Source: Bacteroidales bacterium
GTDB lineage: Bacteria; Bacteroidota; Bacteroidia; Bacteroidales; UBA932
Length of the DNA: 64,000 bases
Assembly: GCA_017452265.1 (NCBI GenBank)
Contig: JAFTMS010000012.1
Location: 62,001 to 126,000, forward strand
Reading direction: 5' to 3'
Below the pieces are notes generated by a model. That model made no database searches. It saw only the letters and a list, made by a program, of their open reading frames with translations, and was not told where the DNA came from. The translations under genes and the position numbers were made by a program. Shown piece after piece: positions 1 through 64,000 of the stretch (positions are counted from its first letter, which is position 1; each line of letters starts with the position of its first letter).

Positions 1-321
1 TTCAACGATCCTCCGGTGGCTGACTTCAATGATCCGGTGCGGGTAAAGCTTGTGGAGCTGGAACATACATGCCGCCAGCAGCAGGTGAACGAGAAGTGTT
101 TCGACACCCTCGACCAGGTGCCGACCCATGCCATGACCTTGACGGTGCCTTCGCTGATGGCTGCGGACTGGATGTTCTGCATAGTACCTTTCGTCAACAA
201 GGCGGAAGCGGTACGCAGGACTCTCTGTGATGAGGTCTCGACAGCATGTCCGGCCACAATTCTCCGCACAAGGGAGAACGTGCGCCTGTATCTGAACGAC
301 GACAGTGCTTCGCTGCTTTGA
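1..321 (+). CDS. nagB: Glucosamine-6-phosphate deaminase, C-terminal part (5' end outside window)
   Basis: The reading frame is open from base 1 and stops at TGA 319-321, so only about the last 106 residues are present. The FNDPP stretch at the very start, the segment VPTHAMTLTVPSL and the C-terminal cysteine/arginine-rich end match the GlcN6P deaminase/isomerase family, which converts glucosamine-6-P to fructose-6-P and ammonia in the cytosol. That is the last committed step of amino-sugar and sialic-acid catabolism, after NanA, ManNAc epimerisation, phosphorylation and NagA. The next gene starts 4 bases after the stop, so it probably heads or belongs to the operon running to about 6.75 kb. 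Family assignment is by recalled similarity only; the catalytic N-terminal half is not visible. Confidence 0.85.
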   Translation, partial: FNDPPVADFNDPVRVKLVELEHTCRQQQVNEKCFDTLDQVPTHAMTLTVPSLMAADWMFCIVPFVNKAEAVRRTLCDEVSTACPATILRTRENVRLYLNDDSASLL

Positions 322-325
322 TGAC

Positions 326-1948
326 ATGAAGAAGACAGCCGCATTGTTACTGCTGACGCTGCTGACGGCTTACGTCCATGCCCAGACGGTGGTGAAGGGA
401 GTCGTTATGTGCGACGGCCTCCCGCTCGAAGGGGTGCAGGTGTCCGACGGAAGGAACATGACCGTTACTGATGCACATGGAAGATATGAACTGACGGCAG
501 ATGCTGCGGCGGAGCATGTCTTCATGACCACGCCGTCCGGCTGCGTCCCGGTGTCTCGCGACGGGCTCGCTCCTGCCTTCTTTGAACGTATAGCAGAAGG
601 GGAGTCTGTCCAGAAGCACGATTTTCTGCTGCAGAAGGAGGATCAGAGCACATATTCCGTGATATTTGTGACCGACCTGCATCTTACAGGGGCCGATTTC
701 AAGCCCGATCTGGAGAGTTTCCGCAGCATAGCCATGCCGAATATAAGGAAGCAGGCGAAGAAGGCGCGCCGTCATGGCCCGGTATACACGTTCAATCTCG
801 GGGATCTGTCCCATGAAAGATACTGGTATCAGTTCGGTTACAATCTCGAAGATGCATATGGAACGCTTATGGAGGCGGATTATCCGACTCTCATGTACAG
901 CGTGCCGGGCAATCACGACAACGATTCCGCAGTGAGCACGGAAAACACCGACCGGGATGCAGGGCATCTGTACCGCAAGGTACTCGGCCCGGAGTACTAT
1001 TCCGTCAATATCGGCGGTGACCACTGGCTGTTCATGGACGACATCATCTTCGAGAACGGCCCATTCAAGCCGGGAAAGGTGCGTGCTGTAGGAGCTGCCG
1101 GTTCGTTGAGCTATTCGAAGGGATTCACAAGGGCCCAGATGGAGTGGCTGGAGAAGGATCTCTCATATGTTCCGGATGATGCAAGGGTGTTCATATGCAC
1201 CCACTCCCCGATCATTTCGGACAACAGGAGGCAGACGACTTTCCGTGAGGGGCAGATGGACACCCTTGCGACCATGTTTTCGCGTTTCGGAAAGGTCATG
1301 ATATGGTGCGGACACATGCACAGGACGGATTTTGTCGAAAGCGACAGGTATCCCGGATTCGAGAGCATGATTCTGACCGCCACCTCAGGCGACATGTGGG
1401 AATCCGAACCCGACAGGATCCTCGGAATCGAGGGAGAGGACGGAGGAGTCTGTGTCGCGCAATTTTCCGGGAACGGATATGCATACGACTGGTATACACA
1501 TCATTATGGGCGGAAGGCCATGCGCGTGTATGACATGAACTCGGTCCGCGACTATTATCTCGGGGACGAAGACATAAGGGCTCAGATGGAAGCCTACCCT
1601 TTGCGGACGGATTTCGCGGACGGTAAGTTCACCGATATGGTGATGGTGAATTACTGGATGTATCGGGAAGGAGAAACCGTACAGATTATTGAAAAAGGTG
1701 TATCTTTAGAGGTTGAAAAGGTGGATTATGAGGATCCGCTTTTCAATATAAGCTACTATCTTGACGCTTTCCTTGGGAAGCATCCTGTGGCGCCGTCGCA
1801 GAAGACGGTGACAAACCGTCACTGCTTTGCCGCAAAGGCTTCGACTTCAGATGCCGACGTGCTCGTCAGAGTGCTTGACAAGGACGGGAATGTGATCCGT
1901 CAGGAAAAGATGAAAAGGCCGAAAGCCTTCGGACACAAAATGAAATGA
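326..1948 (+). CDS. Secreted calcineurin-like metallophosphoesterase (MetallophosN/Metallophos/MetallophosC architecture)
   Basis: The protein is about 540 residues. I chose the ATG at 326 because it gives a clean signal peptide (MKKTAALLLLTLLT...AQ); the upstream ATG at 305 lies inside nagB. After a transthyretin-like N-terminal domain (about 25-95) comes a metallophosphoesterase core with all dimetal motifs: DLH, GDLSH, PGNHDND, CTHSP and GHMH. A C-terminal beta-rich domain follows from about residue 380. This three-domain arrangement is known in Bacteroidetes, but the substrate is not established. The gene lies between nagB and a close paralogue and its stop overlaps the next start (ATGA), so it is co-translated in an amino-sugar operon. 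Periplasmic action on a phosphorylated sugar or phosphodiester is an inference from context. Confidence 0.85.
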   Translation: MKKTAALLLLTLLTAYVHAQTVVKGVVMCDGLPLEGVQVSDGRNMTVTDAHGRYELTADAAAEHVFMTTPSGCVPVSRDGLAPAFFERIAEGESVQKHDFLLQKEDQSTYSVIFVTDLHLTGADFKPDLESFRSIAMPNIRKQAKKARRHGPVYTFNLGDLSHERYWYQFGYNLEDAYGTLMEADYPTLMYSVPGNHDNDSAVSTENTDRDAGHLYRKVLGPEYYSVNIGGDHWLFMDDIIFENGPFKPGKVRAVGAAGSLSYSKGFTRAQMEWLEKDLSYVPDDARVFICTHSPIISDNRRQTTFREGQMDTLATMFSRFGKVMIWCGHMHRTDFVESDRYPGFESMILTATSGDMWESEPDRILGIEGEDGGVCVAQFSGNGYAYDWYTHHYGRKAMRVYDMNSVRDYYLGDEDIRAQMEAYPLRTDFADGKFTDMVMVNYWMYREGETVQIIEKGVSLEVEKVDYEDPLFNISYYLDAFLGKHPVAPSQKTVTNRHCFAAKASTSDADVLVRVLDKDGNVIRQEKMKRPKAFGHKMK

Positions 1949-3624
1949 TTGAAATGAAACGTATATTCTTATTTTCTGCCTTATGCTGCATGATGCTTGC
2001 CGTATCGTGCTCTGACGACACTGCTTCCGGAACCGATCCGGTGACACCTCCGCAGACCGGAGGAGGCAGCAAGGCTGTCGGAACGGTGACATGTGAAGGT
2101 TCTCCTGTGGCAGGAGCGCTGGTCTCCGATGGAATAAATGTGGTCGAGACCGACGGTGACGGACATTATGAACTTTCCACTGAGAAGGAAAGCGGAATGG
2201 TGTTCATCACGCCGCCGGCGGGTTATGTGCCTATGTCTGCAGACGGAGTGAAGCCTGATTTCTATCAGTATCTGAAGGCTGATTTCTCCACTGAAACGCA
2301 CGACTTCAAGCTTCGCAGGGAAGACCAAAGCGCGTATACGGTACTTTTTGTGACGGACCTGCACCTTACGAATGCCGATTTCAAGCCGGATATCCAGGTG
2401 TTCCGCGATAACGTCATGCCGAATGTCAAGGCGCTGGCTGCCGCTGCGGAAGCGGACGGCCCGGTATATACGATGAATCTCGGGGATCTTTCCCACGAAA
2501 GATGGTGGTACAAGTACAGCTACACCGTCCGTAATGCCTATAATACCCTTGTGGAAAACGGCTGGCCGACGATGATGTGGAGCATTCCGGGCAATCACGA
2601 CAATGATTCGGCCGTGCGTACGGAGGACACGGATTGGGATGCGGGCCATCTCTACCGTGCAGTTCTCGGGCCGGAGTATTATTCCGTGAACATAGGCAAC
2701 GACCATTGGGTGATGATGGACAACATCATATATGAGAATACGGACGGGAAGAATCTGGCTGTCGGTGCAGTAGGAACGCTTGATTATTCGGTCGGCTTTA
2801 CTGACAGGCAGATGGAATGGCTCGCAAATGACCTTGCCTTCGTGCCTTCCGACAAGAGGATCATCCTTTGTACCCATGCATCGTGCATTTCCGACACTTC
2901 CACCGGATATACCCATCCGCAGACCCAGATGAACCAGCTGGCAAGGCTGCTCCAGCGCTTCAGCAATGTCATCGCCTACAGCGGGCACAACCACAGGATG
3001 CATTTCTTCAAGAGCAAGGCCTACACCCAGTTCGACCAAGGCATAAAGCTGCCTGCTACTTCCGGAGACATGTGGGAGTCCTTACCGAACCATCTCATCG
3101 GCTGCGACGGTGAGGACGGAGGCATATATGTCCTCAAGACCGCAGGAAGCACAAGCTCTGATTCGTATCATACTCATCTTTTCGGAGAGAAGTATATGAG
3201 GGTCTACGACATGAACACGGTCGCTCAGTTCTACAATACCGATGAAGACGTCAAGGAACAGATGGAGACATATCCTTTGCGTCTGGATTATGGCGACGGA
3301 AGCTATGCAGACCAGATTCTTGTAAATTACTGGATGCACAAGCCGGGAGAGAGCGTGCAGGTGTGGGAGGATGGAGTGCAGCTGACGGTGAAGTCCGTTT
3401 CCTATGAGGATCCTCTCTTCAACATCAGCTACCACATCAGGACATTCAGGAAGGAACTCCCTATAACTCCGGGCCAGAAAACCGTAACGGCCGACCATAT
3501 GTTTGTGGCTCAGGCTTCTACGGCCGACAAGCCTGTCACCGTCAGGGTCGTGGGAGCGGACGGAAACATAATACGTGAAGTTACGGTTGAAAGGCCGAAG
3601 GCGTTTGATCATAATATGGAATGA
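1945..3624 (+). CDS. Calcineurin-like metallophosphoesterase lipoprotein, paralogue of the preceding gene
   Basis: Up to 559 residues. The ATG at 1945 overlaps the previous stop; an alternative ATG at 1954 gives MKRIFLF. Either way a lipobox (LAVSC) predicts a lipid anchor. The domain order equals the upstream gene: transthyretin-like N-terminal region, catalytic core with DLH, GDLSHERWW, PGNHDND, CTH and GHNH, and a C-terminal domain ending RPKAFDHNME, nearly the same as the RPKAFGHKMK tail of its neighbour. It probably arose by tandem duplication followed by a change from soluble periplasmic to lipidated form. All metal ligands are present, so activity is expected. The substrate is unknown; position in a sialic-acid/amino-sugar operon suggests a glycan- or nucleotide-sugar-linked phosphate. 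Confidence 0.85.
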   Translation: MIEMKRIFLFSALCCMMLAVSCSDDTASGTDPVTPPQTGGGSKAVGTVTCEGSPVAGALVSDGINVVETDGDGHYELSTEKESGMVFITPPAGYVPMSADGVKPDFYQYLKADFSTETHDFKLRREDQSAYTVLFVTDLHLTNADFKPDIQVFRDNVMPNVKALAAAAEADGPVYTMNLGDLSHERWWYKYSYTVRNAYNTLVENGWPTMMWSIPGNHDNDSAVRTEDTDWDAGHLYRAVLGPEYYSVNIGNDHWVMMDNIIYENTDGKNLAVGAVGTLDYSVGFTDRQMEWLANDLAFVPSDKRIILCTHASCISDTSTGYTHPQTQMNQLARLLQRFSNVIAYSGHNHRMHFFKSKAYTQFDQGIKLPATSGDMWESLPNHLIGCDGEDGGIYVLKTAGSTSSDSYHTHLFGEKYMRVYDMNTVAQFYNTDEDVKEQMETYPLRLDYGDGSYADQILVNYWMHKPGESVQVWEDGVQLTVKSVSYEDPLFNISYHIRTFRKELPITPGQKTVTADHMFVAQASTADKPVTVRVVGADGNIIREVTVERPKAFDHNME

Positions 3625-5975
3625 ATATGAAAAAGACAAGATTTGTTTTCATCGCACTGGCCCTTATGCTGAGCACATGCCTGTATGCTCAGAAGGCACA
3701 GATGCATTATGTCGAGGCATCGGACCTCACCCTTGTGGGCAAGCTTTTCCCGGATACGCCGAATCCGTATCATAGGGTGGATACCGTCAGATACAAGGGA
3801 TTCACAGAATACGAGAACTTCCAGGTGAGGATGTCATCGGGAATTTCCGTGGCCTTCCGGACCAACTCATCGAAGATAACGGTCAAGGCGGACTATGGAA
3901 GAATCACGATGCCTCGCTCTTCCAACAGGTTCACCTCCCGCGGTTTTGACCTTTATGTCAGGAAGGACGGCGAATGGATATGGGCAGGCTCTAATGCACC
4001 GGCCGATGATGAGGAAGCACTCAAGAAGAGCATCACGATAGTCAAGGACATGGACGGTGAGTGGAAGGACTGCCTGCTTTATCTGCCGAATTTCAGCGAA
4101 CTGAATTCTGTCAGGATTGGAGTGGATGCGGAATCTTCCATAGAGGCTATGGAAAATCCGTTCAAGGGGCGTGTGGCGATGTTCGGCTCAAGCCTGACGC
4201 ATGGTTCTGCGACGACCCGTCCAGGAATGGCATGGCCGGCCCAGCTGTCGAGGATGACCGGTTATCAGATACTCAGTCTCGGATGTGGAGGAAACTGCAA
4301 GATGCAGCCGTATTTTGCGGAGGCTCTCGCAGGTGCAGATGCGGATGCCTTCATCTTTGACACATTCTCAAATCCCAATGCGGGGCTGATCAGGGAGCGC
4401 CTTTTCCCTTTCATTGAAACGATAAGGGCCGCACATCCGGACACACCGTTCATCTTCATAAACACCCTTTACCGGGAGGGACGCAACTTCGACACGAAGG
4501 TCGATGCACGCGAGAAGGCAAAGGCCGCGATGGCAGACAGCCTGATGCAGGAGGCTGTCAGACGATATGAACATGTGTATTGGATTGCCCATGCATCCGC
4601 TTCGGCCGCTGACCACGAGACATCTGTGGACGGTTCCCATCCGTCGGATTACGGCTATCAGCTCATGGCATTGTCCGTGAAGGACAGATTGACGGAAATT
4701 CTGGACTCATACGTGCATGAAGAGGATGCCTTTCCGTCGAAATGGCTTTTCAGCAAGAGATACATTCCGAAATTTGAGGAAAGCTGGAAAAATGACCATA
4801 AACTTGTGGCAACAGAAGCCGGAACAGGATATATTACGGCATTTGCGGCGGACGGAAAGCCGCTCGAAAGGTATGACATCGTGGAGAAACGTCCTGTTGC
4901 AGGTCCTTTTGCCGCCGGAGCATACATGCTTTTTGAATTCCCCGTCAAGAATCTCGAAGCAGGTTCATGCATTACGTTCGATGCCGTTCTGACGGCGGAA
5001 CAGGGGGCACCGAAGGACTGGCAGGTGGAGTGGCAGGACGGAGACGGATGGAAGCAGGGAAAGACGTTCCGGATTCATGGGCCGGCATTCGGCAAGACTC
5101 ATAAGTATACGACGGTCTATCAGACTTTCAGGCTTGCGGAAGGGATTGCTGACGGCTTTGTACGCGTACGTGTACGTGCTCTGGACGGTGATGTCATAAA
5201 TCACCCGGGCGGAGGCGAAGCCACAGCCGGCCTTATGCTTATAACCCAAGGTTACGTGGGCGCTTATGCCCAGAATTTCGGGACTTCTGTCCCCAAGGAT
5301 ACCCTGAAGGTGCTCTGTATCGGCAATTCGTTCACATATTTCAGTTCCTGTCCGTCGCTGCTGAAGGAACTGGCTTGGCATGAAGGCCATTATATCGACA
5401 TCTATGCAGGCGTGAAGGGCGGAAGAAGCATGGCTGACCACCGTACTCTTGAAATGACCGACGACCTTGCCGCACAGGGAGGATATGACTATGTGCTTCT
5501 CAATGACCAGAGCATGATTGCAGGCAAGGTGGGGGCAGACAGGAAGACGAATGCCGGACTTGTGAAGGACATGGTGGCCGTGGCCGAAAAGGTGAGGAAG
5601 AATTCTCCGGAATGCAAGGTCGTGGTGGAACGTACCTGGGCATATTCCAATAAGGATTTCGGTGGTTTCGGAAGCTATGAAGCCTTCGATGGGAATTCGC
5701 AGAAGGGAGCGAAGATCATGTCCCGGGCCATACCGGACTCACGCGTGTCTCCTATAGCGGAAGCTTTTGCAATCGTGCGCTCGGAAAGGCCGGATGTGAA
5801 GATATATCATACGGACAACCATCATCAGTCTCTCTATGGTGCCTATCTCAAGTCCTGTGTCAATTATCTGCTGATCTACGATGAGCCTTTCGGGAATACT
5901 CCTGCCGACTGCATGCTGCCGGCCGAGACTGCGGCATATCTCAGGAGTGTAGCGGAAAGAGTTGTATTGAAATGA
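3621..5975 (+). CDS. Two-domain SGNH esterase (GDSL-type plus DUF4886), probable sialate O-acetylesterase
   Basis: 784 residues with a signal peptide ending CLYAQ. Residues about 25-170 look like the beta-sandwich that precedes GDSL_3-type lipases. The first SGNH domain has its nucleophile block GSSLTHG near 189-195, block III GGNCKM and the DGSHPSDYG Asp/His block near 336. A linker beta domain (about 390-555) leads to a second SGNH unit of DUF4886 type, with IGNSFTY near 566 and DNHHQS near 731. Two-domain SGNH esterases of gut Bacteroidetes (EstA/NanS type) remove O-acetyl groups from sialic acids so that sialidases can act; the locus fits that role. The start overlaps the previous stop (ATGA). 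Both catalytic sets look intact. Exact substrate and which domain carries which specificity are not readable here. Confidence 0.8.
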   Translation: MNMKKTRFVFIALALMLSTCLYAQKAQMHYVEASDLTLVGKLFPDTPNPYHRVDTVRYKGFTEYENFQVRMSSGISVAFRTNSSKITVKADYGRITMPRSSNRFTSRGFDLYVRKDGEWIWAGSNAPADDEEALKKSITIVKDMDGEWKDCLLYLPNFSELNSVRIGVDAESSIEAMENPFKGRVAMFGSSLTHGSATTRPGMAWPAQLSRMTGYQILSLGCGGNCKMQPYFAEALAGADADAFIFDTFSNPNAGLIRERLFPFIETIRAAHPDTPFIFINTLYREGRNFDTKVDAREKAKAAMADSLMQEAVRRYEHVYWIAHASASAADHETSVDGSHPSDYGYQLMALSVKDRLTEILDSYVHEEDAFPSKWLFSKRYIPKFEESWKNDHKLVATEAGTGYITAFAADGKPLERYDIVEKRPVAGPFAAGAYMLFEFPVKNLEAGSCITFDAVLTAEQGAPKDWQVEWQDGDGWKQGKTFRIHGPAFGKTHKYTTVYQTFRLAEGIADGFVRVRVRALDGDVINHPGGGEATAGLMLITQGYVGAYAQNFGTSVPKDTLKVLCIGNSFTYFSSCPSLLKELAWHEGHYIDIYAGVKGGRSMADHRTLEMTDDLAAQGGYDYVLLNDQSMIAGKVGADRKTNAGLVKDMVAVAEKVRKNSPECKVVVERTWAYSNKDFGGFGSYEAFDGNSQKGAKIMSRAIPDSRVSPIAEAFAIVRSERPDVKIYHTDNHHQSLYGAYLKSCVNYLLIYDEPFGNTPADCMLPAETAAYLRSVAERVVLK

Positions 5976-6754
5976 CGTATATCATGAAAAGAATGATTTC
6001 GGCCATTATGCTGGCAATCCTGTTTGCGGCACCTTCCTTCGGCTGGGGCCGCGAGGGACATGAGGTTATAGCAAAGATAGCCGAAAACCACCTGCACCCA
6101 TCTGTCAGGAAGAAGGTTGAAAAATATCTTGGCGGACATTCCATTGTGTATTATGCAAAATGGATGGATGATTACCGTCGTACGCCGGAATATATACATA
6201 CGAACAGATGGCATACGGCCCCGGTGAATGCCGAACTGAGGTATGACGACAGTCTGCTGACATCGAAGGGCAATGCCATCTACGGACTGGAAACCTCAAT
6301 TACCGCTCTGGAAAATTATAAGGAGCTTTCCGATTCGGCAGTCGCAGTCAATATAAAGTATATCGTGCATATTGTCGGTGACATGCATTGTCCGTCCCAT
6401 ATCAAGTATACGACTTACGACTGGGATTACGATGTGGTCATGAAGTCCGGTGCAAGAGTGACCCTGCATACAGCCTGGGACAGCTCCATAATAAGGGCCT
6501 GCAGGATTTACTCTTCCACAGAATGGGCAGAGGAAATCGATCTTATGAGCCGCAGGGAGATTGCACGGATTGTTTCCGGAACCCCGCGTGACTGGTTTCA
6601 TGAAAGCGCAGTGCGCTGTGCCGTGCAGTTTGAATGGACATCCCCGGGCAGCAAGATAGATCAGGATGTGCTCAATTCTGCAATGCCTCTCATCGAGACA
6701 CAGATTTTATATGCCGGTTACCGTCTGGCGGCAATCCTGAATCATCTGTTTTAA
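5972..6754 (+). CDS. S1/P1-type zinc-dependent nuclease, secreted
   Basis: 260 residues, normal for the family. The signal peptide ends just before a tryptophan (PSFGWGREGHEVIAKIAE), as in S1/P1 nucleases, where the mature N-terminal Trp helps bind zinc. Further zinc-ligand motifs are HIVGDMHCPSH and LHTAWDSSII, matching the HFxGDxHxPLH and LHxxWD patterns. These enzymes cut single-stranded nucleic acid and remove 3'-phosphates from nucleotides in the periplasm. The start overlaps the preceding stop by ATGA; an ATG at 5984 (MKRMISA) is the alternative start. Its presence beside phosphoesterases suggests phosphate or nucleoside scavenging joined to glycan use, which is an inference. Confidence 0.82.
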   Translation: MTYIMKRMISAIMLAILFAAPSFGWGREGHEVIAKIAENHLHPSVRKKVEKYLGGHSIVYYAKWMDDYRRTPEYIHTNRWHTAPVNAELRYDDSLLTSKGNAIYGLETSITALENYKELSDSAVAVNIKYIVHIVGDMHCPSHIKYTTYDWDYDVVMKSGARVTLHTAWDSSIIRACRIYSSTEWAEEIDLMSRREIARIVSGTPRDWFHESAVRCAVQFEWTSPGSKIDQDVLNSAMPLIETQILYAGYRLAAILNHLF

Positions 6755-6804
6755 GGGAATCGCAGCTTTTCCCGGCTCACGGAGTTTGGTCTGAAATTAT
6801 TTGC

Positions 6805-6812
6805 TATCTTTA
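6805..6812 (+). promoter_or_regulatory. Possible -7 box upstream of the YhcH gene
   Basis: TATCTTTA resembles the Bacteroidetes -7 element TAnnTTTG, with a TTTG at 6785-6788 but a spacing of only 16 bases instead of 19-21. Transcription starting here would leave almost no leader for the ATG at 6824, though it would suit the ATG at 6845. Weak. Confidence 0.25.
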
Positions 6813-6823
6813 CCGGAAATGCA

Positions 6824-7255
6824 ATGATTATGAACAAGAAATTTATGGAGAATCCGTACTACGCCATGGCGGTGGAGTACATCAGGACGCATGACCTTGG
6901 TGCGCTTGAGAATGGCAGACATGCCATTGACGGCGACAATCTTTTTGTCAATATCGTGGATTCGCAGATGAAGCCTGCTTCTGAAGCACGCCTTGAAGTG
7001 CATGACAGATATATAGACATACAGGTCCCTCTTTCAAAACGGGAGACTTATGGCATCAAGCCGCGTACATGCTGTGAAAGGCCTGTCGGGGAAATGAATC
7101 CGTCAGATGACATCCTGTTTTATGAAGATCCGGTTGAAGAGACCATTTCAGCGGAAATCGGTGAAATCGTGACCTTCGCTCCGGACACAGCCCATGCACC
7201 GCTGATCGGAGAAGGTACAATCCATAAGGCTATATTTAAAGTGAAGGTTGTCTGA
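6824..7255 (+). CDS. nanQ: YhcH/YjgK/YiaL family protein, probable N-acetylneuraminate anomerase
   Basis: 143 residues forming the single cupin-like domain of the YhcH family (DUF386). The family pattern HDRYIDIQVPL and the C-terminal DTAHAPLIG histidine are visible. E. coli NanQ (YhcH) speeds conversion of alpha-sialic acid released by sialidases to the beta anomer used by transporters or aldolase; the surrounding nan genes support the same job here. It lies 69 bases after the nuclease gene, so it may be the last gene of that operon or have its own promoter. ATGs at 6830 and 6845 are alternative starts. Its TGA stop forms the loop of a 14-bp hairpin. The symbol is transferred by family and context, not proven. 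Confidence 0.8.
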   Translation: MIMNKKFMENPYYAMAVEYIRTHDLGALENGRHAIDGDNLFVNIVDSQMKPASEARLEVHDRYIDIQVPLSKRETYGIKPRTCCERPVGEMNPSDDILFYEDPVEETISAEIGEIVTFAPDTAHAPLIGEGTIHKAIFKVKVV

Positions 7256-7269
7256 GACAACCTTCACTT
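7239..7269. terminator. Bidirectional hairpin terminator whose loop is the yhcH stop codon
   Basis: A perfect 14-bp inverted repeat (7239-7252 with 7256-7269, arms beginning AAGTGAAGG) leaves a three-base loop TGA at 7253-7255, which is the stop codon of the YhcH gene. It lies between convergent genes. No long T run follows, so strength as an intrinsic terminator is uncertain, but the fold is very stable. Confidence 0.65.
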
Positions 7270-7270
7270 C

Positions 7271-7776
7271 TTACTTCACGACATCTTCAACCTGCCATTC
7301 ATGCAGTTCTTTCTTAAGCCGTGCGATTATATGACCGTATTGAGGATTTTCCGACAGGTTGTTCCATTCATGCGGATCCTTCTTCAGATCGTACAGTTCG
7401 AATTCCGGAGGATTCAGCATCGTGTCGTATGCCTTCTGAATGTTTTCAGGCGAGTCGGCCAGAATCTGTTCGAATCGTTCCGGCTCCATGAGGAATTTCA
7501 CATTATATCTTCCTGAGATGCTTCCGCCTTCAGGAAGCAGGTTCCATATAAGCTTGTATCTGTCATCACGGATTGAACGCTGCGGGAACGGATTATGATG
7601 CGAGTGAGCATTGAATTCGCCTCAGATGTTCCGGGACAGGCAGGCCTGCCATATCCATGAAGGTCGGGTAGAGGTCTATCGTGCTTACCATGCCTTCTGT
7701 CGGATCCCTTTTCAGAGCATCCGGCTACGGAACAGAGGCAGCCAAGTGCCGCTGTCATTCTGAGGGGGCTGTTCAT
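7271..7776 (-). pseudogene. Sulfatase relic with internal deletions and frameshift
   Basis: Read from 7776 downward, a lipoprotein signal (MNSPLRMTAALGCLCSVAGC) runs straight, with a frame change near 7710, into KRDPTEGMVSTIDLYPTF MDMAG, a late segment of sulfatases. The whole catalytic core, including the Cys/Ser formylglycine motif, is missing. A second break near 7617 joins VPEHLR to NAHSHHNPFPQRSIRDD in another frame; that frame stays open to the TAA at 7271-7273 through DDRYKLIWNLLPEGG and ELYDLKKDPHEWNNL, the normal C-terminus of sulfamidase-like sulfatases. So at least two deletions removed most of a gene of roughly 500 codons. No functional product is expected. It hints that the locus once handled sulfated glycans. 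Confidence 0.75.
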
Positions 7777-7783
7777 GATTCTG

Positions 7784-10351
7784 TCATTTTCTGTATCCGA
7801 ACACGAAGCTTGAAAGCCATCCGATAAGGCAGCAGGAAACCAAGCCTATGAATCCGTATAGCGTTGTGGATATATTTGTATAGGAATTAGCTGCAAGCAA
7901 TACAAGGATGCTTCCGACGAATCCCGTGATTGCCGCTCTGAGCCCGATTCTCTTTGAAAATATTCCCATGGTGAACAGGCCTCCCACGCCGCTTGTCAGC
8001 AGACCGAGGAAGAAGTTGAACTGATCCCAGAGCGAGGCGATATCGAATGTGGCCATGGCGACGGCCATGATTACGCCGAGCCCTCCGACCACCACTCCGG
8101 AAGTCTTCGCGAACCTCATCTTGTGTCCTTCGTCCGCCCCTTTTCTGTAACGGGCATAGAAGTCCTCTGTCATGACCGTGGATGCGGAATTGATGTTGGA
8201 TGACAACGTGGACATGGCGGCGGCAAATATTGCAGCAATCAGCAGTCCTGCGATGCCCTTAGGCAGCTGACACATTATATAATGAGGGAAAATGGAATCC
8301 GTGTTTGACATTCCTACGTTCAGCATCTCAGGATGGCTTTTGAAGAACACGAACAGGGCAGTTCCGATTCCGAAGAATATGATGGCGACAGGAATGCTCA
8401 GAATACCGTTGAGCCACAGGCTCTTTTTTGTTCCGGCCGTATCCTTCACCGTGATGTATCTCTGTATGACGGACTGGTCACTGGTATAGGTCAGGAGCTG
8501 ATTGGCGAATCCTCCTACAATCGCCACCCAGAACACCGGCTGGCTCAAGTCAAAGGTGAAGTCGAGAATCTGGAACTTCTCCTCCTCAATAGCTACCTGC
8601 ATCACCGTTCCGAGGCCTCCGTCCACTCCTGAAATGATCCAGATCAGGGAAAGAAGCGCGCCTCCGAGCAGAATTATTCCTTGTATCACGTCTCCCCAGA
8701 CTACAGCCTCGATGCCGCCCATTGTGCAATATATAATGGTAACGACTCCCATCATGACTATACATAAGTAGATGTTGAGTCCGGTGACTGCATTAAGTGC
8801 AAGGGAAGGGAGGAACAGAACGATCGCCACTCTTGCGAACATGAATACGCAGAAGAAGGTCGAGGCCAGCATTCTTGCCGCAGAGCCGAATCTGTCCTCC
8901 AGATACTGATATGCGGAAGCTACATTGAGCTTGCGGAAGAAAGGCAGATAGAAGCCGATGACCACCGGGACGGTCATGATGATTGTCATATTGAATATGA
9001 ACATGTTCCAGTTGGCTGCATAGGCCTTTGCCGGAATCGAAAGGAAGGTGATTGCGCTTAACGCTGTCGCAAAGATGCTTATGCCGGCGGCCCACCAAGG
9101 AATCTTGCCGCCACCTTTGAAAAACTGGTCTGTGCTCTTCTCCTTTCTCGAAAAGTAGAAACCGATACCGAGCATTATCACCAGATAGAGGATAACTACA
9201 GCGTAGTTCAGCCATCCGAACGACACATCATCATTGATGGACACTTCAAGGATATCAGGTGTCCTCTGTCCCGGTCTTTCCTCACCGGATACAATCACAA
9301 CCTTGTCCCCGAGTTTCACGGCTGATGTCACGACCGGGAGTCCCTTCTCATACTGATTCATGGTAATCCATGTATCAGTGATGGGGTGGTATGCGTATAT
9401 GTTGCGGTCAAAACCGGTATGCGATGTGAATGCTTCCGTCAGTTCTTCCTGCAGTTTCTGACGCTCTGCTACATCTGCACATACGCTTATCCTTTGCTCC
9501 AGAGATGCCCTACGCAGGAACTCCTTGCTGTTGTCTCCGCCGAAGATCAGAATATGCCCGGAACCGTATCCGATTGCGCTGGCCGCACCAAGGACAGCCG
9601 GGTTCCCGTCTGAGATTATCTGCGCCTTACGGTTCCATTTGTCGCGGGCTGGGAGATATTCCATTACATGTGTGCAAAAATGGTATCCGCCGTTTTCCCT
9701 GCCTCTTCCACCTATGAGATAGATGGCGTCCTCCTTGCCGTTGTGCTGGGCGGCGAGGGTGGCGACTTCGCTGATGGCCTTGCCCGGCATTCCTGCCAGT
9801 CTGATCCATGAGCCGGCTGAAGGAGAATACCGATATAAGACGTTTTCAGAACCGTCTGTGCCATGTACATATGCTTCTCCTTTACTGTATATTGCAGCCA
9901 CTGGTATGAAGCCCTGAGGGAGTGTGGCGACGGAATCGGCCTTTACTCCGTTACCGTTGAGGCTGATCCGATATACGGCCTGAACGGTATTCTTCCCGTC
10001 TGTTCCTCCAAAGCACCAGATGTGCTTTCCGTCATATGCCGTGCAGCCGTTACCGGCGGCGACTGGCAGTTTTTCGTCAAGCAGTCTGGCTTCATATCCG
10101 TTCTGACCGGCTTTTATGATATATATTCTGTCAGACCACTTTTTTACTCCGCCTTCCCACGGGAATCCTTCAGGAAAGTCAGAGCCTCCGGCTACAATGA
10201 TTGCATCTGAGATTACGCCGATGTAGGCGCCGGCTGTGCCGTATCCGTCCGGAACGGGAAGTTCTCCGACTTTTCTGATGTCACATTCGGATGCTCCGCT
10301 ATAGAAAGGGAGCAGGGCAAGTAACAGAAGCCAAATCAATTTTTGTCTCAT
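7784..10351 (-). CDS. NanM-like kelch epimerase (cyclically permuted mutarotase) fused to sodium:solute symporter
   Basis: About 855 residues from the ATG at 10351, chosen for its signal peptide (MRQKLIWLLLLALLPFYSG). Residues about 25-370 form a kelch-type beta-propeller with repeated GG motifs (VAGGSDFP, CFGGTDG, LIGGRGR, IFGGDNS), like N-acetylneuraminate epimerase NanM. From about 385 a multi-spanning SSS-family transporter follows, beginning LNYAVVILYLVIMLGIGF and the conserved SRKEKSTDQFFKGGGKIPWW. The layout puts the propeller in the periplasm and the sodium-driven carrier in the inner membrane, so the anomer produced can pass straight to import. It is the only evident inner-membrane sialic-acid importer here. 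It is divergent from the nan operon. Such fusions occur in Bacteroidetes. Confidence 0.85.
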   Translation of the reverse strand: MRQKLIWLLLLALLPFYSGASECDIRKVGELPVPDGYGTAGAYIGVISDAIIVAGGSDFPEGFPWEGGVKKWSDRIYIIKAGQNGYEARLLDEKLPVAAGNGCTAYDGKHIWCFGGTDGKNTVQAVYRISLNGNGVKADSVATLPQGFIPVAAIYSKGEAYVHGTDGSENVLYRYSPSAGSWIRLAGMPGKAISEVATLAAQHNGKEDAIYLIGGRGRENGGYHFCTHVMEYLPARDKWNRKAQIISDGNPAVLGAASAIGYGSGHILIFGGDNSKEFLRRASLEQRISVCADVAERQKLQEELTEAFTSHTGFDRNIYAYHPITDTWITMNQYEKGLPVVTSAVKLGDKVVIVSGEERPGQRTPDILEVSINDDVSFGWLNYAVVILYLVIMLGIGFYFSRKEKSTDQFFKGGGKIPWWAAGISIFATALSAITFLSIPAKAYAANWNMFIFNMTIIMTVPVVIGFYLPFFRKLNVASAYQYLEDRFGSAARMLASTFFCVFMFARVAIVLFLPSLALNAVTGLNIYLCIVMMGVVTIIYCTMGGIEAVVWGDVIQGIILLGGALLSLIWIISGVDGGLGTVMQVAIEEEKFQILDFTFDLSQPVFWVAIVGGFANQLLTYTSDQSVIQRYITVKDTAGTKKSLWLNGILSIPVAIIFFGIGTALFVFFKSHPEMLNVGMSNTDSIFPHYIMCQLPKGIAGLLIAAIFAAAMSTLSSNINSASTVMTEDFYARYRKGADEGHKMRFAKTSGVVVGGLGVIMAVAMATFDIASLWDQFNFFLGLLTSGVGGLFTMGIFSKRIGLRAAITGFVGSILVLLAANSYTNISTTLYGFIGLVSCCLIGWLSSFVFGYRK

Positions 10352-10377
10352 TGTATCAGTTTTTAGTGTTTTGGTGA

Positions 10378-10385
10378 CAAATATA
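10378..10385 (-). promoter_or_regulatory. Probable -7 box for the epimerase-symporter gene
   Basis: On the minus strand the sequence reads TATATTTG, an exact TAnnTTTG match, 27 bases before the ATG. No TTTG is found at the usual 19-21 base distance; the nearest is only 11 bases away (10397-10400). Confidence 0.45.
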
Positions 10386-10488
10386 GTCAAAGCAGTCAAA
10401 TATCTGTTTGATGCCGTAAAAATAATATATAAAATCCGATTTGTATCAAGAAATTGTTAAAAATCGTCGTAAAATTTGTTAATATGTA

Positions 10489-10518
10489 TTGCATATTGCT
10501 ATTCTTTTTATACTTTTG
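10489..10518 (+). promoter_or_regulatory. Promoter of the sialidase-nanA-susCD operon
   Basis: TTG at 10489-10491 and TACTTTTG at 10511-10518 match the Bacteroidetes -33/-7 signals, with 19 bases between. Transcription would start near 10525, giving a leader of about 25 bases. The octamer TTGTATCA occurs at 10351-10358 and again at 10441-10448 in the same divergent region and might be a regulator site; that is speculative. Confidence 0.7.
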
Positions 10519-10549
10519 CGAAAGCTAACCACATATAAATTGACCTGAA

Positions 10550-13198
10550 ATGAGAAAGATGACCGGATTTTTCATCAGCGCAGCCTTGCTTTCAGGCCTC
10601 ATTTCCTGCATTCAGGAGCCGTTCAACATAACGGGAGAGGTGTCTTGCGAGGGCCAGCCTGTCAAGGGTGCCGTCATTTCGGACGGCGTCGAAGTTGTGA
10701 CTACGGATAGGAATGGGCGGTATTTTATGAATTCACAGAAGGAAAACGGATATGTGTTCATATCGATTCCGTCAGGATATGATGTAGACGCAGACGGTCT
10801 GATTCCACGACATTTCGTGAGGCTTGGGGAAAATCCGGTCGATACGGCTGATTTCAGGCTCATCCGTTCCGACAACGACAGGCATACGATGGTGGTGTCT
10901 ACAGATATACATCTGACCGGGGATGCCGTAGACAAGGATCTGCCGCAGTTTCACAGCATCTATCTGCCAGGTATCACGGAGTTCATAAAGAATCTGGACG
11001 GGAAGGTGTACTCTGCGTGTCTGGGAGACATGAGCACGGACGGCAAATGGTACAAGAACGGTTTCGCTCTGCCGGAATATCTTGAGCAGATGGCTGTCTC
11101 ATACCCGACACCTATATATCATGTCATGGGAAACCACGACAACGAAAGGCGAGGTAAAGGGACTGTAGAGGAATGGGACGAAATCGGAGAAAGCGCATAT
11201 AAGAAGGTAGTCGGACCGAATTACTATTCTCTGAACATCGGTAAGGTGCACTATGTGTTCCTTGACAATATCGTCACATACGGGAAAAACCCTGAAGGAT
11301 ATTCGGCGGAGGATTTTGACTGGTTCCCGAAATACGGATTCCGCTACATCGTCGACTCCATCCAGATTGAATGGTTGAAGAAGGACCTTTCCTATGTGAA
11401 GTCGGACACTCCTGTGGTGGTAAGCATGCATGTGCCTCTGTATTCCACCAAAGGTCTGGAAGATGGCAAGGTGATATATAAGGAAGGAGCCTCAAAGTTC
11501 CAAAAGCCGGAAGTCGTGACTGACATTCTTGACCGCTTTGAAGACGTTCATCTTCTTGCCGGCCATCTCCATCATAACAGCACGATGAACATTAAGGAAA
11601 ATCTTGTGGCGCATAATATTGTGTCGGCATCTGCGGTGTCGTGGAAACTGAACGATGTCGACAGCACTCTGATCTGTGGAGACGGTTCGCCGGCAGGATA
11701 TCTGGTGTTGAGAGCCGACGGGAAGGATATAAGCTGGCAGTACAAGGCAAACACGCTTCCGATAGAAAAGAGCCAGTTCCGTCTGTATGACCTCAATGAG
11801 GTAGCTCCTGAATATGGGGGACTTCCGGGAGGGAATGAGCTGCTGCTGAATGTCTTCAACTGGGACGACAAATGGACGGTGAAGATAAAGGAAGACGGCA
11901 GGGAACTGGAGCTGGAACAGGTTTGCGGAAAGGATCCGATGTATTCGGAAATACGTGCGACCACCAGGATGCTTCCGACAAGGCCGACCGCCTTTCTTCC
12001 GGACAGTACGATACATCTGTTCCGCGCCAGGACACAGTCGCCTGTTTCAATGATTACGGTTGAGGTGACGGACAGATTCGGAAATGTGTACAGGGAGGAC
12101 TATCGTCAGCCGGCTCCTGTCGTCTCGGATGTGATATTCAGGAAAGGTGATTACGGGTATGACACTTTCAGGATACCGGCCCTGCTGAAGACCGGAAGCG
12201 GAAGTGTCCTTGCCTTTGCCGAAGCACGAAAGTACAGTAAGAGCGATACGGGGGATATTGATCTCGTAGTCCGTCGTTCGGATGATGGCGGAAGGTCATG
12301 GAGTGACATGCAGGTGGTCTGGGATGATGCGGAAAATACATGTGGCAATCCTGCACCTGTTCTGGATGAAGAATCGGGAAAGATAATCCTTGTGACGACC
12401 TGGAACAAGGGAACCGATCCTGAAGCCGATATTCATGCAAAGACCTCAGAAGATACCAGAAGAGTGTTCGTGATGACTTCCGATGATGACGGAAGGACAT
12501 GGAGTGCGCCAAGGGAAATTACAGCCCAGGCAAAGAAACCGGAGTGGACCTGGTACGCTACAGGCCCATGTCACGGACTGCAGATTCGAAGCGGAGAGCA
12601 TAAGGGAAGGATTGTCATTCCGTGCAATCATGGAGTGTTCAAGGACGGAAAGGCAGCTGGGACGCTGTCTCATGTCATTTATTCAGATGATCTGGGCGAA
12701 AACTGGAAGATAGGTGGTATCGCTTCAACGGGAAATGAATCCACCATAGCTGAACTCGAAGACGGAACCTTGATGCTGAACATGCGTGTATGGAAAAACA
12801 AGTCTGTTCAGAGGACCGATTTCGACCGTGATGTGGCGTGGAGCCGGGATGGAGGAGAATCATTCTGCAGGGAGTCGACTGCTTCGGGGCTTGCGGAACC
12901 ACGCTGCAATGCCAGCATAACAAACAGGTATAAGGACGGAAAGCCGACATCAGTCCTTCTGTTCTCGAATCCTGACCATGTGAAGAAGAGGGTGAACATG
13001 ACGCTCAAGCAAAGTAACGACAACGGGCAGACGTGGAGTCCGGTATACAGGTTCGATGGCGCAAAGGCCGCATATTCCGACCTCGCCGTATTTGATGACG
13101 GAGATGTGGGAATACTGTACGAGTGCGGAATGAAGTCGCCTTATGAAAAGATTGTGTTCACAAGATTGCCTTCCGAAATCATTGAATTCAACAATTAA
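10550..13198 (+). CDS. Lipoprotein fusing a calcineurin-like phosphoesterase to a GH33-type exo-sialidase
   Basis: 882 residues with a lipobox (GLISC, Cys 20), so probably outer-membrane anchored. Residues about 26-520 repeat the three-domain phosphoesterase of the two genes at the window start: DIHLTG, GDMSTDG, MGNHDNE, a later His motif MHVP, GHLHHN, then the C-terminal domain. From about 522 a complete sialidase follows: FRIP with catalytic Arg541, an acidic loop SDTGDIDLV, Asp boxes (SDDGGRSWS, SDDDGRTWS, SRDGGESF, SNDNGQTWS), NESTIAEL with the helper Glu, and AAYSDLAV with the likely Tyr nucleophile. Both halves look active. It should release terminal sialic acid while acting on a nearby phosphate group of unknown nature. 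First gene of the nan operon. Confidence 0.88.
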   Translation: MRKMTGFFISAALLSGLISCIQEPFNITGEVSCEGQPVKGAVISDGVEVVTTDRNGRYFMNSQKENGYVFISIPSGYDVDADGLIPRHFVRLGENPVDTADFRLIRSDNDRHTMVVSTDIHLTGDAVDKDLPQFHSIYLPGITEFIKNLDGKVYSACLGDMSTDGKWYKNGFALPEYLEQMAVSYPTPIYHVMGNHDNERRGKGTVEEWDEIGESAYKKVVGPNYYSLNIGKVHYVFLDNIVTYGKNPEGYSAEDFDWFPKYGFRYIVDSIQIEWLKKDLSYVKSDTPVVVSMHVPLYSTKGLEDGKVIYKEGASKFQKPEVVTDILDRFEDVHLLAGHLHHNSTMNIKENLVAHNIVSASAVSWKLNDVDSTLICGDGSPAGYLVLRADGKDISWQYKANTLPIEKSQFRLYDLNEVAPEYGGLPGGNELLLNVFNWDDKWTVKIKEDGRELELEQVCGKDPMYSEIRATTRMLPTRPTAFLPDSTIHLFRARTQSPVSMITVEVTDRFGNVYREDYRQPAPVVSDVIFRKGDYGYDTFRIPALLKTGSGSVLAFAEARKYSKSDTGDIDLVVRRSDDGGRSWSDMQVVWDDAENTCGNPAPVLDEESGKIILVTTWNKGTDPEADIHAKTSEDTRRVFVMTSDDDGRTWSAPREITAQAKKPEWTWYATGPCHGLQIRSGEHKGRIVIPCNHGVFKDGKAAGTLSHVIYSDDLGENWKIGGIASTGNESTIAELEDGTLMLNMRVWKNKSVQRTDFDRDVAWSRDGGESFCRESTASGLAEPRCNASITNRYKDGKPTSVLLFSNPDHVKKRVNMTLKQSNDNGQTWSPVYRFDGAKAAYSDLAVFDDGDVGILYECGMKSPYEKIVFTRLPSEIIEFNN

Positions 13199-13217
13199 CC
13201 CTTATAAATCAATCGCA

Positions 13218-14123
13218 ATGAAACTCATTAATGGACTTATTGCTGCAGTCTTCACACCATTCGATGCGGATGGGGAGATTGATCTGACCGTAATCGGACC
13301 GTATGCTGAAAAGCTGATTGCCGACGGAGCCGACGGAGTGTTCGTATGCGGAACAACAGGAGAATGCCCTTCGATGACCGTCAAGGAACGAAAGACGGTG
13401 CTGGAAGAGTGGATCAAGGCAGTGCACGGCAGAATGCTGGTCATCGCTCATGTCGGAGGCACCTGTCAAAAGGATTGCGCCGAACTTGCCGCGCATGCCC
13501 AAGAGGTCGGTGCAGATGCCATAGGCTCTGTCCCGCCTTACTATTTCAAGCCTCAGAACGTGGATTGTCTGGTGGAATTCTTCCGTCCTGTGGCTGCGGC
13601 CGCTCCAAAGCTGCCGTTCTACTATTACCACATCCCTTCTGTAACAGGAGTAAGTTTCGACATGACAGCCTTTCTTGAAAAGGGTGCGGCTGCCATCCCG
13701 ACTCTGGCAGGAATCAAGTTCACCGGAACAGACTTCATGGCCATGTCCAAATGTGTCTGCTATGAGGACGGCCGCTTCAACATCCTTAACGGATTCGATG
13801 AGATGCTTCTTTCCGGACTTGTATCCGGGGCTCAAGGGGGAGTCGGCAGCACTTACAATTATGCTTTTCCGGTCTACCGCAACATCATGAATGCCTTTGC
13901 GGCAGGCGATATAGAGACAGCAAGATTCTGGCAGCGCCGTTCGATAGATGTTGTCGACGTCATCGTCAGACATGGCGGCGGAGTGAGAGGCGGCAAGGCA
14001 ATGATGAAGGCGATAGGAATCGATTGCGGAAACTGCCGCAGTCCTTTTGCTCCTTTCACGGCAGCCGAAATGGATGCTGTGGATTCGGAACTGAAGGCAA
14101 TTGATTTTGATTCAATAAAGTAA
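13218..14123 (+). CDS. nanA: N-acetylneuraminate lyase
   Basis: 301 residues, the family's usual size. The ATG at 13218 gives MKLINGLIAAVFTPF, the classic start of this TIM-barrel class I aldolase; upstream ATGs lie in the sialidase frame region. Motifs match: GTTGE at 45-49 for carboxylate binding, Tyr137 in YYHIPSVTG, and the Schiff-base Lys167 in AGIKFTG. Positions agree closely with E. coli NanA (Tyr137, Lys165). The enzyme splits Neu5Ac into ManNAc and pyruvate in the cytosol. It sits 19 bases after the fusion sialidase and 18 before susC in one operon, which separates it from the dihydrodipicolinate synthases of the same superfamily. Confidence 0.93.
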   Translation: MKLINGLIAAVFTPFDADGEIDLTVIGPYAEKLIADGADGVFVCGTTGECPSMTVKERKTVLEEWIKAVHGRMLVIAHVGGTCQKDCAELAAHAQEVGADAIGSVPPYYFKPQNVDCLVEFFRPVAAAAPKLPFYYYHIPSVTGVSFDMTAFLEKGAAAIPTLAGIKFTGTDFMAMSKCVCYEDGRFNILNGFDEMLLSGLVSGAQGGVGSTYNYAFPVYRNIMNAFAAGDIETARFWQRRSIDVVDVIVRHGGGVRGGKAMMKAIGIDCGNCRSPFAPFTAAEMDAVDSELKAIDFDSIK

Positions 14124-14141
14124 CCGCTAAAACTATATTAA

Positions 14142-17100
14142 ATGAAAAAGTTTTATTCAATCGCAACAACTCTGTTGAGCTGTCTGATGCTGATGATTTC
14201 AGTATCTCTTGGAGCTCAGAACAACCTGTTGAAAGGAAAGGTTGTCGAACAGAATGATGAACCGGTGGTCGGTGCTGCGGTATTTGTCGAAGGAACGGAC
14301 ATTGCTGCCATTACCGATATAGACGGAAACTATCAGCTGTCGTTTCCGGGCGAGAATGCTACCGTGACGGTGTCGTGTCTCGGCTTTGCAACACAGCATG
14401 TCAAGGTGTCTGCAAAGCAAGGCGTGCTGAACGTCACTCTTTATACCGATGCCACAGAGCTTGACGAGATTGTGGTGGTCGGATACGGAGAGCAGACGAG
14501 AAAGACCATTACGACAGCCGTCTCAAGGCTTGGCGGAGAAAGTGTGCAGGATGTTCCTATCACGACTCTCGGTGAAGGATTGAAGGGAAAGATTTCCGGA
14601 CTTCGCGTGACTCAGAACAACAACACTCCGGGCGGTGGCTTCACCTATCGTATCCGAGGCGGTTCTTCCATAAACGGCAACAACTCGCCGCTCATCCTCG
14701 TCGATGGTGTGGAAAGGGATTTCTCTACAATCAACCCTAACGACATATCTTCAATAGAGGTGCTCAAGGATGCGGCTTCTTCTGCAATCTACGGAGCAAG
14801 AGCATCGAACGGTATCATCCTCGTGACGACAAAGAAGGGTACATACAACAAGGATGTCAGGATTACCTTCGAGGCAAATGTGGCATATCAGAATACGGAA
14901 ACGGAAATCGACCTTATGGGGGCTGAGGACTATATCCGTATCACGCGACTCGCTGTAGCTGAGTATCTTGATGTTCCATCACGTGCGGCCGCTGCAAGGT
15001 CATACCTTGATGGAGCCACGTCGGCAGGTACCGGAAACAAACCTGGCGGAATGTTCTCGACAAGATACTATAATCCTGAAACGGATGTACTTCCTGAAGG
15101 ATATCAGCTCATGACAGACCCGCTTGACGAAACAAAGCAGATCATGTTCAAGGAAACGGACTGGCAGAAGCTGCTGTATCGCCCGGCATTGTGGCAGAAC
15201 TATTATGTAGGAGTTGATGGCGGCGGCAATCGGATACGTTACAAGGCCAGCCTCAACTATAACACAGACCAGGGTGTTGCCATATCTACAGGGTATGACA
15301 GGCTGAACTTCAAGATAAACATGGATGGCAAGATCACCGACAATCTCACAGCTACGTTCGGAACCGACTTCGCAAGGACAAACACGGAAGCCTACGCGAA
15401 CCAGCGCAACACCATCGCACGTGCTCTTGCAAATGCTCCGACAATGAATGCATACTATGATGACGGCAGTCCGGTGGAAGGCTTCAACGCCACATCGCAG
15501 ACTCCGCTCTTCTATAACGAGTACTATGACAGGACCAACCAGAAGGACTATCTCTCGATTCACGGAGGACTCAAATGGGACATCATCAAGGGGCTCACAG
15601 CAAACGTACAGGCTTCGTTCTTCAAGAACACGTCAAAGACAACCCAGTTCATAAAAGAGAATGTGTATGACGCGACAAGAAAGTCTTCGTGGGCTCAGAA
15701 CACGACAGAAAGACGCAAGCTGGACGCTTATCTTCAGTATAAGAACACATTCGGTAAGCACAGCCTTGCGGTAATGGGCGGTTATGCCTACCAGTATCGC
15801 AATTACGAGACTGTCAAGCTCGCCGGCTCCGGAGCCACATCGGACAAGATCACGACCATCAACGGTTCATCCGTATTCGAACCGGGCGACATGAGCTCAT
15901 CTCTCCAGATGGAGTCTCAGGTGGGCTTCTTCGGACGTGTCAATTATGATTATGCCGGCAGATATCTGCTTACCGCTACATTCCGCGAAGACGCTTCTTC
16001 GAAATTCGCTCCGGACAATAGATGGGGATTCTTCCCTGGCGTATCGGCCGGATGGATCCTTACCGAAGAGAACTGGCTCAATGATGTCAAATGGCTGAAT
16101 CTCCTCAAGCTTCGTGCAAGCTACGGCTCGACCGGTAACAGCGATGGCGTCGGCATCTATGATGCATACGGTTCGTTCGCAGCAAACTACATCTACAACG
16201 GAAATGCCGGCATCAAGCCGAGCGACATGCCTAACGAAAGCCTGAGATGGGAGACTACTACTCAGCTCGACCTCGGATTGGATCTTTCGTTGTTCAACAA
16301 CAGAATCTATCTCACGGCTGACTGGTACAATAAGATTACAAATGACCTGCTGTATGAACAGAAGCTTCCTAACACGACGGGATTCTCTACGATCTGGACC
16401 AACATCGGAAAGGTGCGCTTCTATGGATATGACATCGAACTCACGACTCATAACATCCAGAGGAAGAACTTCTCATGGGATTCCAAACTTACATTCAGCT
16501 ATACATGGAATGAGGTGCTTGAACTTCCGGACAACGGTATCGACAAGGGACGTACCGGCGGTATAGCTCTTGGAGACGGAACGTATTTCGGCGGTATTGC
16601 GGAAGGTGAGCCTTTGTACAGGTTCTATGGATATTGGGCGACAGGAATCCTCGAAACGGAAGAACAGGCAGCCAACGCACATTATGATGCGCTTTCACGT
16701 CTTCCTGTCAAGGGACAGAAAAGAGTAGGAGACTATGAGTGGGCGGACAGAAACGGCGACGGAAACATCACGACTGCCGACCAATTCTGCCTCGGAGTCA
16801 CCGTTCCTCCATATACGGGAGGTTTCAGCAATGACTTCAGATACAGGAACTTCACTCTCTCGATATACATGGACTGGGCGATAGGCCACTCTATCTACGA
16901 TGATGCCTACAACCGTCATTTCTACTCTACATATACGATGAACCACTCTCTGGCGGAAGAAGTGAAGAACTGCTGGAAGCAGCCAGGTGACGACACTAAA
17001 CTGGCAAAGTTCACTGCCAATGACTCTGCCTGGGGAAATGACAACTACAACCGCAAGGCCAATCAGATATTCACCTATAAGGGAGACTATCTGTGCCTCA

Positions 17101-17318
17101 GGGAGGTTTCCCTCCAATATGCCCTTTCTGAAAGGGCTCTCAGGAACACTCCTTTGAAGGGATTGACCGTAACCCTTTCCGGTAACAACCTGCATTACTT
17201 CACGGCAGTGGAAGGTATATCTCCGGAAGTCGGTACGAGCTCTACGTTCGACGGTGACAATTATAACAACTACCCTCCGATCAGAAGGCTGTCACTTGGA
17301 GTTAAATTAACTTTCTAA
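14142..17318 (+). CDS. SusC-family TonB-dependent outer-membrane transporter (NanO-like)
   Basis: 1058 residues. Signal peptide to about residue 25, then a carboxypeptidase-regulatory-like domain (about 28-110, LLKGKVVEQNDEPVVGAAVF), a TonB-box-like stretch DEIVVVGYGEQ, a plug domain (IRGGSSINGNNSPLILVDG, EVLKDAASSAIYGARASNG) and a 22-strand barrel ending in Phe (LGVKLTF). In Bacteroidetes such proteins import bound oligosaccharides with TonB energy. Here the flanking nanA, susD and two sialidases point to sialic acid or sialylated glycans, as for NanO of B. fragilis and Tannerella. The specificity is inferred from the locus only. Confidence 0.92.
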   Translation: MKKFYSIATTLLSCLMLMISVSLGAQNNLLKGKVVEQNDEPVVGAAVFVEGTDIAAITDIDGNYQLSFPGENATVTVSCLGFATQHVKVSAKQGVLNVTLYTDATELDEIVVVGYGEQTRKTITTAVSRLGGESVQDVPITTLGEGLKGKISGLRVTQNNNTPGGGFTYRIRGGSSINGNNSPLILVDGVERDFSTINPNDISSIEVLKDAASSAIYGARASNGIILVTTKKGTYNKDVRITFEANVAYQNTETEIDLMGAEDYIRITRLAVAEYLDVPSRAAAARSYLDGATSAGTGNKPGGMFSTRYYNPETDVLPEGYQLMTDPLDETKQIMFKETDWQKLLYRPALWQNYYVGVDGGGNRIRYKASLNYNTDQGVAISTGYDRLNFKINMDGKITDNLTATFGTDFARTNTEAYANQRNTIARALANAPTMNAYYDDGSPVEGFNATSQTPLFYNEYYDRTNQKDYLSIHGGLKWDIIKGLTANVQASFFKNTSKTTQFIKENVYDATRKSSWAQNTTERRKLDAYLQYKNTFGKHSLAVMGGYAYQYRNYETVKLAGSGATSDKITTINGSSVFEPGDMSSSLQMESQVGFFGRVNYDYAGRYLLTATFREDASSKFAPDNRWGFFPGVSAGWILTEENWLNDVKWLNLLKLRASYGSTGNSDGVGIYDAYGSFAANYIYNGNAGIKPSDMPNESLRWETTTQLDLGLDLSLFNNRIYLTADWYNKITNDLLYEQKLPNTTGFSTIWTNIGKVRFYGYDIELTTHNIQRKNFSWDSKLTFSYTWNEVLELPDNGIDKGRTGGIALGDGTYFGGIAEGEPLYRFYGYWATGILETEEQAANAHYDALSRLPVKGQKRVGDYEWADRNGDGNITTADQFCLGVTVPPYTGGFSNDFRYRNFTLSIYMDWAIGHSIYDDAYNRHFYSTYTMNHSLAEEVKNCWKQPGDDTKLAKFTANDSAWGNDNYNRKANQIFTYKGDYLCLREVSLQYALSERALRNTPLKGLTVTLSGNNLHYFTAVEGISPEVGTSSTFDGDNYNNYPPIRRLSLGVKLTF

Positions 17319-17330
17319 TACGATAGGAAT

Positions 17331-18794
17331 ATGAAAAGGTTTATAATAAATACGCTTCTGGGCCTTTTGGCTGTCACTTCTGTCCTATCTTGCGTGAAGG
17401 ATCTGGACATAGAGCAGAAGAGCAAGATAACTACATCGAACATGTGGAAATCTGAGTCGGATGCTACCGGTGCAATGTATGGCATGTTCCATCAGTTCCG
17501 TGCGGCATTGAATACAAACATAATCTATTGGGGCGATTTCCGTTCCGGCACATTTGCCGATGGACTTGGGGCAGGAACTGCCGTAAAGATGTTCAACAAC
17601 AATCTCGATTCCACAGAGGGCAAAGGAACAAACTGGGGCAGTCTTTATACGACGATCAATGATGCCAACCTTATCCTGAAGCATTGTCCGGGCATCTCAT
17701 ATAAGAGTGAAGACGCAAAGAATCTTGTCCTGGCGCAGGCATACTTCGTACGTGCATACTGCTATTATATGATTGCAAGGGTATGGGGTGATGCTCCTCT
17801 CCTTACAACCGGTTTCGAATCCGACAAGGACGACCTCCAGCCTGTAAGGACGGATGTGGACGAGATATATGCCCTTGTGGCTTCCGATATAGAGAAGGCT
17901 CTTGAACTTATGCCGGAAACAGCATCGGATCCGACGATCGGTACACGTGACGCCATCCTTATGCTGAAGGCGGATCTGTATCTGTGGAAGTATCAGGTGC
18001 GTAACGGAACCGAAGAAGACCTTGCAACTGCGGAAGCCGCTGTAGATGAGGTTCTGGCCGGAACCCATGGCCTTCTGGACTCATATGCATCTGTGTTCGA
18101 TATAAACAACAAGAACAACAAGGAAATAATCCTTACCCTGCATTTTGAGAAGGGAGAATACGAGGGAGGATATGCAGACAGCTGGCTCATACCGAGCTCA
18201 AGATGGGTTTCTGCTGATGAACATATAGAAAAGGACGTAAAGATAATGACTTCCGATGACCAGAGATACAATTTCTCTGAATCCATGATTGAGCTTCTGC
18301 AGAGCGATTATCGCGACACCAGACTTCCGGTATGTTACGGAAACTGGACGGATGAGGTGGAAGGAGTAACATATACATGGATAAACAAGTTTGCCGGTCT
18401 TTGGGAAGACAACGTGAGATATTTCATCTCTGACGAGCCGCTTTACAGATATGCGGAGGCAGTATTGTTCAAGGCTGAGATTGAGAATGAGCAGAGGAAT
18501 ACATCTTCGGCCCTCACCTATCTCAACATGATTGCAAAGCGCGCATATGGTGTGGACGGATGTTATGCTACGACAGATTACGAGAAATTCAAGTCCCTGC
18601 TCTGCGATGAGTATGTGAAGGAGTTTGCGGCAGAAGGAAAGACATGGTGGGTATATAACAGATTAGGCTTCGTCTTTACAAAGGTAGAGACTCTTCGTGG
18701 CCGTCAGAACGAGACCAACATACTTCTGTGGCCTATTTCAAACTCATGTATGAATGAGAATCCGAACATCAGGCAGACTGTAGGATATTATTAG
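17331..18794 (+). CDS. SusD/RagB-family surface glycan-binding lipoprotein (NanU-like)
   Basis: 487 residues with lipobox VLSC (Cys 21). N-terminal helices contain SusD-type features (NMWKSESDATGAMYGMFHQFR, then AQAYFVRAYCYYMIARVWGDAPLL with the conserved RA..Y pattern of TPR-like helices), and the C-terminus has the usual WPISNSCMNENPNI...YY ending. It starts 12 bases after susC. SusD proteins form the lid of the SusC barrel and hand over the ligand; the locus suggests sialic acid. Confidence 0.92.
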   Translation: MKRFIINTLLGLLAVTSVLSCVKDLDIEQKSKITTSNMWKSESDATGAMYGMFHQFRAALNTNIIYWGDFRSGTFADGLGAGTAVKMFNNNLDSTEGKGTNWGSLYTTINDANLILKHCPGISYKSEDAKNLVLAQAYFVRAYCYYMIARVWGDAPLLTTGFESDKDDLQPVRTDVDEIYALVASDIEKALELMPETASDPTIGTRDAILMLKADLYLWKYQVRNGTEEDLATAEAAVDEVLAGTHGLLDSYASVFDINNKNNKEIILTLHFEKGEYEGGYADSWLIPSSRWVSADEHIEKDVKIMTSDDQRYNFSESMIELLQSDYRDTRLPVCYGNWTDEVEGVTYTWINKFAGLWEDNVRYFISDEPLYRYAEAVLFKAEIENEQRNTSSALTYLNMIAKRAYGVDGCYATTDYEKFKSLLCDEYVKEFAAEGKTWWVYNRLGFVFTKVETLRGRQNETNILLWPISNSCMNENPNIRQTVGYY

Positions 18795-18806
18795 GAGATC
18801 AAGACA

Positions 18807-20069
18807 ATGAAAGTATTCAGAATCATTATCCTGGCTGCATTTCTGCTTTCGTCGGCAGCATGTCAGAAGGACAACGGTTTCTCTGATCCGACCAAGCCGG
18901 GAGGAAAAGACAATACTGAAACGCCGGGAGCCGAAGAAACTGATGCCGTCGTTTTGTGGAAGAACAACGACAAGGTGGCCGGCAAGACATATATCAGCTT
19001 CAGAATTCCGACCCTTCTCAGGACTCCGAACAAGCTGTTCGCCTTCATAGAGGCAAGAACAGTGAATACGGACAGGGGAGATATCGATATTGTCTACAGA
19101 GTTTCGGAAGACAATGGCAAGACATGGGGCGAGTCAGTCCTTATGTTTTCGGACGGAGACCACACTGTGGGCAATGCATGTGCCGTCTACACTTCGTCCG
19201 GAAGAATCTGCATGCTTTTCAACTGGCATGTCATGAGGACGCCTGCAACCGGAACATACCCTTCCGAGTTAGGAGTTACTGATGCTCAGAGACAGGCGCA
19301 CTCTCGCAGAGTATTCTATACATATTCCGATGATGAAGGCGTCACCTGGTCCAAGCCTCTTGACATTACGGATACCGTGATGGAAGACAACTGGACATGG
19401 AATGCAGTCGGCCCTGTTCATCCGATTCAGCTCAAGACAGGGGAATACAAAGGCCGTATCATATTCCCGTGTGACCTCAAGACCGCATCAGGTGGAGAAA
19501 GGGATAATCTTTATTCGTATGTGATTTATTCCGATGACAACGGACAGACGTTCAAGAAGTCATCGATCATTCCTTACGGAAACGAGAGCACCGTTGTAGA
19601 ACTTTCAGACGGACGCCTCCATCTTGACATGAGGAATTCGAACAGTTCGTATTACGAGGACGGAATTGCCTGCAGGGCATACAGCATCAGTTCTGACGGA
19701 GGCGAGACATGGGGCAAATACATATATGATGAGTCGCGCCCAGAGCCGACGCCTGTCAGCGGCGGTACAAAAGGATGTCAGGGTGTCATCGAAAATTATA
19801 ACACTGATGGCAAGCCTTCGAAAAACATCCTGTTCATGAATCCTGCCGATGCTGTCAAACGTCAGAATCTGACGCTCCGCTGGAGTAATGACGATGGTTT
19901 CAACTGGAGGAAATCCGAGGTCATATGTTCGACGCTTGCCGGTTACTCCGATATGGTAGTCCTTGAAGACGGCAGTCTTGCGATGCTGTACGAGAACGGC
20001 ATATCAGCGTATGATGAAAAAATTTCGTTCAAGGTGAAACCTGCTGATGAGATCACTCCATATTTTTAG
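18807..20069 (+). CDS. Exo-alpha-sialidase, GH33-type lipoprotein
   Basis: 420 residues with lipobox SSAAC (Cys 19). The six-bladed propeller signature is complete: FRIP with catalytic Arg66, the acidic-loop segment NTDRGDIDIV, Asp boxes SEDNGKTWG, SDDEGVTWS, SDDNGQTF, SSDGGETWG and SNDDGFNW, the helper Glu in NESTVVEL and the likely nucleophile Tyr in LAGYSDMVV. It releases terminal sialic acid from surface glycans outside the cell or in the periplasm. It lacks the phosphoesterase module carried by its operon partner; otherwise the propeller motifs are parallel, so the two probably share ancestry. It follows susD by 12 bases. Confidence 0.92.
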   Translation: MKVFRIIILAAFLLSSAACQKDNGFSDPTKPGGKDNTETPGAEETDAVVLWKNNDKVAGKTYISFRIPTLLRTPNKLFAFIEARTVNTDRGDIDIVYRVSEDNGKTWGESVLMFSDGDHTVGNACAVYTSSGRICMLFNWHVMRTPATGTYPSELGVTDAQRQAHSRRVFYTYSDDEGVTWSKPLDITDTVMEDNWTWNAVGPVHPIQLKTGEYKGRIIFPCDLKTASGGERDNLYSYVIYSDDNGQTFKKSSIIPYGNESTVVELSDGRLHLDMRNSNSSYYEDGIACRAYSISSDGGETWGKYIYDESRPEPTPVSGGTKGCQGVIENYNTDGKPSKNILFMNPADAVKRQNLTLRWSNDDGFNWRKSEVICSTLAGYSDMVVLEDGSLAMLYENGISAYDEKISFKVKPADEITPYF

Positions 20070-20110
20070 TGTCCCTTCTTTTTTAGAAACATTTCTTAAA
20101 CGGTAGAATT

Positions 20111-22309
20111 ATGAAATCAAGAATATCAATGTTATTGAGCCTTCTGATGCTCGTCGGATGTTCGTTGGATTACAAAGACGAAATCAATCCGGCCGTGAGC
20201 GATGAGGATGCAACTGGAAAACTGACCGTCAATGTGTGCGTGAGCGGAACATTTGCGTCCGATGATGCTTTGACGGAGGCGGAACTGTCCGTGTCGGAAT
20301 ATGACCTTCTGGTCTTTGACGATGCCACAGGGCAGCTTCAGTATAAAGAGACAGGCGTTGTCCCTTCGAAGAAGGAAGCAGTCTCCGGTACTTCAGACTA
20401 TCTTTTGGATATAAAGGAAATAGAACTTCCGAATACAGGAAAGAAGAAGGTGTTCGTGATAGCGAACAGAAACAGTTCTCTCGAAATACCGGAACTGGTC
20501 ACATGCCTTGAGGATGAGGGTGGCTGCACTCTCTTGAATGAGTTCAGAGACGGTGTCGTGCAGACTCTGGCTGCCGCTCCGTCATCACCTCTTGTCATGG
20601 TTGGCGAAACATCCGTCTCTACATCAAACGGAACAGCCCTTTCTGTGACTCTGGCAAGGACAGTCGCAAAGATTTCCGTGATAAACAAGGATGCCTCGGC
20701 AATCGTTCTGAACAGCATTCTTGTCAAGGGCGCAGCTTCGTCTGTGGCTCCCCTTGCGGAATCTGGCGCTCCTGTAAAGTCTGACGGTATTGAATACTCG
20801 CCGATAAAGCCTTCTTCTTCGGATCCATGTGCAGTGTTCTATGTGCTTCCGACCGTCGCGAATCAGATGACGGTAACAGCAGAAGGCACGGTCAACGGAG
20901 AAGCGTTTGTCGCTGAGACCGTTGTAAACACCGATGTGTATGCCGATTATGGCTGCCGACTCGAATACTCTGTTTCCGGAGCTAAGGTAAAGAGTGCGTT
21001 CACTCCTGCCTTTGATGTCGAGATTATCCCGGCCATTTCGGTCTCAGGCCACTGGCTGAGCGGTACGTCAGAGATCACTCTTCCATATATGGCAGAGCCT
21101 GTTTATGGATTTACGTTTGATGTAAATCTTGAGGAAGGTTCTCCTGCCGCTATCGTATTCCAGAACGAAGAATCAGACTGGTATGACGTGGAAATGCTGG
21201 AGAGCGGCAAGGTGAGAGTCCGTGCCCTCAAGGAAAATGCCGGCTCCGAAAGGGAGTCATCATTCACTATCGCTTCGGGAGGAAACACCTTCAAGATGAA
21301 TGTCATACAGCAGGGTATAGCGGACATCACGACGGTCAGCTTCTGCGGAATCGAATGGATGGACCGCAACGTGGGCGCTACCCTCCGTGCTAATATGGCA
21401 GGAAGTTCCGACATAAGGTCATACGGATATCTCTTCCAGTGGGGACGTAATGTTCCGTTCCCTGTGGAAGGTACGGTAGAGACCGTTGCGGGCCAGATGA
21501 CTCCTGCCGAGGCCATGGCATCGGATAAGTTCATTGTCTATAATGAAGGCACGCAGGACTGGAATTCACAGGGAGTGGAAGGCACTCACGAGGCTTATTG
21601 GGATGAGGTTACGTCAAACCCATGTCCGTCGGGATACCGCCTGCCTACATATTCTGAACTGGAAACGATACTTCCTTATCGTCTGAATGCACTGATATAT
21701 GCGTCCGGACGTCAGGGCAGGAAAGTGACCAAGGCCAATGGGGAGACATATTATTATGTCGGTGTCGGAACTGGTTCAATCAAGGAATATCAGCCTACTG
21801 GCGCGATACGAGGCATAATGAATCAGGGAACCGAAGACGCATATCATCTCAGATGGCAGCTCAACAACGAAGGCGGCATCATGCAGTCAGATGCGAATAA
21901 CGGTGATGTCAATTATATCGCAGGCGGAAAGAATATCGTCAGAATCAGTTATATTGACGGAGATTCATCATCGGATTTTCCAAAGGGAGAACACATGGCG
22001 CTGGCAAACGAGTTCTGGAACACCCACACTCCTGAACAGGAAATCTACTTCCCTTGCCCGGGACGCCGAGATGCCACTGGAGCTATTGTCGAGAGCGGAG
22101 AGGCCGGCTTCTACTGGTCACGTTCGATGTATAAGGGAAACAAGACGACAGAGGCATACGCTTCCGGTCTGTTCTATTTCCGTCCTGCAGGAAAGTTCAT
22201 GCTTATGGTGGCTCCTGCCATCGGTACTGCGGATGTTTATACCGCTACTGAGGCCTACGGCTATCGCAATCAGGCCTTCCCGATCCGATGCGTCAAGGAT
22301 AAGCAATAA
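20111..22309 (+). CDS. Large lipoprotein with fimbrillin-like N-terminal part, BACON-like domain and FISUMP-like C-terminus
   Basis: 732 residues with lipobox LVGC. The N-terminal half (about 25-295) has the Mfa/fimbrillin-like pattern (TGKLTVNVCVSG, YDLLVFDDATGQL, KVFVIANRNSS, ARTVAKISV). A BACON-like beta domain follows, ending FKMNVIQQGIAD. The last 300 residues (IEWMDRNVGA, YGYLFQWGR, NPCPSGYRLPTYSELE, GFYWSRS, FPIRCVK) resemble the Fibrobacter major paralogous/DUF1566 fold found at the ends of many surface lipoproteins. It is the last gene of the nan operon before a strong terminator, so the likely job is a surface sialoglycan-binding or adhesin protein. No direct family with known function is recognised. 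Confidence 0.75.
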   Translation: MKSRISMLLSLLMLVGCSLDYKDEINPAVSDEDATGKLTVNVCVSGTFASDDALTEAELSVSEYDLLVFDDATGQLQYKETGVVPSKKEAVSGTSDYLLDIKEIELPNTGKKKVFVIANRNSSLEIPELVTCLEDEGGCTLLNEFRDGVVQTLAAAPSSPLVMVGETSVSTSNGTALSVTLARTVAKISVINKDASAIVLNSILVKGAASSVAPLAESGAPVKSDGIEYSPIKPSSSDPCAVFYVLPTVANQMTVTAEGTVNGEAFVAETVVNTDVYADYGCRLEYSVSGAKVKSAFTPAFDVEIIPAISVSGHWLSGTSEITLPYMAEPVYGFTFDVNLEEGSPAAIVFQNEESDWYDVEMLESGKVRVRALKENAGSERESSFTIASGGNTFKMNVIQQGIADITTVSFCGIEWMDRNVGATLRANMAGSSDIRSYGYLFQWGRNVPFPVEGTVETVAGQMTPAEAMASDKFIVYNEGTQDWNSQGVEGTHEAYWDEVTSNPCPSGYRLPTYSELETILPYRLNALIYASGRQGRKVTKANGETYYYVGVGTGSIKEYQPTGAIRGIMNQGTEDAYHLRWQLNNEGGIMQSDANNGDVNYIAGGKNIVRISYIDGDSSSDFPKGEHMALANEFWNTHTPEQEIYFPCPGRRDATGAIVESGEAGFYWSRSMYKGNKTTEAYASGLFYFRPAGKFMLMVAPAIGTADVYTATEAYGYRNQAFPIRCVKDKQ

Positions 22310-22324
22310 TCTTATAGATAGACG

Positions 22325-22354
22325 GCACCCCGAAATCTGTTCGGGGTGCTTTTT
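22325..22354 (+). terminator. Intrinsic terminator of the nan operon
   Basis: A perfect 10-bp stem (GCACCCCGAA with TTCGGGGTGC), a five-base loop ATCTG and a T5 run, 15 bases after the stop codon of the last operon gene. Textbook rho-independent terminator. Confidence 0.93.
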
Positions 22355-22356
22355 AA

Positions 22357-22782
22357 ATGAAACAGGAAATGAGTCCCGGAAATGTGTTCAGATTGTGTGC
22401 TGCAGGAGCGGCTGTAACGGCAATTTCGTCATGCTCAGTCAATGAGGCAGATGAAAGGCCAAACATAGTCCTTATCATGGCGGATGACTTGGGCTATAGT
22501 GACCTGGGATGTTATGGCGGTGAGATATATACTCCTAATATAGGTTCACTTGCAGCCAATGGCCTCAGGTATCTCAATTTTTATAATTCAGCGCGCAGCT
22601 GTCCCTCGTGTGCCTGTCTTATGACGAGGTTGTATTCACATTCTGCCGGAATCGGGCATATGGTAAAGGACAGGGGACTGCCGTCATATCAAGGCAGGAT
22701 TGCAGACAATGCTGTCACTCTTGCTGAGGTTCTGAGGGCTGCCGATTGCGGTGTCGTGGACTGGGCTCTGCTTGGGGAATAG
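22357..22782 (+). pseudogene. Truncated arylsulfatase N-terminus with damaged active-site motif
   Basis: A 141-codon frame begins with a lipoprotein-like leader and the sulfatase start RPNIVLIMADDLGYSDLGCYGG, which carries the first two metal Asp residues. The formylglycine motif should read C/S-x-P-x-R; here it is SCPSC, so the essential Arg has become Cys, and the usual TG after it is TR. The frame ends soon after LAEVLRAADCG, where sulfatases continue with the GKWH motif, so at least two thirds of the protein is missing. The start codon overlaps the end of the nan terminator and no promoter is visible. It is a decayed gene, different from the sulfatase relic near 7.5 kb. Confidence 0.8.
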
Positions 22783-22788
22783 CTTTCG

Positions 22789-23517
22789 TCATTTGCTGCA
22801 GGTGCGTTCCAGGATGGCTTCCATATTGTCGAACTGAGTCTTCAGATGAAGCCTCATGGCCATGCGGAATGCATCTGCCGTTCCTGTTCTGAGCAGATTG
22901 AAAAGGCTGACATGTGAAACGATGGTGCGGGAATGATAGTCTGTCTTTATCTTAGGCAGATAAAGGGTGAAAAGATGCCTCAGGATGTATTGGAAGTCCA
23001 TAAGGCTTTTGTTTCCGGTCATCTCGAAAAGCGTGCTGTGGAACCGGATGTCGATATCTGTCAGTTTCTTTGCAATAGAGTATTTTTCGGTATCGGTACC
23101 AGCCAGAGTCATTTCCTTCTCCAGTTCCACTTCTTCTGCAACAATGCCGTCAAGGCGGTTGATCTGTTCTTCGGTCTTGTTCAGATATATGAAGTCCGCC
23201 ATGCCTATTTCAATCATCAGACGCAACTGATAAAGATCCCTTAAGGTATCTTTGTCAAGCACTCCTGATGCAATGATTGTCTTGAGTACTGCAAATATTT
23301 CCGGAACAACGACGACCGTGCCTTTCTTTCGCTTGGTTTCGATTATGCCCAGTGCCCTGAGTCTGCTCAATGCTTCACGGACGACGATCCTGCTGACACC
23401 TAACAGCTCAACGAACTCCTGTTCCTTAGGGAGTGTCGGCTTACTCGAATTCTGCGAGATGTATTTCAGTATTTCCCTTTGGGTTTGTTCCACCAAAGAT
23501 AAGTCGTCCTTTTTCAT
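22789..23517 (-). CDS. FadR-subfamily GntR transcriptional regulator, probable NanR-like regulator of the nan locus
   Basis: 242 residues. An N-terminal winged helix-turn-helix (about 1-72: LPKEQEFVELLGVSRIVVREALSRLRALGIIETKRKKG) is followed by an all-helical FCD ligand domain (about 90-235). The FCD metal-site residues are present: DIDIRFHSTL, VSHVSLF and MRLHLKTQF. E. coli NanR, which senses Neu5Ac, belongs to the same subfamily. It lies at the end of the nan operon on the opposite strand, so the simplest reading is that it represses or activates the nan genes. The gene has its own canonical promoter. Ligand and operator are unproven. Confidence 0.85.
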   Translation of the reverse strand: MKKDDLSLVEQTQREILKYISQNSSKPTLPKEQEFVELLGVSRIVVREALSRLRALGIIETKRKKGTVVVVPEIFAVLKTIIASGVLDKDTLRDLYQLRLMIEIGMADFIYLNKTEEQINRLDGIVAEEVELEKEMTLAGTDTEKYSIAKKLTDIDIRFHSTLFEMTGNKSLMDFQYILRHLFTLYLPKIKTDYHSRTIVSHVSLFNLLRTGTADAFRMAMRLHLKTQFDNMEAILERTCSK

Positions 23518-23555
23518 ATCCGATATCAGGTCAGGTTGAAGCTAACTAAATGGCA

Positions 23556-23587
23556 CAAACTTAATTATTTTTATTAAATTTGACAAA
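23556..23587 (-). promoter_or_regulatory. Promoter of the GntR regulator
   Basis: On the minus strand TTTG (23584-23587) and TAAGTTTG (23556-23563) are separated by 20 bases, an exact match to the Bacteroidetes -33/-7 consensus, about 39 bases before the start codon. Confidence 0.75.
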
Positions 23588-23617
23588 TTCATAAATGAAA
23601 TTAACATGAGAAAAACA

Positions 23618-23645
23618 AGATTTGTCTTCGTCGCTTGAAATGACA
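23618..23645 (-). repeat. Dispersed short repeat, TGTCATTTC-type, copy 1
   Basis: The minus strand begins TGTCATTTCAAGCG and ends in AAATCT, 28 bases in all, matching the layout of copies at 40108-40143 and 46039-46066. It lies between the GntR promoter and the truncated RhuM gene. Confidence 0.5.
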
Positions 23646-23714
23646 GCGCAATAAACCTGTATCTTTACAGCATTCATCGTTGTTCCCAAAAACGACTTCA
23701 CCCTAATATGCCGC

Positions 23715-24398
23715 TTGATCCACTTGAATGCAGTTGTCGCAAATTTTGCGACAACTGCTTCCGATGGCAAGGTTTATCAGGTCGCATATTATAATCTGGA
23801 TATGGTACTCTCAGTGGGCTATAGGGTAAAATCTCCAAAGGGAATTCAGCTTCGCCGTTGGGAGAATGCGGTTCTAAAGGAATATATGCTCAAAGGCTAT
23901 TCTGTCAATCATCGCTTAGATTATATTGAGGACAGGATTGACAGGAGAATAAAGGATGTTGAAATGAGATTGGATGAACATGAAAAGAGGATAGATTTCT
24001 TTGTGAGAACCTCACTTCCTCCTGTAGAGGGCATTTTCTATGATGGACAGATATTTGACGCTTATGTATTTGTAACGAACCTGATAAAGTCCGGCAAAGA
24101 AAGTATTGTCCTGATAGACAATTACATAGATGAAAGCGTGCTTCTGATGCTGTCCAAGAGGCAGGATGGTGTGACGGCAGAGATCCGTTCCAGGCGTGTC
24201 ACGGAGATTTTGAAGCAGGATCTTGCCAGACACAATGCCCAATATCCTCCGATAGCTCTGACCGATACGAAAAACATCCACGACCGTTTTCTGATTGTGG
24301 ATGATGATGTCTATCACATCGGTGCCTCGCTGAAGGATCTTGGAAAGAAGCTGTTTGCCTTCTCAAAGATGTCTATTCCAAAGTCGTTGTTTCTCTGA
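23715..24398 (+). pseudogene. RhuM/virulence-protein family gene lacking its N-terminal domain
   Basis: The 227 residues begin directly in the middle of the family signature (VVANFATTASDGKVYQVAYYNLDMVLSVGYRV), so the usual leading 80-odd residues with the DNA-binding-like domain are missing. The rest is intact: RRWENAVLKEYMLKGYSVN, a charged helix, and a C-terminal module FYDGQIFDAYVFVTNLIKSG to HDRFLIVDD and GASLKDLGKKLFAFS. No promoter or leader is clear. RhuM-family genes are common on mobile and defence-related islands; the biochemical role is not established. The frame ends 4 bases before the convergent beta-galactosidase gene. Likely a remnant, though a shortened product could be made. 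Confidence 0.7.
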
Positions 24399-24402
24399 TG
24401 TC

Positions 24403-26838
24403 TTACTGTTTTTGCAGAATTATCTGGGCGAGGCCGTTGAAAAGGTGGATCTGGGTGGAAGCTGCATTGCGTTCCGGGGCGGCGGTTGCCGATGGGCCGG
24501 TTGCTCCGGCGCCTGTGACGGCCGGTCTTTCGGTATGCCGGAAAGCCGGATCGCCGTTGCCCCAGCCGAGGATGCGCCAGCCTTCTTCGGCATTGAATGT
24601 CAATGATGTGCATGCGGTTGGCACGAAGCGTCCCTTGCTGTCTGCTGCCGTTACCGTAGCAATGGCTATATCTCCGACATATTCATATGAAATCACGTTC
24701 TCAACTGCCTCCGAGGCCGTTTCGATGCGCTGCTCCATGACTTTGCGTCCGTTTCGGTAGCCTATTGCCTTGACATAGCCTGGTTTATAGACGGTATCCC
24801 ATTCGAGATGGCCGTTCTCAGGCATGGCCTTGCGCGCAAGCTTCCGTCCGTTCACCACAAGCTGCACTTCGTCGCAGTTGCTGTATACCCACACGGAAAC
24901 TTCCTCTCCTTCGTGACCGTCGAGATTCCAATGCGGAAGTATATGAAGGACAGGCTCTTCCGTCCACCACGATTTCAGATAATACGCCTCATCCTTCGGG
25001 AAACCGCAGTAGTCCAGAATGCCGAACTGGGAGCCGGTAGCCGGGAATTTCATCGGATTCGGTTCGCCTCTGTAGTCGAATCCTGTCCAGTAGAACAGAC
25101 CGGCGAGCCAAGGCCGCTCGTCATAGAATTTCCAACCACGTTCGATCTGGTTGTACAGGCTGTCCTGTCTGTGAGGCTTTCGGTTGTGCGCAACCATTCT
25201 GCCTTCTCCGCTGTCCGCTGCCCTGCGTTCCTGCCCTTCCGAAACCCCGAAATATACGCCTCTCGTGCCGCAGCCCGTCGTTTCCTCCGAGCCGAGTGCG
25301 CAGCGCTGAGGATAGTCTGCACGATGCTGCTCCACAGGGTTTTGCAGAATGTAGTTGTATCCCGCGACGTCGGCAGGAACGAGGATTGCCGGTCCGCTGC
25401 TTGATGCGACGGCCATAGGCCGTGTCGGGTCGAAGCGGTGGCAGTATTCCCTCATGGTTTCGGCTATACGCGTTCCGAATTCATTCCATTCTATACCCCA
25501 TTCCTCGTTGCCCACGCTCCACAGGATGATGCAAGGATGGTTTTTGTCGCGACGTATCATGTTCTCCAGCAGGTCGATATGCTCTCTGTTGACGCCTGTC
25601 AGACGATTCTCCTCAATCACGAGTATGCCGAGTCGGTCGCATGCATCGAGCATTTCCGGCGTCATCGGGTTGTGGCTCGAACGGTAGGCATTACATCCGA
25701 ACTTCTTCAGCTGCATGAGCCTCCATTCCTGAAGTCCGTCCGGGATGGCGCTACCCACTCCTGCATGGTCCTGATGCATGTTCACTCCTTTTAGCTTAAC
25801 TGATTTTCCATTGAGAATGAAGCCTTTATCGGGATTGAAGACTATGTGCCTGAGACCTGTAACAGTTGTGTATGTGTCTGTAAGGCAACCGTCTGCATAC
25901 ACCTCCGTCACCACTTTGTACAGATACGGATCTTCACAGCTCCACAGGTGCGGATTCTCTACAGGGATTGCTCCGGCGCTCGTGTGAGCCTCCTTCGCCA
26001 TGAGCATTGCACCTTCCGCTTCGCAGCTTCCGACCTCATTTCCTTCAGCATCCAGCAACCTGTGTTTCAGCGTATAGGATGCTGCAGATGCGCCCATGTT
26101 CTGAACCTTGGTTTCAATCTGCACTGAAGCAAAATCGAAACAAGGCTCCGAGCGGAGACTGAACGGTGCGGCAAATTCTGCGTGCACGAATGTTCCTGAC
26201 GGAGCCACGTGCACCTTGGCAGCCTTGTTCAGCCACACGTGCCTATATATGCCTGCACCCTCGTAGAACCAGCCTTCCTCCAATGTGGCGTCCACACGCA
26301 CACACACGAGATTCTCACCGCCGTAATTGAGGTATTCCGATATGTCGTATGTCTGTGAAGCATAACCGCTCGGCTCACCGCCGAGGTAGAAGCCGTTCAC
26401 CCATATGCGCGAGTCGCGGAATATGCCGTCAAACTGGAGCCAGATGTGCTTTCCCAAGTCTTCAGCCGGCACTTCGAATGTCTTTCTGTACCAGCCGACA
26501 CTTGTCTGGGGATACTTGTAGCCGACCGTCTTGTAGCCATGGCTGTGGCTTGCTTCCGCAGTAAAAGGCAGATCCACCACCCAGTCGTGCGGCAGGTCGA
26601 CGACGGCCCATCCGTCCGCCTCGAATTTGGGCGAATACGGCCCTGCATTGTGTATTGACGCTGCCTTCGTCAGGTAGTTGAAATACTCCGTACCGCATCC
26701 GAAGTCCTTCTCCGGCGATGAAGCATCGCCAAAGGCGAACTGCCAGTCCTTATCGAAATTCAGATGCTCCCGGACGATCTGCGCTCCGGCACCGACTGCG
26801 CAGCAGAGGCACAGTATTGTTGCAAATAATCTGTTCAT
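24403..26838 (-). CDS. Secreted GH2-family beta-galactosidase
   Basis: 811 residues with signal peptide (MNRLFATILCLCCAVGAGAQ). The order is sugar-binding beta domain (WQFAFGD, DLPHDW, VGWYRKTF, GWFYEGAGIYRHVWL), Ig-like domain, TIM barrel, then DUF4982-type and further beta domains. The acid/base Glu is in WSVGNEEW (about residue 446) and the nucleophile Glu in GSEETT (about 516). It probably trims terminal beta-linked galactose, the sugar exposed once sialidase has acted on mucin or N-glycans; that link is inferred from the neighbouring nan locus. It is divergent from the DUF4434 lipoprotein gene, with 100 bases between. Other GH2 activities (glucuronidase, mannosidase) cannot be excluded, but the motifs favour galactosidase. 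Confidence 0.85.
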   Translation of the reverse strand: MNRLFATILCLCCAVGAGAQIVREHLNFDKDWQFAFGDASSPEKDFGCGTEYFNYLTKAASIHNAGPYSPKFEADGWAVVDLPHDWVVDLPFTAEASHSHGYKTVGYKYPQTSVGWYRKTFEVPAEDLGKHIWLQFDGIFRDSRIWVNGFYLGGEPSGYASQTYDISEYLNYGGENLVCVRVDATLEEGWFYEGAGIYRHVWLNKAAKVHVAPSGTFVHAEFAAPFSLRSEPCFDFASVQIETKVQNMGASAASYTLKHRLLDAEGNEVGSCEAEGAMLMAKEAHTSAGAIPVENPHLWSCEDPYLYKVVTEVYADGCLTDTYTTVTGLRHIVFNPDKGFILNGKSVKLKGVNMHQDHAGVGSAIPDGLQEWRLMQLKKFGCNAYRSSHNPMTPEMLDACDRLGILVIEENRLTGVNREHIDLLENMIRRDKNHPCIILWSVGNEEWGIEWNEFGTRIAETMREYCHRFDPTRPMAVASSSGPAILVPADVAGYNYILQNPVEQHRADYPQRCALGSEETTGCGTRGVYFGVSEGQERRAADSGEGRMVAHNRKPHRQDSLYNQIERGWKFYDERPWLAGLFYWTGFDYRGEPNPMKFPATGSQFGILDYCGFPKDEAYYLKSWWTEEPVLHILPHWNLDGHEGEEVSVWVYSNCDEVQLVVNGRKLARKAMPENGHLEWDTVYKPGYVKAIGYRNGRKVMEQRIETASEAVENVISYEYVGDIAIATVTAADSKGRFVPTACTSLTFNAEEGWRILGWGNGDPAFRHTERPAVTGAGATGPSATAAPERNAASTQIHLFNGLAQIILQKQ

Positions 26839-26875
26839 AGATATTCAAAATTTCGTAAATATAAGAATTAAAGTG

Positions 26876-26883
26876 TATTTTTG
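26876..26883 (+). promoter_or_regulatory. Possible -7 box for the DUF4434 gene
   Basis: TATTTTTG fits TAnnTTTG, 55 bases before the start codon; no exact TTTG at the -33 position (TTTC at 26851-26854). Confidence 0.4.
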
Positions 26884-26914
26884 TGGAATACGTCTGAATT
26901 TTTATGAATTTAAC

Positions 26915-26930
26915 TTTCGCATTTGCGAAA
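26915..26930. promoter_or_regulatory. Inverted repeat, possible operator before the DUF4434 gene
   Basis: TTTCGCA and TGCGAAA form perfect 7-bp arms around a TT spacer, 8 bases before the first start codon. It could bind a dimeric regulator or mask the translation start as a hairpin. Confidence 0.45.
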
Positions 26931-26938
26931 CCTGAGTT

Positions 26939-28396
26939 ATGATGAAGTTGCTTTTTGTTTCGATTCTTGCGGCTATTCTTGCTGTCGGATGCGTTGAGGG
27001 CCGACGAGGGGATCCGGTGCGTCAGGAAAGCGGTGTGACGGCGGAAGCGGTTCTGCCGATAACCGGTACGTTCATCAATCTGGCGTACCAGGATGTGCGC
27101 AATCTTTATACGAATCCTCCATATATCGACAATACGGATCCGCAGATGTGGGAGGTCAAGATCCGCGAAATGAAGGAGATGGGCATGGAGTATCTCGTGT
27201 TCATGGCTGTTGCGAATGAAGGCCGTGCATATTATCCGTCCGGTCTTATGCCGTGGCAATATCCGTCGTGGCGCAAAAGTCCTGTGGATGCAATTATGGA
27301 CACGGCTGCAGAACTGGGCATGAAGGTGTTCATGAGCACGGGTTGGGCGAAGGATCAGGACGACAATCTGCGTATTCCTGCCATCAAGCAGCGGCAGATG
27401 GAGATGATGGCCGAACTTGCGGCCATATATGGCGGACATCCTGCATTTTACGGATGGTATCTGCCCGTGGAGGACTGTATGGGGCCGGTTCTGACGGATT
27501 ATGCCGTCGATGCCGTGAATGCCTTGACGGCGCGCGCACGTGAGCTTACGCCATCTGCGAAGATACTCATATCCCCTTACGGCATATTCAATTCCGATTT
27601 TGACGACCCTCGTTATGAGCAGCAGGTATCACGTCTTCAGGTGGACATAATCGCATACCAGGACGAGGTGGGATGCGTGCGTGAGAAGTATCCGCTGACG
27701 AGGCTTCGCGAGAACTGGAAGAAGCTCCGTGCCATCCACGACAAGACAGGAGTGGAAATGTGGGCCAACTGCGAGTCCTTTGCATGGGAGAAAGGTACGA
27801 ACGACCGCACTTCTGCCCTTATACCTGCATCGTTCAGCCGCCTGTTGTCCCAGCAGGCTGCAGCGACGGTTGGAGGCGTTGACAGAATCATATCGTTCAT
27901 GATGTGCGGAATATATGAGAACCCGGAATCGCAGTATCAGCTCGGCCAGCCGCATTGGTCAGGCAGGGCATATGGGGACTATATGGCATGGCTCGTCGGG
28001 GATTCCCCATGGAAACATGCCGAGGGGGCGTGGCTCGGGAAGTACGGACAGCCTGCGACAGAGGATCCTGCCGATACGCTATGGACGGTATATGAGCCTG
28101 GCACCCATGAGGTTGCGATAAGCATTCCGGATACTGAGGGCAGCCTGCTTGTCCGTATGCTGAACTGCTGTAAAGACGGAATCGCCCCTCCTGCAAAGCT
28201 TTTCCTTTTCGCATCCGAGGATGGCGAGGAATGGTCGCTGACCGGCATCAAGGACAGTCCGGCATTCCCGAACACGAACCATGACGCCTTCGTGGACTGC
28301 GTGCTTTTTGAGGGACTTGTTCCCGACGCGCAGTATCACCTGACCTTCACCGCAGCTTCGGAAGCGTATATGCAATATATGACTGCAACGGATTGA
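26939..28396 (+). CDS. DUF4434-type glycosidase-like lipoprotein
   Basis: 485 residues with lipobox AVGC; two adjacent ATGs (26939, 26942) are equally possible starts. From about residue 45 a TIM-barrel-like fold resembles the DUF4434 family: ITGTFINLAYQD, WEVKIREMKEMGMEYLVF, YGGHPAFYGWYLPVEDC, ILISPYG and VEMWANCESFAW. The C-terminal 100 residues look like a beta-sandwich. Acidic residues at strand ends (for example in YLPVED and CESF) would suit a glycoside hydrolase, but no activity is established for the family. It is divergent from the GH2 enzyme, so the two may work on the same glycan. Confidence 0.7.
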   Translation: MMKLLFVSILAAILAVGCVEGRRGDPVRQESGVTAEAVLPITGTFINLAYQDVRNLYTNPPYIDNTDPQMWEVKIREMKEMGMEYLVFMAVANEGRAYYPSGLMPWQYPSWRKSPVDAIMDTAAELGMKVFMSTGWAKDQDDNLRIPAIKQRQMEMMAELAAIYGGHPAFYGWYLPVEDCMGPVLTDYAVDAVNALTARARELTPSAKILISPYGIFNSDFDDPRYEQQVSRLQVDIIAYQDEVGCVREKYPLTRLRENWKKLRAIHDKTGVEMWANCESFAWEKGTNDRTSALIPASFSRLLSQQAAATVGGVDRIISFMMCGIYENPESQYQLGQPHWSGRAYGDYMAWLVGDSPWKHAEGAWLGKYGQPATEDPADTLWTVYEPGTHEVAISIPDTEGSLLVRMLNCCKDGIAPPAKLFLFASEDGEEWSLTGIKDSPAFPNTNHDAFVDCVLFEGLVPDAQYHLTFTAASEAYMQYMTATD

Positions 28397-28406
28397 TGCT
28401 GGCCAG

Positions 28407-28473
28407 CGGTGCTGCTCAATGCTGTCCAACGTGCTGCCCAATGGTGCCTGACGGTGCTGCCCAATGGTACCGC
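28407..28473 (+). repeat. Three imperfect tandem copies of a 22-23 base unit
   Basis: Units starting CGGTGCTGC(T/C)CAATG follow one another just after the DUF4434 stop codon. Copies two and three share the block GTGCTGCCCAATGGT. No reading frame or hairpin role is obvious. Confidence 0.55.
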
Positions 28474-28529
28474 CGCCGTAAATACGGAAGCATCTAAGTG
28501 TCTGTCAACCAGTATTTTAATGAATCAAG

Positions 28530-28553
28530 GGTAGGAAAATTTGCCGACCTTTA
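28530..28553 (+). repeat. Near-palindromic 24-base repeat, copy 1
   Basis: The block starts AGGGTAGG, has an AAATTT centre and ends CCGACCTT. The reverse complement of 46371-46394 matches it at 21 of 24 positions. It lies 40 bases before the aminopeptidase gene. Confidence 0.5.
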
Positions 28554-28592
28554 AATATATAAGTAATTGAACCATAATACGATAAGTGTTTT

Positions 28593-30047
28593 ATGTTTGA
28601 AGCTAACGTTTATGTAAACAGACGTCGTGCGCTGCTGGCTCAGATGGCGGCGAGGATGTCGGAGGGCGCGAGAGGAATCGCGGTCTTCCTTGGCAATGTG
28701 GATGCTGCGATGAACTACCGTGGCAATGACTATAAGTTCCGTCAGGACAGCAGCTTCCTGTATTTCTGGGGAGTGGACGAGCCGGGCTTTGCGGCGGTTC
28801 TCGATCTGGACAGCGCCGATGAATGCCTGTACGGCAATGATGTGGACATGGATGACATCATCTGGATGGGGCCTCAGCCTTCCGTGGCGTCTAAGGGCGC
28901 GGCCATTGGCTGTGCAAAGACGGCTCCGCGTGCGGATTTTGACAAGGCCGTTGCCGATGCGTTGGCGAAAGGACGTCCGGTGCATTTCCTGCCTGCAGCG
29001 AGATACTACAGTCAGATGACTCTGTCCCAGCTCACCGGCATTTCTCCGGAAGCGGTCCGCAAGGTGGCTCCTATGACTCCTATTGCTTCCGACGGTGGAA
29101 GACATGCCTCTGAAGAACTTGTAAAGGCTGTGATCGCTCTCAGACTCATCAAGGAGCAGTGCGAAATCGAGGAAATCGACAAAGCCTGCATAATAGGCTA
29201 CGAGATGCATACAGAAGCCCGTCGCGGCTGCAAACCGGGCGTTCTGGAGCAGGAAATCGTCGGCAGGATGGAAGGTGTAACCCTTTCCAAGGGCTGGGGA
29301 GTGTCGTTCACCACGATTCTTTCGCAGAACGGCGAGACGCTTCATAACCACAGCCACCATCAGATCATTACTCCGGGCCGCCTGCTTGTCGTGGATGCCG
29401 GAGCTGAAAGCAATACGCACTATGCATCGGATTTCACCCGTACATATCCGTGCAGCGGTAAGTTCACTACAAAGCAGCGTGAAATATACGACCTCGTGGA
29501 GAGCGCGAACGAATATGCGTTCAGCCTTACGAAGCCAGGCGTGACATACTGGGATGTACACTATGCCACGGCACGTCACCTTCTGGAAGGACTGAAGGCC
29601 CTCGACCTCGTGCGCGGAGATGTGGAAGAGATGCTTCCGCTGGGCATTTCGGGCCTCTTCATGCCTCACGGTCTGGGCCACAACATGGGTATGGATGTTC
29701 ATGATATGGAGGATCTCGGAGAGAACTATGTAGGATATGCCGAGGATCAGAAACGCCATCCGCTTCTCGGACTGGGTAATCTCAGGATGGCCCGCCGCCT
29801 CGAACCGGGACATGTCGTGACCGACGAGCCGGGCATATACTTCATACCGGCGCTCATCGAACAGTGGAAGCGTGAAGGCACCGACAAAGGTTTCGTGAAC
29901 TACGAAAAGCTCGCCGGCTACTACGACTTCGGAGGCATACGTCTGGAGGACGACGTGCTCGTAACCCCAGATGGTGCACGCCGTCTCGGCCCGAACCGCC
30001 TTCCGATCACGTCAAGAGACGTCGAGGAAGCCATGACAAAGGAATAG
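28593..30047 (+). CDS. pepP: Xaa-Pro aminopeptidase (M24B family)
   Basis: 484 residues. The N-terminal aminopeptidase-P domain (FRQDSSFLYFWGVDEPGF) is followed by the pita-bread fold with all five dimetal ligands: VVDAGAE (Asp), ASDFTRTYP (Asp), HGLGHNMG (His), DEPGIY (Glu) and GIRLEDDV (Glu). It removes N-terminal residues that precede proline in peptides. No signal peptide, so cytosolic. It stands alone between the DUF4434 gene and a small membrane-protein gene. Confidence 0.9.
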   Translation: MFEANVYVNRRRALLAQMAARMSEGARGIAVFLGNVDAAMNYRGNDYKFRQDSSFLYFWGVDEPGFAAVLDLDSADECLYGNDVDMDDIIWMGPQPSVASKGAAIGCAKTAPRADFDKAVADALAKGRPVHFLPAARYYSQMTLSQLTGISPEAVRKVAPMTPIASDGGRHASEELVKAVIALRLIKEQCEIEEIDKACIIGYEMHTEARRGCKPGVLEQEIVGRMEGVTLSKGWGVSFTTILSQNGETLHNHSHHQIITPGRLLVVDAGAESNTHYASDFTRTYPCSGKFTTKQREIYDLVESANEYAFSLTKPGVTYWDVHYATARHLLEGLKALDLVRGDVEEMLPLGISGLFMPHGLGHNMGMDVHDMEDLGENYVGYAEDQKRHPLLGLGNLRMARRLEPGHVVTDEPGIYFIPALIEQWKREGTDKGFVNYEKLAGYYDFGGIRLEDDVLVTPDGARRLGPNRLPITSRDVEEAMTKE

Positions 30048-30076
30048 ACATATGGCCGAATCCCGAAAAAACATTA

Positions 30077-30084
30077 TATATTTG
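30077..30084 (+). promoter_or_regulatory. Possible -7 box for the DUF456 gene
   Basis: TATATTTG is an exact TAnnTTTG match, 29 bases before the start codon; no TTTG at -33 is evident. Confidence 0.45.
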
Positions 30085-30113
30085 TGACGTATAATGATTT
30101 TTGATGAACGGAT

Positions 30114-30608
30114 ATGGATCTGATAGTTTCAATACTGGCCATTGTGGCCGGAATCATAGGTGTTGCGGGCAGCATTCTGCCGGGGCTGCCGGGAACGCCT
30201 GTAAGCTGGGTGGGACTGCTTGTTCTTTACATCTGGGGCAGCGGAACCAATGCGGCAGGTGAGGAAATGTCAATGAAGACCCTCATTGTCTGGGGTGTCG
30301 TTGTGGCAATCGTGTCGGTAATCGACTATTTCGTGCCGATGTATTTCACGAAGGTCACGGGAGGAAGCAGATATGCCGAAAGGGGCGCGATGGCCGGTCT
30401 TATACTCGGCATCATCCTTACCCCTGTCGGCATGATTCTCGGCTCCTTCCTCGGAGCTTTTCTCGCTGAATGGTACTACAACCGTCAAGGCGTCGCCCAG
30501 GCCCTCAAAGCCGCAATCGGCTCCTTCCTCGGGTTCATAACCGGCACCGGTCTGAAGACTATAGTCGCCATTCTCATCATGTGGAAGATCATCGTCTTCG
30601 CATTCTGA
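30114..30608 (+). CDS. DUF456 family inner-membrane protein
   Basis: 164 residues with several glycine-rich membrane segments: IVSILAIVAGIIGVAGSILPGLPG, SWVGLLVLYIW, LIVWGVVVAIVSVIDYF, MAGLILGIILTPVGMILG and a final KTIVAILIMWKIIVF. The PGLPGTP stretch after the first helix and the GxxxG-rich repeat are typical of DUF456. Function is unknown. The stop lies 2 bases from the end of the convergent DUF4249 gene with no evident terminator. Confidence 0.82.
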   Translation: MDLIVSILAIVAGIIGVAGSILPGLPGTPVSWVGLLVLYIWGSGTNAAGEEMSMKTLIVWGVVVAIVSVIDYFVPMYFTKVTGGSRYAERGAMAGLILGIILTPVGMILGSFLGAFLAEWYYNRQGVAQALKAAIGSFLGFITGTGLKTIVAILIMWKIIVFAF

Positions 30609-30610
30609 CG

Positions 30611-31498
30611 TTACAGGGACGTTCCTGGCATGACGGTCAGGTTATGTACCAGAGAGTCGGGGATGGAGACACAGCAGGTAGTTGCCCCGTAACCGGCCCA
30701 GTAACCGAGGCCACCTGTGACATTGGAGCGTATAGCGGTGGTTATCGGGAAGAAGGGGTTACGGGAGAGAGACTGGATTTCTTCGAAATCGCTCCAATAC
30801 TCCCAGGATGCACGGTCGAGCGTGCAGAACCGTACATGCACGACGTCGTCGGCGCTGAAGAAGGCATTGAGCTTCTCATCGACACGTCCCACGCCATTGT
30901 TGATCGGAATCTCTTCAATTTCAGCATTGAGCACGCTGTCGTCTGTAAGTCCCATAAAGGATGAAACGTATGTACTGTCCTTCCCGAGCCTTTTTGTGAA
31001 GACCTTGTAATAGTCTTTGGTGTCGGGATTGTCCCGGAGTCCTCCTGCAAGGTAGTAGCTGTCGGCATCGTCGGAGGATTGCATAATCCGGATATATTCC
31101 AATGGAACGGGCGCAGGGATTGTGGTGACGGCGGAGGCCGTCCTTCCGCTGTATTCGACCGTGACCGTATATGTACCACCGGCTACACCTCGCATACGGG
31201 AGGTCGTGTAGATGTACGGAGGGAAATAATCGTCATTTCTCTGGCCTGTCAGCACGATGTCATTTTCTCCGTCAGAGACCGTTACTTTAGCCCAGTTTAC
31301 GACATGTTCCTCAAGTTCGTTGATGTCGGAGAAGCTTTCGTCAACGGATACGGTTGTGGTGACCATGACGACAGGATGACCTCCGTTTTCTATCCATCCC
31401 TCGATGACAAGTTGCGGAGCGGCGACAGGGAGACTGACGTCGGAACAGGCTGTGGCTGCAAGGCAGAGCAGCAGTGCTGTCAGGGTGCGGCATTTCAT
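30611..31498 (-). CDS. DUF4249 lipoprotein, partner of the adjacent TonB-dependent receptor
   Basis: 295 residues with lipobox ATAC. The DUF4249 pattern is clear: APQLVIEGWIENGGHPVVMVTTTV, VTVSDGENDIVLTG, GGTYTVTVEYSGRTASAVTTIPAP. These proteins are nearly always encoded next to a TonB-dependent receptor, as here, with a 5-base gap after it. They are thought to act as surface partners in uptake; the substrate is unknown. Third gene of a minus-strand unit that starts with the lipoprotein at 34995. Confidence 0.85.
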   Translation of the reverse strand: MKCRTLTALLLCLAATACSDVSLPVAAPQLVIEGWIENGGHPVVMVTTTVSVDESFSDINELEEHVVNWAKVTVSDGENDIVLTGQRNDDYFPPYIYTTSRMRGVAGGTYTVTVEYSGRTASAVTTIPAPVPLEYIRIMQSSDDADSYYLAGGLRDNPDTKDYYKVFTKRLGKDSTYVSSFMGLTDDSVLNAEIEEIPINNGVGRVDEKLNAFFSADDVVHVRFCTLDRASWEYWSDFEEIQSLSRNPFFPITTAIRSNVTGGLGYWAGYGATTCCVSIPDSLVHNLTVMPGTSL

Positions 31499-31503
31499 GG
31501 CAG

Positions 31504-33528
31504 TCAGAATTTATGGAAGTAGCTTACAGAAGGTACCATACGCAGAAAGAAGGACATTGGGCCGTAGGAATACACTCCGTCACGTACGTTGAGCCTGTAC
31601 ATTACGTCATTTTTGCGTGCTGTCACATTATACAGGGAGAAGTTGATGCCGTTTTCCTGTCTGTCACTCTTTATGAAACTGTATGTGGCAGATAGGTCAA
31701 GTCTGACATAAGGACGCATGCGGCAGGCATTGTGCTCTCCGGGCTTCGTAATCAGCTGTCCGGAGGAAATGTAATAGTATTCCGGAGCGGTGAAAGGTGC
31801 CCCGCCGGCATAGACGAATGTTCCGGAAAAGTCCCATTTGCCGAGCTTGTATGCGCAGACGGCATTCAGTTCATGTATCCTTTCATGATTTGCAGGGTAG
31901 ATTCCGGCATAGTCGGGGTTGTCGAAGCGTCTCAAGGCGCGTCCGAGCGAGTAGCTGATCCATCCGGTCAGGCTGCCTGTCTGCTTGTGCAGCATCACGT
32001 TCAGCCCGTAATTCCAGCCGTCGCCCTTGAGCAGGTGGTCGTCCAGATCGTACACGGAATTGAAGAAGTCGAGCATGTCGCCCTTGTATTCCACCTGATT
32101 GTACAGCCGTTTCCCATAGATGTTTACAGAAACTGCAAGTGCATCGCGAAGCAGTCCGGCCTCATACGATATGTCCGCCTGCTGAGATGCCTGAGGAGCA
32201 CTTTGGCTTCCGGCAAGAAACCAGAACTCGACAGGAAGGCCGATGTTCGACAGTCCCGTCTGGAAAAGGTACTGATGCCTCCATCCGTATGATGCCGTAA
32301 GCTTTCCGTAGCGGTACATGTTGTATGTGACGGAAGCCTGTGGAGACAGGCCCCGGTATGCTTTCTTTTCCGGACTTATGTAAAGGCTTCCCTTCAGGCC
32401 GGCTTCAATCGTCCATCTGTCTGCCAGTACGGCTTCATATCCGGCATGGACCGATGTCTCAATGCCGTGCTGACGTTCCTGACCATGACCGTCGATGCCG
32501 TAAAGGCCTTCTGAAGAGGGTGTCTGAGGCAGGACATCGTGAAATGCCGCTTCCGCTCCGAATGTGAAGCCCTTCCATAGAAGGCTTCCCTTGTAGCCGT
32601 ATGTGTTTATGCGGGATCTGAGCGTCAGGCTGGATTCGTTCTGGGTCATGAGGCCGTCCGAACGGAATCCCGAAGCATACAGGGTGTGGTGCTGCATCGT
32701 CACGGCTCCTTTATGCTCCCAATGCACGGCTCCCGCATGGTTGCCCCAATCCACTCCGAGTCCGATGTCGAAGGACTGTTCGGCAATATGAGCGTTGTCA
32801 TGTCCCCAGTAGCCTTCAAGCCATATGCAGTCGCCAGATGTAGGAGTAAAGAGCCAGCTGAGATTATAGTCTCCAAAGCCATACCTTATCGGACTGCCTT
32901 CAATTGAAAGCCACTTCTTATAGAGCAGATTCATGTATGATTGACGTGCAGACAGCCTCAGATGGGATTTTGAACAGGTTTTCAATCCTATGGTACCTTG
33001 CGAAGACATTATGCCAATGGAAACATCTCCGCTGACAGGGCGCTCTAACGTATCGGAAAGTTCCATCCTCAGTGTGCCTCCGAGGCGGTTGGACTGAGCA
33101 TTACGTGAAAAGCTCATCTTCGTGTAGTGCGAAGGGTTGAATACGGAAAAGAAGCCGAAGAGGTGGTTTGCGCCGTAGATGGGGACACCGGCAAGAGATA
33201 TGTCGTTATGGGCGTTGTCGCATCCCTGTATGTGTATTCCGGAATCATATTCGGAGCTTGTCTGCACACCGGGAAGGTTCTTTATGAAGTTGACTGGGTC
33301 TGTGCTGCCGAGGATTTTCGGCATGGACTGGATCTGGCTCAGACTTATCTGTGTCACACCTCCTCTGACCGTCTTTATTGCGGACGTATGTCTGCGGGTG
33401 ACGAAGGTGGTGCTGTCCAGCTCCATGTATAAAGAATCTGTTTGCGCCCCGGCTCCCACTCCTGAAAGGGCAGGAAGCGCCAGAAGCGCAAACAGCTTTA
33501 CAATCATATTTGTCCTGTTCAGACGCAA
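31504..33528 (-). CDS. TonB-dependent outer-membrane receptor (DUF4249-associated)
   Basis: 674 residues with signal peptide (MIVKLFALLALPALSG...GAGAQ; the ATG at 33507 is an alternative start). A plug domain (ITQISLS-like segment, MPKILGSTDPVNFIKNLPGVQTS, GIHIQGCDNAHNDISLAGVPIYG) leads into a barrel ending VPSVSYFHKF with terminal Phe. It lacks the N-terminal carboxypeptidase-like domain and full size of SusC proteins, so it is a shorter receptor of the type paired with DUF4249 lipoproteins. Start lies 9 bases after the stop of the upstream lipoprotein gene. Ligand unknown. Confidence 0.85.
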   Translation of the reverse strand: MRLNRTNMIVKLFALLALPALSGVGAGAQTDSLYMELDSTTFVTRRHTSAIKTVRGGVTQISLSQIQSMPKILGSTDPVNFIKNLPGVQTSSEYDSGIHIQGCDNAHNDISLAGVPIYGANHLFGFFSVFNPSHYTKMSFSRNAQSNRLGGTLRMELSDTLERPVSGDVSIGIMSSQGTIGLKTCSKSHLRLSARQSYMNLLYKKWLSIEGSPIRYGFGDYNLSWLFTPTSGDCIWLEGYWGHDNAHIAEQSFDIGLGVDWGNHAGAVHWEHKGAVTMQHHTLYASGFRSDGLMTQNESSLTLRSRINTYGYKGSLLWKGFTFGAEAAFHDVLPQTPSSEGLYGIDGHGQERQHGIETSVHAGYEAVLADRWTIEAGLKGSLYISPEKKAYRGLSPQASVTYNMYRYGKLTASYGWRHQYLFQTGLSNIGLPVEFWFLAGSQSAPQASQQADISYEAGLLRDALAVSVNIYGKRLYNQVEYKGDMLDFFNSVYDLDDHLLKGDGWNYGLNVMLHKQTGSLTGWISYSLGRALRRFDNPDYAGIYPANHERIHELNAVCAYKLGKWDFSGTFVYAGGAPFTAPEYYYISSGQLITKPGEHNACRMRPYVRLDLSATYSFIKSDRQENGINFSLYNVTARKNDVMYRLNVRDGVYSYGPMSFFLRMVPSVSYFHKF

Positions 33529-33537
33529 TTTTTGAAA

Positions 33538-34995
33538 TTATTCTTCGAATCCGATGACTTCAGCGAAAGAGTTGCAGAATGCCTCGAAGCTTTCGATAAT
33601 GCTGCTGAACGAATCCTCTGTGAAGTATTCCTCTACCTTGTATCTTGAGCCGTCGTTGAATACGATTACAGGCGCGATGTCATAATAGCAGTCATCGTTA
33701 TTTATCAAGCCATCTCCGTTTCTGTCATAATCTGCCGGATATGAGATGATTTCGAATTCGATGCCGGCCTGCTTGTTGCTACCGCCGTCATAGTAGACAT
33801 TGAGATCAAACTTTGTGTTGAAGTTGTTCATATGCCTTTGTGCCTCGCTTTCGCTCCCTGCATCGTAGGCTTCCCACACTGCGTTGAGTTCTTCGTATGC
33901 CTCCATGCCGTCAGAGCATTTGCCGTAGACCTGAATCTGTCCGAGAATGTCTACGCTTGCAACGATGTTCTGTGCCTTGTGAACCTTGATTGTTGTGTAA
34001 GTTTCTGAACTGTAACTATCTTCCCATTTCTCGACAACCTCCTCAATCTTGGCATCTCCTGAAACCTTTGCAGAGTAGATTACAATGCCGTCCTTCTTGA
34101 ATGTCTCGCTGTATTCTGTCTTGCCTGTCTCGCCGTTGTATGCAGCCTTTTCGATGATTCTTTCATAGCCGTTGATGGCAGCAGTGATCTTTGTGGCAAA
34201 GCTGTCGGTTGTGAGGTTGATGCCTTCCTTTGAAAAGCTTGGTGTGAACTCTGCTGTGAGCGTGAGAAGTGGTGAACCGTTTTCTGAAACAGAAACGTTG
34301 ATCTTTTCAGGAACGCCCACAGTGTATATTTCCTTATCTTTGTATACTTCGGTCTCAATCCAGTTACCGTTTTCATCGTAATATCCGCTGTTGGTATAGG
34401 CATCTTCTTCAGTATATACATAAATGGCGTTTGTCACCTTACCTTCTGAAGTAATTTCAGCCTCATAGGTCTTTCCGTTGAGTGTGCAGACTGCTTTTGT
34501 ACCTCCGGCATAATCTGAAATTACGACACCGTCCTCAGTAAGAGTGAAAAGTCCGGTGTGATCGGACATTAGGATGAGTGCGTCTGCAATCCATTCTGTC
34601 GTACGTGTGCCGTCAGAAACGGTCACTTTTTCCTCTGAACTGTAGGCATCGTCAAGTTCTGTTTCGAACCACTCCTCGACAGTTCCCCAGTCATAGTCTT
34701 CGGATGCATAGACTGAATTTGCAAAGCTTTCCGCAATGGCAGCCAGAGGCTCGAACTCACTTGCAGGGCACATGTCCATGATTTCCTGACCGACTTCCTG
34801 AAGCTTCACCTTCTGCTCGCTCGGCTTGAGTTCTGCAGTCGGCTCGTCTTTCTCGGACGGGTCTACTGGCGTTACCGGAATCTCCTGATTCTGGTCGTCT
34901 TTGGTTTCATCTTCAATCTTGGCGAGTTCGTCGCACGAAGAAAGGGTGAACATTGCGCAAAGGGCTGCCCCCCCCAAGAATAATTTTCTGTTCAT
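33538..34995 (-). CDS. Unknown lipoprotein with a G8 tract in the signal peptide
   Basis: 485 residues from the ATG at 34995, which gives MNRKLFLGGAALCAMFTLSSC with a good lipobox. An acidic, proline- and lysine-rich linker (about 25-55) follows, then about 430 residues of mixed beta structure rich in Tyr, Glu and Thr (TEEDAYTNSGYYDENGNW) and a short Ca-binding-like loop DRNGDGLINNDD near the C-terminus. I do not recognise the family. It is the first gene of the unit with the TonB receptor and DUF4249 lipoprotein, so a surface or periplasmic role with them is likely. Eight consecutive G bases (coding strand) at codons 7-10 could allow slipped-strand on/off switching. Confidence 0.7.
   Translation of the reverse strand: MNRKLFLGGAALCAMFTLSSCDELAKIEDETKDDQNQEIPVTPVDPSEKDEPTAELKPSEQKVKLQEVGQEIMDMCPASEFEPLAAIAESFANSVYASEDYDWGTVEEWFETELDDAYSSEEKVTVSDGTRTTEWIADALILMSDHTGLFTLTEDGVVISDYAGGTKAVCTLNGKTYEAEITSEGKVTNAIYVYTEEDAYTNSGYYDENGNWIETEVYKDKEIYTVGVPEKINVSVSENGSPLLTLTAEFTPSFSKEGINLTTDSFATKITAAINGYERIIEKAAYNGETGKTEYSETFKKDGIVIYSAKVSGDAKIEEVVEKWEDSYSSETYTTIKVHKAQNIVASVDILGQIQVYGKCSDGMEAYEELNAVWEAYDAGSESEAQRHMNNFNTKFDLNVYYDGGSNKQAGIEFEIISYPADYDRNGDGLINNDDCYYDIAPVIVFNDGSRYKVEEYFTEDSFSSIIESFEAFCNSFAEVIGFEE
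34968..34975 (-). repeat. G8 homopolymer inside the signal-peptide coding sequence
   Basis: The plus strand shows eight C residues; on the coding strand this is G8 encoding Leu-Gly-Gly-Ala. It is long for this G+C content and placed where a one-base slip would abolish translation. Confidence 0.6.
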
Positions 34996-35041
34996 AACTA
35001 TAGATGTTTTTTGGTTTGTCGTTACACACAATCATGACAAT

Positions 35042-35088
35042 AGATGCAAAACAGCACGTGAATGTTGCTTTGCATCTGTGATTTTTTT
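35042..35088 (+). terminator. Terminator-like hairpin between asd and the lipoprotein gene
   Basis: AGATGCAAA (35042-35050) pairs with TTTGCATCT (35069-35077), with further partial pairing inside, and a T7 run follows at 35082-35088 on the plus strand. Flanking genes are on the minus strand, so if it ends transcription it would be antisense or acts as a simple hairpin for the asd transcript. Confidence 0.45.
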
Positions 35089-35097
35089 GAAACGGAC

Positions 35098-36105
35098 CTA
35101 TGCCTTCGGGAGGAAGCCCTTTTCGATGAGCTTTTCGGCGATCTGGACTGCGTTCGTTGCGGCTCCTTTGCGGAGGTTGTCGGCTACGCACCAGAAGTTG
35201 AGGCCGGACTTCACTGAAGGATCGCGGCGGATTCGGCCAACAAATACGTCGTTCTTGCCCCAGGCGTAGAGCGGCATAGGGTAGACGTTCTCGGCAGGGT
35301 TGTCCTGAAGGGTTACGCCAGGCATTTCTGACATGAGCCTGCGTACGTCCTCAAGGGTGAAGTCCTTCTCGAACTCAAGGTTTATGGACTCTGAATGGCC
35401 GCCCTGGACAGGCACACGGACTGTGGTAGGGGATACGCCTATGCTGTCGTCGGCGAAGATCTTGTGTGTCTCGTTGACCATCTTCATCTCTTCCTTTGTG
35501 TATCCTGTCTCGAGGAATGAGTCGATGTGCGGAAGGATGTTCTGGTCGATAGGATGCGGATATACGGCCGGATATTCGCCCCATTTTCCGCCTGCGCGCT
35601 CAGCGTTCATCTGGTCTACGGCCTTGTAGCCTGTGCCGGTAACTGATTGATATGTAGATACTACGATACGTTTGATGGTGTATGCCTTATGCAGAGGCCA
35701 CAGAGGCATGAGCATCTGGATGGTCGAGCAGTTCGGGTTTGCGATGATATAGTCATTCTCTTCGAGCACGTCGCCGTTGATTTCAGGGACGATGAGCTTC
35801 TTTGTCGGATCCATGCGCCACTGTGACGAGTTGTCCACTACACGGCAGCCGACGGCTGCGAATTTAGGGGCAAGTTCTGCGGATGTGCTTCCTCCAGCCG
35901 AGAAGAGGGCGAGGTCCGGACGTGCTGCGATTGCGTCTTCTGCGCTCACTACAGTCCATTCCTTTCCCTGGAATGTCACTTTACGTCCTACCGATTTTGC
36001 GGAAGCTACCGGAAGGAGCTCCGTTACGGGGAAGTTCCTCTCTGCGAGGACTTCCAGCATTCTTGTGCCAACCAATCCTGTGGCACCTACTACAGCTACT
36101 TTCAT
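35098..36105 (-). CDS. asd: Aspartate-semialdehyde dehydrogenase
   Basis: 335 residues from the ATG at 36105 (MKVAVVGATGLVG). The Rossmann glycine motif GATGLVG and active-site cysteine in NPNCSTIQ are present, with the SSQWRMD and GGHSE segments conserved in the family. It reduces aspartyl phosphate to aspartate semialdehyde, feeding lysine, threonine and methionine synthesis. It is the last gene of thrA-metY-asd, 63 bases after metY. Confidence 0.94.
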   Translation of the reverse strand: MKVAVVGATGLVGTRMLEVLAERNFPVTELLPVASAKSVGRKVTFQGKEWTVVSAEDAIAARPDLALFSAGGSTSAELAPKFAAVGCRVVDNSSQWRMDPTKKLIVPEINGDVLEENDYIIANPNCSTIQMLMPLWPLHKAYTIKRIVVSTYQSVTGTGYKAVDQMNAERAGGKWGEYPAVYPHPIDQNILPHIDSFLETGYTKEEMKMVNETHKIFADDSIGVSPTTVRVPVQGGHSESINLEFEKDFTLEDVRRLMSEMPGVTLQDNPAENVYPMPLYAWGKNDVFVGRIRRDPSVKSGLNFWCVADNLRKGAATNAVQIAEKLIEKGFLPKA

Positions 36106-36168
36106 ATAATTTAACAATAAAAATACTTCTTTATAATAGTAATGCTTCAGTGTTGCGACACTCGGGCC

Positions 36169-37443
36169 TTAAAGGGCGGCGGCGAGGTCGGCGATGAGGT
36201 CGTCGACGTTTTCTATGCCGACGGAGAGACGGAGAAGGTTCGGGTATACTCCGGCCGCTTCCTGTTCCGCCGGGCTGAGCTGCGAGTGGGTTGTCGAAGC
36301 CGGATGCACTATCAGTGATTTAGCATCGCCGACGCTTCCTACATGCAGAATGAGCTCCAGGCGGCTCACTAGGGCTGCCGCAGCATCGAATCCGCCCTTC
36401 ACACGGAAAGTCAGCACACCTCCGAATCCGTGCTGCAGGTACTTGCGGCCGAGTTCGTGATACGGATTGCTCTTCAGTCCCGGATAGTTCACGCTTTCCA
36501 CAGCCGGATGCTTCTCAAGAAATTCCGCCACTGCAAGCGTGTTCGCACAGCATCTCTCTGCACGCAGGGACAGGGTCTCAAGGCCCTGAAGCATCAGGAA
36601 CGAGTTGAACGGTGACGGAGCCGGTCCTATATTCCTGAGTCCGTCCACACGCACGCGTCCTGCAAAGGCTGCCGGCCCGAACACATCCTTATATACAAGT
36701 CCGTGATAGCTTTCGGACGGAGCCGCCAGCAGCGGATATTTCTCAGGAGTCCAGTCGAAGTTTCCTCCGTCCACGACGACGCCTCCAAGCGCGGTTCCAT
36801 GGCCACATATCCATTTGGTCGCCGAATGTACGGATACGTTCGCACCCCAGTCCACCGGACGGAAAAGGTAGCCTCCCATGCCGAAGGTGTTGTCCACGAT
36901 CACGCATATGCCCTTGCGGCGTGCCATCTCCACAATCGGCTCATAATCAGGTATATTGAAGGCCGGATTGCCGAGGTTCTCAAGGTATATGGCCTTGGTG
37001 TTTCCGTCTGCAAGCGCCTCAAGATCCTCCACAAGGTCGCTTTTGGCAAAGCGCACCTGTATTCCCATGTCCCTCAATGTGATGGCGAACATAGTGAATG
37101 TGCCTCCATAAAGGTACGGCTGTGCGACGATATTGTCGCCCGGGCCGCAGATGTTAGTAATGGAAAGGAATACGGCAGACTGGCCGGATGCCGTCGCAGT
37201 GGCCGCCACGCCGTTCTCCAGCGCAGCCATCCTCTTCTCGAAGACTTCAGTCGTTGTGTTGGTGATTCGTGTGTAGATGTTGCCTGGACGCTTCAGCTCG
37301 AAAAGTTCGGCGCCGTACTGCATGTCATCGAATGTATATGCCGTACTCTGGTATATAGGCACAGCCGTTCCCTTTGATACCGGGTCGATCTCCTGTCCTG
37401 CCCTGACCTGCAGGGTCTCGAATTTATAGTTCTTGTTTTCCAT
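36169..37443 (-). CDS. metY: O-acetylhomoserine sulfhydrylase
   Basis: 424 residues, usual for the family. PLP fold type I of the Cys/Met metabolism group: QSTAYTFDD, ENGVAATATASGQSA, VDNTFGMGGYLFRP, the PLP-binding Lys in SATKWICGHG, and the C-terminal HPASTTHSQL and LRLSVGIE. Length and the long insert after the lysine favour MetY over MetB/MetC. It joins O-acetylhomoserine and sulfide to homocysteine; metX, which makes O-acetylhomoserine, lies 2.7 kb upstream. It starts 7 bases after thrA ends. Confidence 0.93.
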   Translation of the reverse strand: MENKNYKFETLQVRAGQEIDPVSKGTAVPIYQSTAYTFDDMQYGAELFELKRPGNIYTRITNTTTEVFEKRMAALENGVAATATASGQSAVFLSITNICGPGDNIVAQPYLYGGTFTMFAITLRDMGIQVRFAKSDLVEDLEALADGNTKAIYLENLGNPAFNIPDYEPIVEMARRKGICVIVDNTFGMGGYLFRPVDWGANVSVHSATKWICGHGTALGGVVVDGGNFDWTPEKYPLLAAPSESYHGLVYKDVFGPAAFAGRVRVDGLRNIGPAPSPFNSFLMLQGLETLSLRAERCCANTLAVAEFLEKHPAVESVNYPGLKSNPYHELGRKYLQHGFGGVLTFRVKGGFDAAAALVSRLELILHVGSVGDAKSLIVHPASTTHSQLSPAEQEAAGVYPNLLRLSVGIENVDDLIADLAAAL

Positions 37444-37450
37444 AATCGTT

Positions 37451-39913
37451 TTACATCAATATGTCGTTAAGTACTCCGGATGCGGTCTGGTAGGCACCTG
37501 CGCCTGCTCCCTGCACCACCAGAGGCGACGGATAGAAGTCCGTCTGTATCAGTGCCGCGTTGTCCGTGCCGCAGAGGCAGTATAGCGGATGCTCGGACGA
37601 AACGGTTTCAAGTCCGATCTTTGCTCTGTAGCCGAACGGAGCCGCCTCATCCTTCACGAGCGAAGCCACAAATCTCTGCCTCAGGCCTTTCGAAGCGGCT
37701 TCATGATAACGTTCCGCGAACATGGCCTCGTTTTCCTCCATCTTGCGGTAGAACGCTGCCACGTCGCCCTCGAAGAATTCGTCGGAGAGAATAGGTGAAA
37801 TCTCCACATCCTTCTCATCGATGCCGACCCCAGCCTCACGCGAGAGAATGATGAGTTTTCTGAGCACATCCCTGCCGCTGAGATCCAGACGTGGATCCGG
37901 TTCGGTATATCCGGCCTCCTGCGCCCTCTTCACTACTTCGGCGAAAGTTCCTCCCTCGCCGCCGGCATAATTGCTGAATATATAGTTGAGCGTGCCGCTG
38001 AGCACTGCTTCGATACGGAATATCTCGTCGCCGCTGTGTACGCTTCTCGAAATCGACTCGAGAATCGGAAGAGCCGCTCCTACCGTAGTCTCGTATCGGA
38101 GTGTCGCACCGATTTCGATTGCGGCCTCTTTCAGCGCCTTATACTGCCTGTATGGTGATGAGAACGTGATCTTGTTGCATGCCACCACAGAATAGCCCCT
38201 CTTGAAAAGGTTCATGTACTTGAATGCGATATCGGCCGATGCCGTGCAGTCCACAAATACGGAGTTTTCCAGTGAGAGGGTGGCGAGCTGTGTGAAATAA
38301 GCCTCGTCAGCAGAGCTTTCGCCGCCTGCGAGCTGCTCCCCGATGCCTTCGAGGGCAAGTCCGTGCTTGTCGATTATGAACCTGCGGCTGTTCGAGAGTC
38401 CGCAGATATGGAGACGTCGTCCGGTGCGTGCAGCAATCTTCTCCCTGTTCTTGGCGATGATGTCCACAAGTGCCTTACCCACAACGCCATAGCCTGCGAT
38501 GAATAGGTTTATGTCCTTGCCGCTCCTTCTGTCGAAGAACTCATTGTGGATGGTGCGGATGGCCGCTTCTGAGTCGCTTGAGGATATGATGACGGAGATG
38601 TTCCTTTCAGACGAGCCCTGCGCAGTTGCCCTGACAGGGATGCTGTTTCGGCCGAGTGCTGCGAGCATACGTCCCGTCGCTCCGGTCTGGTTGAGCACGT
38701 CGTCACCCACAAGGCAGACGATCGAGAAGCCCTTTTCCACCTTCAGAGGGTTGAGCTTGCCGAGCGAGATTTCGTATGCGAAGCATCTGTCGGCGGCCTC
38801 ACGTGCCTTGTCGGCATCCTTTTCGGATACTGCGATGCACATCGTGTGCACGGAAGATGCCTGAGTGATGAGTATGATGTTTATGTCGTTCTGGCTCAGT
38901 GTCTCGAAAAGGCGGCTCGAGAAGCCCGGAATGCCCACCATGCCACTGCCTTCGAGTGAAAGGAGGGCGATGTTGTCGGAATTCGATATGCCTATGACAC
39001 GGTCCTTGCTTCTCGGAGGGTTCTTCTCGATGAGTGTGCCGGAAGCTTCAGGATCGAAGGTGTTCTTTACATATATAGGTATGCCTTCAGCCACTACAGG
39101 CTGGATTGTCGGCGGATATATGACCTTGGCGCCGAAATGCGAGAGCTCGAGGGCTGCCTTGTATGAGATGTGATTGATCGGACGGGCTGTCGGAACCACT
39201 TTCGGGTTCGTTGTCATCATGCCGGAAACGTCCGTCCAGATTTCGAGGATACGTGCCTTGCAGCCGACTGCGTAAAGGGCCGCCGTATAGTCAGAACCAC
39301 CTCGGCCGAGCGTGGTCGTGCGTCCCTGCTTGTCAGCGGCGATGAATCCCGGAAGCACGAAAAGCTGCGTGATAGGGTTGTTCTCCACCATTTCATTGAC
39401 GCGGGAATATGTCTTCTGCACGTCCACGACGTTCTTGTCGCCCTTGGCATAAGTGCGGATTATCTTGCGCGAGTCTATCCACTTGGTCGCTATGCCTATG
39501 GTTGCAAGCTTGGTCGCGAGAATCTTGGTGGACCACAGCTCACCGAAGGCCTGGATGGCATCGAGGCTGGCAGGGGAGAGTTCGCCGAGCAGGCAGACGC
39601 CTTGTGCGATGCTGCGGAGCGAGTCGAAAAGGCTGTCGCACACTTCGCGCGATTCCTCCTGCTTCTCACGTGGCAGCAGTTCGCGGATGATGTCGTGGTG
39701 CTGCTTCTGAAGCTTGTCTATCAGTGTCTTGTAGCCCTCGTCGCGTTTTGAGGCGAGGATGCCTATTTCGATCAGAGTATTTGTGCAACCGCAGATGGCT
39801 GACACCACGAGGATGGTCCTGTCGCGGTCTACGGCCTTGGTGACTATATCCACCACCTGTGACATGCTGTCTGCATTGGCGACCGATGTGCCGCCGAATT
39901 TCATTACCTGCAT
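37451..39913 (-). CDS. thrA: Bifunctional aspartokinase/homoserine dehydrogenase
   Basis: 820 residues, matching E. coli ThrA. The kinase part (1-290) starts VMKFGGTSVANADS and has GRGGSDYTAAL; two ACT-type regulatory repeats (about 310-455) follow; the dehydrogenase part starts INLFIAGYGVVGKALVDII (Rossmann) and contains YETTVGAALPILES and the catalytic GTLNYIFS...YTEPDPRLDLSGRDV region. It makes aspartyl phosphate and later reduces aspartate semialdehyde to homoserine. First gene of the operon with metY and asd. The region upstream holds a 56-bp direct repeat. Confidence 0.95.
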   Translation of the reverse strand: MQVMKFGGTSVANADSMSQVVDIVTKAVDRDRTILVVSAICGCTNTLIEIGILASKRDEGYKTLIDKLQKQHHDIIRELLPREKQEESREVCDSLFDSLRSIAQGVCLLGELSPASLDAIQAFGELWSTKILATKLATIGIATKWIDSRKIIRTYAKGDKNVVDVQKTYSRVNEMVENNPITQLFVLPGFIAADKQGRTTTLGRGGSDYTAALYAVGCKARILEIWTDVSGMMTTNPKVVPTARPINHISYKAALELSHFGAKVIYPPTIQPVVAEGIPIYVKNTFDPEASGTLIEKNPPRSKDRVIGISNSDNIALLSLEGSGMVGIPGFSSRLFETLSQNDINIILITQASSVHTMCIAVSEKDADKAREAADRCFAYEISLGKLNPLKVEKGFSIVCLVGDDVLNQTGATGRMLAALGRNSIPVRATAQGSSERNISVIISSSDSEAAIRTIHNEFFDRRSGKDINLFIAGYGVVGKALVDIIAKNREKIAARTGRRLHICGLSNSRRFIIDKHGLALEGIGEQLAGGESSADEAYFTQLATLSLENSVFVDCTASADIAFKYMNLFKRGYSVVACNKITFSSPYRQYKALKEAAIEIGATLRYETTVGAALPILESISRSVHSGDEIFRIEAVLSGTLNYIFSNYAGGEGGTFAEVVKRAQEAGYTEPDPRLDLSGRDVLRKLIILSREAGVGIDEKDVEISPILSDEFFEGDVAAFYRKMEENEAMFAERYHEAASKGLRQRFVASLVKDEAAPFGYRAKIGLETVSSEHPLYCLCGTDNAALIQTDFYPSPLVVQGAGAGAYQTASGVLNDILM

Positions 39914-39970
39914 ATTATGAATATTATCTCTTTGTTGTCTGTTTTCTAAAATCGGTGCTGTTCTCGATGA
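39914..39970. repeat. 56-57 bp direct repeat, copy 1
   Basis: Begins ATTATGAATATTATCTC directly at the thrA start and continues to CTCGATGA. Matches 40053-40109 with one internal mismatch (C for T). The 82 bases between the copies contain a near-palindrome (CCTCCTCCTGAGGAAGAGG). Confidence 0.85.
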
Positions 39971-40052
39971 CCTGCAAGCATATGCAGATATGTCAATTAC
40001 CCTCCACCTAAATCCTCCTCCTGAGGAAGAGGACTTTGTCGCTTCGCTCCGA

Positions 40053-40109
40053 ATTATGAATATTATCTCTTTGTTGTCTGTTTTCTAAAATCGGTGCTGT
40101 TTTCGATGG
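40053..40109. repeat. 56-57 bp direct repeat, copy 2
   Basis: Second copy, one internal mismatch with 39914-39970. It runs directly into the TGTCATTTC-type dispersed repeat at 40108-40143. Confidence 0.85.
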
Positions 40110-40143
40110 ATTTCTCCACTCACTCCATTCGGCAGAAATGACA
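40108..40143 (-). repeat. Dispersed short repeat, TGTCATTTC-type, copy 2
   Basis: On the minus strand it starts TGTCATTTCTGCCGAATGG and ends GGAGAAATCC (36 bases). This form is like short intergenic repeats widely seen in Bacteroidetes genomes. Confidence 0.6.
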
Positions 40144-40160
40144 ATGTCGCACTTCGTTCA

Positions 40161-41192
40161 TCAGCAAAGTGCCTCTAACAATGGAGCTATGATTTCAGTC
40201 AACTGGTCATTTTCCAGCAGGAAGCCGTCATGGCCGAATTTCGAGGTGATTTCATAATACTTCGCACCCGGAACCGCCTCCGCAATCAGCTTCTGTTCGC
40301 ACACAGGGAAAAGTCCGTCGCTGTCGATGCCTATCACCGTGCAGTCCGCCTTGATGCCGGCCAGCGCCTTCTGCACTCCGCCTCTTCCTCGCCCGACGTT
40401 GTTGCTGTTCACCGAGTCGCTCAGATAGTAATATGAATACGCATCAAAGCGGTCCGCCAGCTTCTTGCCCTGATATCTCTGGTACGAACCCGCCCTGTCC
40501 GCAAACAGACAGTCCTCGTCCGTCTCGAACTGGGTGGCGTTGTATCCGTCGTAGCTCCTGTATGAAATGAGTGCGATGCTGCGTGCGCATCTCAGTCCTG
40601 CTTCTCCGCCCTTCAGGCTCGCGCACTCGCGGAATGTCGGATCCACCTCAAGAGCCAGCCTCTGCGATTCCTCCCATGCTGTCAGCCAGGGGGTTACACG
40701 CGCACCACACGCAATGAACACAGCCTTGCTGAAAAGCTCCGGCTCCATCACGGCCCATTCCACGGACTGGAATCCTCCTATCGAACCGCCCACCATGAGG
40801 TCTATGCGCTGTATTCCTAAAGACCTGCGTACCAGATCGTTGGCGCGTACGATGTCTCGCACGGTAACCTTTGGGAAATCAAAGTAATATGGCTTTCCGG
40901 TGGCAGGGTTGATTGTAGCCGGGCCGGATGAACCGTAGGCCGAGCCGAGCATATTGGCGCATATGACGAAATACTTCTCCGTGTCGAAAAGCTTTCCCGG
41001 GCCCACAAGCTCCGGCCACCAGTCCTGTGCATCCGAATTGGCCGTGAGAGCATGGCATATCCATATGACCTTCCTTGTGTCGCCGGCCTCCCAGAGACGC
41101 TCCGAGCAGTGGTAGACCACCTTCAGCCCTTCGATGCTTCCGCCTCCCTCGAATTCAAAAGTTCCGTCGTGTATGTATTCCTGTCGTGTCAT
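40161..41192 (-). CDS. metX: Homoserine O-acetyltransferase
   Basis: 343 residues from the ATG at 41192 (MTRQEYIHDGTFEFEGGG), the usual MetX-like start; the ATG at 41216 is an alternative. Alpha/beta-hydrolase fold with CHALTANSDAQDWWPELVGPG, the nucleophile Ser in VGGSIGGFQ, Asp in GIDSDGLFP and His in FGHDGFL. It acetylates homoserine from acetyl-CoA for MetY. It is divergent from the Lrp-type regulator and 247 bases upstream of thrA, so the cluster covers aspartate to homocysteine. Confidence 0.93.
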   Translation of the reverse strand: MTRQEYIHDGTFEFEGGGSIEGLKVVYHCSERLWEAGDTRKVIWICHALTANSDAQDWWPELVGPGKLFDTEKYFVICANMLGSAYGSSGPATINPATGKPYYFDFPKVTVRDIVRANDLVRRSLGIQRIDLMVGGSIGGFQSVEWAVMEPELFSKAVFIACGARVTPWLTAWEESQRLALEVDPTFRECASLKGGEAGLRCARSIALISYRSYDGYNATQFETDEDCLFADRAGSYQRYQGKKLADRFDAYSYYYLSDSVNSNNVGRGRGGVQKALAGIKADCTVIGIDSDGLFPVCEQKLIAEAVPGAKYYEITSKFGHDGFLLENDQLTEIIAPLLEALC

Positions 41193-41243
41193 GTCAGTTT
41201 CGTATCTGTAAATCAAAAGGTTGGGCCTTACTTAAAAGGCCTG

Positions 41244-41251
41244 CAAAGATA
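41244..41251 (-). promoter_or_regulatory. Probable -7 box of metX
   Basis: Minus strand reads TATCTTTG, an exact TAnnTTTG match, 51 bases before the chosen start. No exact -33 TTTG. Confidence 0.45.
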
Positions 41252-41288
41252 CGCAATATCCACGTATTTTAAAACTTTCTGAAAAAAT

Positions 41289-41344
41289 CGGAAAAATATT
41301 CTATTTTTGTCGGATAATATGGAATATTCCGAAAATATTACCGA
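41289..41344. promoter_or_regulatory. AT-rich palindromic cluster in the metX/lrp divergent region, possible Lrp sites
   Basis: The motif CGGAnnATATT recurs in both orientations (CGGAAAAATATT, CGGATAATAT, AATATTCCG, AATATTACCG) around a perfect palindrome GGAATATTCC at 41321-41330. A plus-strand -7 box TATTTTTG lies at 41302-41309. The pattern suits autoregulation by the adjacent Lrp-family protein. Confidence 0.5.
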
Positions 41345-41373
41345 TAAATCCGAGTTTTAAAGAATCAATTGCC

Positions 41374-41838
41374 ATGACGGAAACATTGGACAGAACCGAC
41401 ATCCAGATTCTGCGCGAGCTGCAGAAGGATGCGAAGCTTACGACAAAGGAACTTGCCGCCAAAGTCAATCTATCTCCTTCTCCCGTCTTCGAGCGCCAGA
41501 AGCGTCTTGAAAGGGAGGGATATATAAAGAGATATGTCGCACTTGTGGATTCCCGGAAGGTCGGGAACGGCATCATGGTACTATGCAACGTTCGTCTCAA
41601 GCACCACAGCAAGGAGTTCAGCCGTCAGTTCACGTCGGTCATATCGGAAATCGACGAGGTGGTGGAATGCTTCAATACGTCGGGGGACTATGACTACATG
41701 CTGAAGATATACGCACGCGACATGCCCCACTATCAGGACTTCGTTCTTGGCACTCTCGGAGACCTCGACTGTATCGGTTCGCTCCACAGCATCTTCGTCA
41801 TCGGCGAAGTGAAGAACTCTTATGCGGTTCCGCTGTAA
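41374..41838 (+). CDS. Lrp/AsnC family transcriptional regulator
   Basis: 154 residues. Winged helix-turn-helix (LDRTDIQILRELQKDAKLTTKELAAKVNLSPSPVFERQKRLEREGYIKRY) then the RAM/AsnC ligand domain (VVECFNTSGDYDYMLKIYARDMPHYQDFV). These act as amino-acid-responsive global or local regulators forming octamers. Divergent position suggests it regulates metX and perhaps the thrA-metY-asd unit. The effector is not readable. Confidence 0.92.
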   Translation: MTETLDRTDIQILRELQKDAKLTTKELAAKVNLSPSPVFERQKRLEREGYIKRYVALVDSRKVGNGIMVLCNVRLKHHSKEFSRQFTSVISEIDEVVECFNTSGDYDYMLKIYARDMPHYQDFVLGTLGDLDCIGSLHSIFVIGEVKNSYAVPL

Positions 41839-42050
41839 AATTTGTAAAAAGTGCCTTAGAACAACGTACAACAGCTAAAACAACACTTAAAACAACAACT
41901 TCTACAACGTGCGCTATCATAATAAGCGCCATCTTTGCCCTCGGTTAAGAATCTTATTCGTCTCTTTCTGCGAATCCTTGATTTCTTAGAAAAATGTGTG
42001 CAATTCCTTTTAGGGATTCGTCAGAAAGGCCTCGGCAAAGAGGCATACAA

Positions 42051-42078
42051 AAAGGCAAGCCGTGACGGTTTGCCTTTT
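42051..42078. terminator. Bidirectional intrinsic terminator
   Basis: AAAGGCAA (42051-42058) pairs with TTGCCTTT (42070-42077), with inner CCGT/ACGG pairing and a T-rich tail. It sits between the Lrp gene and the convergent lepA. The rest of 41839-42117 has ACAAC-rich sequence but no other feature that I see. Confidence 0.8.
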
Positions 42079-42117
42079 GTGTTTTATGGAAAATCCCTAT
42101 GGACAATATTGAAGCTG

Positions 42118-43905
42118 CTAATCCAGCTTCAATACTGCCATGAAGGCACTTTGCGGCACTTCTACAGTTCCGATCTGGCGCATCCTCTTCTTTCCCTGCT
42201 TCTGCTTCTCGAGCAGCTTCCTCTTTCGGCTGATGTCACCTCCGTAGCACTTCGCCGTCACATCCTTGCGGACAGCCTTCACCGTCTCACGGGCGATGAT
42301 TTTCGCACCTACAGCCGCCTGGATTGCAATGTCGAACTGCTGTCGCGGTATCAGCTCCTTGAGCTTCTCGCACATCTTGCGGCCGAAATCATAGGCATGG
42401 TCTGCATGTATCAGGGATGAAAGCGCATCAGCCGGATCTCCGTTCAGAAGGATGTCCAGCTTTACGAGCTTCGCCTCCTTGAAGCCGATCACATGATAGT
42501 CGAATGAGGCGTAACCCTTTGATATTGATTTAAGTTTGTCGTAGAAGTCGAAGACGATTTCCGAGAGCGGCATCTCGTATGTGAGCTCCAGACGGTCTGC
42601 CGTCATGTAGTGCTGGTTGATGAGCACGCCGCGCTTGTCCAGGCATAGCTTCATGATCGGTCCGTAGTAGTCCGCCTTCGAAATCACCTGCGCCCTGATG
42701 TACGGTTCCTCGATCTTGTCGATGAGGGTAGGGGCCGGAAGACCGGACGGATTGTGCACGTCGAGGCATTCGCCCTGAGTGGTATATACCTTATACGATA
42801 CGTTCGGCACCGTTGTGATGACGTCCATGTTGAACTCGCGGAAAAGGCGCTCCTGAACGATTTCCAGATGCAGAAGTCCGAGGAAACCGCATCGAAAACC
42901 GAATCCGAGGGCGAGTGACGATTCCGGTTCGAACACGAATGACGCATCGTTGAGTTGGAACTTCTCCAGTGACGCACGCAGCTCTTCGTACTGGTCCGTC
43001 TCCACGGGATACATTCCGGCAAAGACCATAGGCTTCACCTCCTCGAATCCCGCAATCGCCTCCGCACAAGGGTTCGACACATGCGTGATCGTATCACCGA
43101 CCTTCACCTCCACGGCCGTCTTGATGCCCGAAATGATGTATCCTACGCTTCCGCAAGGGATTTCGTCGCGCGGATTCATCTTCATCTTGAGCACACCCAC
43201 CTCGTCGGCCTGATATTCCTTGCCGGTATTGAAGAACTTCACCTTGTCGCCTGTCTTTATCGAGCCGTTGAGGACCTTGAAATATGCGATGATGCCTCTG
43301 AACGAGTTGAACACAGAGTCGAAGATGAGGGCCTGAAGCGGTGCGTCCGGATCGCCGGTCGGAGCCGGAATGCGCTCTACAATGGCATCCAGCACGTCAC
43401 GTACGCCTTCTCCCGTCTTTCCGGATGCGAGCAGGATTTCCTCAGGCTTGCAGCCCAGAAGGTCCACGACCTGGTCGGTTACCACGTCCACCATGGCAGA
43501 CTCCACGTCGATCTTGTTCAGGACCGGTATGATTTCGAGATCGTGCTCGATGGCGAGATACAGATTGGAAATCGTCTGAGCCTGAATGCCTTGCGTTGCA
43601 TCCACGACAAGCAGGGCGCCTTCGCATGAGGCAATCGCACGGGACACTTCATACGAGAAGTCCACGTGGCCCGGAGTGTCGATGAGGTTCAGCGTGTATT
43701 TCTCTCCCTTGTATACATAGTCCATCTGAATCGCATGGCTCTTGATGGTGATGCCCTTCTCCTTCTCCAGATCCATCGAGTCGAGGACCTGGTTCTCCAT
43801 GTCACGCGCCGTCAGGGTGTTGGTGATTTCCAGCATCCTGTCCGCCAGGGTACTCTTTCCGTGGTCGATATGGGCGATAATGCAAAAATTACGTGTGTTC
43901 TTCAT
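42118..43905 (-). CDS. lepA: Elongation factor 4 (LepA) GTPase
   Basis: 595 residues from the ATG at 43905 ([22 protein letters not shown]), the normal LepA length; the in-frame extension to 43986 is not needed. G1 AHIDHGKS, G3 DTPGH, G4 NKID and the RGI effector-loop equivalents are present, followed by EF-G-like domains and the LepA-specific C-terminus ([22 protein letters not shown]). It back-translocates stalled ribosomes in the cytosol. Convergent with the Lrp gene across a terminator. Confidence 0.96.
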
Positions 43906-43924
43906 CATTGACAGATAATTCGTG

Positions 43925-43952
43925 CAAAGATAATTAAAATTTGCTACTTTTG
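43925..43952. promoter_or_regulatory. Divergent -7 boxes for lepA and the sigma-factor gene
   Basis: TATCTTTG on the minus strand (43925-43932) points to lepA, and TACTTTTG on the plus strand (43945-43952) points to the sigma gene. Both match TAnnTTTG; neither has a clear TTTG at -33. Confidence 0.45.
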
Positions 43953-43984
43953 CTGCTATAGTCAATTCTTGCGGGATCATAGTC

Positions 43985-44527
43985 ATGATATCGGACGGAC
44001 AGATACAGGAGCTGCTTCAGTGCGGAGAGTTCGAGAAGGCTTTCAACGGCATCGTCGAGGCCTACTCGGAGCGTCTGTACTGGCATGCGCGCCGCTTTCT
44101 CTGCTGCCATGAAGATGCCGACGACCTGCTCCAGGACGTGTTCATCAAGATATGGGCCGCTCTGCCGACGTTCCGCTGCGATTCGCGTATATATACATGG
44201 ATATACCGCATTGCCACCAACGAAATCCTGAACCAGCTCCGCCGCAACCGTCTCCGGACCATGATCAGCCTTGAATCGCCGTCGTATTCCCTCGAAAAGA
44301 AGATAGACGAAGATGCATATTTCAATGGCAATGAGCTTCAGCGAGAACTTCACAAGGCCATCCAGAGGCTTCCGCAGAAGCAGCGCATAGTGTTCAGCCT
44401 CAGGTACTTCGATGAAATGAAGTATGAAGATATAGCTGAGATTACAGATACGTCCGTCGGTGCGCTCAAGGCTTCGTATCACCATGCATACAACAAAATC
44501 CGACAGGAAATGCAGGAATTGTTTTAA
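43985..44527 (+). CDS. ECF-type RNA polymerase sigma factor
   Basis: 180 residues. Region 2 ([39 protein letters not shown]) and region 4 ([47 protein letters not shown]) are joined by a short linker, so there is no region 1 or 3. The next two genes encode a single-span membrane protein and a periplasmic Spy-like protein, which suggests an envelope-stress circuit. No signal for its target promoter is known. Confidence 0.92.
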
Positions 44528-44558
44528 CCTTTTGATTTTTTTCGTGTCTAATATTACG

Positions 44559-44960
44559 ATGAAAACTGAAAACGACATATTGCAGACGCTTCCCGAGCTC
44601 AAGAAGATGCCTTACAGCACGCCTGAAGGCTATTTCAGCTCCCTCAAGACGGAACTGAAGGAGATTCCTCTGCCGTCTGAGGCCCCGGTTCCTTTCCGCA
44701 GCCTGCTCATGAAGTTCGTCCCGGTGGCGGCTTCCTTTGCACTTGTGGTCGGTCTGGGTGTGCTTTTCTCGAACAGGTCGGCTGTCATGCCGGAGTTTTC
44801 GCAGGAGGATTTCATGGTGTTTTCGGAAAATTATGTGAATTCGATATATTACAGTCAGGACGAGGCCCAGATAGCCGAAGCGGAACTGGCGGATGGAGAT
44901 ATAATCGAGTACCTTATATACAGCGGCATCAGTGCCGAGGCAATAGAACTTTCTAAATGA
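44559..44960 (+). CDS. Small single-span membrane protein, probable anti-sigma factor
   Basis: 133 residues from the ATG at 44559 (MKTENDILQTLPELKKMPYSTPEGYF). The N-terminal 60 residues are cytoplasmic-like and charged, one membrane helix follows (FVPVAASFALVVGLGVLFS), and about 50 acidic residues form the outer part. Topology, size and place right after an ECF sigma gene match anti-sigma proteins, although no zinc-binding anti-sigma motif is visible. Its end overlaps the next start (ATGA). Confidence 0.7.
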   Translation: MKTENDILQTLPELKKMPYSTPEGYFSSLKTELKEIPLPSEAPVPFRSLLMKFVPVAASFALVVGLGVLFSNRSAVMPEFSQEDFMVFSENYVNSIYYSQDEAQIAEAELADGDIIEYLIYSGISAEAIELSK

Positions 44961-45430
44961 TGAAACATATGAAAAAGACATTTATGATATCGGCCCTCAT
45001 GCTTCTCTGTGCCGGTTTTTCAGCAGTGGCAGGATGCAGATGCGACGGCGACTGGAAGGAGAAGATGATGAGCGAGAAGGTGGCTTTCCTTACGGTCGAG
45101 ATGGATATAACCCCTGAAGAGGCGCAGGTTTTCTGGCCGGTCTACAACAAGGTGAACGGCGAAAGGGATGCGGCCATGCATGAAGTGTTCAGTGCATTCA
45201 AGGCTCTGGAGGATGCTCTGGAGGCAGGAAAGCCTGAGAAGGAGATTTCCGAACTGCTGGACAAGTATCTCAAGGCGCAGGAAAAGCAGCGCGAGATAGA
45301 CAGAAAGGTCACTCAGCAGTACAAGGCGGTGCTTCCGGTGGAAAAGGTCGCAAAGCTTTATGTCGGTGAGGAAAAGTTCAGAAGGCAGCACATACGCAAG
45401 CTGCACGGCAAGCCGGGTGAGAAGAAGTAG
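44957..45430 (+). CDS. Spy/CpxP-like periplasmic protein
   Basis: 157 residues with signal peptide (MKKTFMISALMLLCAGFSAVAG; ATG at 44969 is an alternative start). The mature part is all helical and charged: KVAFLTVEMDITPEEAQVFWPVYNKVNGERDAAM and the later KAQEKQREIDRKVTQQYKAVLPVEKVAKLYVGEEKFRR match the LTPEEAxxFWPxY-type family often encoded beside ECF sigma factors in Bacteroidetes. A chaperone or stress-sensing role in the periplasm is likely but not shown. Confidence 0.8.
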   Translation: MMKHMKKTFMISALMLLCAGFSAVAGCRCDGDWKEKMMSEKVAFLTVEMDITPEEAQVFWPVYNKVNGERDAAMHEVFSAFKALEDALEAGKPEKEISELLDKYLKAQEKQREIDRKVTQQYKAVLPVEKVAKLYVGEEKFRRQHIRKLHGKPGEKK

Positions 45431-45442
45431 GTGGAATTCCGG

Positions 45443-46249
45443 TCAGGCGAACAGATAGAATTCATGGGTGAGGGAAAGGTACTCTTCGGTGTACTTTCCC
45501 TCATTCTGTATTGTGAGCGTGTCGTCCAACGGCTGCAGGCGGCGCTCGCGTGAGAATTCGGCGATTATGCGTGACGGAGCTTTGCGGGGGACGGTGCGGA
45601 TGCGCAGGATGCGTTGCAGGTGCAGGCTGCACATGCGGGCGTAACGGGTGAGGGCGGCTTCCTGGTCGGCAGGAAGGACTATGGCGAAGCGTCCGTGCAG
45701 CGTCAGTCTGAGGGCTGAGAATTCGAGCAGCTCGCGGTAGGAAAGGCCTGTGGATGTGTGCCGGGCTGCATTCCTGCGCTCCTGAGGGGCCTGCAGCGAG
45801 CAGTCGAAATAAGGTGGGTTTGAGAATATGAGGTCGTACATTCTGTCCGGCTCCGCTTCTCCGAATTCGTCCAGAGACATATGGTGTGCATGCAGGGCCG
45901 GTCCCCATGGCGAATTGCGGAAATTGGCCGCAGCTTCCTCTGCAGATATCCCGTCGATATCAATCGCATCAATATGCAGATTGTCCCTTTGCGCATTGTT
46001 CCGAGAGTTTCCTTCGTCATACCGAGCGTTTCTCCTTATGTCATTCTGAGCGCGGCTGAAGAATCCATCTTCCATAGCCCTCTGCGCTACCATCAGCGCT
46101 ATGATTCCCGTTCCTGTCCCCACATCCAGAAACGTCCTGTCCTCCGGTCTTATGGTCATGGCCGCCCCCAGCAGCACCCCGTCGGTATTCACCTTCATGG
46201 CGCTGCGCTCATTTACCACCTCAAACCTTTTGAACCTAAAAACACTCAT
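45443..46249 (-). CDS. trmN6: tRNA1(Val) (adenine(37)-N6)-methyltransferase carrying an inserted repeat-coded segment
   Basis: 268 residues, about 30 more than usual. The N-terminus MSVFRFKRFEV, the SAM loop LDVGTGTGIIALMVAQR and catalytic NPPYF identify TrmN6, which methylates A37 of tRNA1(Val). In homologues the AQR is followed within a few residues by the strand IDAIDID. Here residues about 59-90 (MEDGFFSRAQNDIRRNARYD...) interrupt it, and that stretch is encoded by copies of the TGTCATT-type dispersed repeat. The frame stays open through the insert. It lies in a surface loop after the first helix, so activity may survive. Its 3' end contains a 13-bp hairpin (45469-45503) facing the convergent operon. 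Confidence 0.88.
   Translation of the reverse strand: MSVFRFKRFEVVNERSAMKVNTDGVLLGAAMTIRPEDRTFLDVGTGTGIIALMVAQRAMEDGFFSRAQNDIRRNARYDEGNSRNNAQRDNLHIDAIDIDGISAEEAAANFRNSPWGPALHAHHMSLDEFGEAEPDRMYDLIFSNPPYFDCSLQAPQERRNAARHTSTGLSYRELLEFSALRLTLHGRFAIVLPADQEAALTRYARMCSLHLQRILRIRTVPRKAPSRIIAEFSRERRLQPLDDTLTIQNEGKYTEEYLSLTHEFYLFA
46016..46066 (+). repeat. Dispersed short repeat inside trmN6, copy 3 plus a partial copy
   Basis: TGTCATTCTGAGCGCGGC runs at 46039-46056 and ends GAAGAATCC at 46066; a partial unit TCATACCGAGCG precedes it at 46018-46029. The plus strand carries the repeat orientation, while the gene reads the other strand in an open frame. Confidence 0.6.
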
Positions 46250-46370
46250 ATGTATTTCAGAAGCTGTTTATATTTTCCCACCCCACTTTTAAGTCAAGTT
46301 TTGCATGTTGTCAGTCGATTCTTAATGGGCTTTCACTTAAAGTGTTGATTTATAGGAGGATATATGATAG

Positions 46371-46394
46371 AGGGTCGGTAAATTTCCCTACCCT
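46371..46394 (-). repeat. Near-palindromic 24-base repeat, copy 2
   Basis: The block AGGGTCGGTAAATTTCCC... ends ACCCT and is nearly self-complementary. Its reverse complement agrees with 28530-28553 at 21 of 24 positions. It lies 16 bases past the lolD stop. Confidence 0.5.
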
Positions 46395-46409
46395 AAATTA
46401 TATAATGTT

Positions 46410-47087
46410 TTAATAATCAGAACTTTGAGTGTTTTGGACAAATTGCCCGTCGACCATGTACAGCGAGCGGTCGCACATTTCTGCAAGCAGCGGATCGTGC
46501 GTCACGATGACGATTGTCTGGCCATGCTTGTCGCGCAGCTCGAAGAACAGCCTGTGCAGTTCCTCCTTCGTTCTGGAATCCAGATTGCCGGACGGCTCGT
46601 CAGCGAACAGAACGGCCGGATTGTTTATCAGAGCCCTTGCGATGGCCACCCTCTGCTGCTCGCCACCCGACAGCTGCGACGGTTTGTGCGACATCCTCTC
46701 CTGCAGACCGAGCTCGCTCAGCAGCGCCTTCGCCGCTGCCTCCGCCTCCTTCCTCGACCGTCCTGCAATGAAAGCCGGAATCATCACATTCTCCAGCGCC
46801 GTGAATTCCGGAAGCAGATGGTGGAACTGGAACACAAACCCTATCCGCCTGTTGCGGAACTCCGCCAAAGCCTCGCTTCTGAGCTGCAGGACATCCACGC
46901 CGTCAATCACCAGCGAGCCTGCATCCGGAGTCGAAAGCGTGCCGAGTATCTGCAGCAGAGTGGACTTTCCTGCTCCCGATGTGCCCATAATCGAAACGAT
47001 CTCGGACTTTTCCGCGCAGAAATCAATTCCTTTCAGCACCTTCAATGTCCCGAACGACTTCTCTATACCTTTTGCCTGTATCATCAT
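46410..47087 (-). CDS. lolD: ABC transporter ATPase, LolD type
   Basis: 225 residues from the double ATG at 47084-47087 ([13 protein letters not shown]); the frame open further upstream runs over the tRNA and is not coding. Walker [10 protein letters not shown], signature [15 protein letters not shown], Walker [13 protein letters not shown] and the switch His in VIVTHD are complete. The sequence is of the LolD/MacB subfamily that powers lipoprotein release or MacB-like export. No permease gene is adjacent, so the symbol rests on similarity. A TATATTTG box lies on the minus strand at 47104-47111. Confidence 0.85.
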
Positions 47088-47173
47088 TTTCCTCCCGTTT
47101 CCGCAAATATAGTCAACTTGTCCATGAAAACGTGTCATCTGGATGGACAAACCACCAAAAAAGGTGATTTTAC

Positions 47174-47203
47174 GAAAAAAGGCCGATCCGAAGATCAGCC
47201 TTT
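47174..47203 (-). terminator. Terminator after tRNA-Pro
   Basis: On the minus strand AAGGCTGATC pairs with GATCGGCCTT (one G-U pair) around a TTCG tetraloop and is followed by a T6 run. It lies 6 bases past the tRNA. Confidence 0.85.
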
Positions 47204-47208
47204 CAATG

Positions 47209-47282
47209 TCGGGGTACTGTGACTCGAACACAGGACCCTCTGGTCCCAAACCAGATGCGCTAGCCAACTGCGCCACACCCCG
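47209..47282 (-). tRNA. tRNA-Pro (anticodon TGG)
   Basis: The minus strand folds as a complete cloverleaf: acceptor CGGGGTG/TACCCCG, D arm GCGC/GCGC with AGTTGGCTA loop, anticodon arm TCTGG/CCAGA with loop TTTGGGA, a five-base variable loop and T arm CTGTG/CACAG with TTCGAGT. Discriminator A; CCA is not encoded. Confidence 0.96.
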
Positions 47283-47309
47283 ATTATCTTTCCCTTTCAA
47301 TTGGGACTG

Positions 47310-47340
47310 CAAATATAGACACAAAAAACAAAAGTGCAAA
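47310..47340 (-). promoter_or_regulatory. Promoter of tRNA-Pro
   Basis: TTTG (47337-47340) and TATATTTG (47310-47317) on the minus strand, 19 bases apart, exactly the Bacteroidetes -33/-7 layout, 28 bases before the tRNA. Confidence 0.8.
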
Positions 47341-47400
47341 ACTTTTTTGAAAAATTCTGCACTTTTGAAGTATTTGACGATTCCCCAAGGGAATCATTTT

Positions 47401-49242
47401 TTAGAATCCGTAGTTCTGAACGAGATTAGGATTATTGTCGATGTAGGTCTGACGGATTGGCCACAGATAGTTTCTGTCTTCGAATGAACGTGTCATGAAT
47501 TCCCTTCTGGTAAAGAAAAATGAATCATTGTCCGTAGCTTTGGTGTTCATTCCCATGATGGGTTCCGAGAACACGTCCTTGGAAATCATCCAGCGACGCA
47601 TGTCTGTGTAGCGCTTTCCTTCGTCAAGAAGTTCGATGCGGCGTTCACGACGTATCATTTCCCGCATCTGTGCCTGTGTGTAACTACCTTCATATGCCGG
47701 TATTCCAGCTCGTTCGCGTATAGCATTGAGATATTCAAGAACTTCGTCATGGCGCTCCTGGCCATATGCCTCATTCAGAGCTTCGGCATAGCTGAGATAG
47801 AATTCTCCCAGACGGAAAATTATGCCATGACGGTAGGGATGGTTCTGTGTTCCGATCTCAGTGCTCTGCGGATGCTGGCGTTTGCGCATGAGGTATCCAC
47901 ACTGAGGCGAATCATATGTCGGACCGCCGTTCGCACCTCCATAAAGGAAGTCGACAGGGCCTTCGGTCTGATTGGAGTAGCATCCATGCCAGAGAATGGA
48001 CACATAGAAGCGTGGTTCTCTGTTGCAGTACATGTTCGGTGTCCCGGCAACGGTTATAAGACCCTTTGTCTCTTTCAGGTCGGCACGTGCCCATGTCGTA
48101 TTCGGATAGTATATGTCCTCAGTGCTGTATCCATCTTCCAGATAATCAGGGTCTTCGTCAATAGGAAGTCCGTTGCGGGTAAAGAAAGCGTCCACAAGAT
48201 TCTGTGTCGCGCCGTAAGCACCGTTTCCGTCACCATATCCATGAGGAGCCATGTTCTGGTCCGCCTGGCCGTAGTCGGAATTGTTGTTGATGAAGATCAG
48301 CTCCGGATTCTTGTCTCCCGTGGCGAAATGAATGTTCATATACGAACGGAACGGGTCGAGTGTGCCGTCTTCATTGTATTCCTTGTAAAGTGAATATACG
48401 CCTGTTTCTGCAAGGTCGAGAAGGTCGCGGACCGCATCCGCCGCCCTTTCCCACTTCGCTGCGTCGTAGGTCTGAGGGAAAAGCGGAGTGCCGTCGTTGT
48501 TTGTCACGCCGGCATAGAGCCGGTTTCCGTTGAAAAGCGGACTTGCAGCAAGCATGTGAACATGTGCACGTACGGCAAGGGCCATACCTTTGGTTGCTCT
48601 ACCGTAGTCTTCGCTGATGTTCTTTATTTCGACGGGAAGCTGTGCCGCCAGATCAAGCAGTTCGGTATCCAGCCATTCCACGCATTCCTCGAAAGGTGTA
48701 CGTTCTTGCATAAGTTCCTCGTAGGTGGAGTTGATGTCGTAATACTGTGTCACCAACGGGAATGCACCATAGAATTCAAGAAGTTCTGCATAATAATATG
48801 CAACCAGAAAACGGGCCTGCAGCCTCATGTAAGCCACATCTTCAGCAGTCTGTTCTGCACCGAGAGGCTTTACCTTTTCCTGAAAGATATACGATGCGCG
48901 CACTGCTTTGTAGACGCTGCCCCACAGATCGTAACCCGAAGTGGCGCTCCAGTTTCCGCTCATCGCTGAAGCTGCCCACCATCCGAATCCTGACCATTCG
49001 AGCGGAATCTGTACATCGTCGGCCAGAGTGTTGAGTGCATATGTCTGATTCCATCCCATATAAGGGTCGGGAAGATAGCTGTAAAGATTTGCAAGCCAGC
49101 CGTTTGTCTTGACGATATCGTTGAAGACCATTTCCTCTGTAATAAGATCGTCCGGTTCCGCATCCAGAAAGTTGCAGCCTGTCGTGGATGTGAGCAGAAC
49201 GCCGAGGAGTAACGCTGAAAGTATTCTGTATATATTCTTCAT
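47401..49242 (-). CDS. SusD/RagB-family lipoprotein of the GH65 locus
   Basis: 613 residues with lipobox TTGC. SusD features include NFLDAEPDDLITEEMVF, MRLQARFLVAYYYAELLEFYGAFPLV and the terminal LGEFYLSYAEALNEAYG ... RRIELLDEGKRYTDMRRWM. It starts 11 bases after susC and is the last gene of the unit. It should form the binding lid of its SusC partner. The target glycan is inferred to be an alpha-glucoside from the GH65 gene. Confidence 0.92.
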   Translation of the reverse strand: MKNIYRILSALLLGVLLTSTTGCNFLDAEPDDLITEEMVFNDIVKTNGWLANLYSYLPDPYMGWNQTYALNTLADDVQIPLEWSGFGWWAASAMSGNWSATSGYDLWGSVYKAVRASYIFQEKVKPLGAEQTAEDVAYMRLQARFLVAYYYAELLEFYGAFPLVTQYYDINSTYEELMQERTPFEECVEWLDTELLDLAAQLPVEIKNISEDYGRATKGMALAVRAHVHMLAASPLFNGNRLYAGVTNNDGTPLFPQTYDAAKWERAADAVRDLLDLAETGVYSLYKEYNEDGTLDPFRSYMNIHFATGDKNPELIFINNNSDYGQADQNMAPHGYGDGNGAYGATQNLVDAFFTRNGLPIDEDPDYLEDGYSTEDIYYPNTTWARADLKETKGLITVAGTPNMYCNREPRFYVSILWHGCYSNQTEGPVDFLYGGANGGPTYDSPQCGYLMRKRQHPQSTEIGTQNHPYRHGIIFRLGEFYLSYAEALNEAYGQERHDEVLEYLNAIRERAGIPAYEGSYTQAQMREMIRRERRIELLDEGKRYTDMRRWMISKDVFSEPIMGMNTKATDNDSFFFTRREFMTRSFEDRNYLWPIRQTYIDNNPNLVQNYGF

Positions 49243-49253
49243 AAGTCAATCTG

Positions 49254-52200
49254 TTAATTGAATGAAATGTCAAGACCGAGAGATACTACTCTGGAAATAG
49301 GATATGCAGCAAATCCGTTGCATCCCAGTTCCGGATCCCAAAGTCTGAATGAAGAAAGGGTGAAGAGGTTTGTTCCTCTTGCGAATACCCTGAGGTTGTT
49401 CACGACACGGGCACGTCCGGCATCTTTACGAAGGAAAGTATAGCCCATTTCAAAATTCTTCAGGCGTAGGAACGAGCCATCCTTGAGCCACCATGTGGAA
49501 GCCTGATTGTTGTTCTCGTTTACACCAAGAGAAAGTCGGGGCCAGAATACATCCTGAGACGGATTTTCAGGAGTCCATCTGTCATCTACGTTTGCAAGGA
49601 TGTTAGCGACTGCACCTGCGCCTGATCCCGGGATATAGTACTGGTTACGTGAGTCATCATAGTCGCCTCCTACTACGAAGTCTGTCCTCGCCACGCCCTG
49701 AAAGAGGGCACTGATGTCAAATCCCTTGTGTCGGAATGAAAATCCGAATCCGTATACAATTTCAGGAACGGAAGTCCCGCCGATTGCCGTGACGTCTTCA
49801 TCGTTTATGATTCCGTCATTGTTCTGGTCGGCATATCTGATGTCTCCCGGTTTCACCCTGCCCCACGAAGGTGCAGGAATTCCTGGTTTCAGTGTTCCTG
49901 CGGAAGGATTGAGGAAGTCATTCTCCGTATAGAGACCAAGCGACACCAGGCCGTAGTTCTGATTGATGCTGTTTCCCGTGTGTGCACGTGTCGTACCTAC
50001 GATTCCGGCGGCTTCATCATATTCAAGGATAGTGTTGTGAGCGTACGTGAAGTTGCCCATCACTGACAGATATGTGTCCTTTGTGAATGCTTTGTTGAAT
50101 GTGAGCGAAGCATCGAATCCTCTGTTGAATACCTTTCCGTAATTGGCATAAGGAGCATTCTGGAAACCGGAGGTTTCAGGGAATATCTTTCTCTGCATGA
50201 AGATGTCCTGTCGCAGTTCCGTGAAATAGTCCACGGTGATGTTGAGGGCGTCAAACAGTCCAAGGTCAAAACCGATATTGCTCTTTCTGGCTGTTTCCCA
50301 TGTCAGATCTTCCACGCCGAACTGGTCTTCTGCTATTCCGGAATAGGAGATGCTGTTGTTGTAGCCGAAACTGTGTCCTCCGGCAGAACCGTTCATCGTG
50401 GTCAGATAACCGAAACGTCTTCCGCCGGATATGTTGTCATTTCCGGCAAGTCCCATGGAGCCGCGGACACGCAGCTGCGAGACGATGTGTCTGATGCTTT
50501 CCATAAAAGGTTCATTGGAAACCATCCATCCTATTGCTGTAGACGGGAAGAATCCGTAACGGTACTTTTTCGCAAAATTTTCTGAGCCGTTGTATCCGAA
50601 ATTGAATTCGATGAAATAACGGCTGTCGTAGTCATAGGCGACACGTCCGGCAAGTCCGGCATGCCGATATGGGAACGAATATATTGCGGATGAGGCATTC
50701 TGGTCGACATAGCTGCTCATGTTCCATAACAGGAGGCCGTCGACGCTGTGCCTGCCGAACTTCCTGTTGTAGGATACGGGAACCTCGAAGTAGGTGCTTC
50801 TGTTTCCTCCGAAGGACTTGCTGAAGCCGAGGAATTCGTCACCGGTCGAAACGAGTGATGTTATGAGTTCCCCGTTTTCATCGCGCCCTGTTGCATAATG
50901 GTAACTTGGCCTTCTGGTACGTTCAGACCAGTAGTCCTGATATACGTCAAACGAGAACGTCACTTTTGCGTGCAGTCCTTCCAACGGCTTCCAAAGCATA
51001 CCGAAGTCCTGGTCAATCGTTGCCGTGCTCTGGAGCTGTGAGCGGTAGTTGTCCTTGTATCCCGTCTGTGTAGCCATCACGTACGGATTGGCGCGGTTGG
51101 ACTGTATCGGGAACTGCCCGTTTGAATATACCGCCGGGTGCACGATAGGAGGAATTTCGAGAGCATATTGCAGGATGCTGCTGACGTTGGAGCCTGGAGC
51201 ATGCCTGTCCTGCATGTATCCGCCGATGCTGAATGTGAAGAGGGTAGACTTCGTGATGTTGAGGTCGATGTTGCTTCGTACGTTGTATTTGGTGAGCTTC
51301 AGTTCGGAGTCAAATGCTGCCGTCGGGTCAGTAGTGATGATTCCGCTTTCGTTGTAGACTCCGAGGATAAAACGGTAGCGCATCAGCTCCGTTCCGCCGC
51401 TTATGTCTGCGCTGATACGTGAATTCGTGGCGAAATCGTTGGTGACGATGTCAAGCCAGTCGGTGGAAGGATACAGGTCCGGGTCAACACCGCTGCGGGT
51501 CTTGTCTATCTGATCCTGTGTATATGGGGCTGCCATTCCGGAAAGTGCCGCAGCCGCATTGATGACCTCCATATGCTTTGCTCCATCCACAAAATCTGCA
51601 ATCTTAAGAGGGGTCGTGACGCCATAATCAGCCTTGATGTTGACTTTTGCCTTTCCGATCGAACCTCGTTTGGTCTTGATCACGATGGCACCGTTTGCAC
51701 CGCGTACACCGTATATCGCTGTCGCCGAAGCATCCTTGAGGACAGAGAACGACTCGATCTCTTCAGGAGAAAGCTGGTCGAGGTCGCGCTCCACTCCGTC
51801 GATGATTACGAGAGGGTTCGAGCTTGCACCGAATGTGTTGATACCGCGGATCCAGAAGTCCGAAGCGTCATATCCCGGCTCACCTGAACGCTGTACGCCG
51901 ATTACGCCGGCAATCTGACCTGCAAGAGCATTCGACAGGTTGGCTGTCTGGTTGGACTGAAGAGTCTCAGGGGCGATGGAAGCGATGGCTCCGATGACGC
52001 TTTCCTTCTTCTGTGTGCCGAAGCCGACAAGTACGGCTTCTTCAAGGACGGTATCTGTCTTCATCTTGACCAGAAGTTCAGTGCGTCCTTCCAGAGCGAC
52101 CTTCTGATCCTGATATCCGATTCCTGTGACGGTCAGGATATCTCCCGACGGCACAGTGATATAGAACAGACCGGCATCGTTGGTAATTGTTCCGGCAGTG

Positions 52201-52391
52201 CCGTCGGAAGAAATCACGGCGATTCCAATGACAGGTATGCCGGCTTCATCAACCACCTTTCCTGATACCTTTACCTTGTCTGGAGCAGCAACCTCTGCAA
52301 CAGTATTGTGTTCGACTGCGGCAGAGATGGCATTCATCCCGAAAGTGAAGATCAGAGCTGCAAAGGCAGCCATATATTTCCTCATTGTCAT
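49254..52391 (-). CDS. SusC-family TonB-dependent transporter of the GH65 locus
   Basis: 1045 residues; the ATG at 52391 overlaps the GH65 stop (ATGA) and an ATG at 52385 (MRKYMAAF) is an alternative. Signal peptide, carboxypeptidase-like domain (KVKVSGKVVDEAGIPVIG), box EEAVLVGFGTQKKE, plug (WIRGINTFGASSNPLVIIDGVERDL, SVLKDASATAIYGVRGANGAI) and a barrel ending LGLDISFN. It imports an oligosaccharide with TonB energy. Distinct from the nan-locus SusC in sequence. Confidence 0.92.
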   Translation of the reverse strand: MTMRKYMAAFAALIFTFGMNAISAAVEHNTVAEVAAPDKVKVSGKVVDEAGIPVIGIAVISSDGTAGTITNDAGLFYITVPSGDILTVTGIGYQDQKVALEGRTELLVKMKTDTVLEEAVLVGFGTQKKESVIGAIASIAPETLQSNQTANLSNALAGQIAGVIGVQRSGEPGYDASDFWIRGINTFGASSNPLVIIDGVERDLDQLSPEEIESFSVLKDASATAIYGVRGANGAIVIKTKRGSIGKAKVNIKADYGVTTPLKIADFVDGAKHMEVINAAAALSGMAAPYTQDQIDKTRSGVDPDLYPSTDWLDIVTNDFATNSRISADISGGTELMRYRFILGVYNESGIITTDPTAAFDSELKLTKYNVRSNIDLNITKSTLFTFSIGGYMQDRHAPGSNVSSILQYALEIPPIVHPAVYSNGQFPIQSNRANPYVMATQTGYKDNYRSQLQSTATIDQDFGMLWKPLEGLHAKVTFSFDVYQDYWSERTRRPSYHYATGRDENGELITSLVSTGDEFLGFSKSFGGNRSTYFEVPVSYNRKFGRHSVDGLLLWNMSSYVDQNASSAIYSFPYRHAGLAGRVAYDYDSRYFIEFNFGYNGSENFAKKYRYGFFPSTAIGWMVSNEPFMESIRHIVSQLRVRGSMGLAGNDNISGGRRFGYLTTMNGSAGGHSFGYNNSISYSGIAEDQFGVEDLTWETARKSNIGFDLGLFDALNITVDYFTELRQDIFMQRKIFPETSGFQNAPYANYGKVFNRGFDASLTFNKAFTKDTYLSVMGNFTYAHNTILEYDEAAGIVGTTRAHTGNSINQNYGLVSLGLYTENDFLNPSAGTLKPGIPAPSWGRVKPGDIRYADQNNDGIINDEDVTAIGGTSVPEIVYGFGFSFRHKGFDISALFQGVARTDFVVGGDYDDSRNQYYIPGSGAGAVANILANVDDRWTPENPSQDVFWPRLSLGVNENNNQASTWWLKDGSFLRLKNFEMGYTFLRKDAGRARVVNNLRVFARGTNLFTLSSFRLWDPELGCNGFAAYPISRVVSLGLDISFN

Positions 52392-54430
52392 AGGGTCGGT
52401 TGTTTGTTGTTGTGTTTATAGTCAGGATTCTCGACCTTGTAAGTCTTCTTGTCGGCACCTGCTCCGGTGACGGTCAGCGATTTCCAGTGCGATGGAAGCT
52501 GTGTCGGGAGCTGGATGATGCCGTTTTCGGTGATCTCTATGCCTGCAAATCCGAAGATTACGCTCTGGAGGATGCCGCCCAGACCGGTCGCGAAGGACAC
52601 GCGGCAGTTGTCGGCATTCTCCGAAAGCACTCCGAAAGGCGGCCTGAGCTTGTCCGTATAGCTCTTCTTGAACACCTTGAAGGCTGTCTCAGGGTCTCCG
52701 AGGCGGGCATGGAGCACAGCGATGATGGCGTTGCTCATTGCCGGACCGTTCGGGTCTATCCTGTCGAAATAATAGTTTATGTCGCGGAGGGTCTGCTCAC
52801 GGTCGGTGATGACTCCGAGAGGATATGCGAGCATGTTCACGTCGGTCTGCTTGATGAGCTGGCCGTTGTAGCCCGTATATTCCATGGTCACACCCTCGCT
52901 GTTGTATGTGAACACGAGGTTGTCGGAAATCTCCATCCATTTCGGGTCCACCTTCTTTCCGAGCACCTCCGCAGCTGCCGTCACATCCCTGAGGACGCGC
53001 TTTGCGGCTCCGTTCGTGAATGCATTGTCGTCCACATTCTCGGCGTATTCGTCGGCTCCGACCACGTTTATGATGGAGTAGCTTCCGTCTTCGTTCTCAT
53101 GTACACGGCTCACCCAGAAATCGGCGACAGCCTTGAGCACAGGCCATCCCTGTTCCTCAAGCCATTCCTTGTCCTGAGTCACGCAGTAGTACTGCCACAT
53201 CGCGATGCCCACATCGGCCGTGATATGGTGCTCATATGTACCTGTAAGTGCCCACACCGGAGTGCATTCCTCGCCTGACGTATCGGCCTCCCAAGGGTAC
53301 TGGGCGCCTTTGTAGCCATGATTCAGGGCATTCTGCTTCGCCTGATGCAGACAGTTTGCGCGGTAGTCCATGAGCGAGCGTCCGGCTTCCGGATTCATCA
53401 CAAGAATCGGCGGATACATCCAGAGTTCGGTGTCCCAGAAGTAGTGTCCGTTGTAGCCTTCGCTTGAGGAAAGGCCCATCGGCGCGATGCCTACAGGACA
53501 GTTGTCACGTGTTATCGAGTAGAGCTGATACAGGGCATGACGTATGTCGAGCTGGCTTTCAGGGTCTCCCTCGATGATGACGTCTCCCTGCCAGAGCTCG
53601 TCCCATGCGGCACGGTGGTTTCCGATCAGATGGTCGATGCTGGACTTGTATGCAAACGTCGCAAAGCGCTTCGACTCGTTGACCGGATCCTTGAAGTCCT
53701 GGGTCGAACATACGGCTCCCACGAGCGCAAAACGGTATGCCTCACCCTTCTTCAGCTTCACCGTGAAGCACATTCCGTCGCGTCCTTCCTCATTGATGCG
53801 CTTCACTTCTGGCTCCTGTCCGTCGAACATGAACATCGACGAAGAGCTGACGCGGTGCATCCTTGTACGGGTGGCGGCGTTGAGCTGATAGACGAGCTGG
53901 GCTCCTTCGCCGAAGCTGGCCTGACAGTCGCTCATCTCCTCAGGAATGCCGTATACGTTCTCCACCTTGAGGGTGATGTCCTTCTGAGGAATCACCTCCA
54001 CTACGGACATCGCATTATACGGCAGCTGCCTCAGAGCGAGGACCGTATATCTGAACGAAGCCTTGCCTTTGAGTTCCACATTCGTCGTAAGCTGGGCATT
54101 GCGTATGTCGAACACCTGATTCCATCCCTTGAAGTCCTGATCCGTGACCTTCTTCCCGTCCACCGTAAGCTCCATGTTCAGGAATACAGGGCCGCGAGCT
54201 ACACGGCTGACTCCGTTCCAGCCTTCCTTGTCGAATACTCCAGCAAGCACGATTTCACGGGCAGTGAAAGGCCTGTCGTCTGTCACGACACCGATGCGGC
54301 CGTTCGCCATCGTAGCTCCGTTGTAGTTCTTGCGGGAGGTAGCCGTCATAGTCCAGCCCTCCTGCGCATGTTGTGCGAAAGAAGCCGCACAAATGCACAG
54401 GAGGGATATAAGTGACAGTATTTTCTTCAT
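52388..54430 (-). CDS. Secreted GH65-family alpha-glucosidase, possibly kojibiose hydrolase
   Basis: 680 residues with signal peptide (MKKILSLISLLCICAASFA). N-terminal beta-sandwich, then an (alpha/alpha)6 barrel: GHYFWDTELWMYPPILV, QYPWEADTSGEECTP and NVVGADEYAENVDDNAFTNG with the catalytic Glu near 460. Most GH65 proteins are cytosolic phosphorylases; a secreted form in a SusCD locus fits the hydrolytic branch known from Flavobacterium and relatives (kojibiose hydrolases). So alpha-1,2-glucobiose or another alpha-glucoside is the likely substrate. It follows the DUF5125 lipoprotein by 1 base. Confidence 0.8.
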   Translation of the reverse strand: MKKILSLISLLCICAASFAQHAQEGWTMTATSRKNYNGATMANGRIGVVTDDRPFTAREIVLAGVFDKEGWNGVSRVARGPVFLNMELTVDGKKVTDQDFKGWNQVFDIRNAQLTTNVELKGKASFRYTVLALRQLPYNAMSVVEVIPQKDITLKVENVYGIPEEMSDCQASFGEGAQLVYQLNAATRTRMHRVSSSSMFMFDGQEPEVKRINEEGRDGMCFTVKLKKGEAYRFALVGAVCSTQDFKDPVNESKRFATFAYKSSIDHLIGNHRAAWDELWQGDVIIEGDPESQLDIRHALYQLYSITRDNCPVGIAPMGLSSSEGYNGHYFWDTELWMYPPILVMNPEAGRSLMDYRANCLHQAKQNALNHGYKGAQYPWEADTSGEECTPVWALTGTYEHHITADVGIAMWQYYCVTQDKEWLEEQGWPVLKAVADFWVSRVHENEDGSYSIINVVGADEYAENVDDNAFTNGAAKRVLRDVTAAAEVLGKKVDPKWMEISDNLVFTYNSEGVTMEYTGYNGQLIKQTDVNMLAYPLGVITDREQTLRDINYYFDRIDPNGPAMSNAIIAVLHARLGDPETAFKVFKKSYTDKLRPPFGVLSENADNCRVSFATGLGGILQSVIFGFAGIEITENGIIQLPTQLPSHWKSLTVTGAGADKKTYKVENPDYKHNNKQPTL

Positions 54431-54431
54431 C

Positions 54432-55826
54432 TTACATCAGATTCTGATCAGTAACATCTTCTACGGTTGCCTTGATGGCAAGAGGATTGGTCACATCGAA
54501 TGTGAATCTGAGAACGATACCGGTTTCTGGGTATTCGAACTTGTTCGGATCAATGACGCTCTGTCCCTGCTGGAAGTTTCCGTCTGACCCGGCTATGCTG
54601 ATGAGGAAGCATTTCTCGATTGTACTGTTTGCTACATCATAGTTTGCGCTTGTGATGTCACCCCAGTTGAGCTTTGTGCAGAAGAATTTCCATGAAGCGT
54701 AATTGTATACGCGGAGAGTTATCTGGTATTTATAGTCATCGATCTTAGCCATGCAGTAGCCGTCGAACGTCTCCCAGTCTGAAAATTGACGTCCGTCGCG
54801 GATTGTACGCTGATCCGGCTTTCCGAAATTGTAGTTTCCAAGACACCAGATGGCTTCGTTTACGGTAATCTTTCCAGAATCGTCCCATCCGAAGCTGCCG
54901 AGGTCTCCGGTGGATGAAAGCCTTTCTACGCGAAGCGAACCCCAGTCTGCCTGATTGGTGAGCCTGTACTTGCCTCCTTCAGCACGGAATGTGTATGTGC
55001 CGTCTCCGTTGCTTTCGAAGAAGTCGATGTCTATCCAGAGGTCACCGGCACCATTGAAACCGACAACCTGTCCCTTCTTGAACTCGACATCGGCTGTTCC
55101 CGGATAAGCTGGGTCTGTTGTCTGCGGAACTTCCACCCACATTGCCTCAAGCGGATACTTCACCTCAAATGATACGACGTCAAAAGATATGATTCCCTGC
55201 GGAATGGCTTCGTCATAGCTGTAGAGGTCTATATCTGCAGAATTTCCATATTCTATATTATCGACATTCTTTCCTCCGAAGATGTATTTGTTTCCTTCAG
55301 CGTCGGCTGATTCGAAATGGCCTGAAAGAGACGCCGGGAGCTCTCCTGTATATGACCACTTGTTCTCTTCAAGCGGAGATGCTGCATCTGACTTCGTCAG
55401 TTCATACTTGTCGGAGCCTGTCACAAATGCGACCGATGTGAAGTCGGGGTGTGCAAGATTGATCGTGCTTGACGCTTCCTTGCGGTCTGACTCGTTTCCC
55501 ACGGCCATGATCAGTACGTTATATTCTCCGTCTGAGATGTTCTTGGTGTATGGAACTGCCAAAGAACCTGTGAAGATACCCTCCTGCGATTCCCTGACCG
55601 TGACTGAAGCGATCTGTTCCGCATCCTTCACAAGGGCCACGGTGACGTTTTGAGCTGCTTCAGCAGTTATGGAGAAATCCAGCGTTTCGCCGAAATATGC
55701 CGATTCCGGCAGTGAATATGTTCCTATCTCAAGGGTGGCTTTCTTTGTGTCGTCGGGATTCTGACAGGACACGGCAGCAAGAGCGACTGCAATCACGGAT
55801 GTGATTATTGAAAAAAACTTCTTCAT
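54432..55826 (-). CDS. DUF5125/DUF5121-type surface lipoprotein
   Basis: 464 residues with lipobox AVSC. The N-terminal part is a beta domain (TLEIGTYSLPESAYFGETLDFSITAEA), the middle resembles SusE/F-like modules (SDKYELTKSD, GGKNVDNIEYG), and the C-terminal half holds several Trp-rich segments (GDLWIDIDFF, VNEAIWCLGNYNFGKPDQR, ASWKFFCTKLNWGDI) that suit carbohydrate binding. Such proteins lie in Bacteroidetes GH65 loci. First gene of the unit and probable surface glycan-binding protein. Confidence 0.75.
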   Translation of the reverse strand: MKKFFSIITSVIAVALAAVSCQNPDDTKKATLEIGTYSLPESAYFGETLDFSITAEAAQNVTVALVKDAEQIASVTVRESQEGIFTGSLAVPYTKNISDGEYNVLIMAVGNESDRKEASSTINLAHPDFTSVAFVTGSDKYELTKSDAASPLEENKWSYTGELPASLSGHFESADAEGNKYIFGGKNVDNIEYGNSADIDLYSYDEAIPQGIISFDVVSFEVKYPLEAMWVEVPQTTDPAYPGTADVEFKKGQVVGFNGAGDLWIDIDFFESNGDGTYTFRAEGGKYRLTNQADWGSLRVERLSSTGDLGSFGWDDSGKITVNEAIWCLGNYNFGKPDQRTIRDGRQFSDWETFDGYCMAKIDDYKYQITLRVYNYASWKFFCTKLNWGDITSANYDVANSTIEKCFLISIAGSDGNFQQGQSVIDPNKFEYPETGIVLRFTFDVTNPLAIKATVEDVTDQNLM

Positions 55827-55857
55827 GTTATACGGTTGTTAGTGTTATTGTTTATGT

Positions 55858-55899
55858 AAAAGGCGATGGGCCGGAATCGAAGTTCCGGGCACATCGCCT
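55858..55899 (-). terminator. Terminator of mdh
   Basis: AGGCGATG (55861-55868) pairs with CATCGCCT (55892-55899), with inner CCGGAA/TTCCGG pairing, then a short T run on the minus strand. It separates mdh from the polysaccharide locus. Confidence 0.8.
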
Positions 55900-55922
55900 G
55901 AAAACAGTTCTTTAATTGACGA

Positions 55923-56909
55923 TTAAAGATTAGGGTTCAAAGTCTTCCACTCTGATACCGGTGGAATGATTCCGAGGTTGATGATCTCGTCACGCATTAT
56001 CTGGAGGTGTGCGTATGATGCGTCGAGAGCAGCAATCTCCTCTGCAGTGCCTGTGACTTCACCGAAGTGTACGCCTGTTGCGTCGATTGTCGTAGGCATT
56101 GCCATGAGGACGTTCTGATACTTCTCTGTGTTCACATAGCATCCTGCAGGCCAGTGGAACTCAGGGCCGCCCATGGCTGCCTGGATCATGAGTACGGACT
56201 GGTAAGCCGGGCTCTGGAATGAAGAACGGCCGCGGAGCTTGATGATGTTTGAACCGCCCTGGATGGTCGCGTGCTTGATCTCTGCCCACTTGTCCTCAGG
56301 GATATTGTACTCTGCGAGCGGCTTGCCGTCGACGGTGATCTTTGATGCAAATACAGCCATTGCCTCACCGTGGCCGCCGTAAGTGCGTGCGTTCTCCACC
56401 TTGTACTGAGGCACTCCGAGCTCCTTTGCGATTGCAGACTGCAGACGTGTAGAGTCGAGGGCTGCAAGTGATGTGAGCTGGCTTGGCTTGAGGCCTGAGC
56501 GGATGAGGGCTGTGAGAGCAGTCACGTCGGCAGGGTTGAAGATCACGACAACGTGGTTTACATCAGGGCAATACTTCCTGATGTTGTCACCGAACTCTGC
56601 TGCGATCTGGCAGTTGCCCTTGAGAAGGTCCTCACGGGTCATGCCCTCCTTACGAGGTGCACCGCCTGAAGAGATGATGTACTTTGCACCTGTGAATGCC
56701 ACCTCGGGATCTGTCGTCCATGTGATGTTCGCACCTTCGAATGCGCAGTGATACAGTTCCTCTGCAACGCCGTTCACGCCTGGGCCGTAAATGTCGTAAA
56801 GGCAGATGTTCGGAGTGAGGCCGAGCATAAGGGCTGTCTGAGCCATGTTCGAGCCGATGGCGCCGCCGGCGCCTACGATAACGAGCTTGTCGTCAGTCAA
56901 AAATTCCAT
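55923..56909 (-). CDS. mdh: Malate dehydrogenase
   Basis: 328 residues. Rossmann motif VIVGAGGAIGSN, substrate-binding Arg loop GGAPRKEGMTREDLLKGN, NPADVTAL, and the catalytic His in YGGHGEAM. It oxidises malate to oxaloacetate with NAD in the cytosol. It matches the longer Bacteroidetes MDH branch. A TATATTTG -7 box lies at 56949-56956 on the minus strand. Confidence 0.92.
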   Translation of the reverse strand: MEFLTDDKLVIVGAGGAIGSNMAQTALMLGLTPNICLYDIYGPGVNGVAEELYHCAFEGANITWTTDPEVAFTGAKYIISSGGAPRKEGMTREDLLKGNCQIAAEFGDNIRKYCPDVNHVVVIFNPADVTALTALIRSGLKPSQLTSLAALDSTRLQSAIAKELGVPQYKVENARTYGGHGEAMAVFASKITVDGKPLAEYNIPEDKWAEIKHATIQGGSNIIKLRGRSSFQSPAYQSVLMIQAAMGGPEFHWPAGCYVNTEKYQNVLMAMPTTIDATGVHFGEVTGTAEEIAALDASYAHLQIMRDEIINLGIIPPVSEWKTLNPNL

Positions 56910-57330
56910 AATAATTCTATAATGTTAACATTTGGTTTCAAATCTTGGCAAATATAATAAAAACTATGATGATTTCGACTTAAAAAGTACAATTTATTCA
57001 ATGGCAATAAGATATTATATGTATATAGTATCAAAGACAAGCACGTAGTAAAATAAGTAAAAATAAAGCACATAAGTATCTGTATTTGATTTGACAACAG
57101 TGCTATCTACCAAGACATTATACAGTTGACCTATTAAAAACTAATTGACAAGTTGTTGCAAATGCATTAAAAACCAAGATCTATAATATTGATATTCTTC
57201 TATTTACGCAATAATAGACATTGCCTTTATTTTAACGCTTCAGCAAACCTGCATAAACGAGCATTTTATCAAAATCTTGAATATACCTTCGCAGTGTTAC
57301 GTAACAAAAAACACTAAAAAACAAGGTATT
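56910..57330. other. AT-rich intergenic region between mdh and the Rhs gene pair
   Basis: About 420 bases. It holds the mdh -7 box (56949-56956, minus) and, near 57285, TACCTTCG, a weak -7 candidate for the Rhs genes. No RNA gene, strong hairpin or ORF is evident. The strong drop in G+C marks the start of a segment of different composition. Confidence 0.5.
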
Positions 57331-60300
57331 ATGAAAAAGTATTTCTTCTTGACACTCTTATTGTTGTCTAGTATTTACGTCAGCAGTTTTGCTCAGGCGG
57401 ACTACCTCCCTACTCCGCCATCACTTAATGCGCAGGCTATCCTGCAGAACATCAACCATCCAGTATCGTATCATACTGGGACAAGTAAAGTAGAAATTCC
57501 TATCCACACAATTGAGCTAAAGGATATTTCTATTCCGATCAGTCTTACCTATAACACTTCTGGAATCAAAGTAGAACAGGAGTCTTCCACTGTAGGACTT
57601 GGATGGACCCTCAATGCAGGCGGTATCATATCCAAGACAATTATAGGCGAGAATGACCTTTATCAAGAGCAAATCTATTTTAACACATCTTTATGCAGCG
57701 GAAGCCCTCACACATCGTGTAACAGTCTTTCTGACATAAGCGAATTTTACGGACCTATCGGATATGATTTTACGCTCACGGACTATCTTGTCGCAACACC
57801 TTCCTGGGAAAATTTTGTCTATGGAGGTTCTTTTGAAGAGCGATTCAATGCCCTATCAAATAGTGTGTATTTCGAAGAAGCCGGAGGGAAGGAGTTCGCT
57901 CCTGATATATTCAATTATTCTTTTGGGTCATTTAGTGGCACCTTCATATTCAAACGTGACAAGGGCATCATTAAAGAAAAGGAGGACAATGTCATCCTGA
58001 CTCCAGAATTCGGATATTATAGTGGGTGCATAGATGACATTTCGAGTTGGATCGCACTGGCTCCCGATGGGACAAAATACACCTTCTCGCAAGTGGAAAA
58101 GGTAGAATACAGACCTTACCAAACCTGTAACAGCAGCTGGTATCTGACACGTATAGAAACTACTTCCGGCTCAGTAGTAACGTTTTCATATACGAAATGG
58201 CCAGGGCAGTACAAAACTTTCAGCAGATATCAGGAAAGCGGCCCGGATGGAATTGACAGGGCAGAAAAGATAAAGCATCAGACATACGATGATTGCTGGT
58301 ATCCTGACACAATCACTTATAACGGAGGGAAAATGGTATTCTGCTATGAAAACAATAGACAGGATGCATCTTGGCTGCCTAAACTGACGCGAATCGAAAG
58401 GTATATCTCAGGATCAAAAACAACCTTCTGGGAAATGGAGCAGAGTTACTTTATCGCAAACGCAGATGGGCGCGATCTTCCTACAGTGACGCGACTTCAA
58501 ACATTGGGAATGGATGAGGCCGGGTATAATAACAATTGGAACACGATGCGTTTGCGCCTTGACGGAGTCGCGGAAATGTCTGCTGACAAAATCAACAGTT
58601 TAAGATATGAGTTGACATACAATGAAGAAAATCTACCGACAAAGCTCAGTAGTGCAGTGGATCATTGGGGATATCACAATGGAAAATTAAATGGAAGCCT
58701 TATTGGCAGACAGTATCACCACATATCTTATTCGGGAAATAGCAAGATAGAAACAGCCGGGAATGCAGACCGGGAAGCAGACGGGATATATAGCGATGCA
58801 TATATACTGGAAACAATAACCTATCCAACAGGAGGGTATACAGTATTCGATTATGAAGCGAACAGATACGATCCGTCAAATATGGAAGGAGATCCTCACA
58901 AGGTAAATTACTATTACGAACCGATAACCGCCATCATTGAAGAAGGTGAAGGATATAATAATGTACCAGCTATGACAGCCAGTACGAAAACATTTAGTAT
59001 ACCTGCTTCTTCTGGCTATACAACAACAAGCATTCACTACTATGTTGACATCAATGTCACTTCATATACTTCTTTATTCACGACAGATATGTTCCTATCC
59101 CTTAGTATTGTACAGAAATCTGATAATAGTATCGTGTGGTCAAAAATATTGAAAGTTGAAGAACTTCCGGAAAGATGGAATATGACTGAAGAGAATAGCA
59201 TCTTCGAAGGATTTGGAACTGCCTCCCTCACGTCTGGAGAATATGAACTACGCATTTATGGCTCTCTTAGAACTGTCATCGATCGAACGGAATTGAGCTG
59301 CACGAGGTATTCAAGTCCAGAAGAGTATCTGGGGTCACATTCCTATTGTCTCGGAGGAGGACTCAGAATCAAAGAAATCAAAACTTTTTCAGAGCCAGAA
59401 GAACTTGTCTCATATAAAACATTCGACTATACTGATAACGGCAAAAGCACTGGTAAAATAATGAGTTACCCTCGTTATAACACCGGATATCTAACCTTTT
59501 CATCAAATGCACTCAGGAATCCGGGGTACTCTGTCGGATATTCGAAAGTAACTGTAAAAGAGCTCGGCACAAACGGACAATCGAACGGATGGACAGAATA
59601 TGAGTTCATCAATCGCCCGGATTCAAACTATTGCTACTCCTGGGAAAATACATTAGTCGTGCTTGATGAAGTCGTTGGATACTCAATAGACTGCAACCCC
59701 ACCGGAGTAAGACCGCTGACTCATCCTGAGAATGGTTCACTGATCTGTGAAAGTATATATGACGCATCCGGATCACTAAAAAAGAGAGTTGTAAACACAT
59801 ACGATATCATCTCTGAACAGAAAGATATAATATGGGGAATATCAAAGGAATATAGAAACATAAATCTTAGTACTCCAGCATATTACACCCTTGAAGATAT
59901 CAACGATATGCGTCAGAATCCATCTTTCGGACCAGCCCTACTTCAAGAGAGTGGTCTCCCTATGGCTTATGTATATCCCGCAATACAGCCTGTTGCTATC
60001 CGACTGAAAAGTTCCTCAGAAAGTATATATTATGAATTCGGCAACTCGTGGAGTACCAGAACAGAAAATAAGTTCAGTACAGATTATGAAGGAATAATCA
60101 TTGAGCAGTCCATACTTAAAGAGGATGGAGATGATGTCAAGACCGAATATAGTTATCCATTCGACTTTACTACCCCTATTATGCAGGAACTTAAATCCAG
60201 AAATATAATATCACTCCCTGTCAGAACTACCACATATTGTAACGGGAATATGGTATCAGACAAAGAGGAAGAGTATATGGTGTTTGAACATTCTGATATG

Positions 60301-60786
60301 CCAAAGGTTAGCAAGTCCAAGTACAAGACGGTCGAAAATGGAGAATGGATAGTTGCAGAAATCATCCACGCATATGACGCGGCCGGGAACCCTCATCATA
60401 TCACATCCAACGGACTGGACATAGTTTATTTTTGGGGATACGAAGGACAACATCCGATTGCCGAGATCCGCAATGCAAATCTTTCAGAGGTAGAAGATGC
60501 CTTGGGTACGTATGTCAGCCTCCTTTCCTCCTCATTGACTTCGCCCACTCCCATTACTCCAACTATGACTGTACTAGACTCTCTGCGTAGTCAATTACCA
60601 CAAGCACTGATAACGACTATCACATATCGTTCTGGAGTAGGTCCAGACACAATTACTGATCCGCGAGGTATAGTAACACGTTATTATTATGACGATCTTG
60701 AAAGACTTGTCAAGATTACAGAACAGACATCTGATTCAGAACAGGAAAACATTATTGCATCATATTCATACAACTTCGTGAAATAA
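57331..60786 (+). CDS. Large secreted YD-repeat/Rhs-related protein (partner of the downstream Rhs toxin)
   Basis: 1151 residues from the ATG at 57331 (MKKYFFLTLLLLSSIYVSSFAQ). An SpvB/Rhs-like start (VSYHTGTSKVEIPI, ISIPISLTYNTSGIKVEQESS, VGLGWTLNAGGII) is followed by long beta-rich regions. The end has the Bacteroidetes Rhs-linked motif YFWGYEGQHPIAEIRNA and one YD unit (YYYDDLERLVKITEQ). There is no toxin tip or core. It ends 12 bases before the second Rhs gene, with which it probably forms one exported complex, perhaps as the cocoon or delivery half. Role inferred. Confidence 0.75.
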   Translation: MKKYFFLTLLLLSSIYVSSFAQADYLPTPPSLNAQAILQNINHPVSYHTGTSKVEIPIHTIELKDISIPISLTYNTSGIKVEQESSTVGLGWTLNAGGIISKTIIGENDLYQEQIYFNTSLCSGSPHTSCNSLSDISEFYGPIGYDFTLTDYLVATPSWENFVYGGSFEERFNALSNSVYFEEAGGKEFAPDIFNYSFGSFSGTFIFKRDKGIIKEKEDNVILTPEFGYYSGCIDDISSWIALAPDGTKYTFSQVEKVEYRPYQTCNSSWYLTRIETTSGSVVTFSYTKWPGQYKTFSRYQESGPDGIDRAEKIKHQTYDDCWYPDTITYNGGKMVFCYENNRQDASWLPKLTRIERYISGSKTTFWEMEQSYFIANADGRDLPTVTRLQTLGMDEAGYNNNWNTMRLRLDGVAEMSADKINSLRYELTYNEENLPTKLSSAVDHWGYHNGKLNGSLIGRQYHHISYSGNSKIETAGNADREADGIYSDAYILETITYPTGGYTVFDYEANRYDPSNMEGDPHKVNYYYEPITAIIEEGEGYNNVPAMTASTKTFSIPASSGYTTTSIHYYVDINVTSYTSLFTTDMFLSLSIVQKSDNSIVWSKILKVEELPERWNMTEENSIFEGFGTASLTSGEYELRIYGSLRTVIDRTELSCTRYSSPEEYLGSHSYCLGGGLRIKEIKTFSEPEELVSYKTFDYTDNGKSTGKIMSYPRYNTGYLTFSSNALRNPGYSVGYSKVTVKELGTNGQSNGWTEYEFINRPDSNYCYSWENTLVVLDEVVGYSIDCNPTGVRPLTHPENGSLICESIYDASGSLKKRVVNTYDIISEQKDIIWGISKEYRNINLSTPAYYTLEDINDMRQNPSFGPALLQESGLPMAYVYPAIQPVAIRLKSSSESIYYEFGNSWSTRTENKFSTDYEGIIIEQSILKEDGDDVKTEYSYPFDFTTPIMQELKSRNIISLPVRTTTYCNGNMVSDKEEEYMVFEHSDMPKVSKSKYKTVENGEWIVAEIIHAYDAAGNPHHITSNGLDIVYFWGYEGQHPIAEIRNANLSEVEDALGTYVSLLSSSLTSPTPITPTMTVLDSLRSQLPQALITTITYRSGVGPDTITDPRGIVTRYYYDDLERLVKITEQTSDSEQENIIASYSYNFVK

Positions 60787-60798
60787 CAAGATCATATT

Positions 60799-63700
60799 AT
60801 GAAAACAATAGTAACTCTCATCAGCTGTGCTCTTGTACTTTTGAGCAGCATAGCATCAGGCAGTACGCCTGTTTCAAGAGGAGTCACGGAAGGAAAGAAT
60901 CACATCCTAACGATAACTCCAATAATTCCTACTACCACGACGACGGGACTTTCTGCTGATACTGCAATTGAAAGCGTCACATACTATGATGGAATCGGGC
61001 GTCCAATACAGGAAATCAACCGTGGCTTCGGGGCTTTTTACAATGACATTGTGACATTCCGTTCATACGATGCATTCGGCAGAGAATCTGTCAAAAGACT
61101 GCCTTCAACGGGAAATGGCAGCGGAGCATTCATCAGTCTTGAAACATATTCGTCCAATGCAAGTTCCCTCTATGGAGGAGACTCATGCATATATGCCACG
61201 ACTACTTTCGAATCCAGCCCGTTATCCCGTCCTCTGACTGTATCAGGTCCGGGACAGATCTGGAAACAGAATAATATCAAAACATCACACGAATACAATG
61301 TAACTTATGGCAACGGAGAACGTCTCTGCAGGAAATTCTACATCAGCGGTACACGAGAAAACCACAACCTCACTTCTGACGGATATTACTCCACTGGAAA
61401 ATTAGCTGTTCTAAAAACCACAGATGAAGACGGACGTACCACACTCGTATTCAAGGACAGCGATGACAGAATTGTCCTTGAAAGATGTATTGCGGTCAAC
61501 GGGTATATCGACACTCATTTCATATATGACGACTATGGCAATCTCTGTTACGTACTATCTCCTGAGGGAACTGCTGCCTGGGAAGCTGGAAGTCACATTG
61601 CAGCAGTTGATAACTATGGATATCAGTACAGGTACGACGAACGTAACAGATGCATCGCCAAGAAGTTTCCGGGAGCAGAATGGATATACTACATCTACGA
61701 TACACACGACCGACTCATTTTCAGTCAAGACGGCAACCTCAGAACAGAAGGAAAATGGAAGTTCACCCTATATGATGCTCTTGGACGAGAGACCATAAAT
61801 GGGTTATACACGGGGGATGCTTCCACTCTCGGAATCGAAACAATTGACACTGCTACAGAACAATCATCAGAAGGATATTATGGATATGAATTACCTGCCG
61901 AAATCAATATATCCGGAATTAAACCGTCCGTTTTATCATACTACGACAATTATGACTCATACATAGGCAATCTTACAGCCATTATTCCCGGACTGTCTTA
62001 TATCACCCGAAACGGATACGAAACAGTTTGCGACAGCAGAACGAACGGGCTGCTTACTGGTAGACTCATCTTTAACGAAGACGGATCAAGCAGTATTCCT
62101 CATACATATTATTACGATGGAAAGGGAAGACTCATACAAACGCGCAATACTCAGGGACACACCGTGATGCACGCGTACGACTTCATAGGCAACAAAATAA
62201 GGACATACGAGACAGCAACCATCGGTACAGAAACCGGGTGGGTTGAGACTGTACGTTCATTCTGCCACAACGGATTAGTGGAGGAGGTGACAATAACCAC
62301 AGATGACAATGTTGAAGCACACTTCTCTTACAGTTATGATTCTCTCAACCGACTTATATCCGTCACATATGGCAACATAACTGAGTCTTACACCTATAAT
62401 ATCAGAGGATGGAATATTGGTAAGGTCGTTTCTTCAGCTGGTACAGAATTGCTGTCATTAACGACAAGGTATGAATCTCCCGTATCAAGTTCATCAGAGC
62501 CGCAATACGGAGGCAACATTTCAGAATGGGAATGGAAGAGGGGGACTTCGCCGGCCAAGATGTACTCCTTTTCATACGACAATCTTTCACGTCTTACTGA
62601 CTGCAACTTCATCAGCGGAGGATCAGCGACTGATATATTCTCGGAAAAAGACATTACATACGACCGCAACGGTAATATCCTTAGTATGAAAAGATACGGA
62701 GCTTCACCATTGTCTGAAAACCTTTCATTCTCCTATTTAGGAAACCGGATGACAACCAACACGTACGATGCCAATGGCAATGTCATTTCAGATGCTATCG
62801 CTGGTAATACCCTTGAATGGAACAGAATTGGACTCATCAAAAAAGTGTCTGACAGTAATGGAGTTCTCGTTAATTATTCCTACCTTGCAGACGGTACGAA
62901 GATGAGTGCGCTGGACGCAGAAGGAAACGGACTGGAGTACCGCGGTTCTTTGACATTCAGGAAAGATGGAAATACAAAGAAACTGGAGGGTATCGCATTC
63001 CCCGGAGGAAGGTTCGTGGTGGAGGATAATGCTCAGGGAAGTCCCGTGCTCGTTCCTCACTACTATATCACGGATCATCTCGGAAGCGTAAGGGCAATCG
63101 TCAACGCCACCACAGGACAGGTCATTGAGACAAGCGACTTCCTTGCCTTCGGAAGTCGATGGAACGACACCTCATTCCTCACCGACCTGTCCAACCGCTA
63201 CCGCTACAACGGCAAGGAGGAGCAGACGGAGTTCGGAAGTCCATACATCGATTATGGAGCAAGACAGTACTCGCCAACGACAGGACGCTGGCTAGCAATC
63301 GATCCCCTGGCCGAGAAGTACTACGGCGTATCACCGTATGCATTCTGCAATAACAATCCGGTGAATTTTGTGGATCCCAATGGAATGGATTGGTATGAAG
63401 ATGAACTTGGCAATGCTATGTGGAGAGAGGGAAATGAAATGAATTATATTGATGAAACTGGTAAAGAATGGAGAAATATAGGTGAAGAATATTTGTTTTT
63501 TAATGGATATAATTTGTACTATTATCACCAAAAAGATTGCGATTTGTTTAAAGCTGTTTCTGGAAGGCCAAATGATGATGGCAGTTTCTCCTATGATGAA
63601 ACAAGACAGGTTCTTGCTAGCGAAGGACCTATTCCTGAAGGATTTTATTACATAAATCCTCAGGAGATTCAGTCTTTTTGGTATTTAACGCGAATTCAAA

Positions 63701-63981
63701 AGATCGCAGCACTTGTAAATAAAGGCCCATTCCCCAAGGGACCTATTGCGTGGGGATTCAGTCGTGTCTGGATAAGTCCTGAAAATGTTAAGATATACGA
63801 CGAACAATCAGGAGAAGAGGTGATAAGGTCAGGATTCTCCATACATGGGGGATTAATTCCCGGCAGTGCAGGTTGCATTGACTTATCAGGTAATTCTTTG
63901 AGTTTTTTTAGAAAACTTTGGCATTCCAAATCAAAATCAATAAGACTTAATGTGAGTTATGGAAATAAAAAACAACATTAA
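60799..63981 (+). CDS. Rhs polymorphic toxin with C-terminal Tlde1-like L,D-transpeptidase-type domain
   Basis: 1060 residues with signal peptide. DUF6443-like N-terminus (TYYDGIGRPIQEINRG), repeated YD units (YDAFGRE, YDERNRCIAKKF, YDALGRETING, YDSLNRLISVTY, YDNLSRLTDC), then the Rhs-associated core (YITDHLGSVRAIVNATTGQV, YRYNGKEEQTEFG, YGARQYSPTTGRWLAIDPLAEKYYG, NNPVNFVDPNGMDWY). The last about 200 residues are a different module: GPIPEGFYYI and SGFSIHGGLIPGSAGCIDLSG, the His/Cys signature of Tlde1/DUF2778 L,D-transpeptidase-like effectors that attack peptidoglycan. Codon use becomes much more AT-rich exactly after the core, near 63.37 kb. An immunity gene should follow beyond the window. 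Confidence 0.8.
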   Translation: MKTIVTLISCALVLLSSIASGSTPVSRGVTEGKNHILTITPIIPTTTTTGLSADTAIESVTYYDGIGRPIQEINRGFGAFYNDIVTFRSYDAFGRESVKRLPSTGNGSGAFISLETYSSNASSLYGGDSCIYATTTFESSPLSRPLTVSGPGQIWKQNNIKTSHEYNVTYGNGERLCRKFYISGTRENHNLTSDGYYSTGKLAVLKTTDEDGRTTLVFKDSDDRIVLERCIAVNGYIDTHFIYDDYGNLCYVLSPEGTAAWEAGSHIAAVDNYGYQYRYDERNRCIAKKFPGAEWIYYIYDTHDRLIFSQDGNLRTEGKWKFTLYDALGRETINGLYTGDASTLGIETIDTATEQSSEGYYGYELPAEINISGIKPSVLSYYDNYDSYIGNLTAIIPGLSYITRNGYETVCDSRTNGLLTGRLIFNEDGSSSIPHTYYYDGKGRLIQTRNTQGHTVMHAYDFIGNKIRTYETATIGTETGWVETVRSFCHNGLVEEVTITTDDNVEAHFSYSYDSLNRLISVTYGNITESYTYNIRGWNIGKVVSSAGTELLSLTTRYESPVSSSSEPQYGGNISEWEWKRGTSPAKMYSFSYDNLSRLTDCNFISGGSATDIFSEKDITYDRNGNILSMKRYGASPLSENLSFSYLGNRMTTNTYDANGNVISDAIAGNTLEWNRIGLIKKVSDSNGVLVNYSYLADGTKMSALDAEGNGLEYRGSLTFRKDGNTKKLEGIAFPGGRFVVEDNAQGSPVLVPHYYITDHLGSVRAIVNATTGQVIETSDFLAFGSRWNDTSFLTDLSNRYRYNGKEEQTEFGSPYIDYGARQYSPTTGRWLAIDPLAEKYYGVSPYAFCNNNPVNFVDPNGMDWYEDELGNAMWREGNEMNYIDETGKEWRNIGEEYLFFNGYNLYYYHQKDCDLFKAVSGRPNDDGSFSYDETRQVLASEGPIPEGFYYINPQEIQSFWYLTRIQKIAALVNKGPFPKGPIAWGFSRVWISPENVKIYDEQSGEEVIRSGFSIHGGLIPGSAGCIDLSGNSLSFFRKLWHSKSKSIRLNVSYGNKKQH

Positions 63982-64000
63982 CACTGTGCGACTCTCACTA

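What the first reader, a model, noticed from the sequence alone, without database searches (positions are those of the whole stretch)
10550..13198. Single lipoprotein joins a phosphoesterase and a sialidase
The N-terminal 520 residues are a complete calcineurin-like phosphoesterase of the same three-domain kind as the two genes at 326-3624, and the C-terminal 360 residues are a complete GH33 propeller. Both keep their catalytic residues. A physical link implies that one glycan end carries both sialic acid and a phosphate (a phosphodiester, or a nucleotide such as CMP-sialate). I know of no characterised enzyme of this make-up.
Basis: partly seen in the sequence, partly recalled or inferred. 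Interest (0 to 1): 0.72.

Follow-up and report, generated by a model that had tools for sequence, protein, structure and literature searches.

The report
Phosphoesterase fused to a sialidase
A Bacteroidales bacterium makes one protein that joins a phosphate-ester-cutting enzyme to a sialic-acid-cutting enzyme inside a gene cluster for using sialic acid, which suggests that some of the sialic-acid-bearing sugars it eats also carry phosphate.

Summary
ORF 10550-13198 (+) is one uninterrupted 882-codon gene: MetallophosN-Metallophos-MetallophosC (residues 29-514) joined almost without linker to a GH33-type propeller (about 529-882). Its metal-site and sialidase catalytic residues are intact. It is not an assembly join: a second genome of the genus carries the same fusion (76% identity, residues 1-881) in the same gene cluster. 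The fusion is rare: 2 of 400 genus genomes, 1 of 299 family, 1 of 393 order; sets overlap.

The gene lies in a sialate utilisation locus (NanM-symporter, NanA-like lyase, SusC/D, second GH33, GntR). The fused phosphoesterase falls in a 7-row clade; 5 of the 6 other rows have GH33 in the fetched locus, four of them with the phosphoesterase unfused, against 0 of 46 other phosphoesterases (2 of 48 counting two window genes). Related phosphoesterases lie beside glpT instead (11 of 46).

Best reading: a bifunctional anchored enzyme that strips a phospho-ester group and sialic acid from the same imported glycan. The phosphoesterase's substrate is not shown.

The parts
10550..13198 (+). fused phosphoesterase-sialidase gene, 882 aa
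   Evidence: second copy of the fusion in L146
10550..10609 (+). signal peptide with lipobox LISC, Cys at residue 20
   Evidence: read from the sequence; motif recalled, no predictor run
10634..10861 (+). MetallophosN domain PF16371, residues 29-104
10892..11575 (+). Metallophos catalytic domain PF00149, residues 115-342; metal-site columns D119 H121 D160 N195 H196 H294 H339 H341
   Evidence: roles recalled
11612..12091 (+). MetallophosC domain PF16370, residues 355-514
12092..12136 (+). join: the last residues seen in several unfused phosphoesterases and the signal peptide of unfused sialidases are missing; almost no linker
   Evidence: alignments; N-termini
12125..13195 (+). GH33-type propeller (BNR_2 PF13088 at residues 553-855)
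7784..10399 (-). kelch mutarotase (NanM-like) joined to a sodium:solute symporter
13218..14123 (+). NanA-like lyase (DHDPS family; best NCBIfam model is N-acetylneuraminate lyase, below its cut-off)
14142..17318 (+). SusC-like TonB-dependent transporter
17331..18794 (+). SusD-like lipoprotein
18807..20069 (+). second GH33-type sialidase, likely lipoprotein
   Evidence: lipobox by eye
20111..22309 (+). fimbrillin-like protein of the locus
22789..23517 (-). GntR/FCD regulator of the locus
305..1948 (+). related phosphoesterase of another branch (neighbour, probably not part of the unit)
1945..3624 (+). related phosphoesterase of another branch (neighbour)

Best explanation
The gene makes a lipid-anchored two-enzyme protein of a sialic acid utilisation locus. 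The second sialidase of the locus (18807-20069) and SusC/SusD gather sialylated glycan at the cell surface; the fused protein, probably facing the periplasm, removes a phosphate-ester group (monoester or diester) from the glycan with its phosphoesterase half and releases sialic acid with its GH33 half. The NanM-like domain turns over the anomer, the symporter imports the free sialic acid, and the NanA-like lyase cleaves it. Shown: one gene, intact catalytic columns, conservation in a second species, and repeated co-location of this phosphoesterase clade with sialidase genes. Inferred: both halves are active, they work on the same glycan, and the side of the membrane.
For: Single frame and domains. 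Catalytic columns. Second fused copy in G798 with NanM-symporter, GntR, NanA-like, SusC, SusD, GH33 and fimbrillin-like genes beside it, 70-85% identical to the window's. The same kind of gene set with phosphoesterase and sialidase as separate genes in G002 (L068), G856 (L147) and G900 (L149, 13 bases apart), and a different order in G287 (L067). Clade support 99 (SH-aLRT, quick tree) and GH33 in the locus of 5 of 6 clade members with context against 0 of 46 others. The second sialidase's subclade was found in 4 of 400 genus genomes, each with this phosphoesterase in the locus. Amino-acid change much rarer than silent change in both halves (pN 0.11-0.22 against pS 0.71-0.77). [quoted passage not shown] a SASA-esterase/GH33 fusion also lies in G212 (L069).
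Against: No phosphorylated sialoglycan nutrient was identified; no assay and no structure (prediction switched off). One clade member (L148) has no sialidase in its fetched 16 kb, only a BNR protein that by eye lacks the FRIP arginine, plus a sulfatase. Related phosphoesterases fuse to quite different partners (GDPD, FAD oxidoreductase, GDSL esterase), so the family joins readily to other enzymes. Of 19 sialidase-bearing stretches of this genus fetched besides the window, 15 show no phosphoesterase of this family (some are short contigs).
Confidence: 0.55

Rival explanations
1. The phosphoesterase half serves a separate need: it frees phosphate, glycerol-3-phosphate or another alcohol from phosphodiesters that arrive with the same food (cell debris, bacterial polymers), and the join only ensures co-export and equal dosage.
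For: Related phosphoesterases lie in loci with a glpT-like transporter (11 of 46 rows with context outside the clade, in nine loci), six of these loci also with a glpD-like gene. Two of these transporters were scanned: glpT is the best NCBIfam model, but below its cut-off (500.7 and 460.4 bits against 632.55). A family member in the same genome is fused to a GDPD domain (L003).
Against: No glpT-like gene in the fetched locus of any of the 6 clade members with context. The clade is repeatedly tied to sialidase genes.
Confidence: 0.22
2. The phosphoesterase splits CMP-sialate (or a CMP-like sialyl phosphodiester), giving a second route to free sialic acid next to the sialidase.
For: Both halves would yield the same product, which the rest of the locus takes up. 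An S1/P1 nuclease lies in the neighbouring gene group at 5972-6754. The superfamily includes nucleotide phosphodiesterases (recalled).
Against: No nucleotide-handling gene among the eight genes of the locus itself at 7784-23517; extracellular CMP-sialate is scarce (recalled); the contexts of related clades do not point to CMP-sugars.
Confidence: 0.1
3. The phosphoesterase half no longer catalyses and holds or positions glycans for the sialidase, as N-terminal carbohydrate-binding domains of other sialidases do.
For: It stands where another relative has a BNR_assoc_N domain (L079).
Against: The eight metal-site and catalytic residues are present here; seven of the eight columns are kept in 68 or 69 of 69 rows and column 121 is H or Q. 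The catalytic domain is the best conserved part of the phosphoesterase half between the two fused copies.
Confidence: 0.06
4. Assembly join or frameshift artefact.
For: The genome is a draft (45 contigs, 84.49% complete).
Against: The same join, without a gap in the alignment, in a second genome, itself a draft.
Confidence: 0.01

Closest known systems
SiaBb1, O-acetylesterase/sialidase fusion of Bifidobacterium bifidum (PMC10017367, passages)
   Same: One protein joins a GH33 sialidase to an enzyme that removes a substituent from the sialoglycan.
   Different: The partner there is an O-acetylesterase; here it is a calcineurin-like phosphoesterase, in a Sus-type locus.
Bacteroidetes sialic acid utilisation loci (NanL/NanE-II/RokA pathway in PMC10017367, passages; SusC/D-type uptake recalled)
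   Same: SusC/SusD, sialidase, NanM-like mutarotase, symporter, NanA-like lyase.
   Different: Has a phosphoesterase clade and a second sialidase; mutarotase joined to the symporter. NanE and RokA were not looked for.
Pfam MetallophosN-Metallophos-MetallophosC proteins (PF16371, PF00149, PF16370)
   Same: All three domains in order, metal-site residues present.
   Different: Carries an added C-terminal sialidase; belongs to a small clade tied to sialidase genes.
GH33 sialidases with solved structures (6myv, 4fj6, 4bbw)
   Same: Propeller; the residues taken as catalytic.
   Different: A phosphoesterase stands before the propeller; Pfam shows no carbohydrate-binding domain.
Purple acid phosphatases (6git, 1qfc)
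   Same: Remote similarity of part of the metallophosphoesterase core (2e-9).
   Different: Only about 160 profile positions align; the rest of the architecture differs.

Membership tests
GH33 sialidase | BNR-type propeller related to solved GH33 enzymes | tested here: met
GH33 sialidase | catalytic Arg triad, Asp, Glu, Tyr (roles recalled) | tested here: met
   R541, D566, E730, R746, R814 72/72; Y842 71/72
GH33 sialidase | releases sialic acid | not testable with these tools
   needs an assay
MetallophosN/Metallophos/MetallophosC phosphoesterase | all three Pfam domains above cut-off | tested here: met
MetallophosN/Metallophos/MetallophosC phosphoesterase | metal ligands and catalytic His (roles recalled) | tested here: met
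MetallophosN/Metallophos/MetallophosC phosphoesterase | phosphatase or phosphodiesterase activity | not testable with these tools
Bacteroidetes sialic acid utilisation locus | SusC/SusD, sialidase, NanA-like lyase, mutarotase and symporter together | tested here: met
Bacteroidetes sialic acid utilisation locus | lyase above NCBIfam's N-acetylneuraminate lyase cut-off | tested here: not met
   best model PRK04147, 190.5 bits against 281; named by rank and context
Substituent-removing enzyme/sialidase fusions (SiaBb1 kind) | partner removes a group from the sialoglycan | not testable with these tools
   analogy only; partner family differs
Glycerophosphodiester enzymes linked to glpT | glpT-like gene in the neighbourhood | tested here: not met
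   0 of 6 clade members with context; none among the eight genes of the window's locus

The most novel reading that the evidence does not exclude
The locus is a dedicated pathway for sialoglycans that carry a phosphodiester or phosphate (for instance phosphoglycerol-decorated or phosphorylated sialyl-oligosaccharides), a nutrient class for which my library searches found no described microbial degradation system; the phosphoesterase clade evolved from glycerophospho-linked relatives to open such glycans for the sialidase.
Probability: 0.3. Interest if true: 0.75.

Novelty: new variant of a known kind. Interest (0 to 1): 0.52.

Why it matters
Sialic acid release by gut microbes is known to be hindered by O-acetyl groups and opened by esterases (PMC10017367, passages). 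A phosphoesterase clade tied to sialidases, and fused to one in two species, suggests that phosphate is another substituent that some bacteria must remove, and gives a ready-made probe to find the glycan. It also offers a first substrate-suggesting context for the MetallophosN/MetallophosC family, for which a search by Pfam number found no paper.

Tried and rejected
Assembly artefact: rejected on the second fused genome. Plasmid search by DNA similarity: no match. Phage records: five records with weak matches to one half or the other, none covering 80% of the query. A scan of the contigs of 84,980 species with six peptide patterns gave 29 loci; BLAST of their ORFs at 1e-12 found the sialidase half only. 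A tool field giving the same open frame of 1177 aa for two matches in G287 looked like a third fusion; the translation shows separate genes with stops between, so it was dropped. The protein at L148:10012-11988 matches BNR_2 but lacks the sialidase arginine motif by eye, so it was not counted as a sialidase. Paper searches: searches listed none; one paper on iron, six, five, ten (listings only, except passages of PMC10017367 and of PMC11010951). Milk-derived phosphorylated sialyl-sugars were considered from memory; the passages of PMC11010951 found for sialyllactosamine and phosphate did not mention them, so this stays a recalled idea. Script labels used a reference for the fused sialidase half that I had cut out of frame; the second sialidase still caught the genes, and the counts were redone with a corrected reference.

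Limits of the counts: the genome sets overlap, were drawn from larger groups, and hold many fragmented drafts; match lists were cut. Searches used different E limits (1e-20, 1e-60, 1e-90). L067 was fetched because both halves had matched there, L068 likewise; L146-L149 came from the best matches; so 5 of 6 is not an unbiased sample. L067's phosphoesterase is cut by the contig end. The two upstream window phosphoesterases (305-3624), about 7-10 kb from the fused gene, were left out of the 46 and would make it 2 of 48. Sixteen other rows (these two included) and the window's fused row had no context. One search (second sialidase alone, E 1e-75) found 3 of 400, one of them (G797) another kind of sialidase at 44%; one search used a profile built from five loci already known to hold the phosphoesterase. 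Trees were quick ones with SH-aLRT only.

Full report
WHAT IS THERE. The window lies at G000:C7:62001-126000 of a 2.56 Mb draft genome (45 contigs, 84.49% complete). Names are withheld, but G149, of the same genus, holds a contig of 68,584 bases, the length of DCKG01000007.1 (Bacteroidales bacterium UBA1680), with a sialidase gene that gives identical BLAST figures, so the host is very likely a member of the Bacteroidales. ORF 10550-13198 (+) codes 882 aa without interruption: a signal peptide with LISC at residues 17-20, MetallophosN 29-104, Metallophos 115-342, MetallophosC 355-514, BNR_2 553-855. The best solved-structure matches of the C-terminal half are GH33 sialidases; the phosphoesterase half alone has only three PDB matches, at E 0.027, and with a profile only purple acid phosphatases, best 2e-9.

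THE JOIN. Some unfused relatives of the phosphoesterase end with a short tail after the last conserved stretch (L067, L068, L148), while L147 and L149 end earlier; unfused relatives of the sialidase mostly begin with a signal-like stretch of their own (by eye). In the fused gene the tail and a second signal are absent and the domains meet with almost no linker. The second fused gene, G798:C7:52045-54687, is 76% identical over residues 1-881. Aligned codon by codon, silent sites are near saturation (pS 0.71-0.77) while pN is 0.108 in the phosphoesterase core, 0.182 in its C-terminal part, 0.224 in the first 114 residues and 0.127 in the sialidase. Both halves are therefore under constraint.

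CATALYTIC COLUMNS. In 69 phosphoesterase rows the columns D119, D160, N195, H196, H294, H339 and H341 are filled by the same residue in 68 or 69; column 121 is H in 47 and Q in 21, and H here. In 72 sialidase rows R541, D566, E730, R746 and R814 are invariant and Y842 is kept in 71. The roles of these columns are recalled from the families.

THE LOCUS. Upstream on the other strand lies a kelch mutarotase joined to a sodium:solute symporter (7784-10399); downstream lie a NanA-like lyase, SusC, SusD, a second GH33-type lipoprotein, a fimbrillin-like protein and, on the other strand, a GntR/FCD regulator. I read this as a sialic acid utilisation locus; the lyase stays below the NCBIfam cut-off for N-acetylneuraminate lyase (190.5 against 281 bits). 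Before the window the contig carries SusC, an unlabelled gene in the SusD position, a BACON-domain protein, a NagP-like transporter (355.5 bits against a cut-off of 625) and NagA above its cut-off (280.8 against 225.65); then come the two phosphoesterases, a GDSL-type esterase and an S1/P1 nuclease at 305-6754.

HOW RARE, HOW LINKED. The fusion was found in 1 of 299 family genomes, 1 of 393 order genomes and 2 of 400 genus genomes; the sets overlap and each count includes G000. In a quick tree of 69 phosphoesterases the two fused ones are sisters (100) in a 7-row clade (SH-aLRT 99) with L147, L149, L067, L068 and L148. In four of these five the phosphoesterase is a separate gene in a locus with GH33: L068 and L147 (SusC, SusD, GH33, fimbrillin-like, phosphoesterase, GntR, NanM-symporter in this order), L149 (phosphoesterase 13 bases after a sialidase) and L067 (phosphoesterase, NanA-like, sialidase, sulfatase, second lyase, sialidase). 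Counting the second fused locus, 5 of 6 clade members with context have GH33; of the other phosphoesterases with context 0 of 46 do, and 11 of 46 have a glpT-like gene against 0 of 6. By hand, the chance that five sialidase contexts among 52 all fall in the six is 6/2,598,960, about 2e-6; this ignores relatedness and the partly selected sampling. If the window's fused row and its two upstream phosphoesterases are counted, it is 6 of 7 against 2 of 48. The second sialidase's subclade appears in 4 of 400 genus genomes, all four with this phosphoesterase in the locus (the next score drops from 661 to 406 bits, though the model was built from these loci and L068). Against the link: of 19 sialidase-bearing stretches of the genus fetched besides the window, 15 show no phosphoesterase of this family (L069-L074, L152-L160), so the phosphoesterase is an accessory of one kind of sialate locus. 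A sulfatase gene lies in L146 and L148 (Pfam) and, 59% identical to the former, in L067. In the sialidase tree the two fused propellers are sisters (100) inside a 20-row group (95) of sialidases, all but one from this genus's fetched stretches as far as the handles tell.

WHAT THE FAMILY DOES ELSEWHERE. Related phosphoesterases lie in nine fetched loci with a glpT-like gene, six of them also with a glpD-like and three with a glpR-like gene (labels by BLAST to L119's genes; L119's own best NCBIfam models are glpT and glycerol-3-phosphate dehydrogenase, both below cut-off). Others are fused to a GDPD domain in this same genome (L003), to an FAD oxidoreductase (L080), to that and a CE2/GDSL esterase (L081), or to a GDSL domain (L082). 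A nearer branch lies with aldolase-like and symporter-like genes (L150, L151) and, in L151, an L-fucose-isomerase-like gene. My inference is that the family cuts phosphate esters or diesters whose freed product is then imported, and that the clade studied here was recruited to sialylated food.

MECHANISM. The second sialidase has C-Q-K-D-N after its signal, resembling the surface export signal of Bacteroidetes lipoproteins (recalled), while the fused protein (C-I-Q-E-P) does not; several unfused relatives of its sialidase half seem to have signal peptides without a lipobox cysteine (L070, L071, L152, L155), though others (L072, L147) have one (by eye). I therefore place the fused enzyme more likely in the periplasm, acting on glycans brought in by SusC/SusD; this is weak evidence. 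The nearest functional precedent is the O-acetylesterase/sialidase fusion of B. bifidum, in which one half clears the way for the other (PMC10017367, passages). The substrate of the phosphoesterase half is open: phosphorylated or phosphoglycerol-bearing sialoglycans (preferred), unrelated phosphodiesters, or CMP-sialate.

VERDICT. Its interpretation is partly supported. This is a new variant of a known kind (a sialidase fused to a helper enzyme in a sialate locus) with an unusual and testable implication.

Noticed in passing
L003 / G000:C25:38500-51254 (L101): A MetallophosN/C phosphoesterase fused to a GDPD glycerophosphodiester phosphodiesterase domain in the same genome; a relative of that fusion, cut at the end of the stretch, lies in L114.
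   Followed up: partly
L100, L106, L114, L116, L117, L118, L119, L130, L137: Phosphoesterases of this family in loci with a glpT-like gene, seven of the nine with SusC, six with a glpD-like gene; looks like a glycerophosphodiester utilisation locus. Whether it is described was not searched.
   Followed up: partly
L080, L081/L136: Phosphoesterase fused to an FAD-dependent oxidoreductase (both) and, in L081/L136, to a CE2/GDSL esterase as well.
   Followed up: no
L069:3739-6834: Sialate O-acetylesterase (SASA) joined to a GH33-type sialidase in one 1031-aa protein.
   Followed up: no
L148:10012-11988: Sulfatase-modifying-factor-like (FGE) domain joined to a BNR propeller that by eye lacks the sialidase arginine motif, in a row with a sulfatase and a phosphoesterase.
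   Followed up: no
window 305-6754 and L103: Two phosphoesterases, a GxDLY/GDSL esterase and an S1/P1 nuclease follow SusC, a gene in the SusD position, a NagP-like transporter and NagA; perhaps a separate utilisation locus for phosphate-bearing or nucleic material.
   Followed up: partly
G000:C36:4144-5703 (L097, L102): A further phosphoesterase gene of this family is interrupted by a stop codon.
   Followed up: no
MT836730.1, MT835678.1, MT835944.1, MT835685.1: Unannotated 'Bacteriophage sp.' records from human faecal samples encode phosphoesterase-like or sialidase-like proteins at 27-33% identity, possibly bacterial DNA.
   Followed up: no
window 57277-63981: Two very large proteins (1169 and 1060 aa) that read like RHS/YD-repeat proteins; not scanned.
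   Followed up: no
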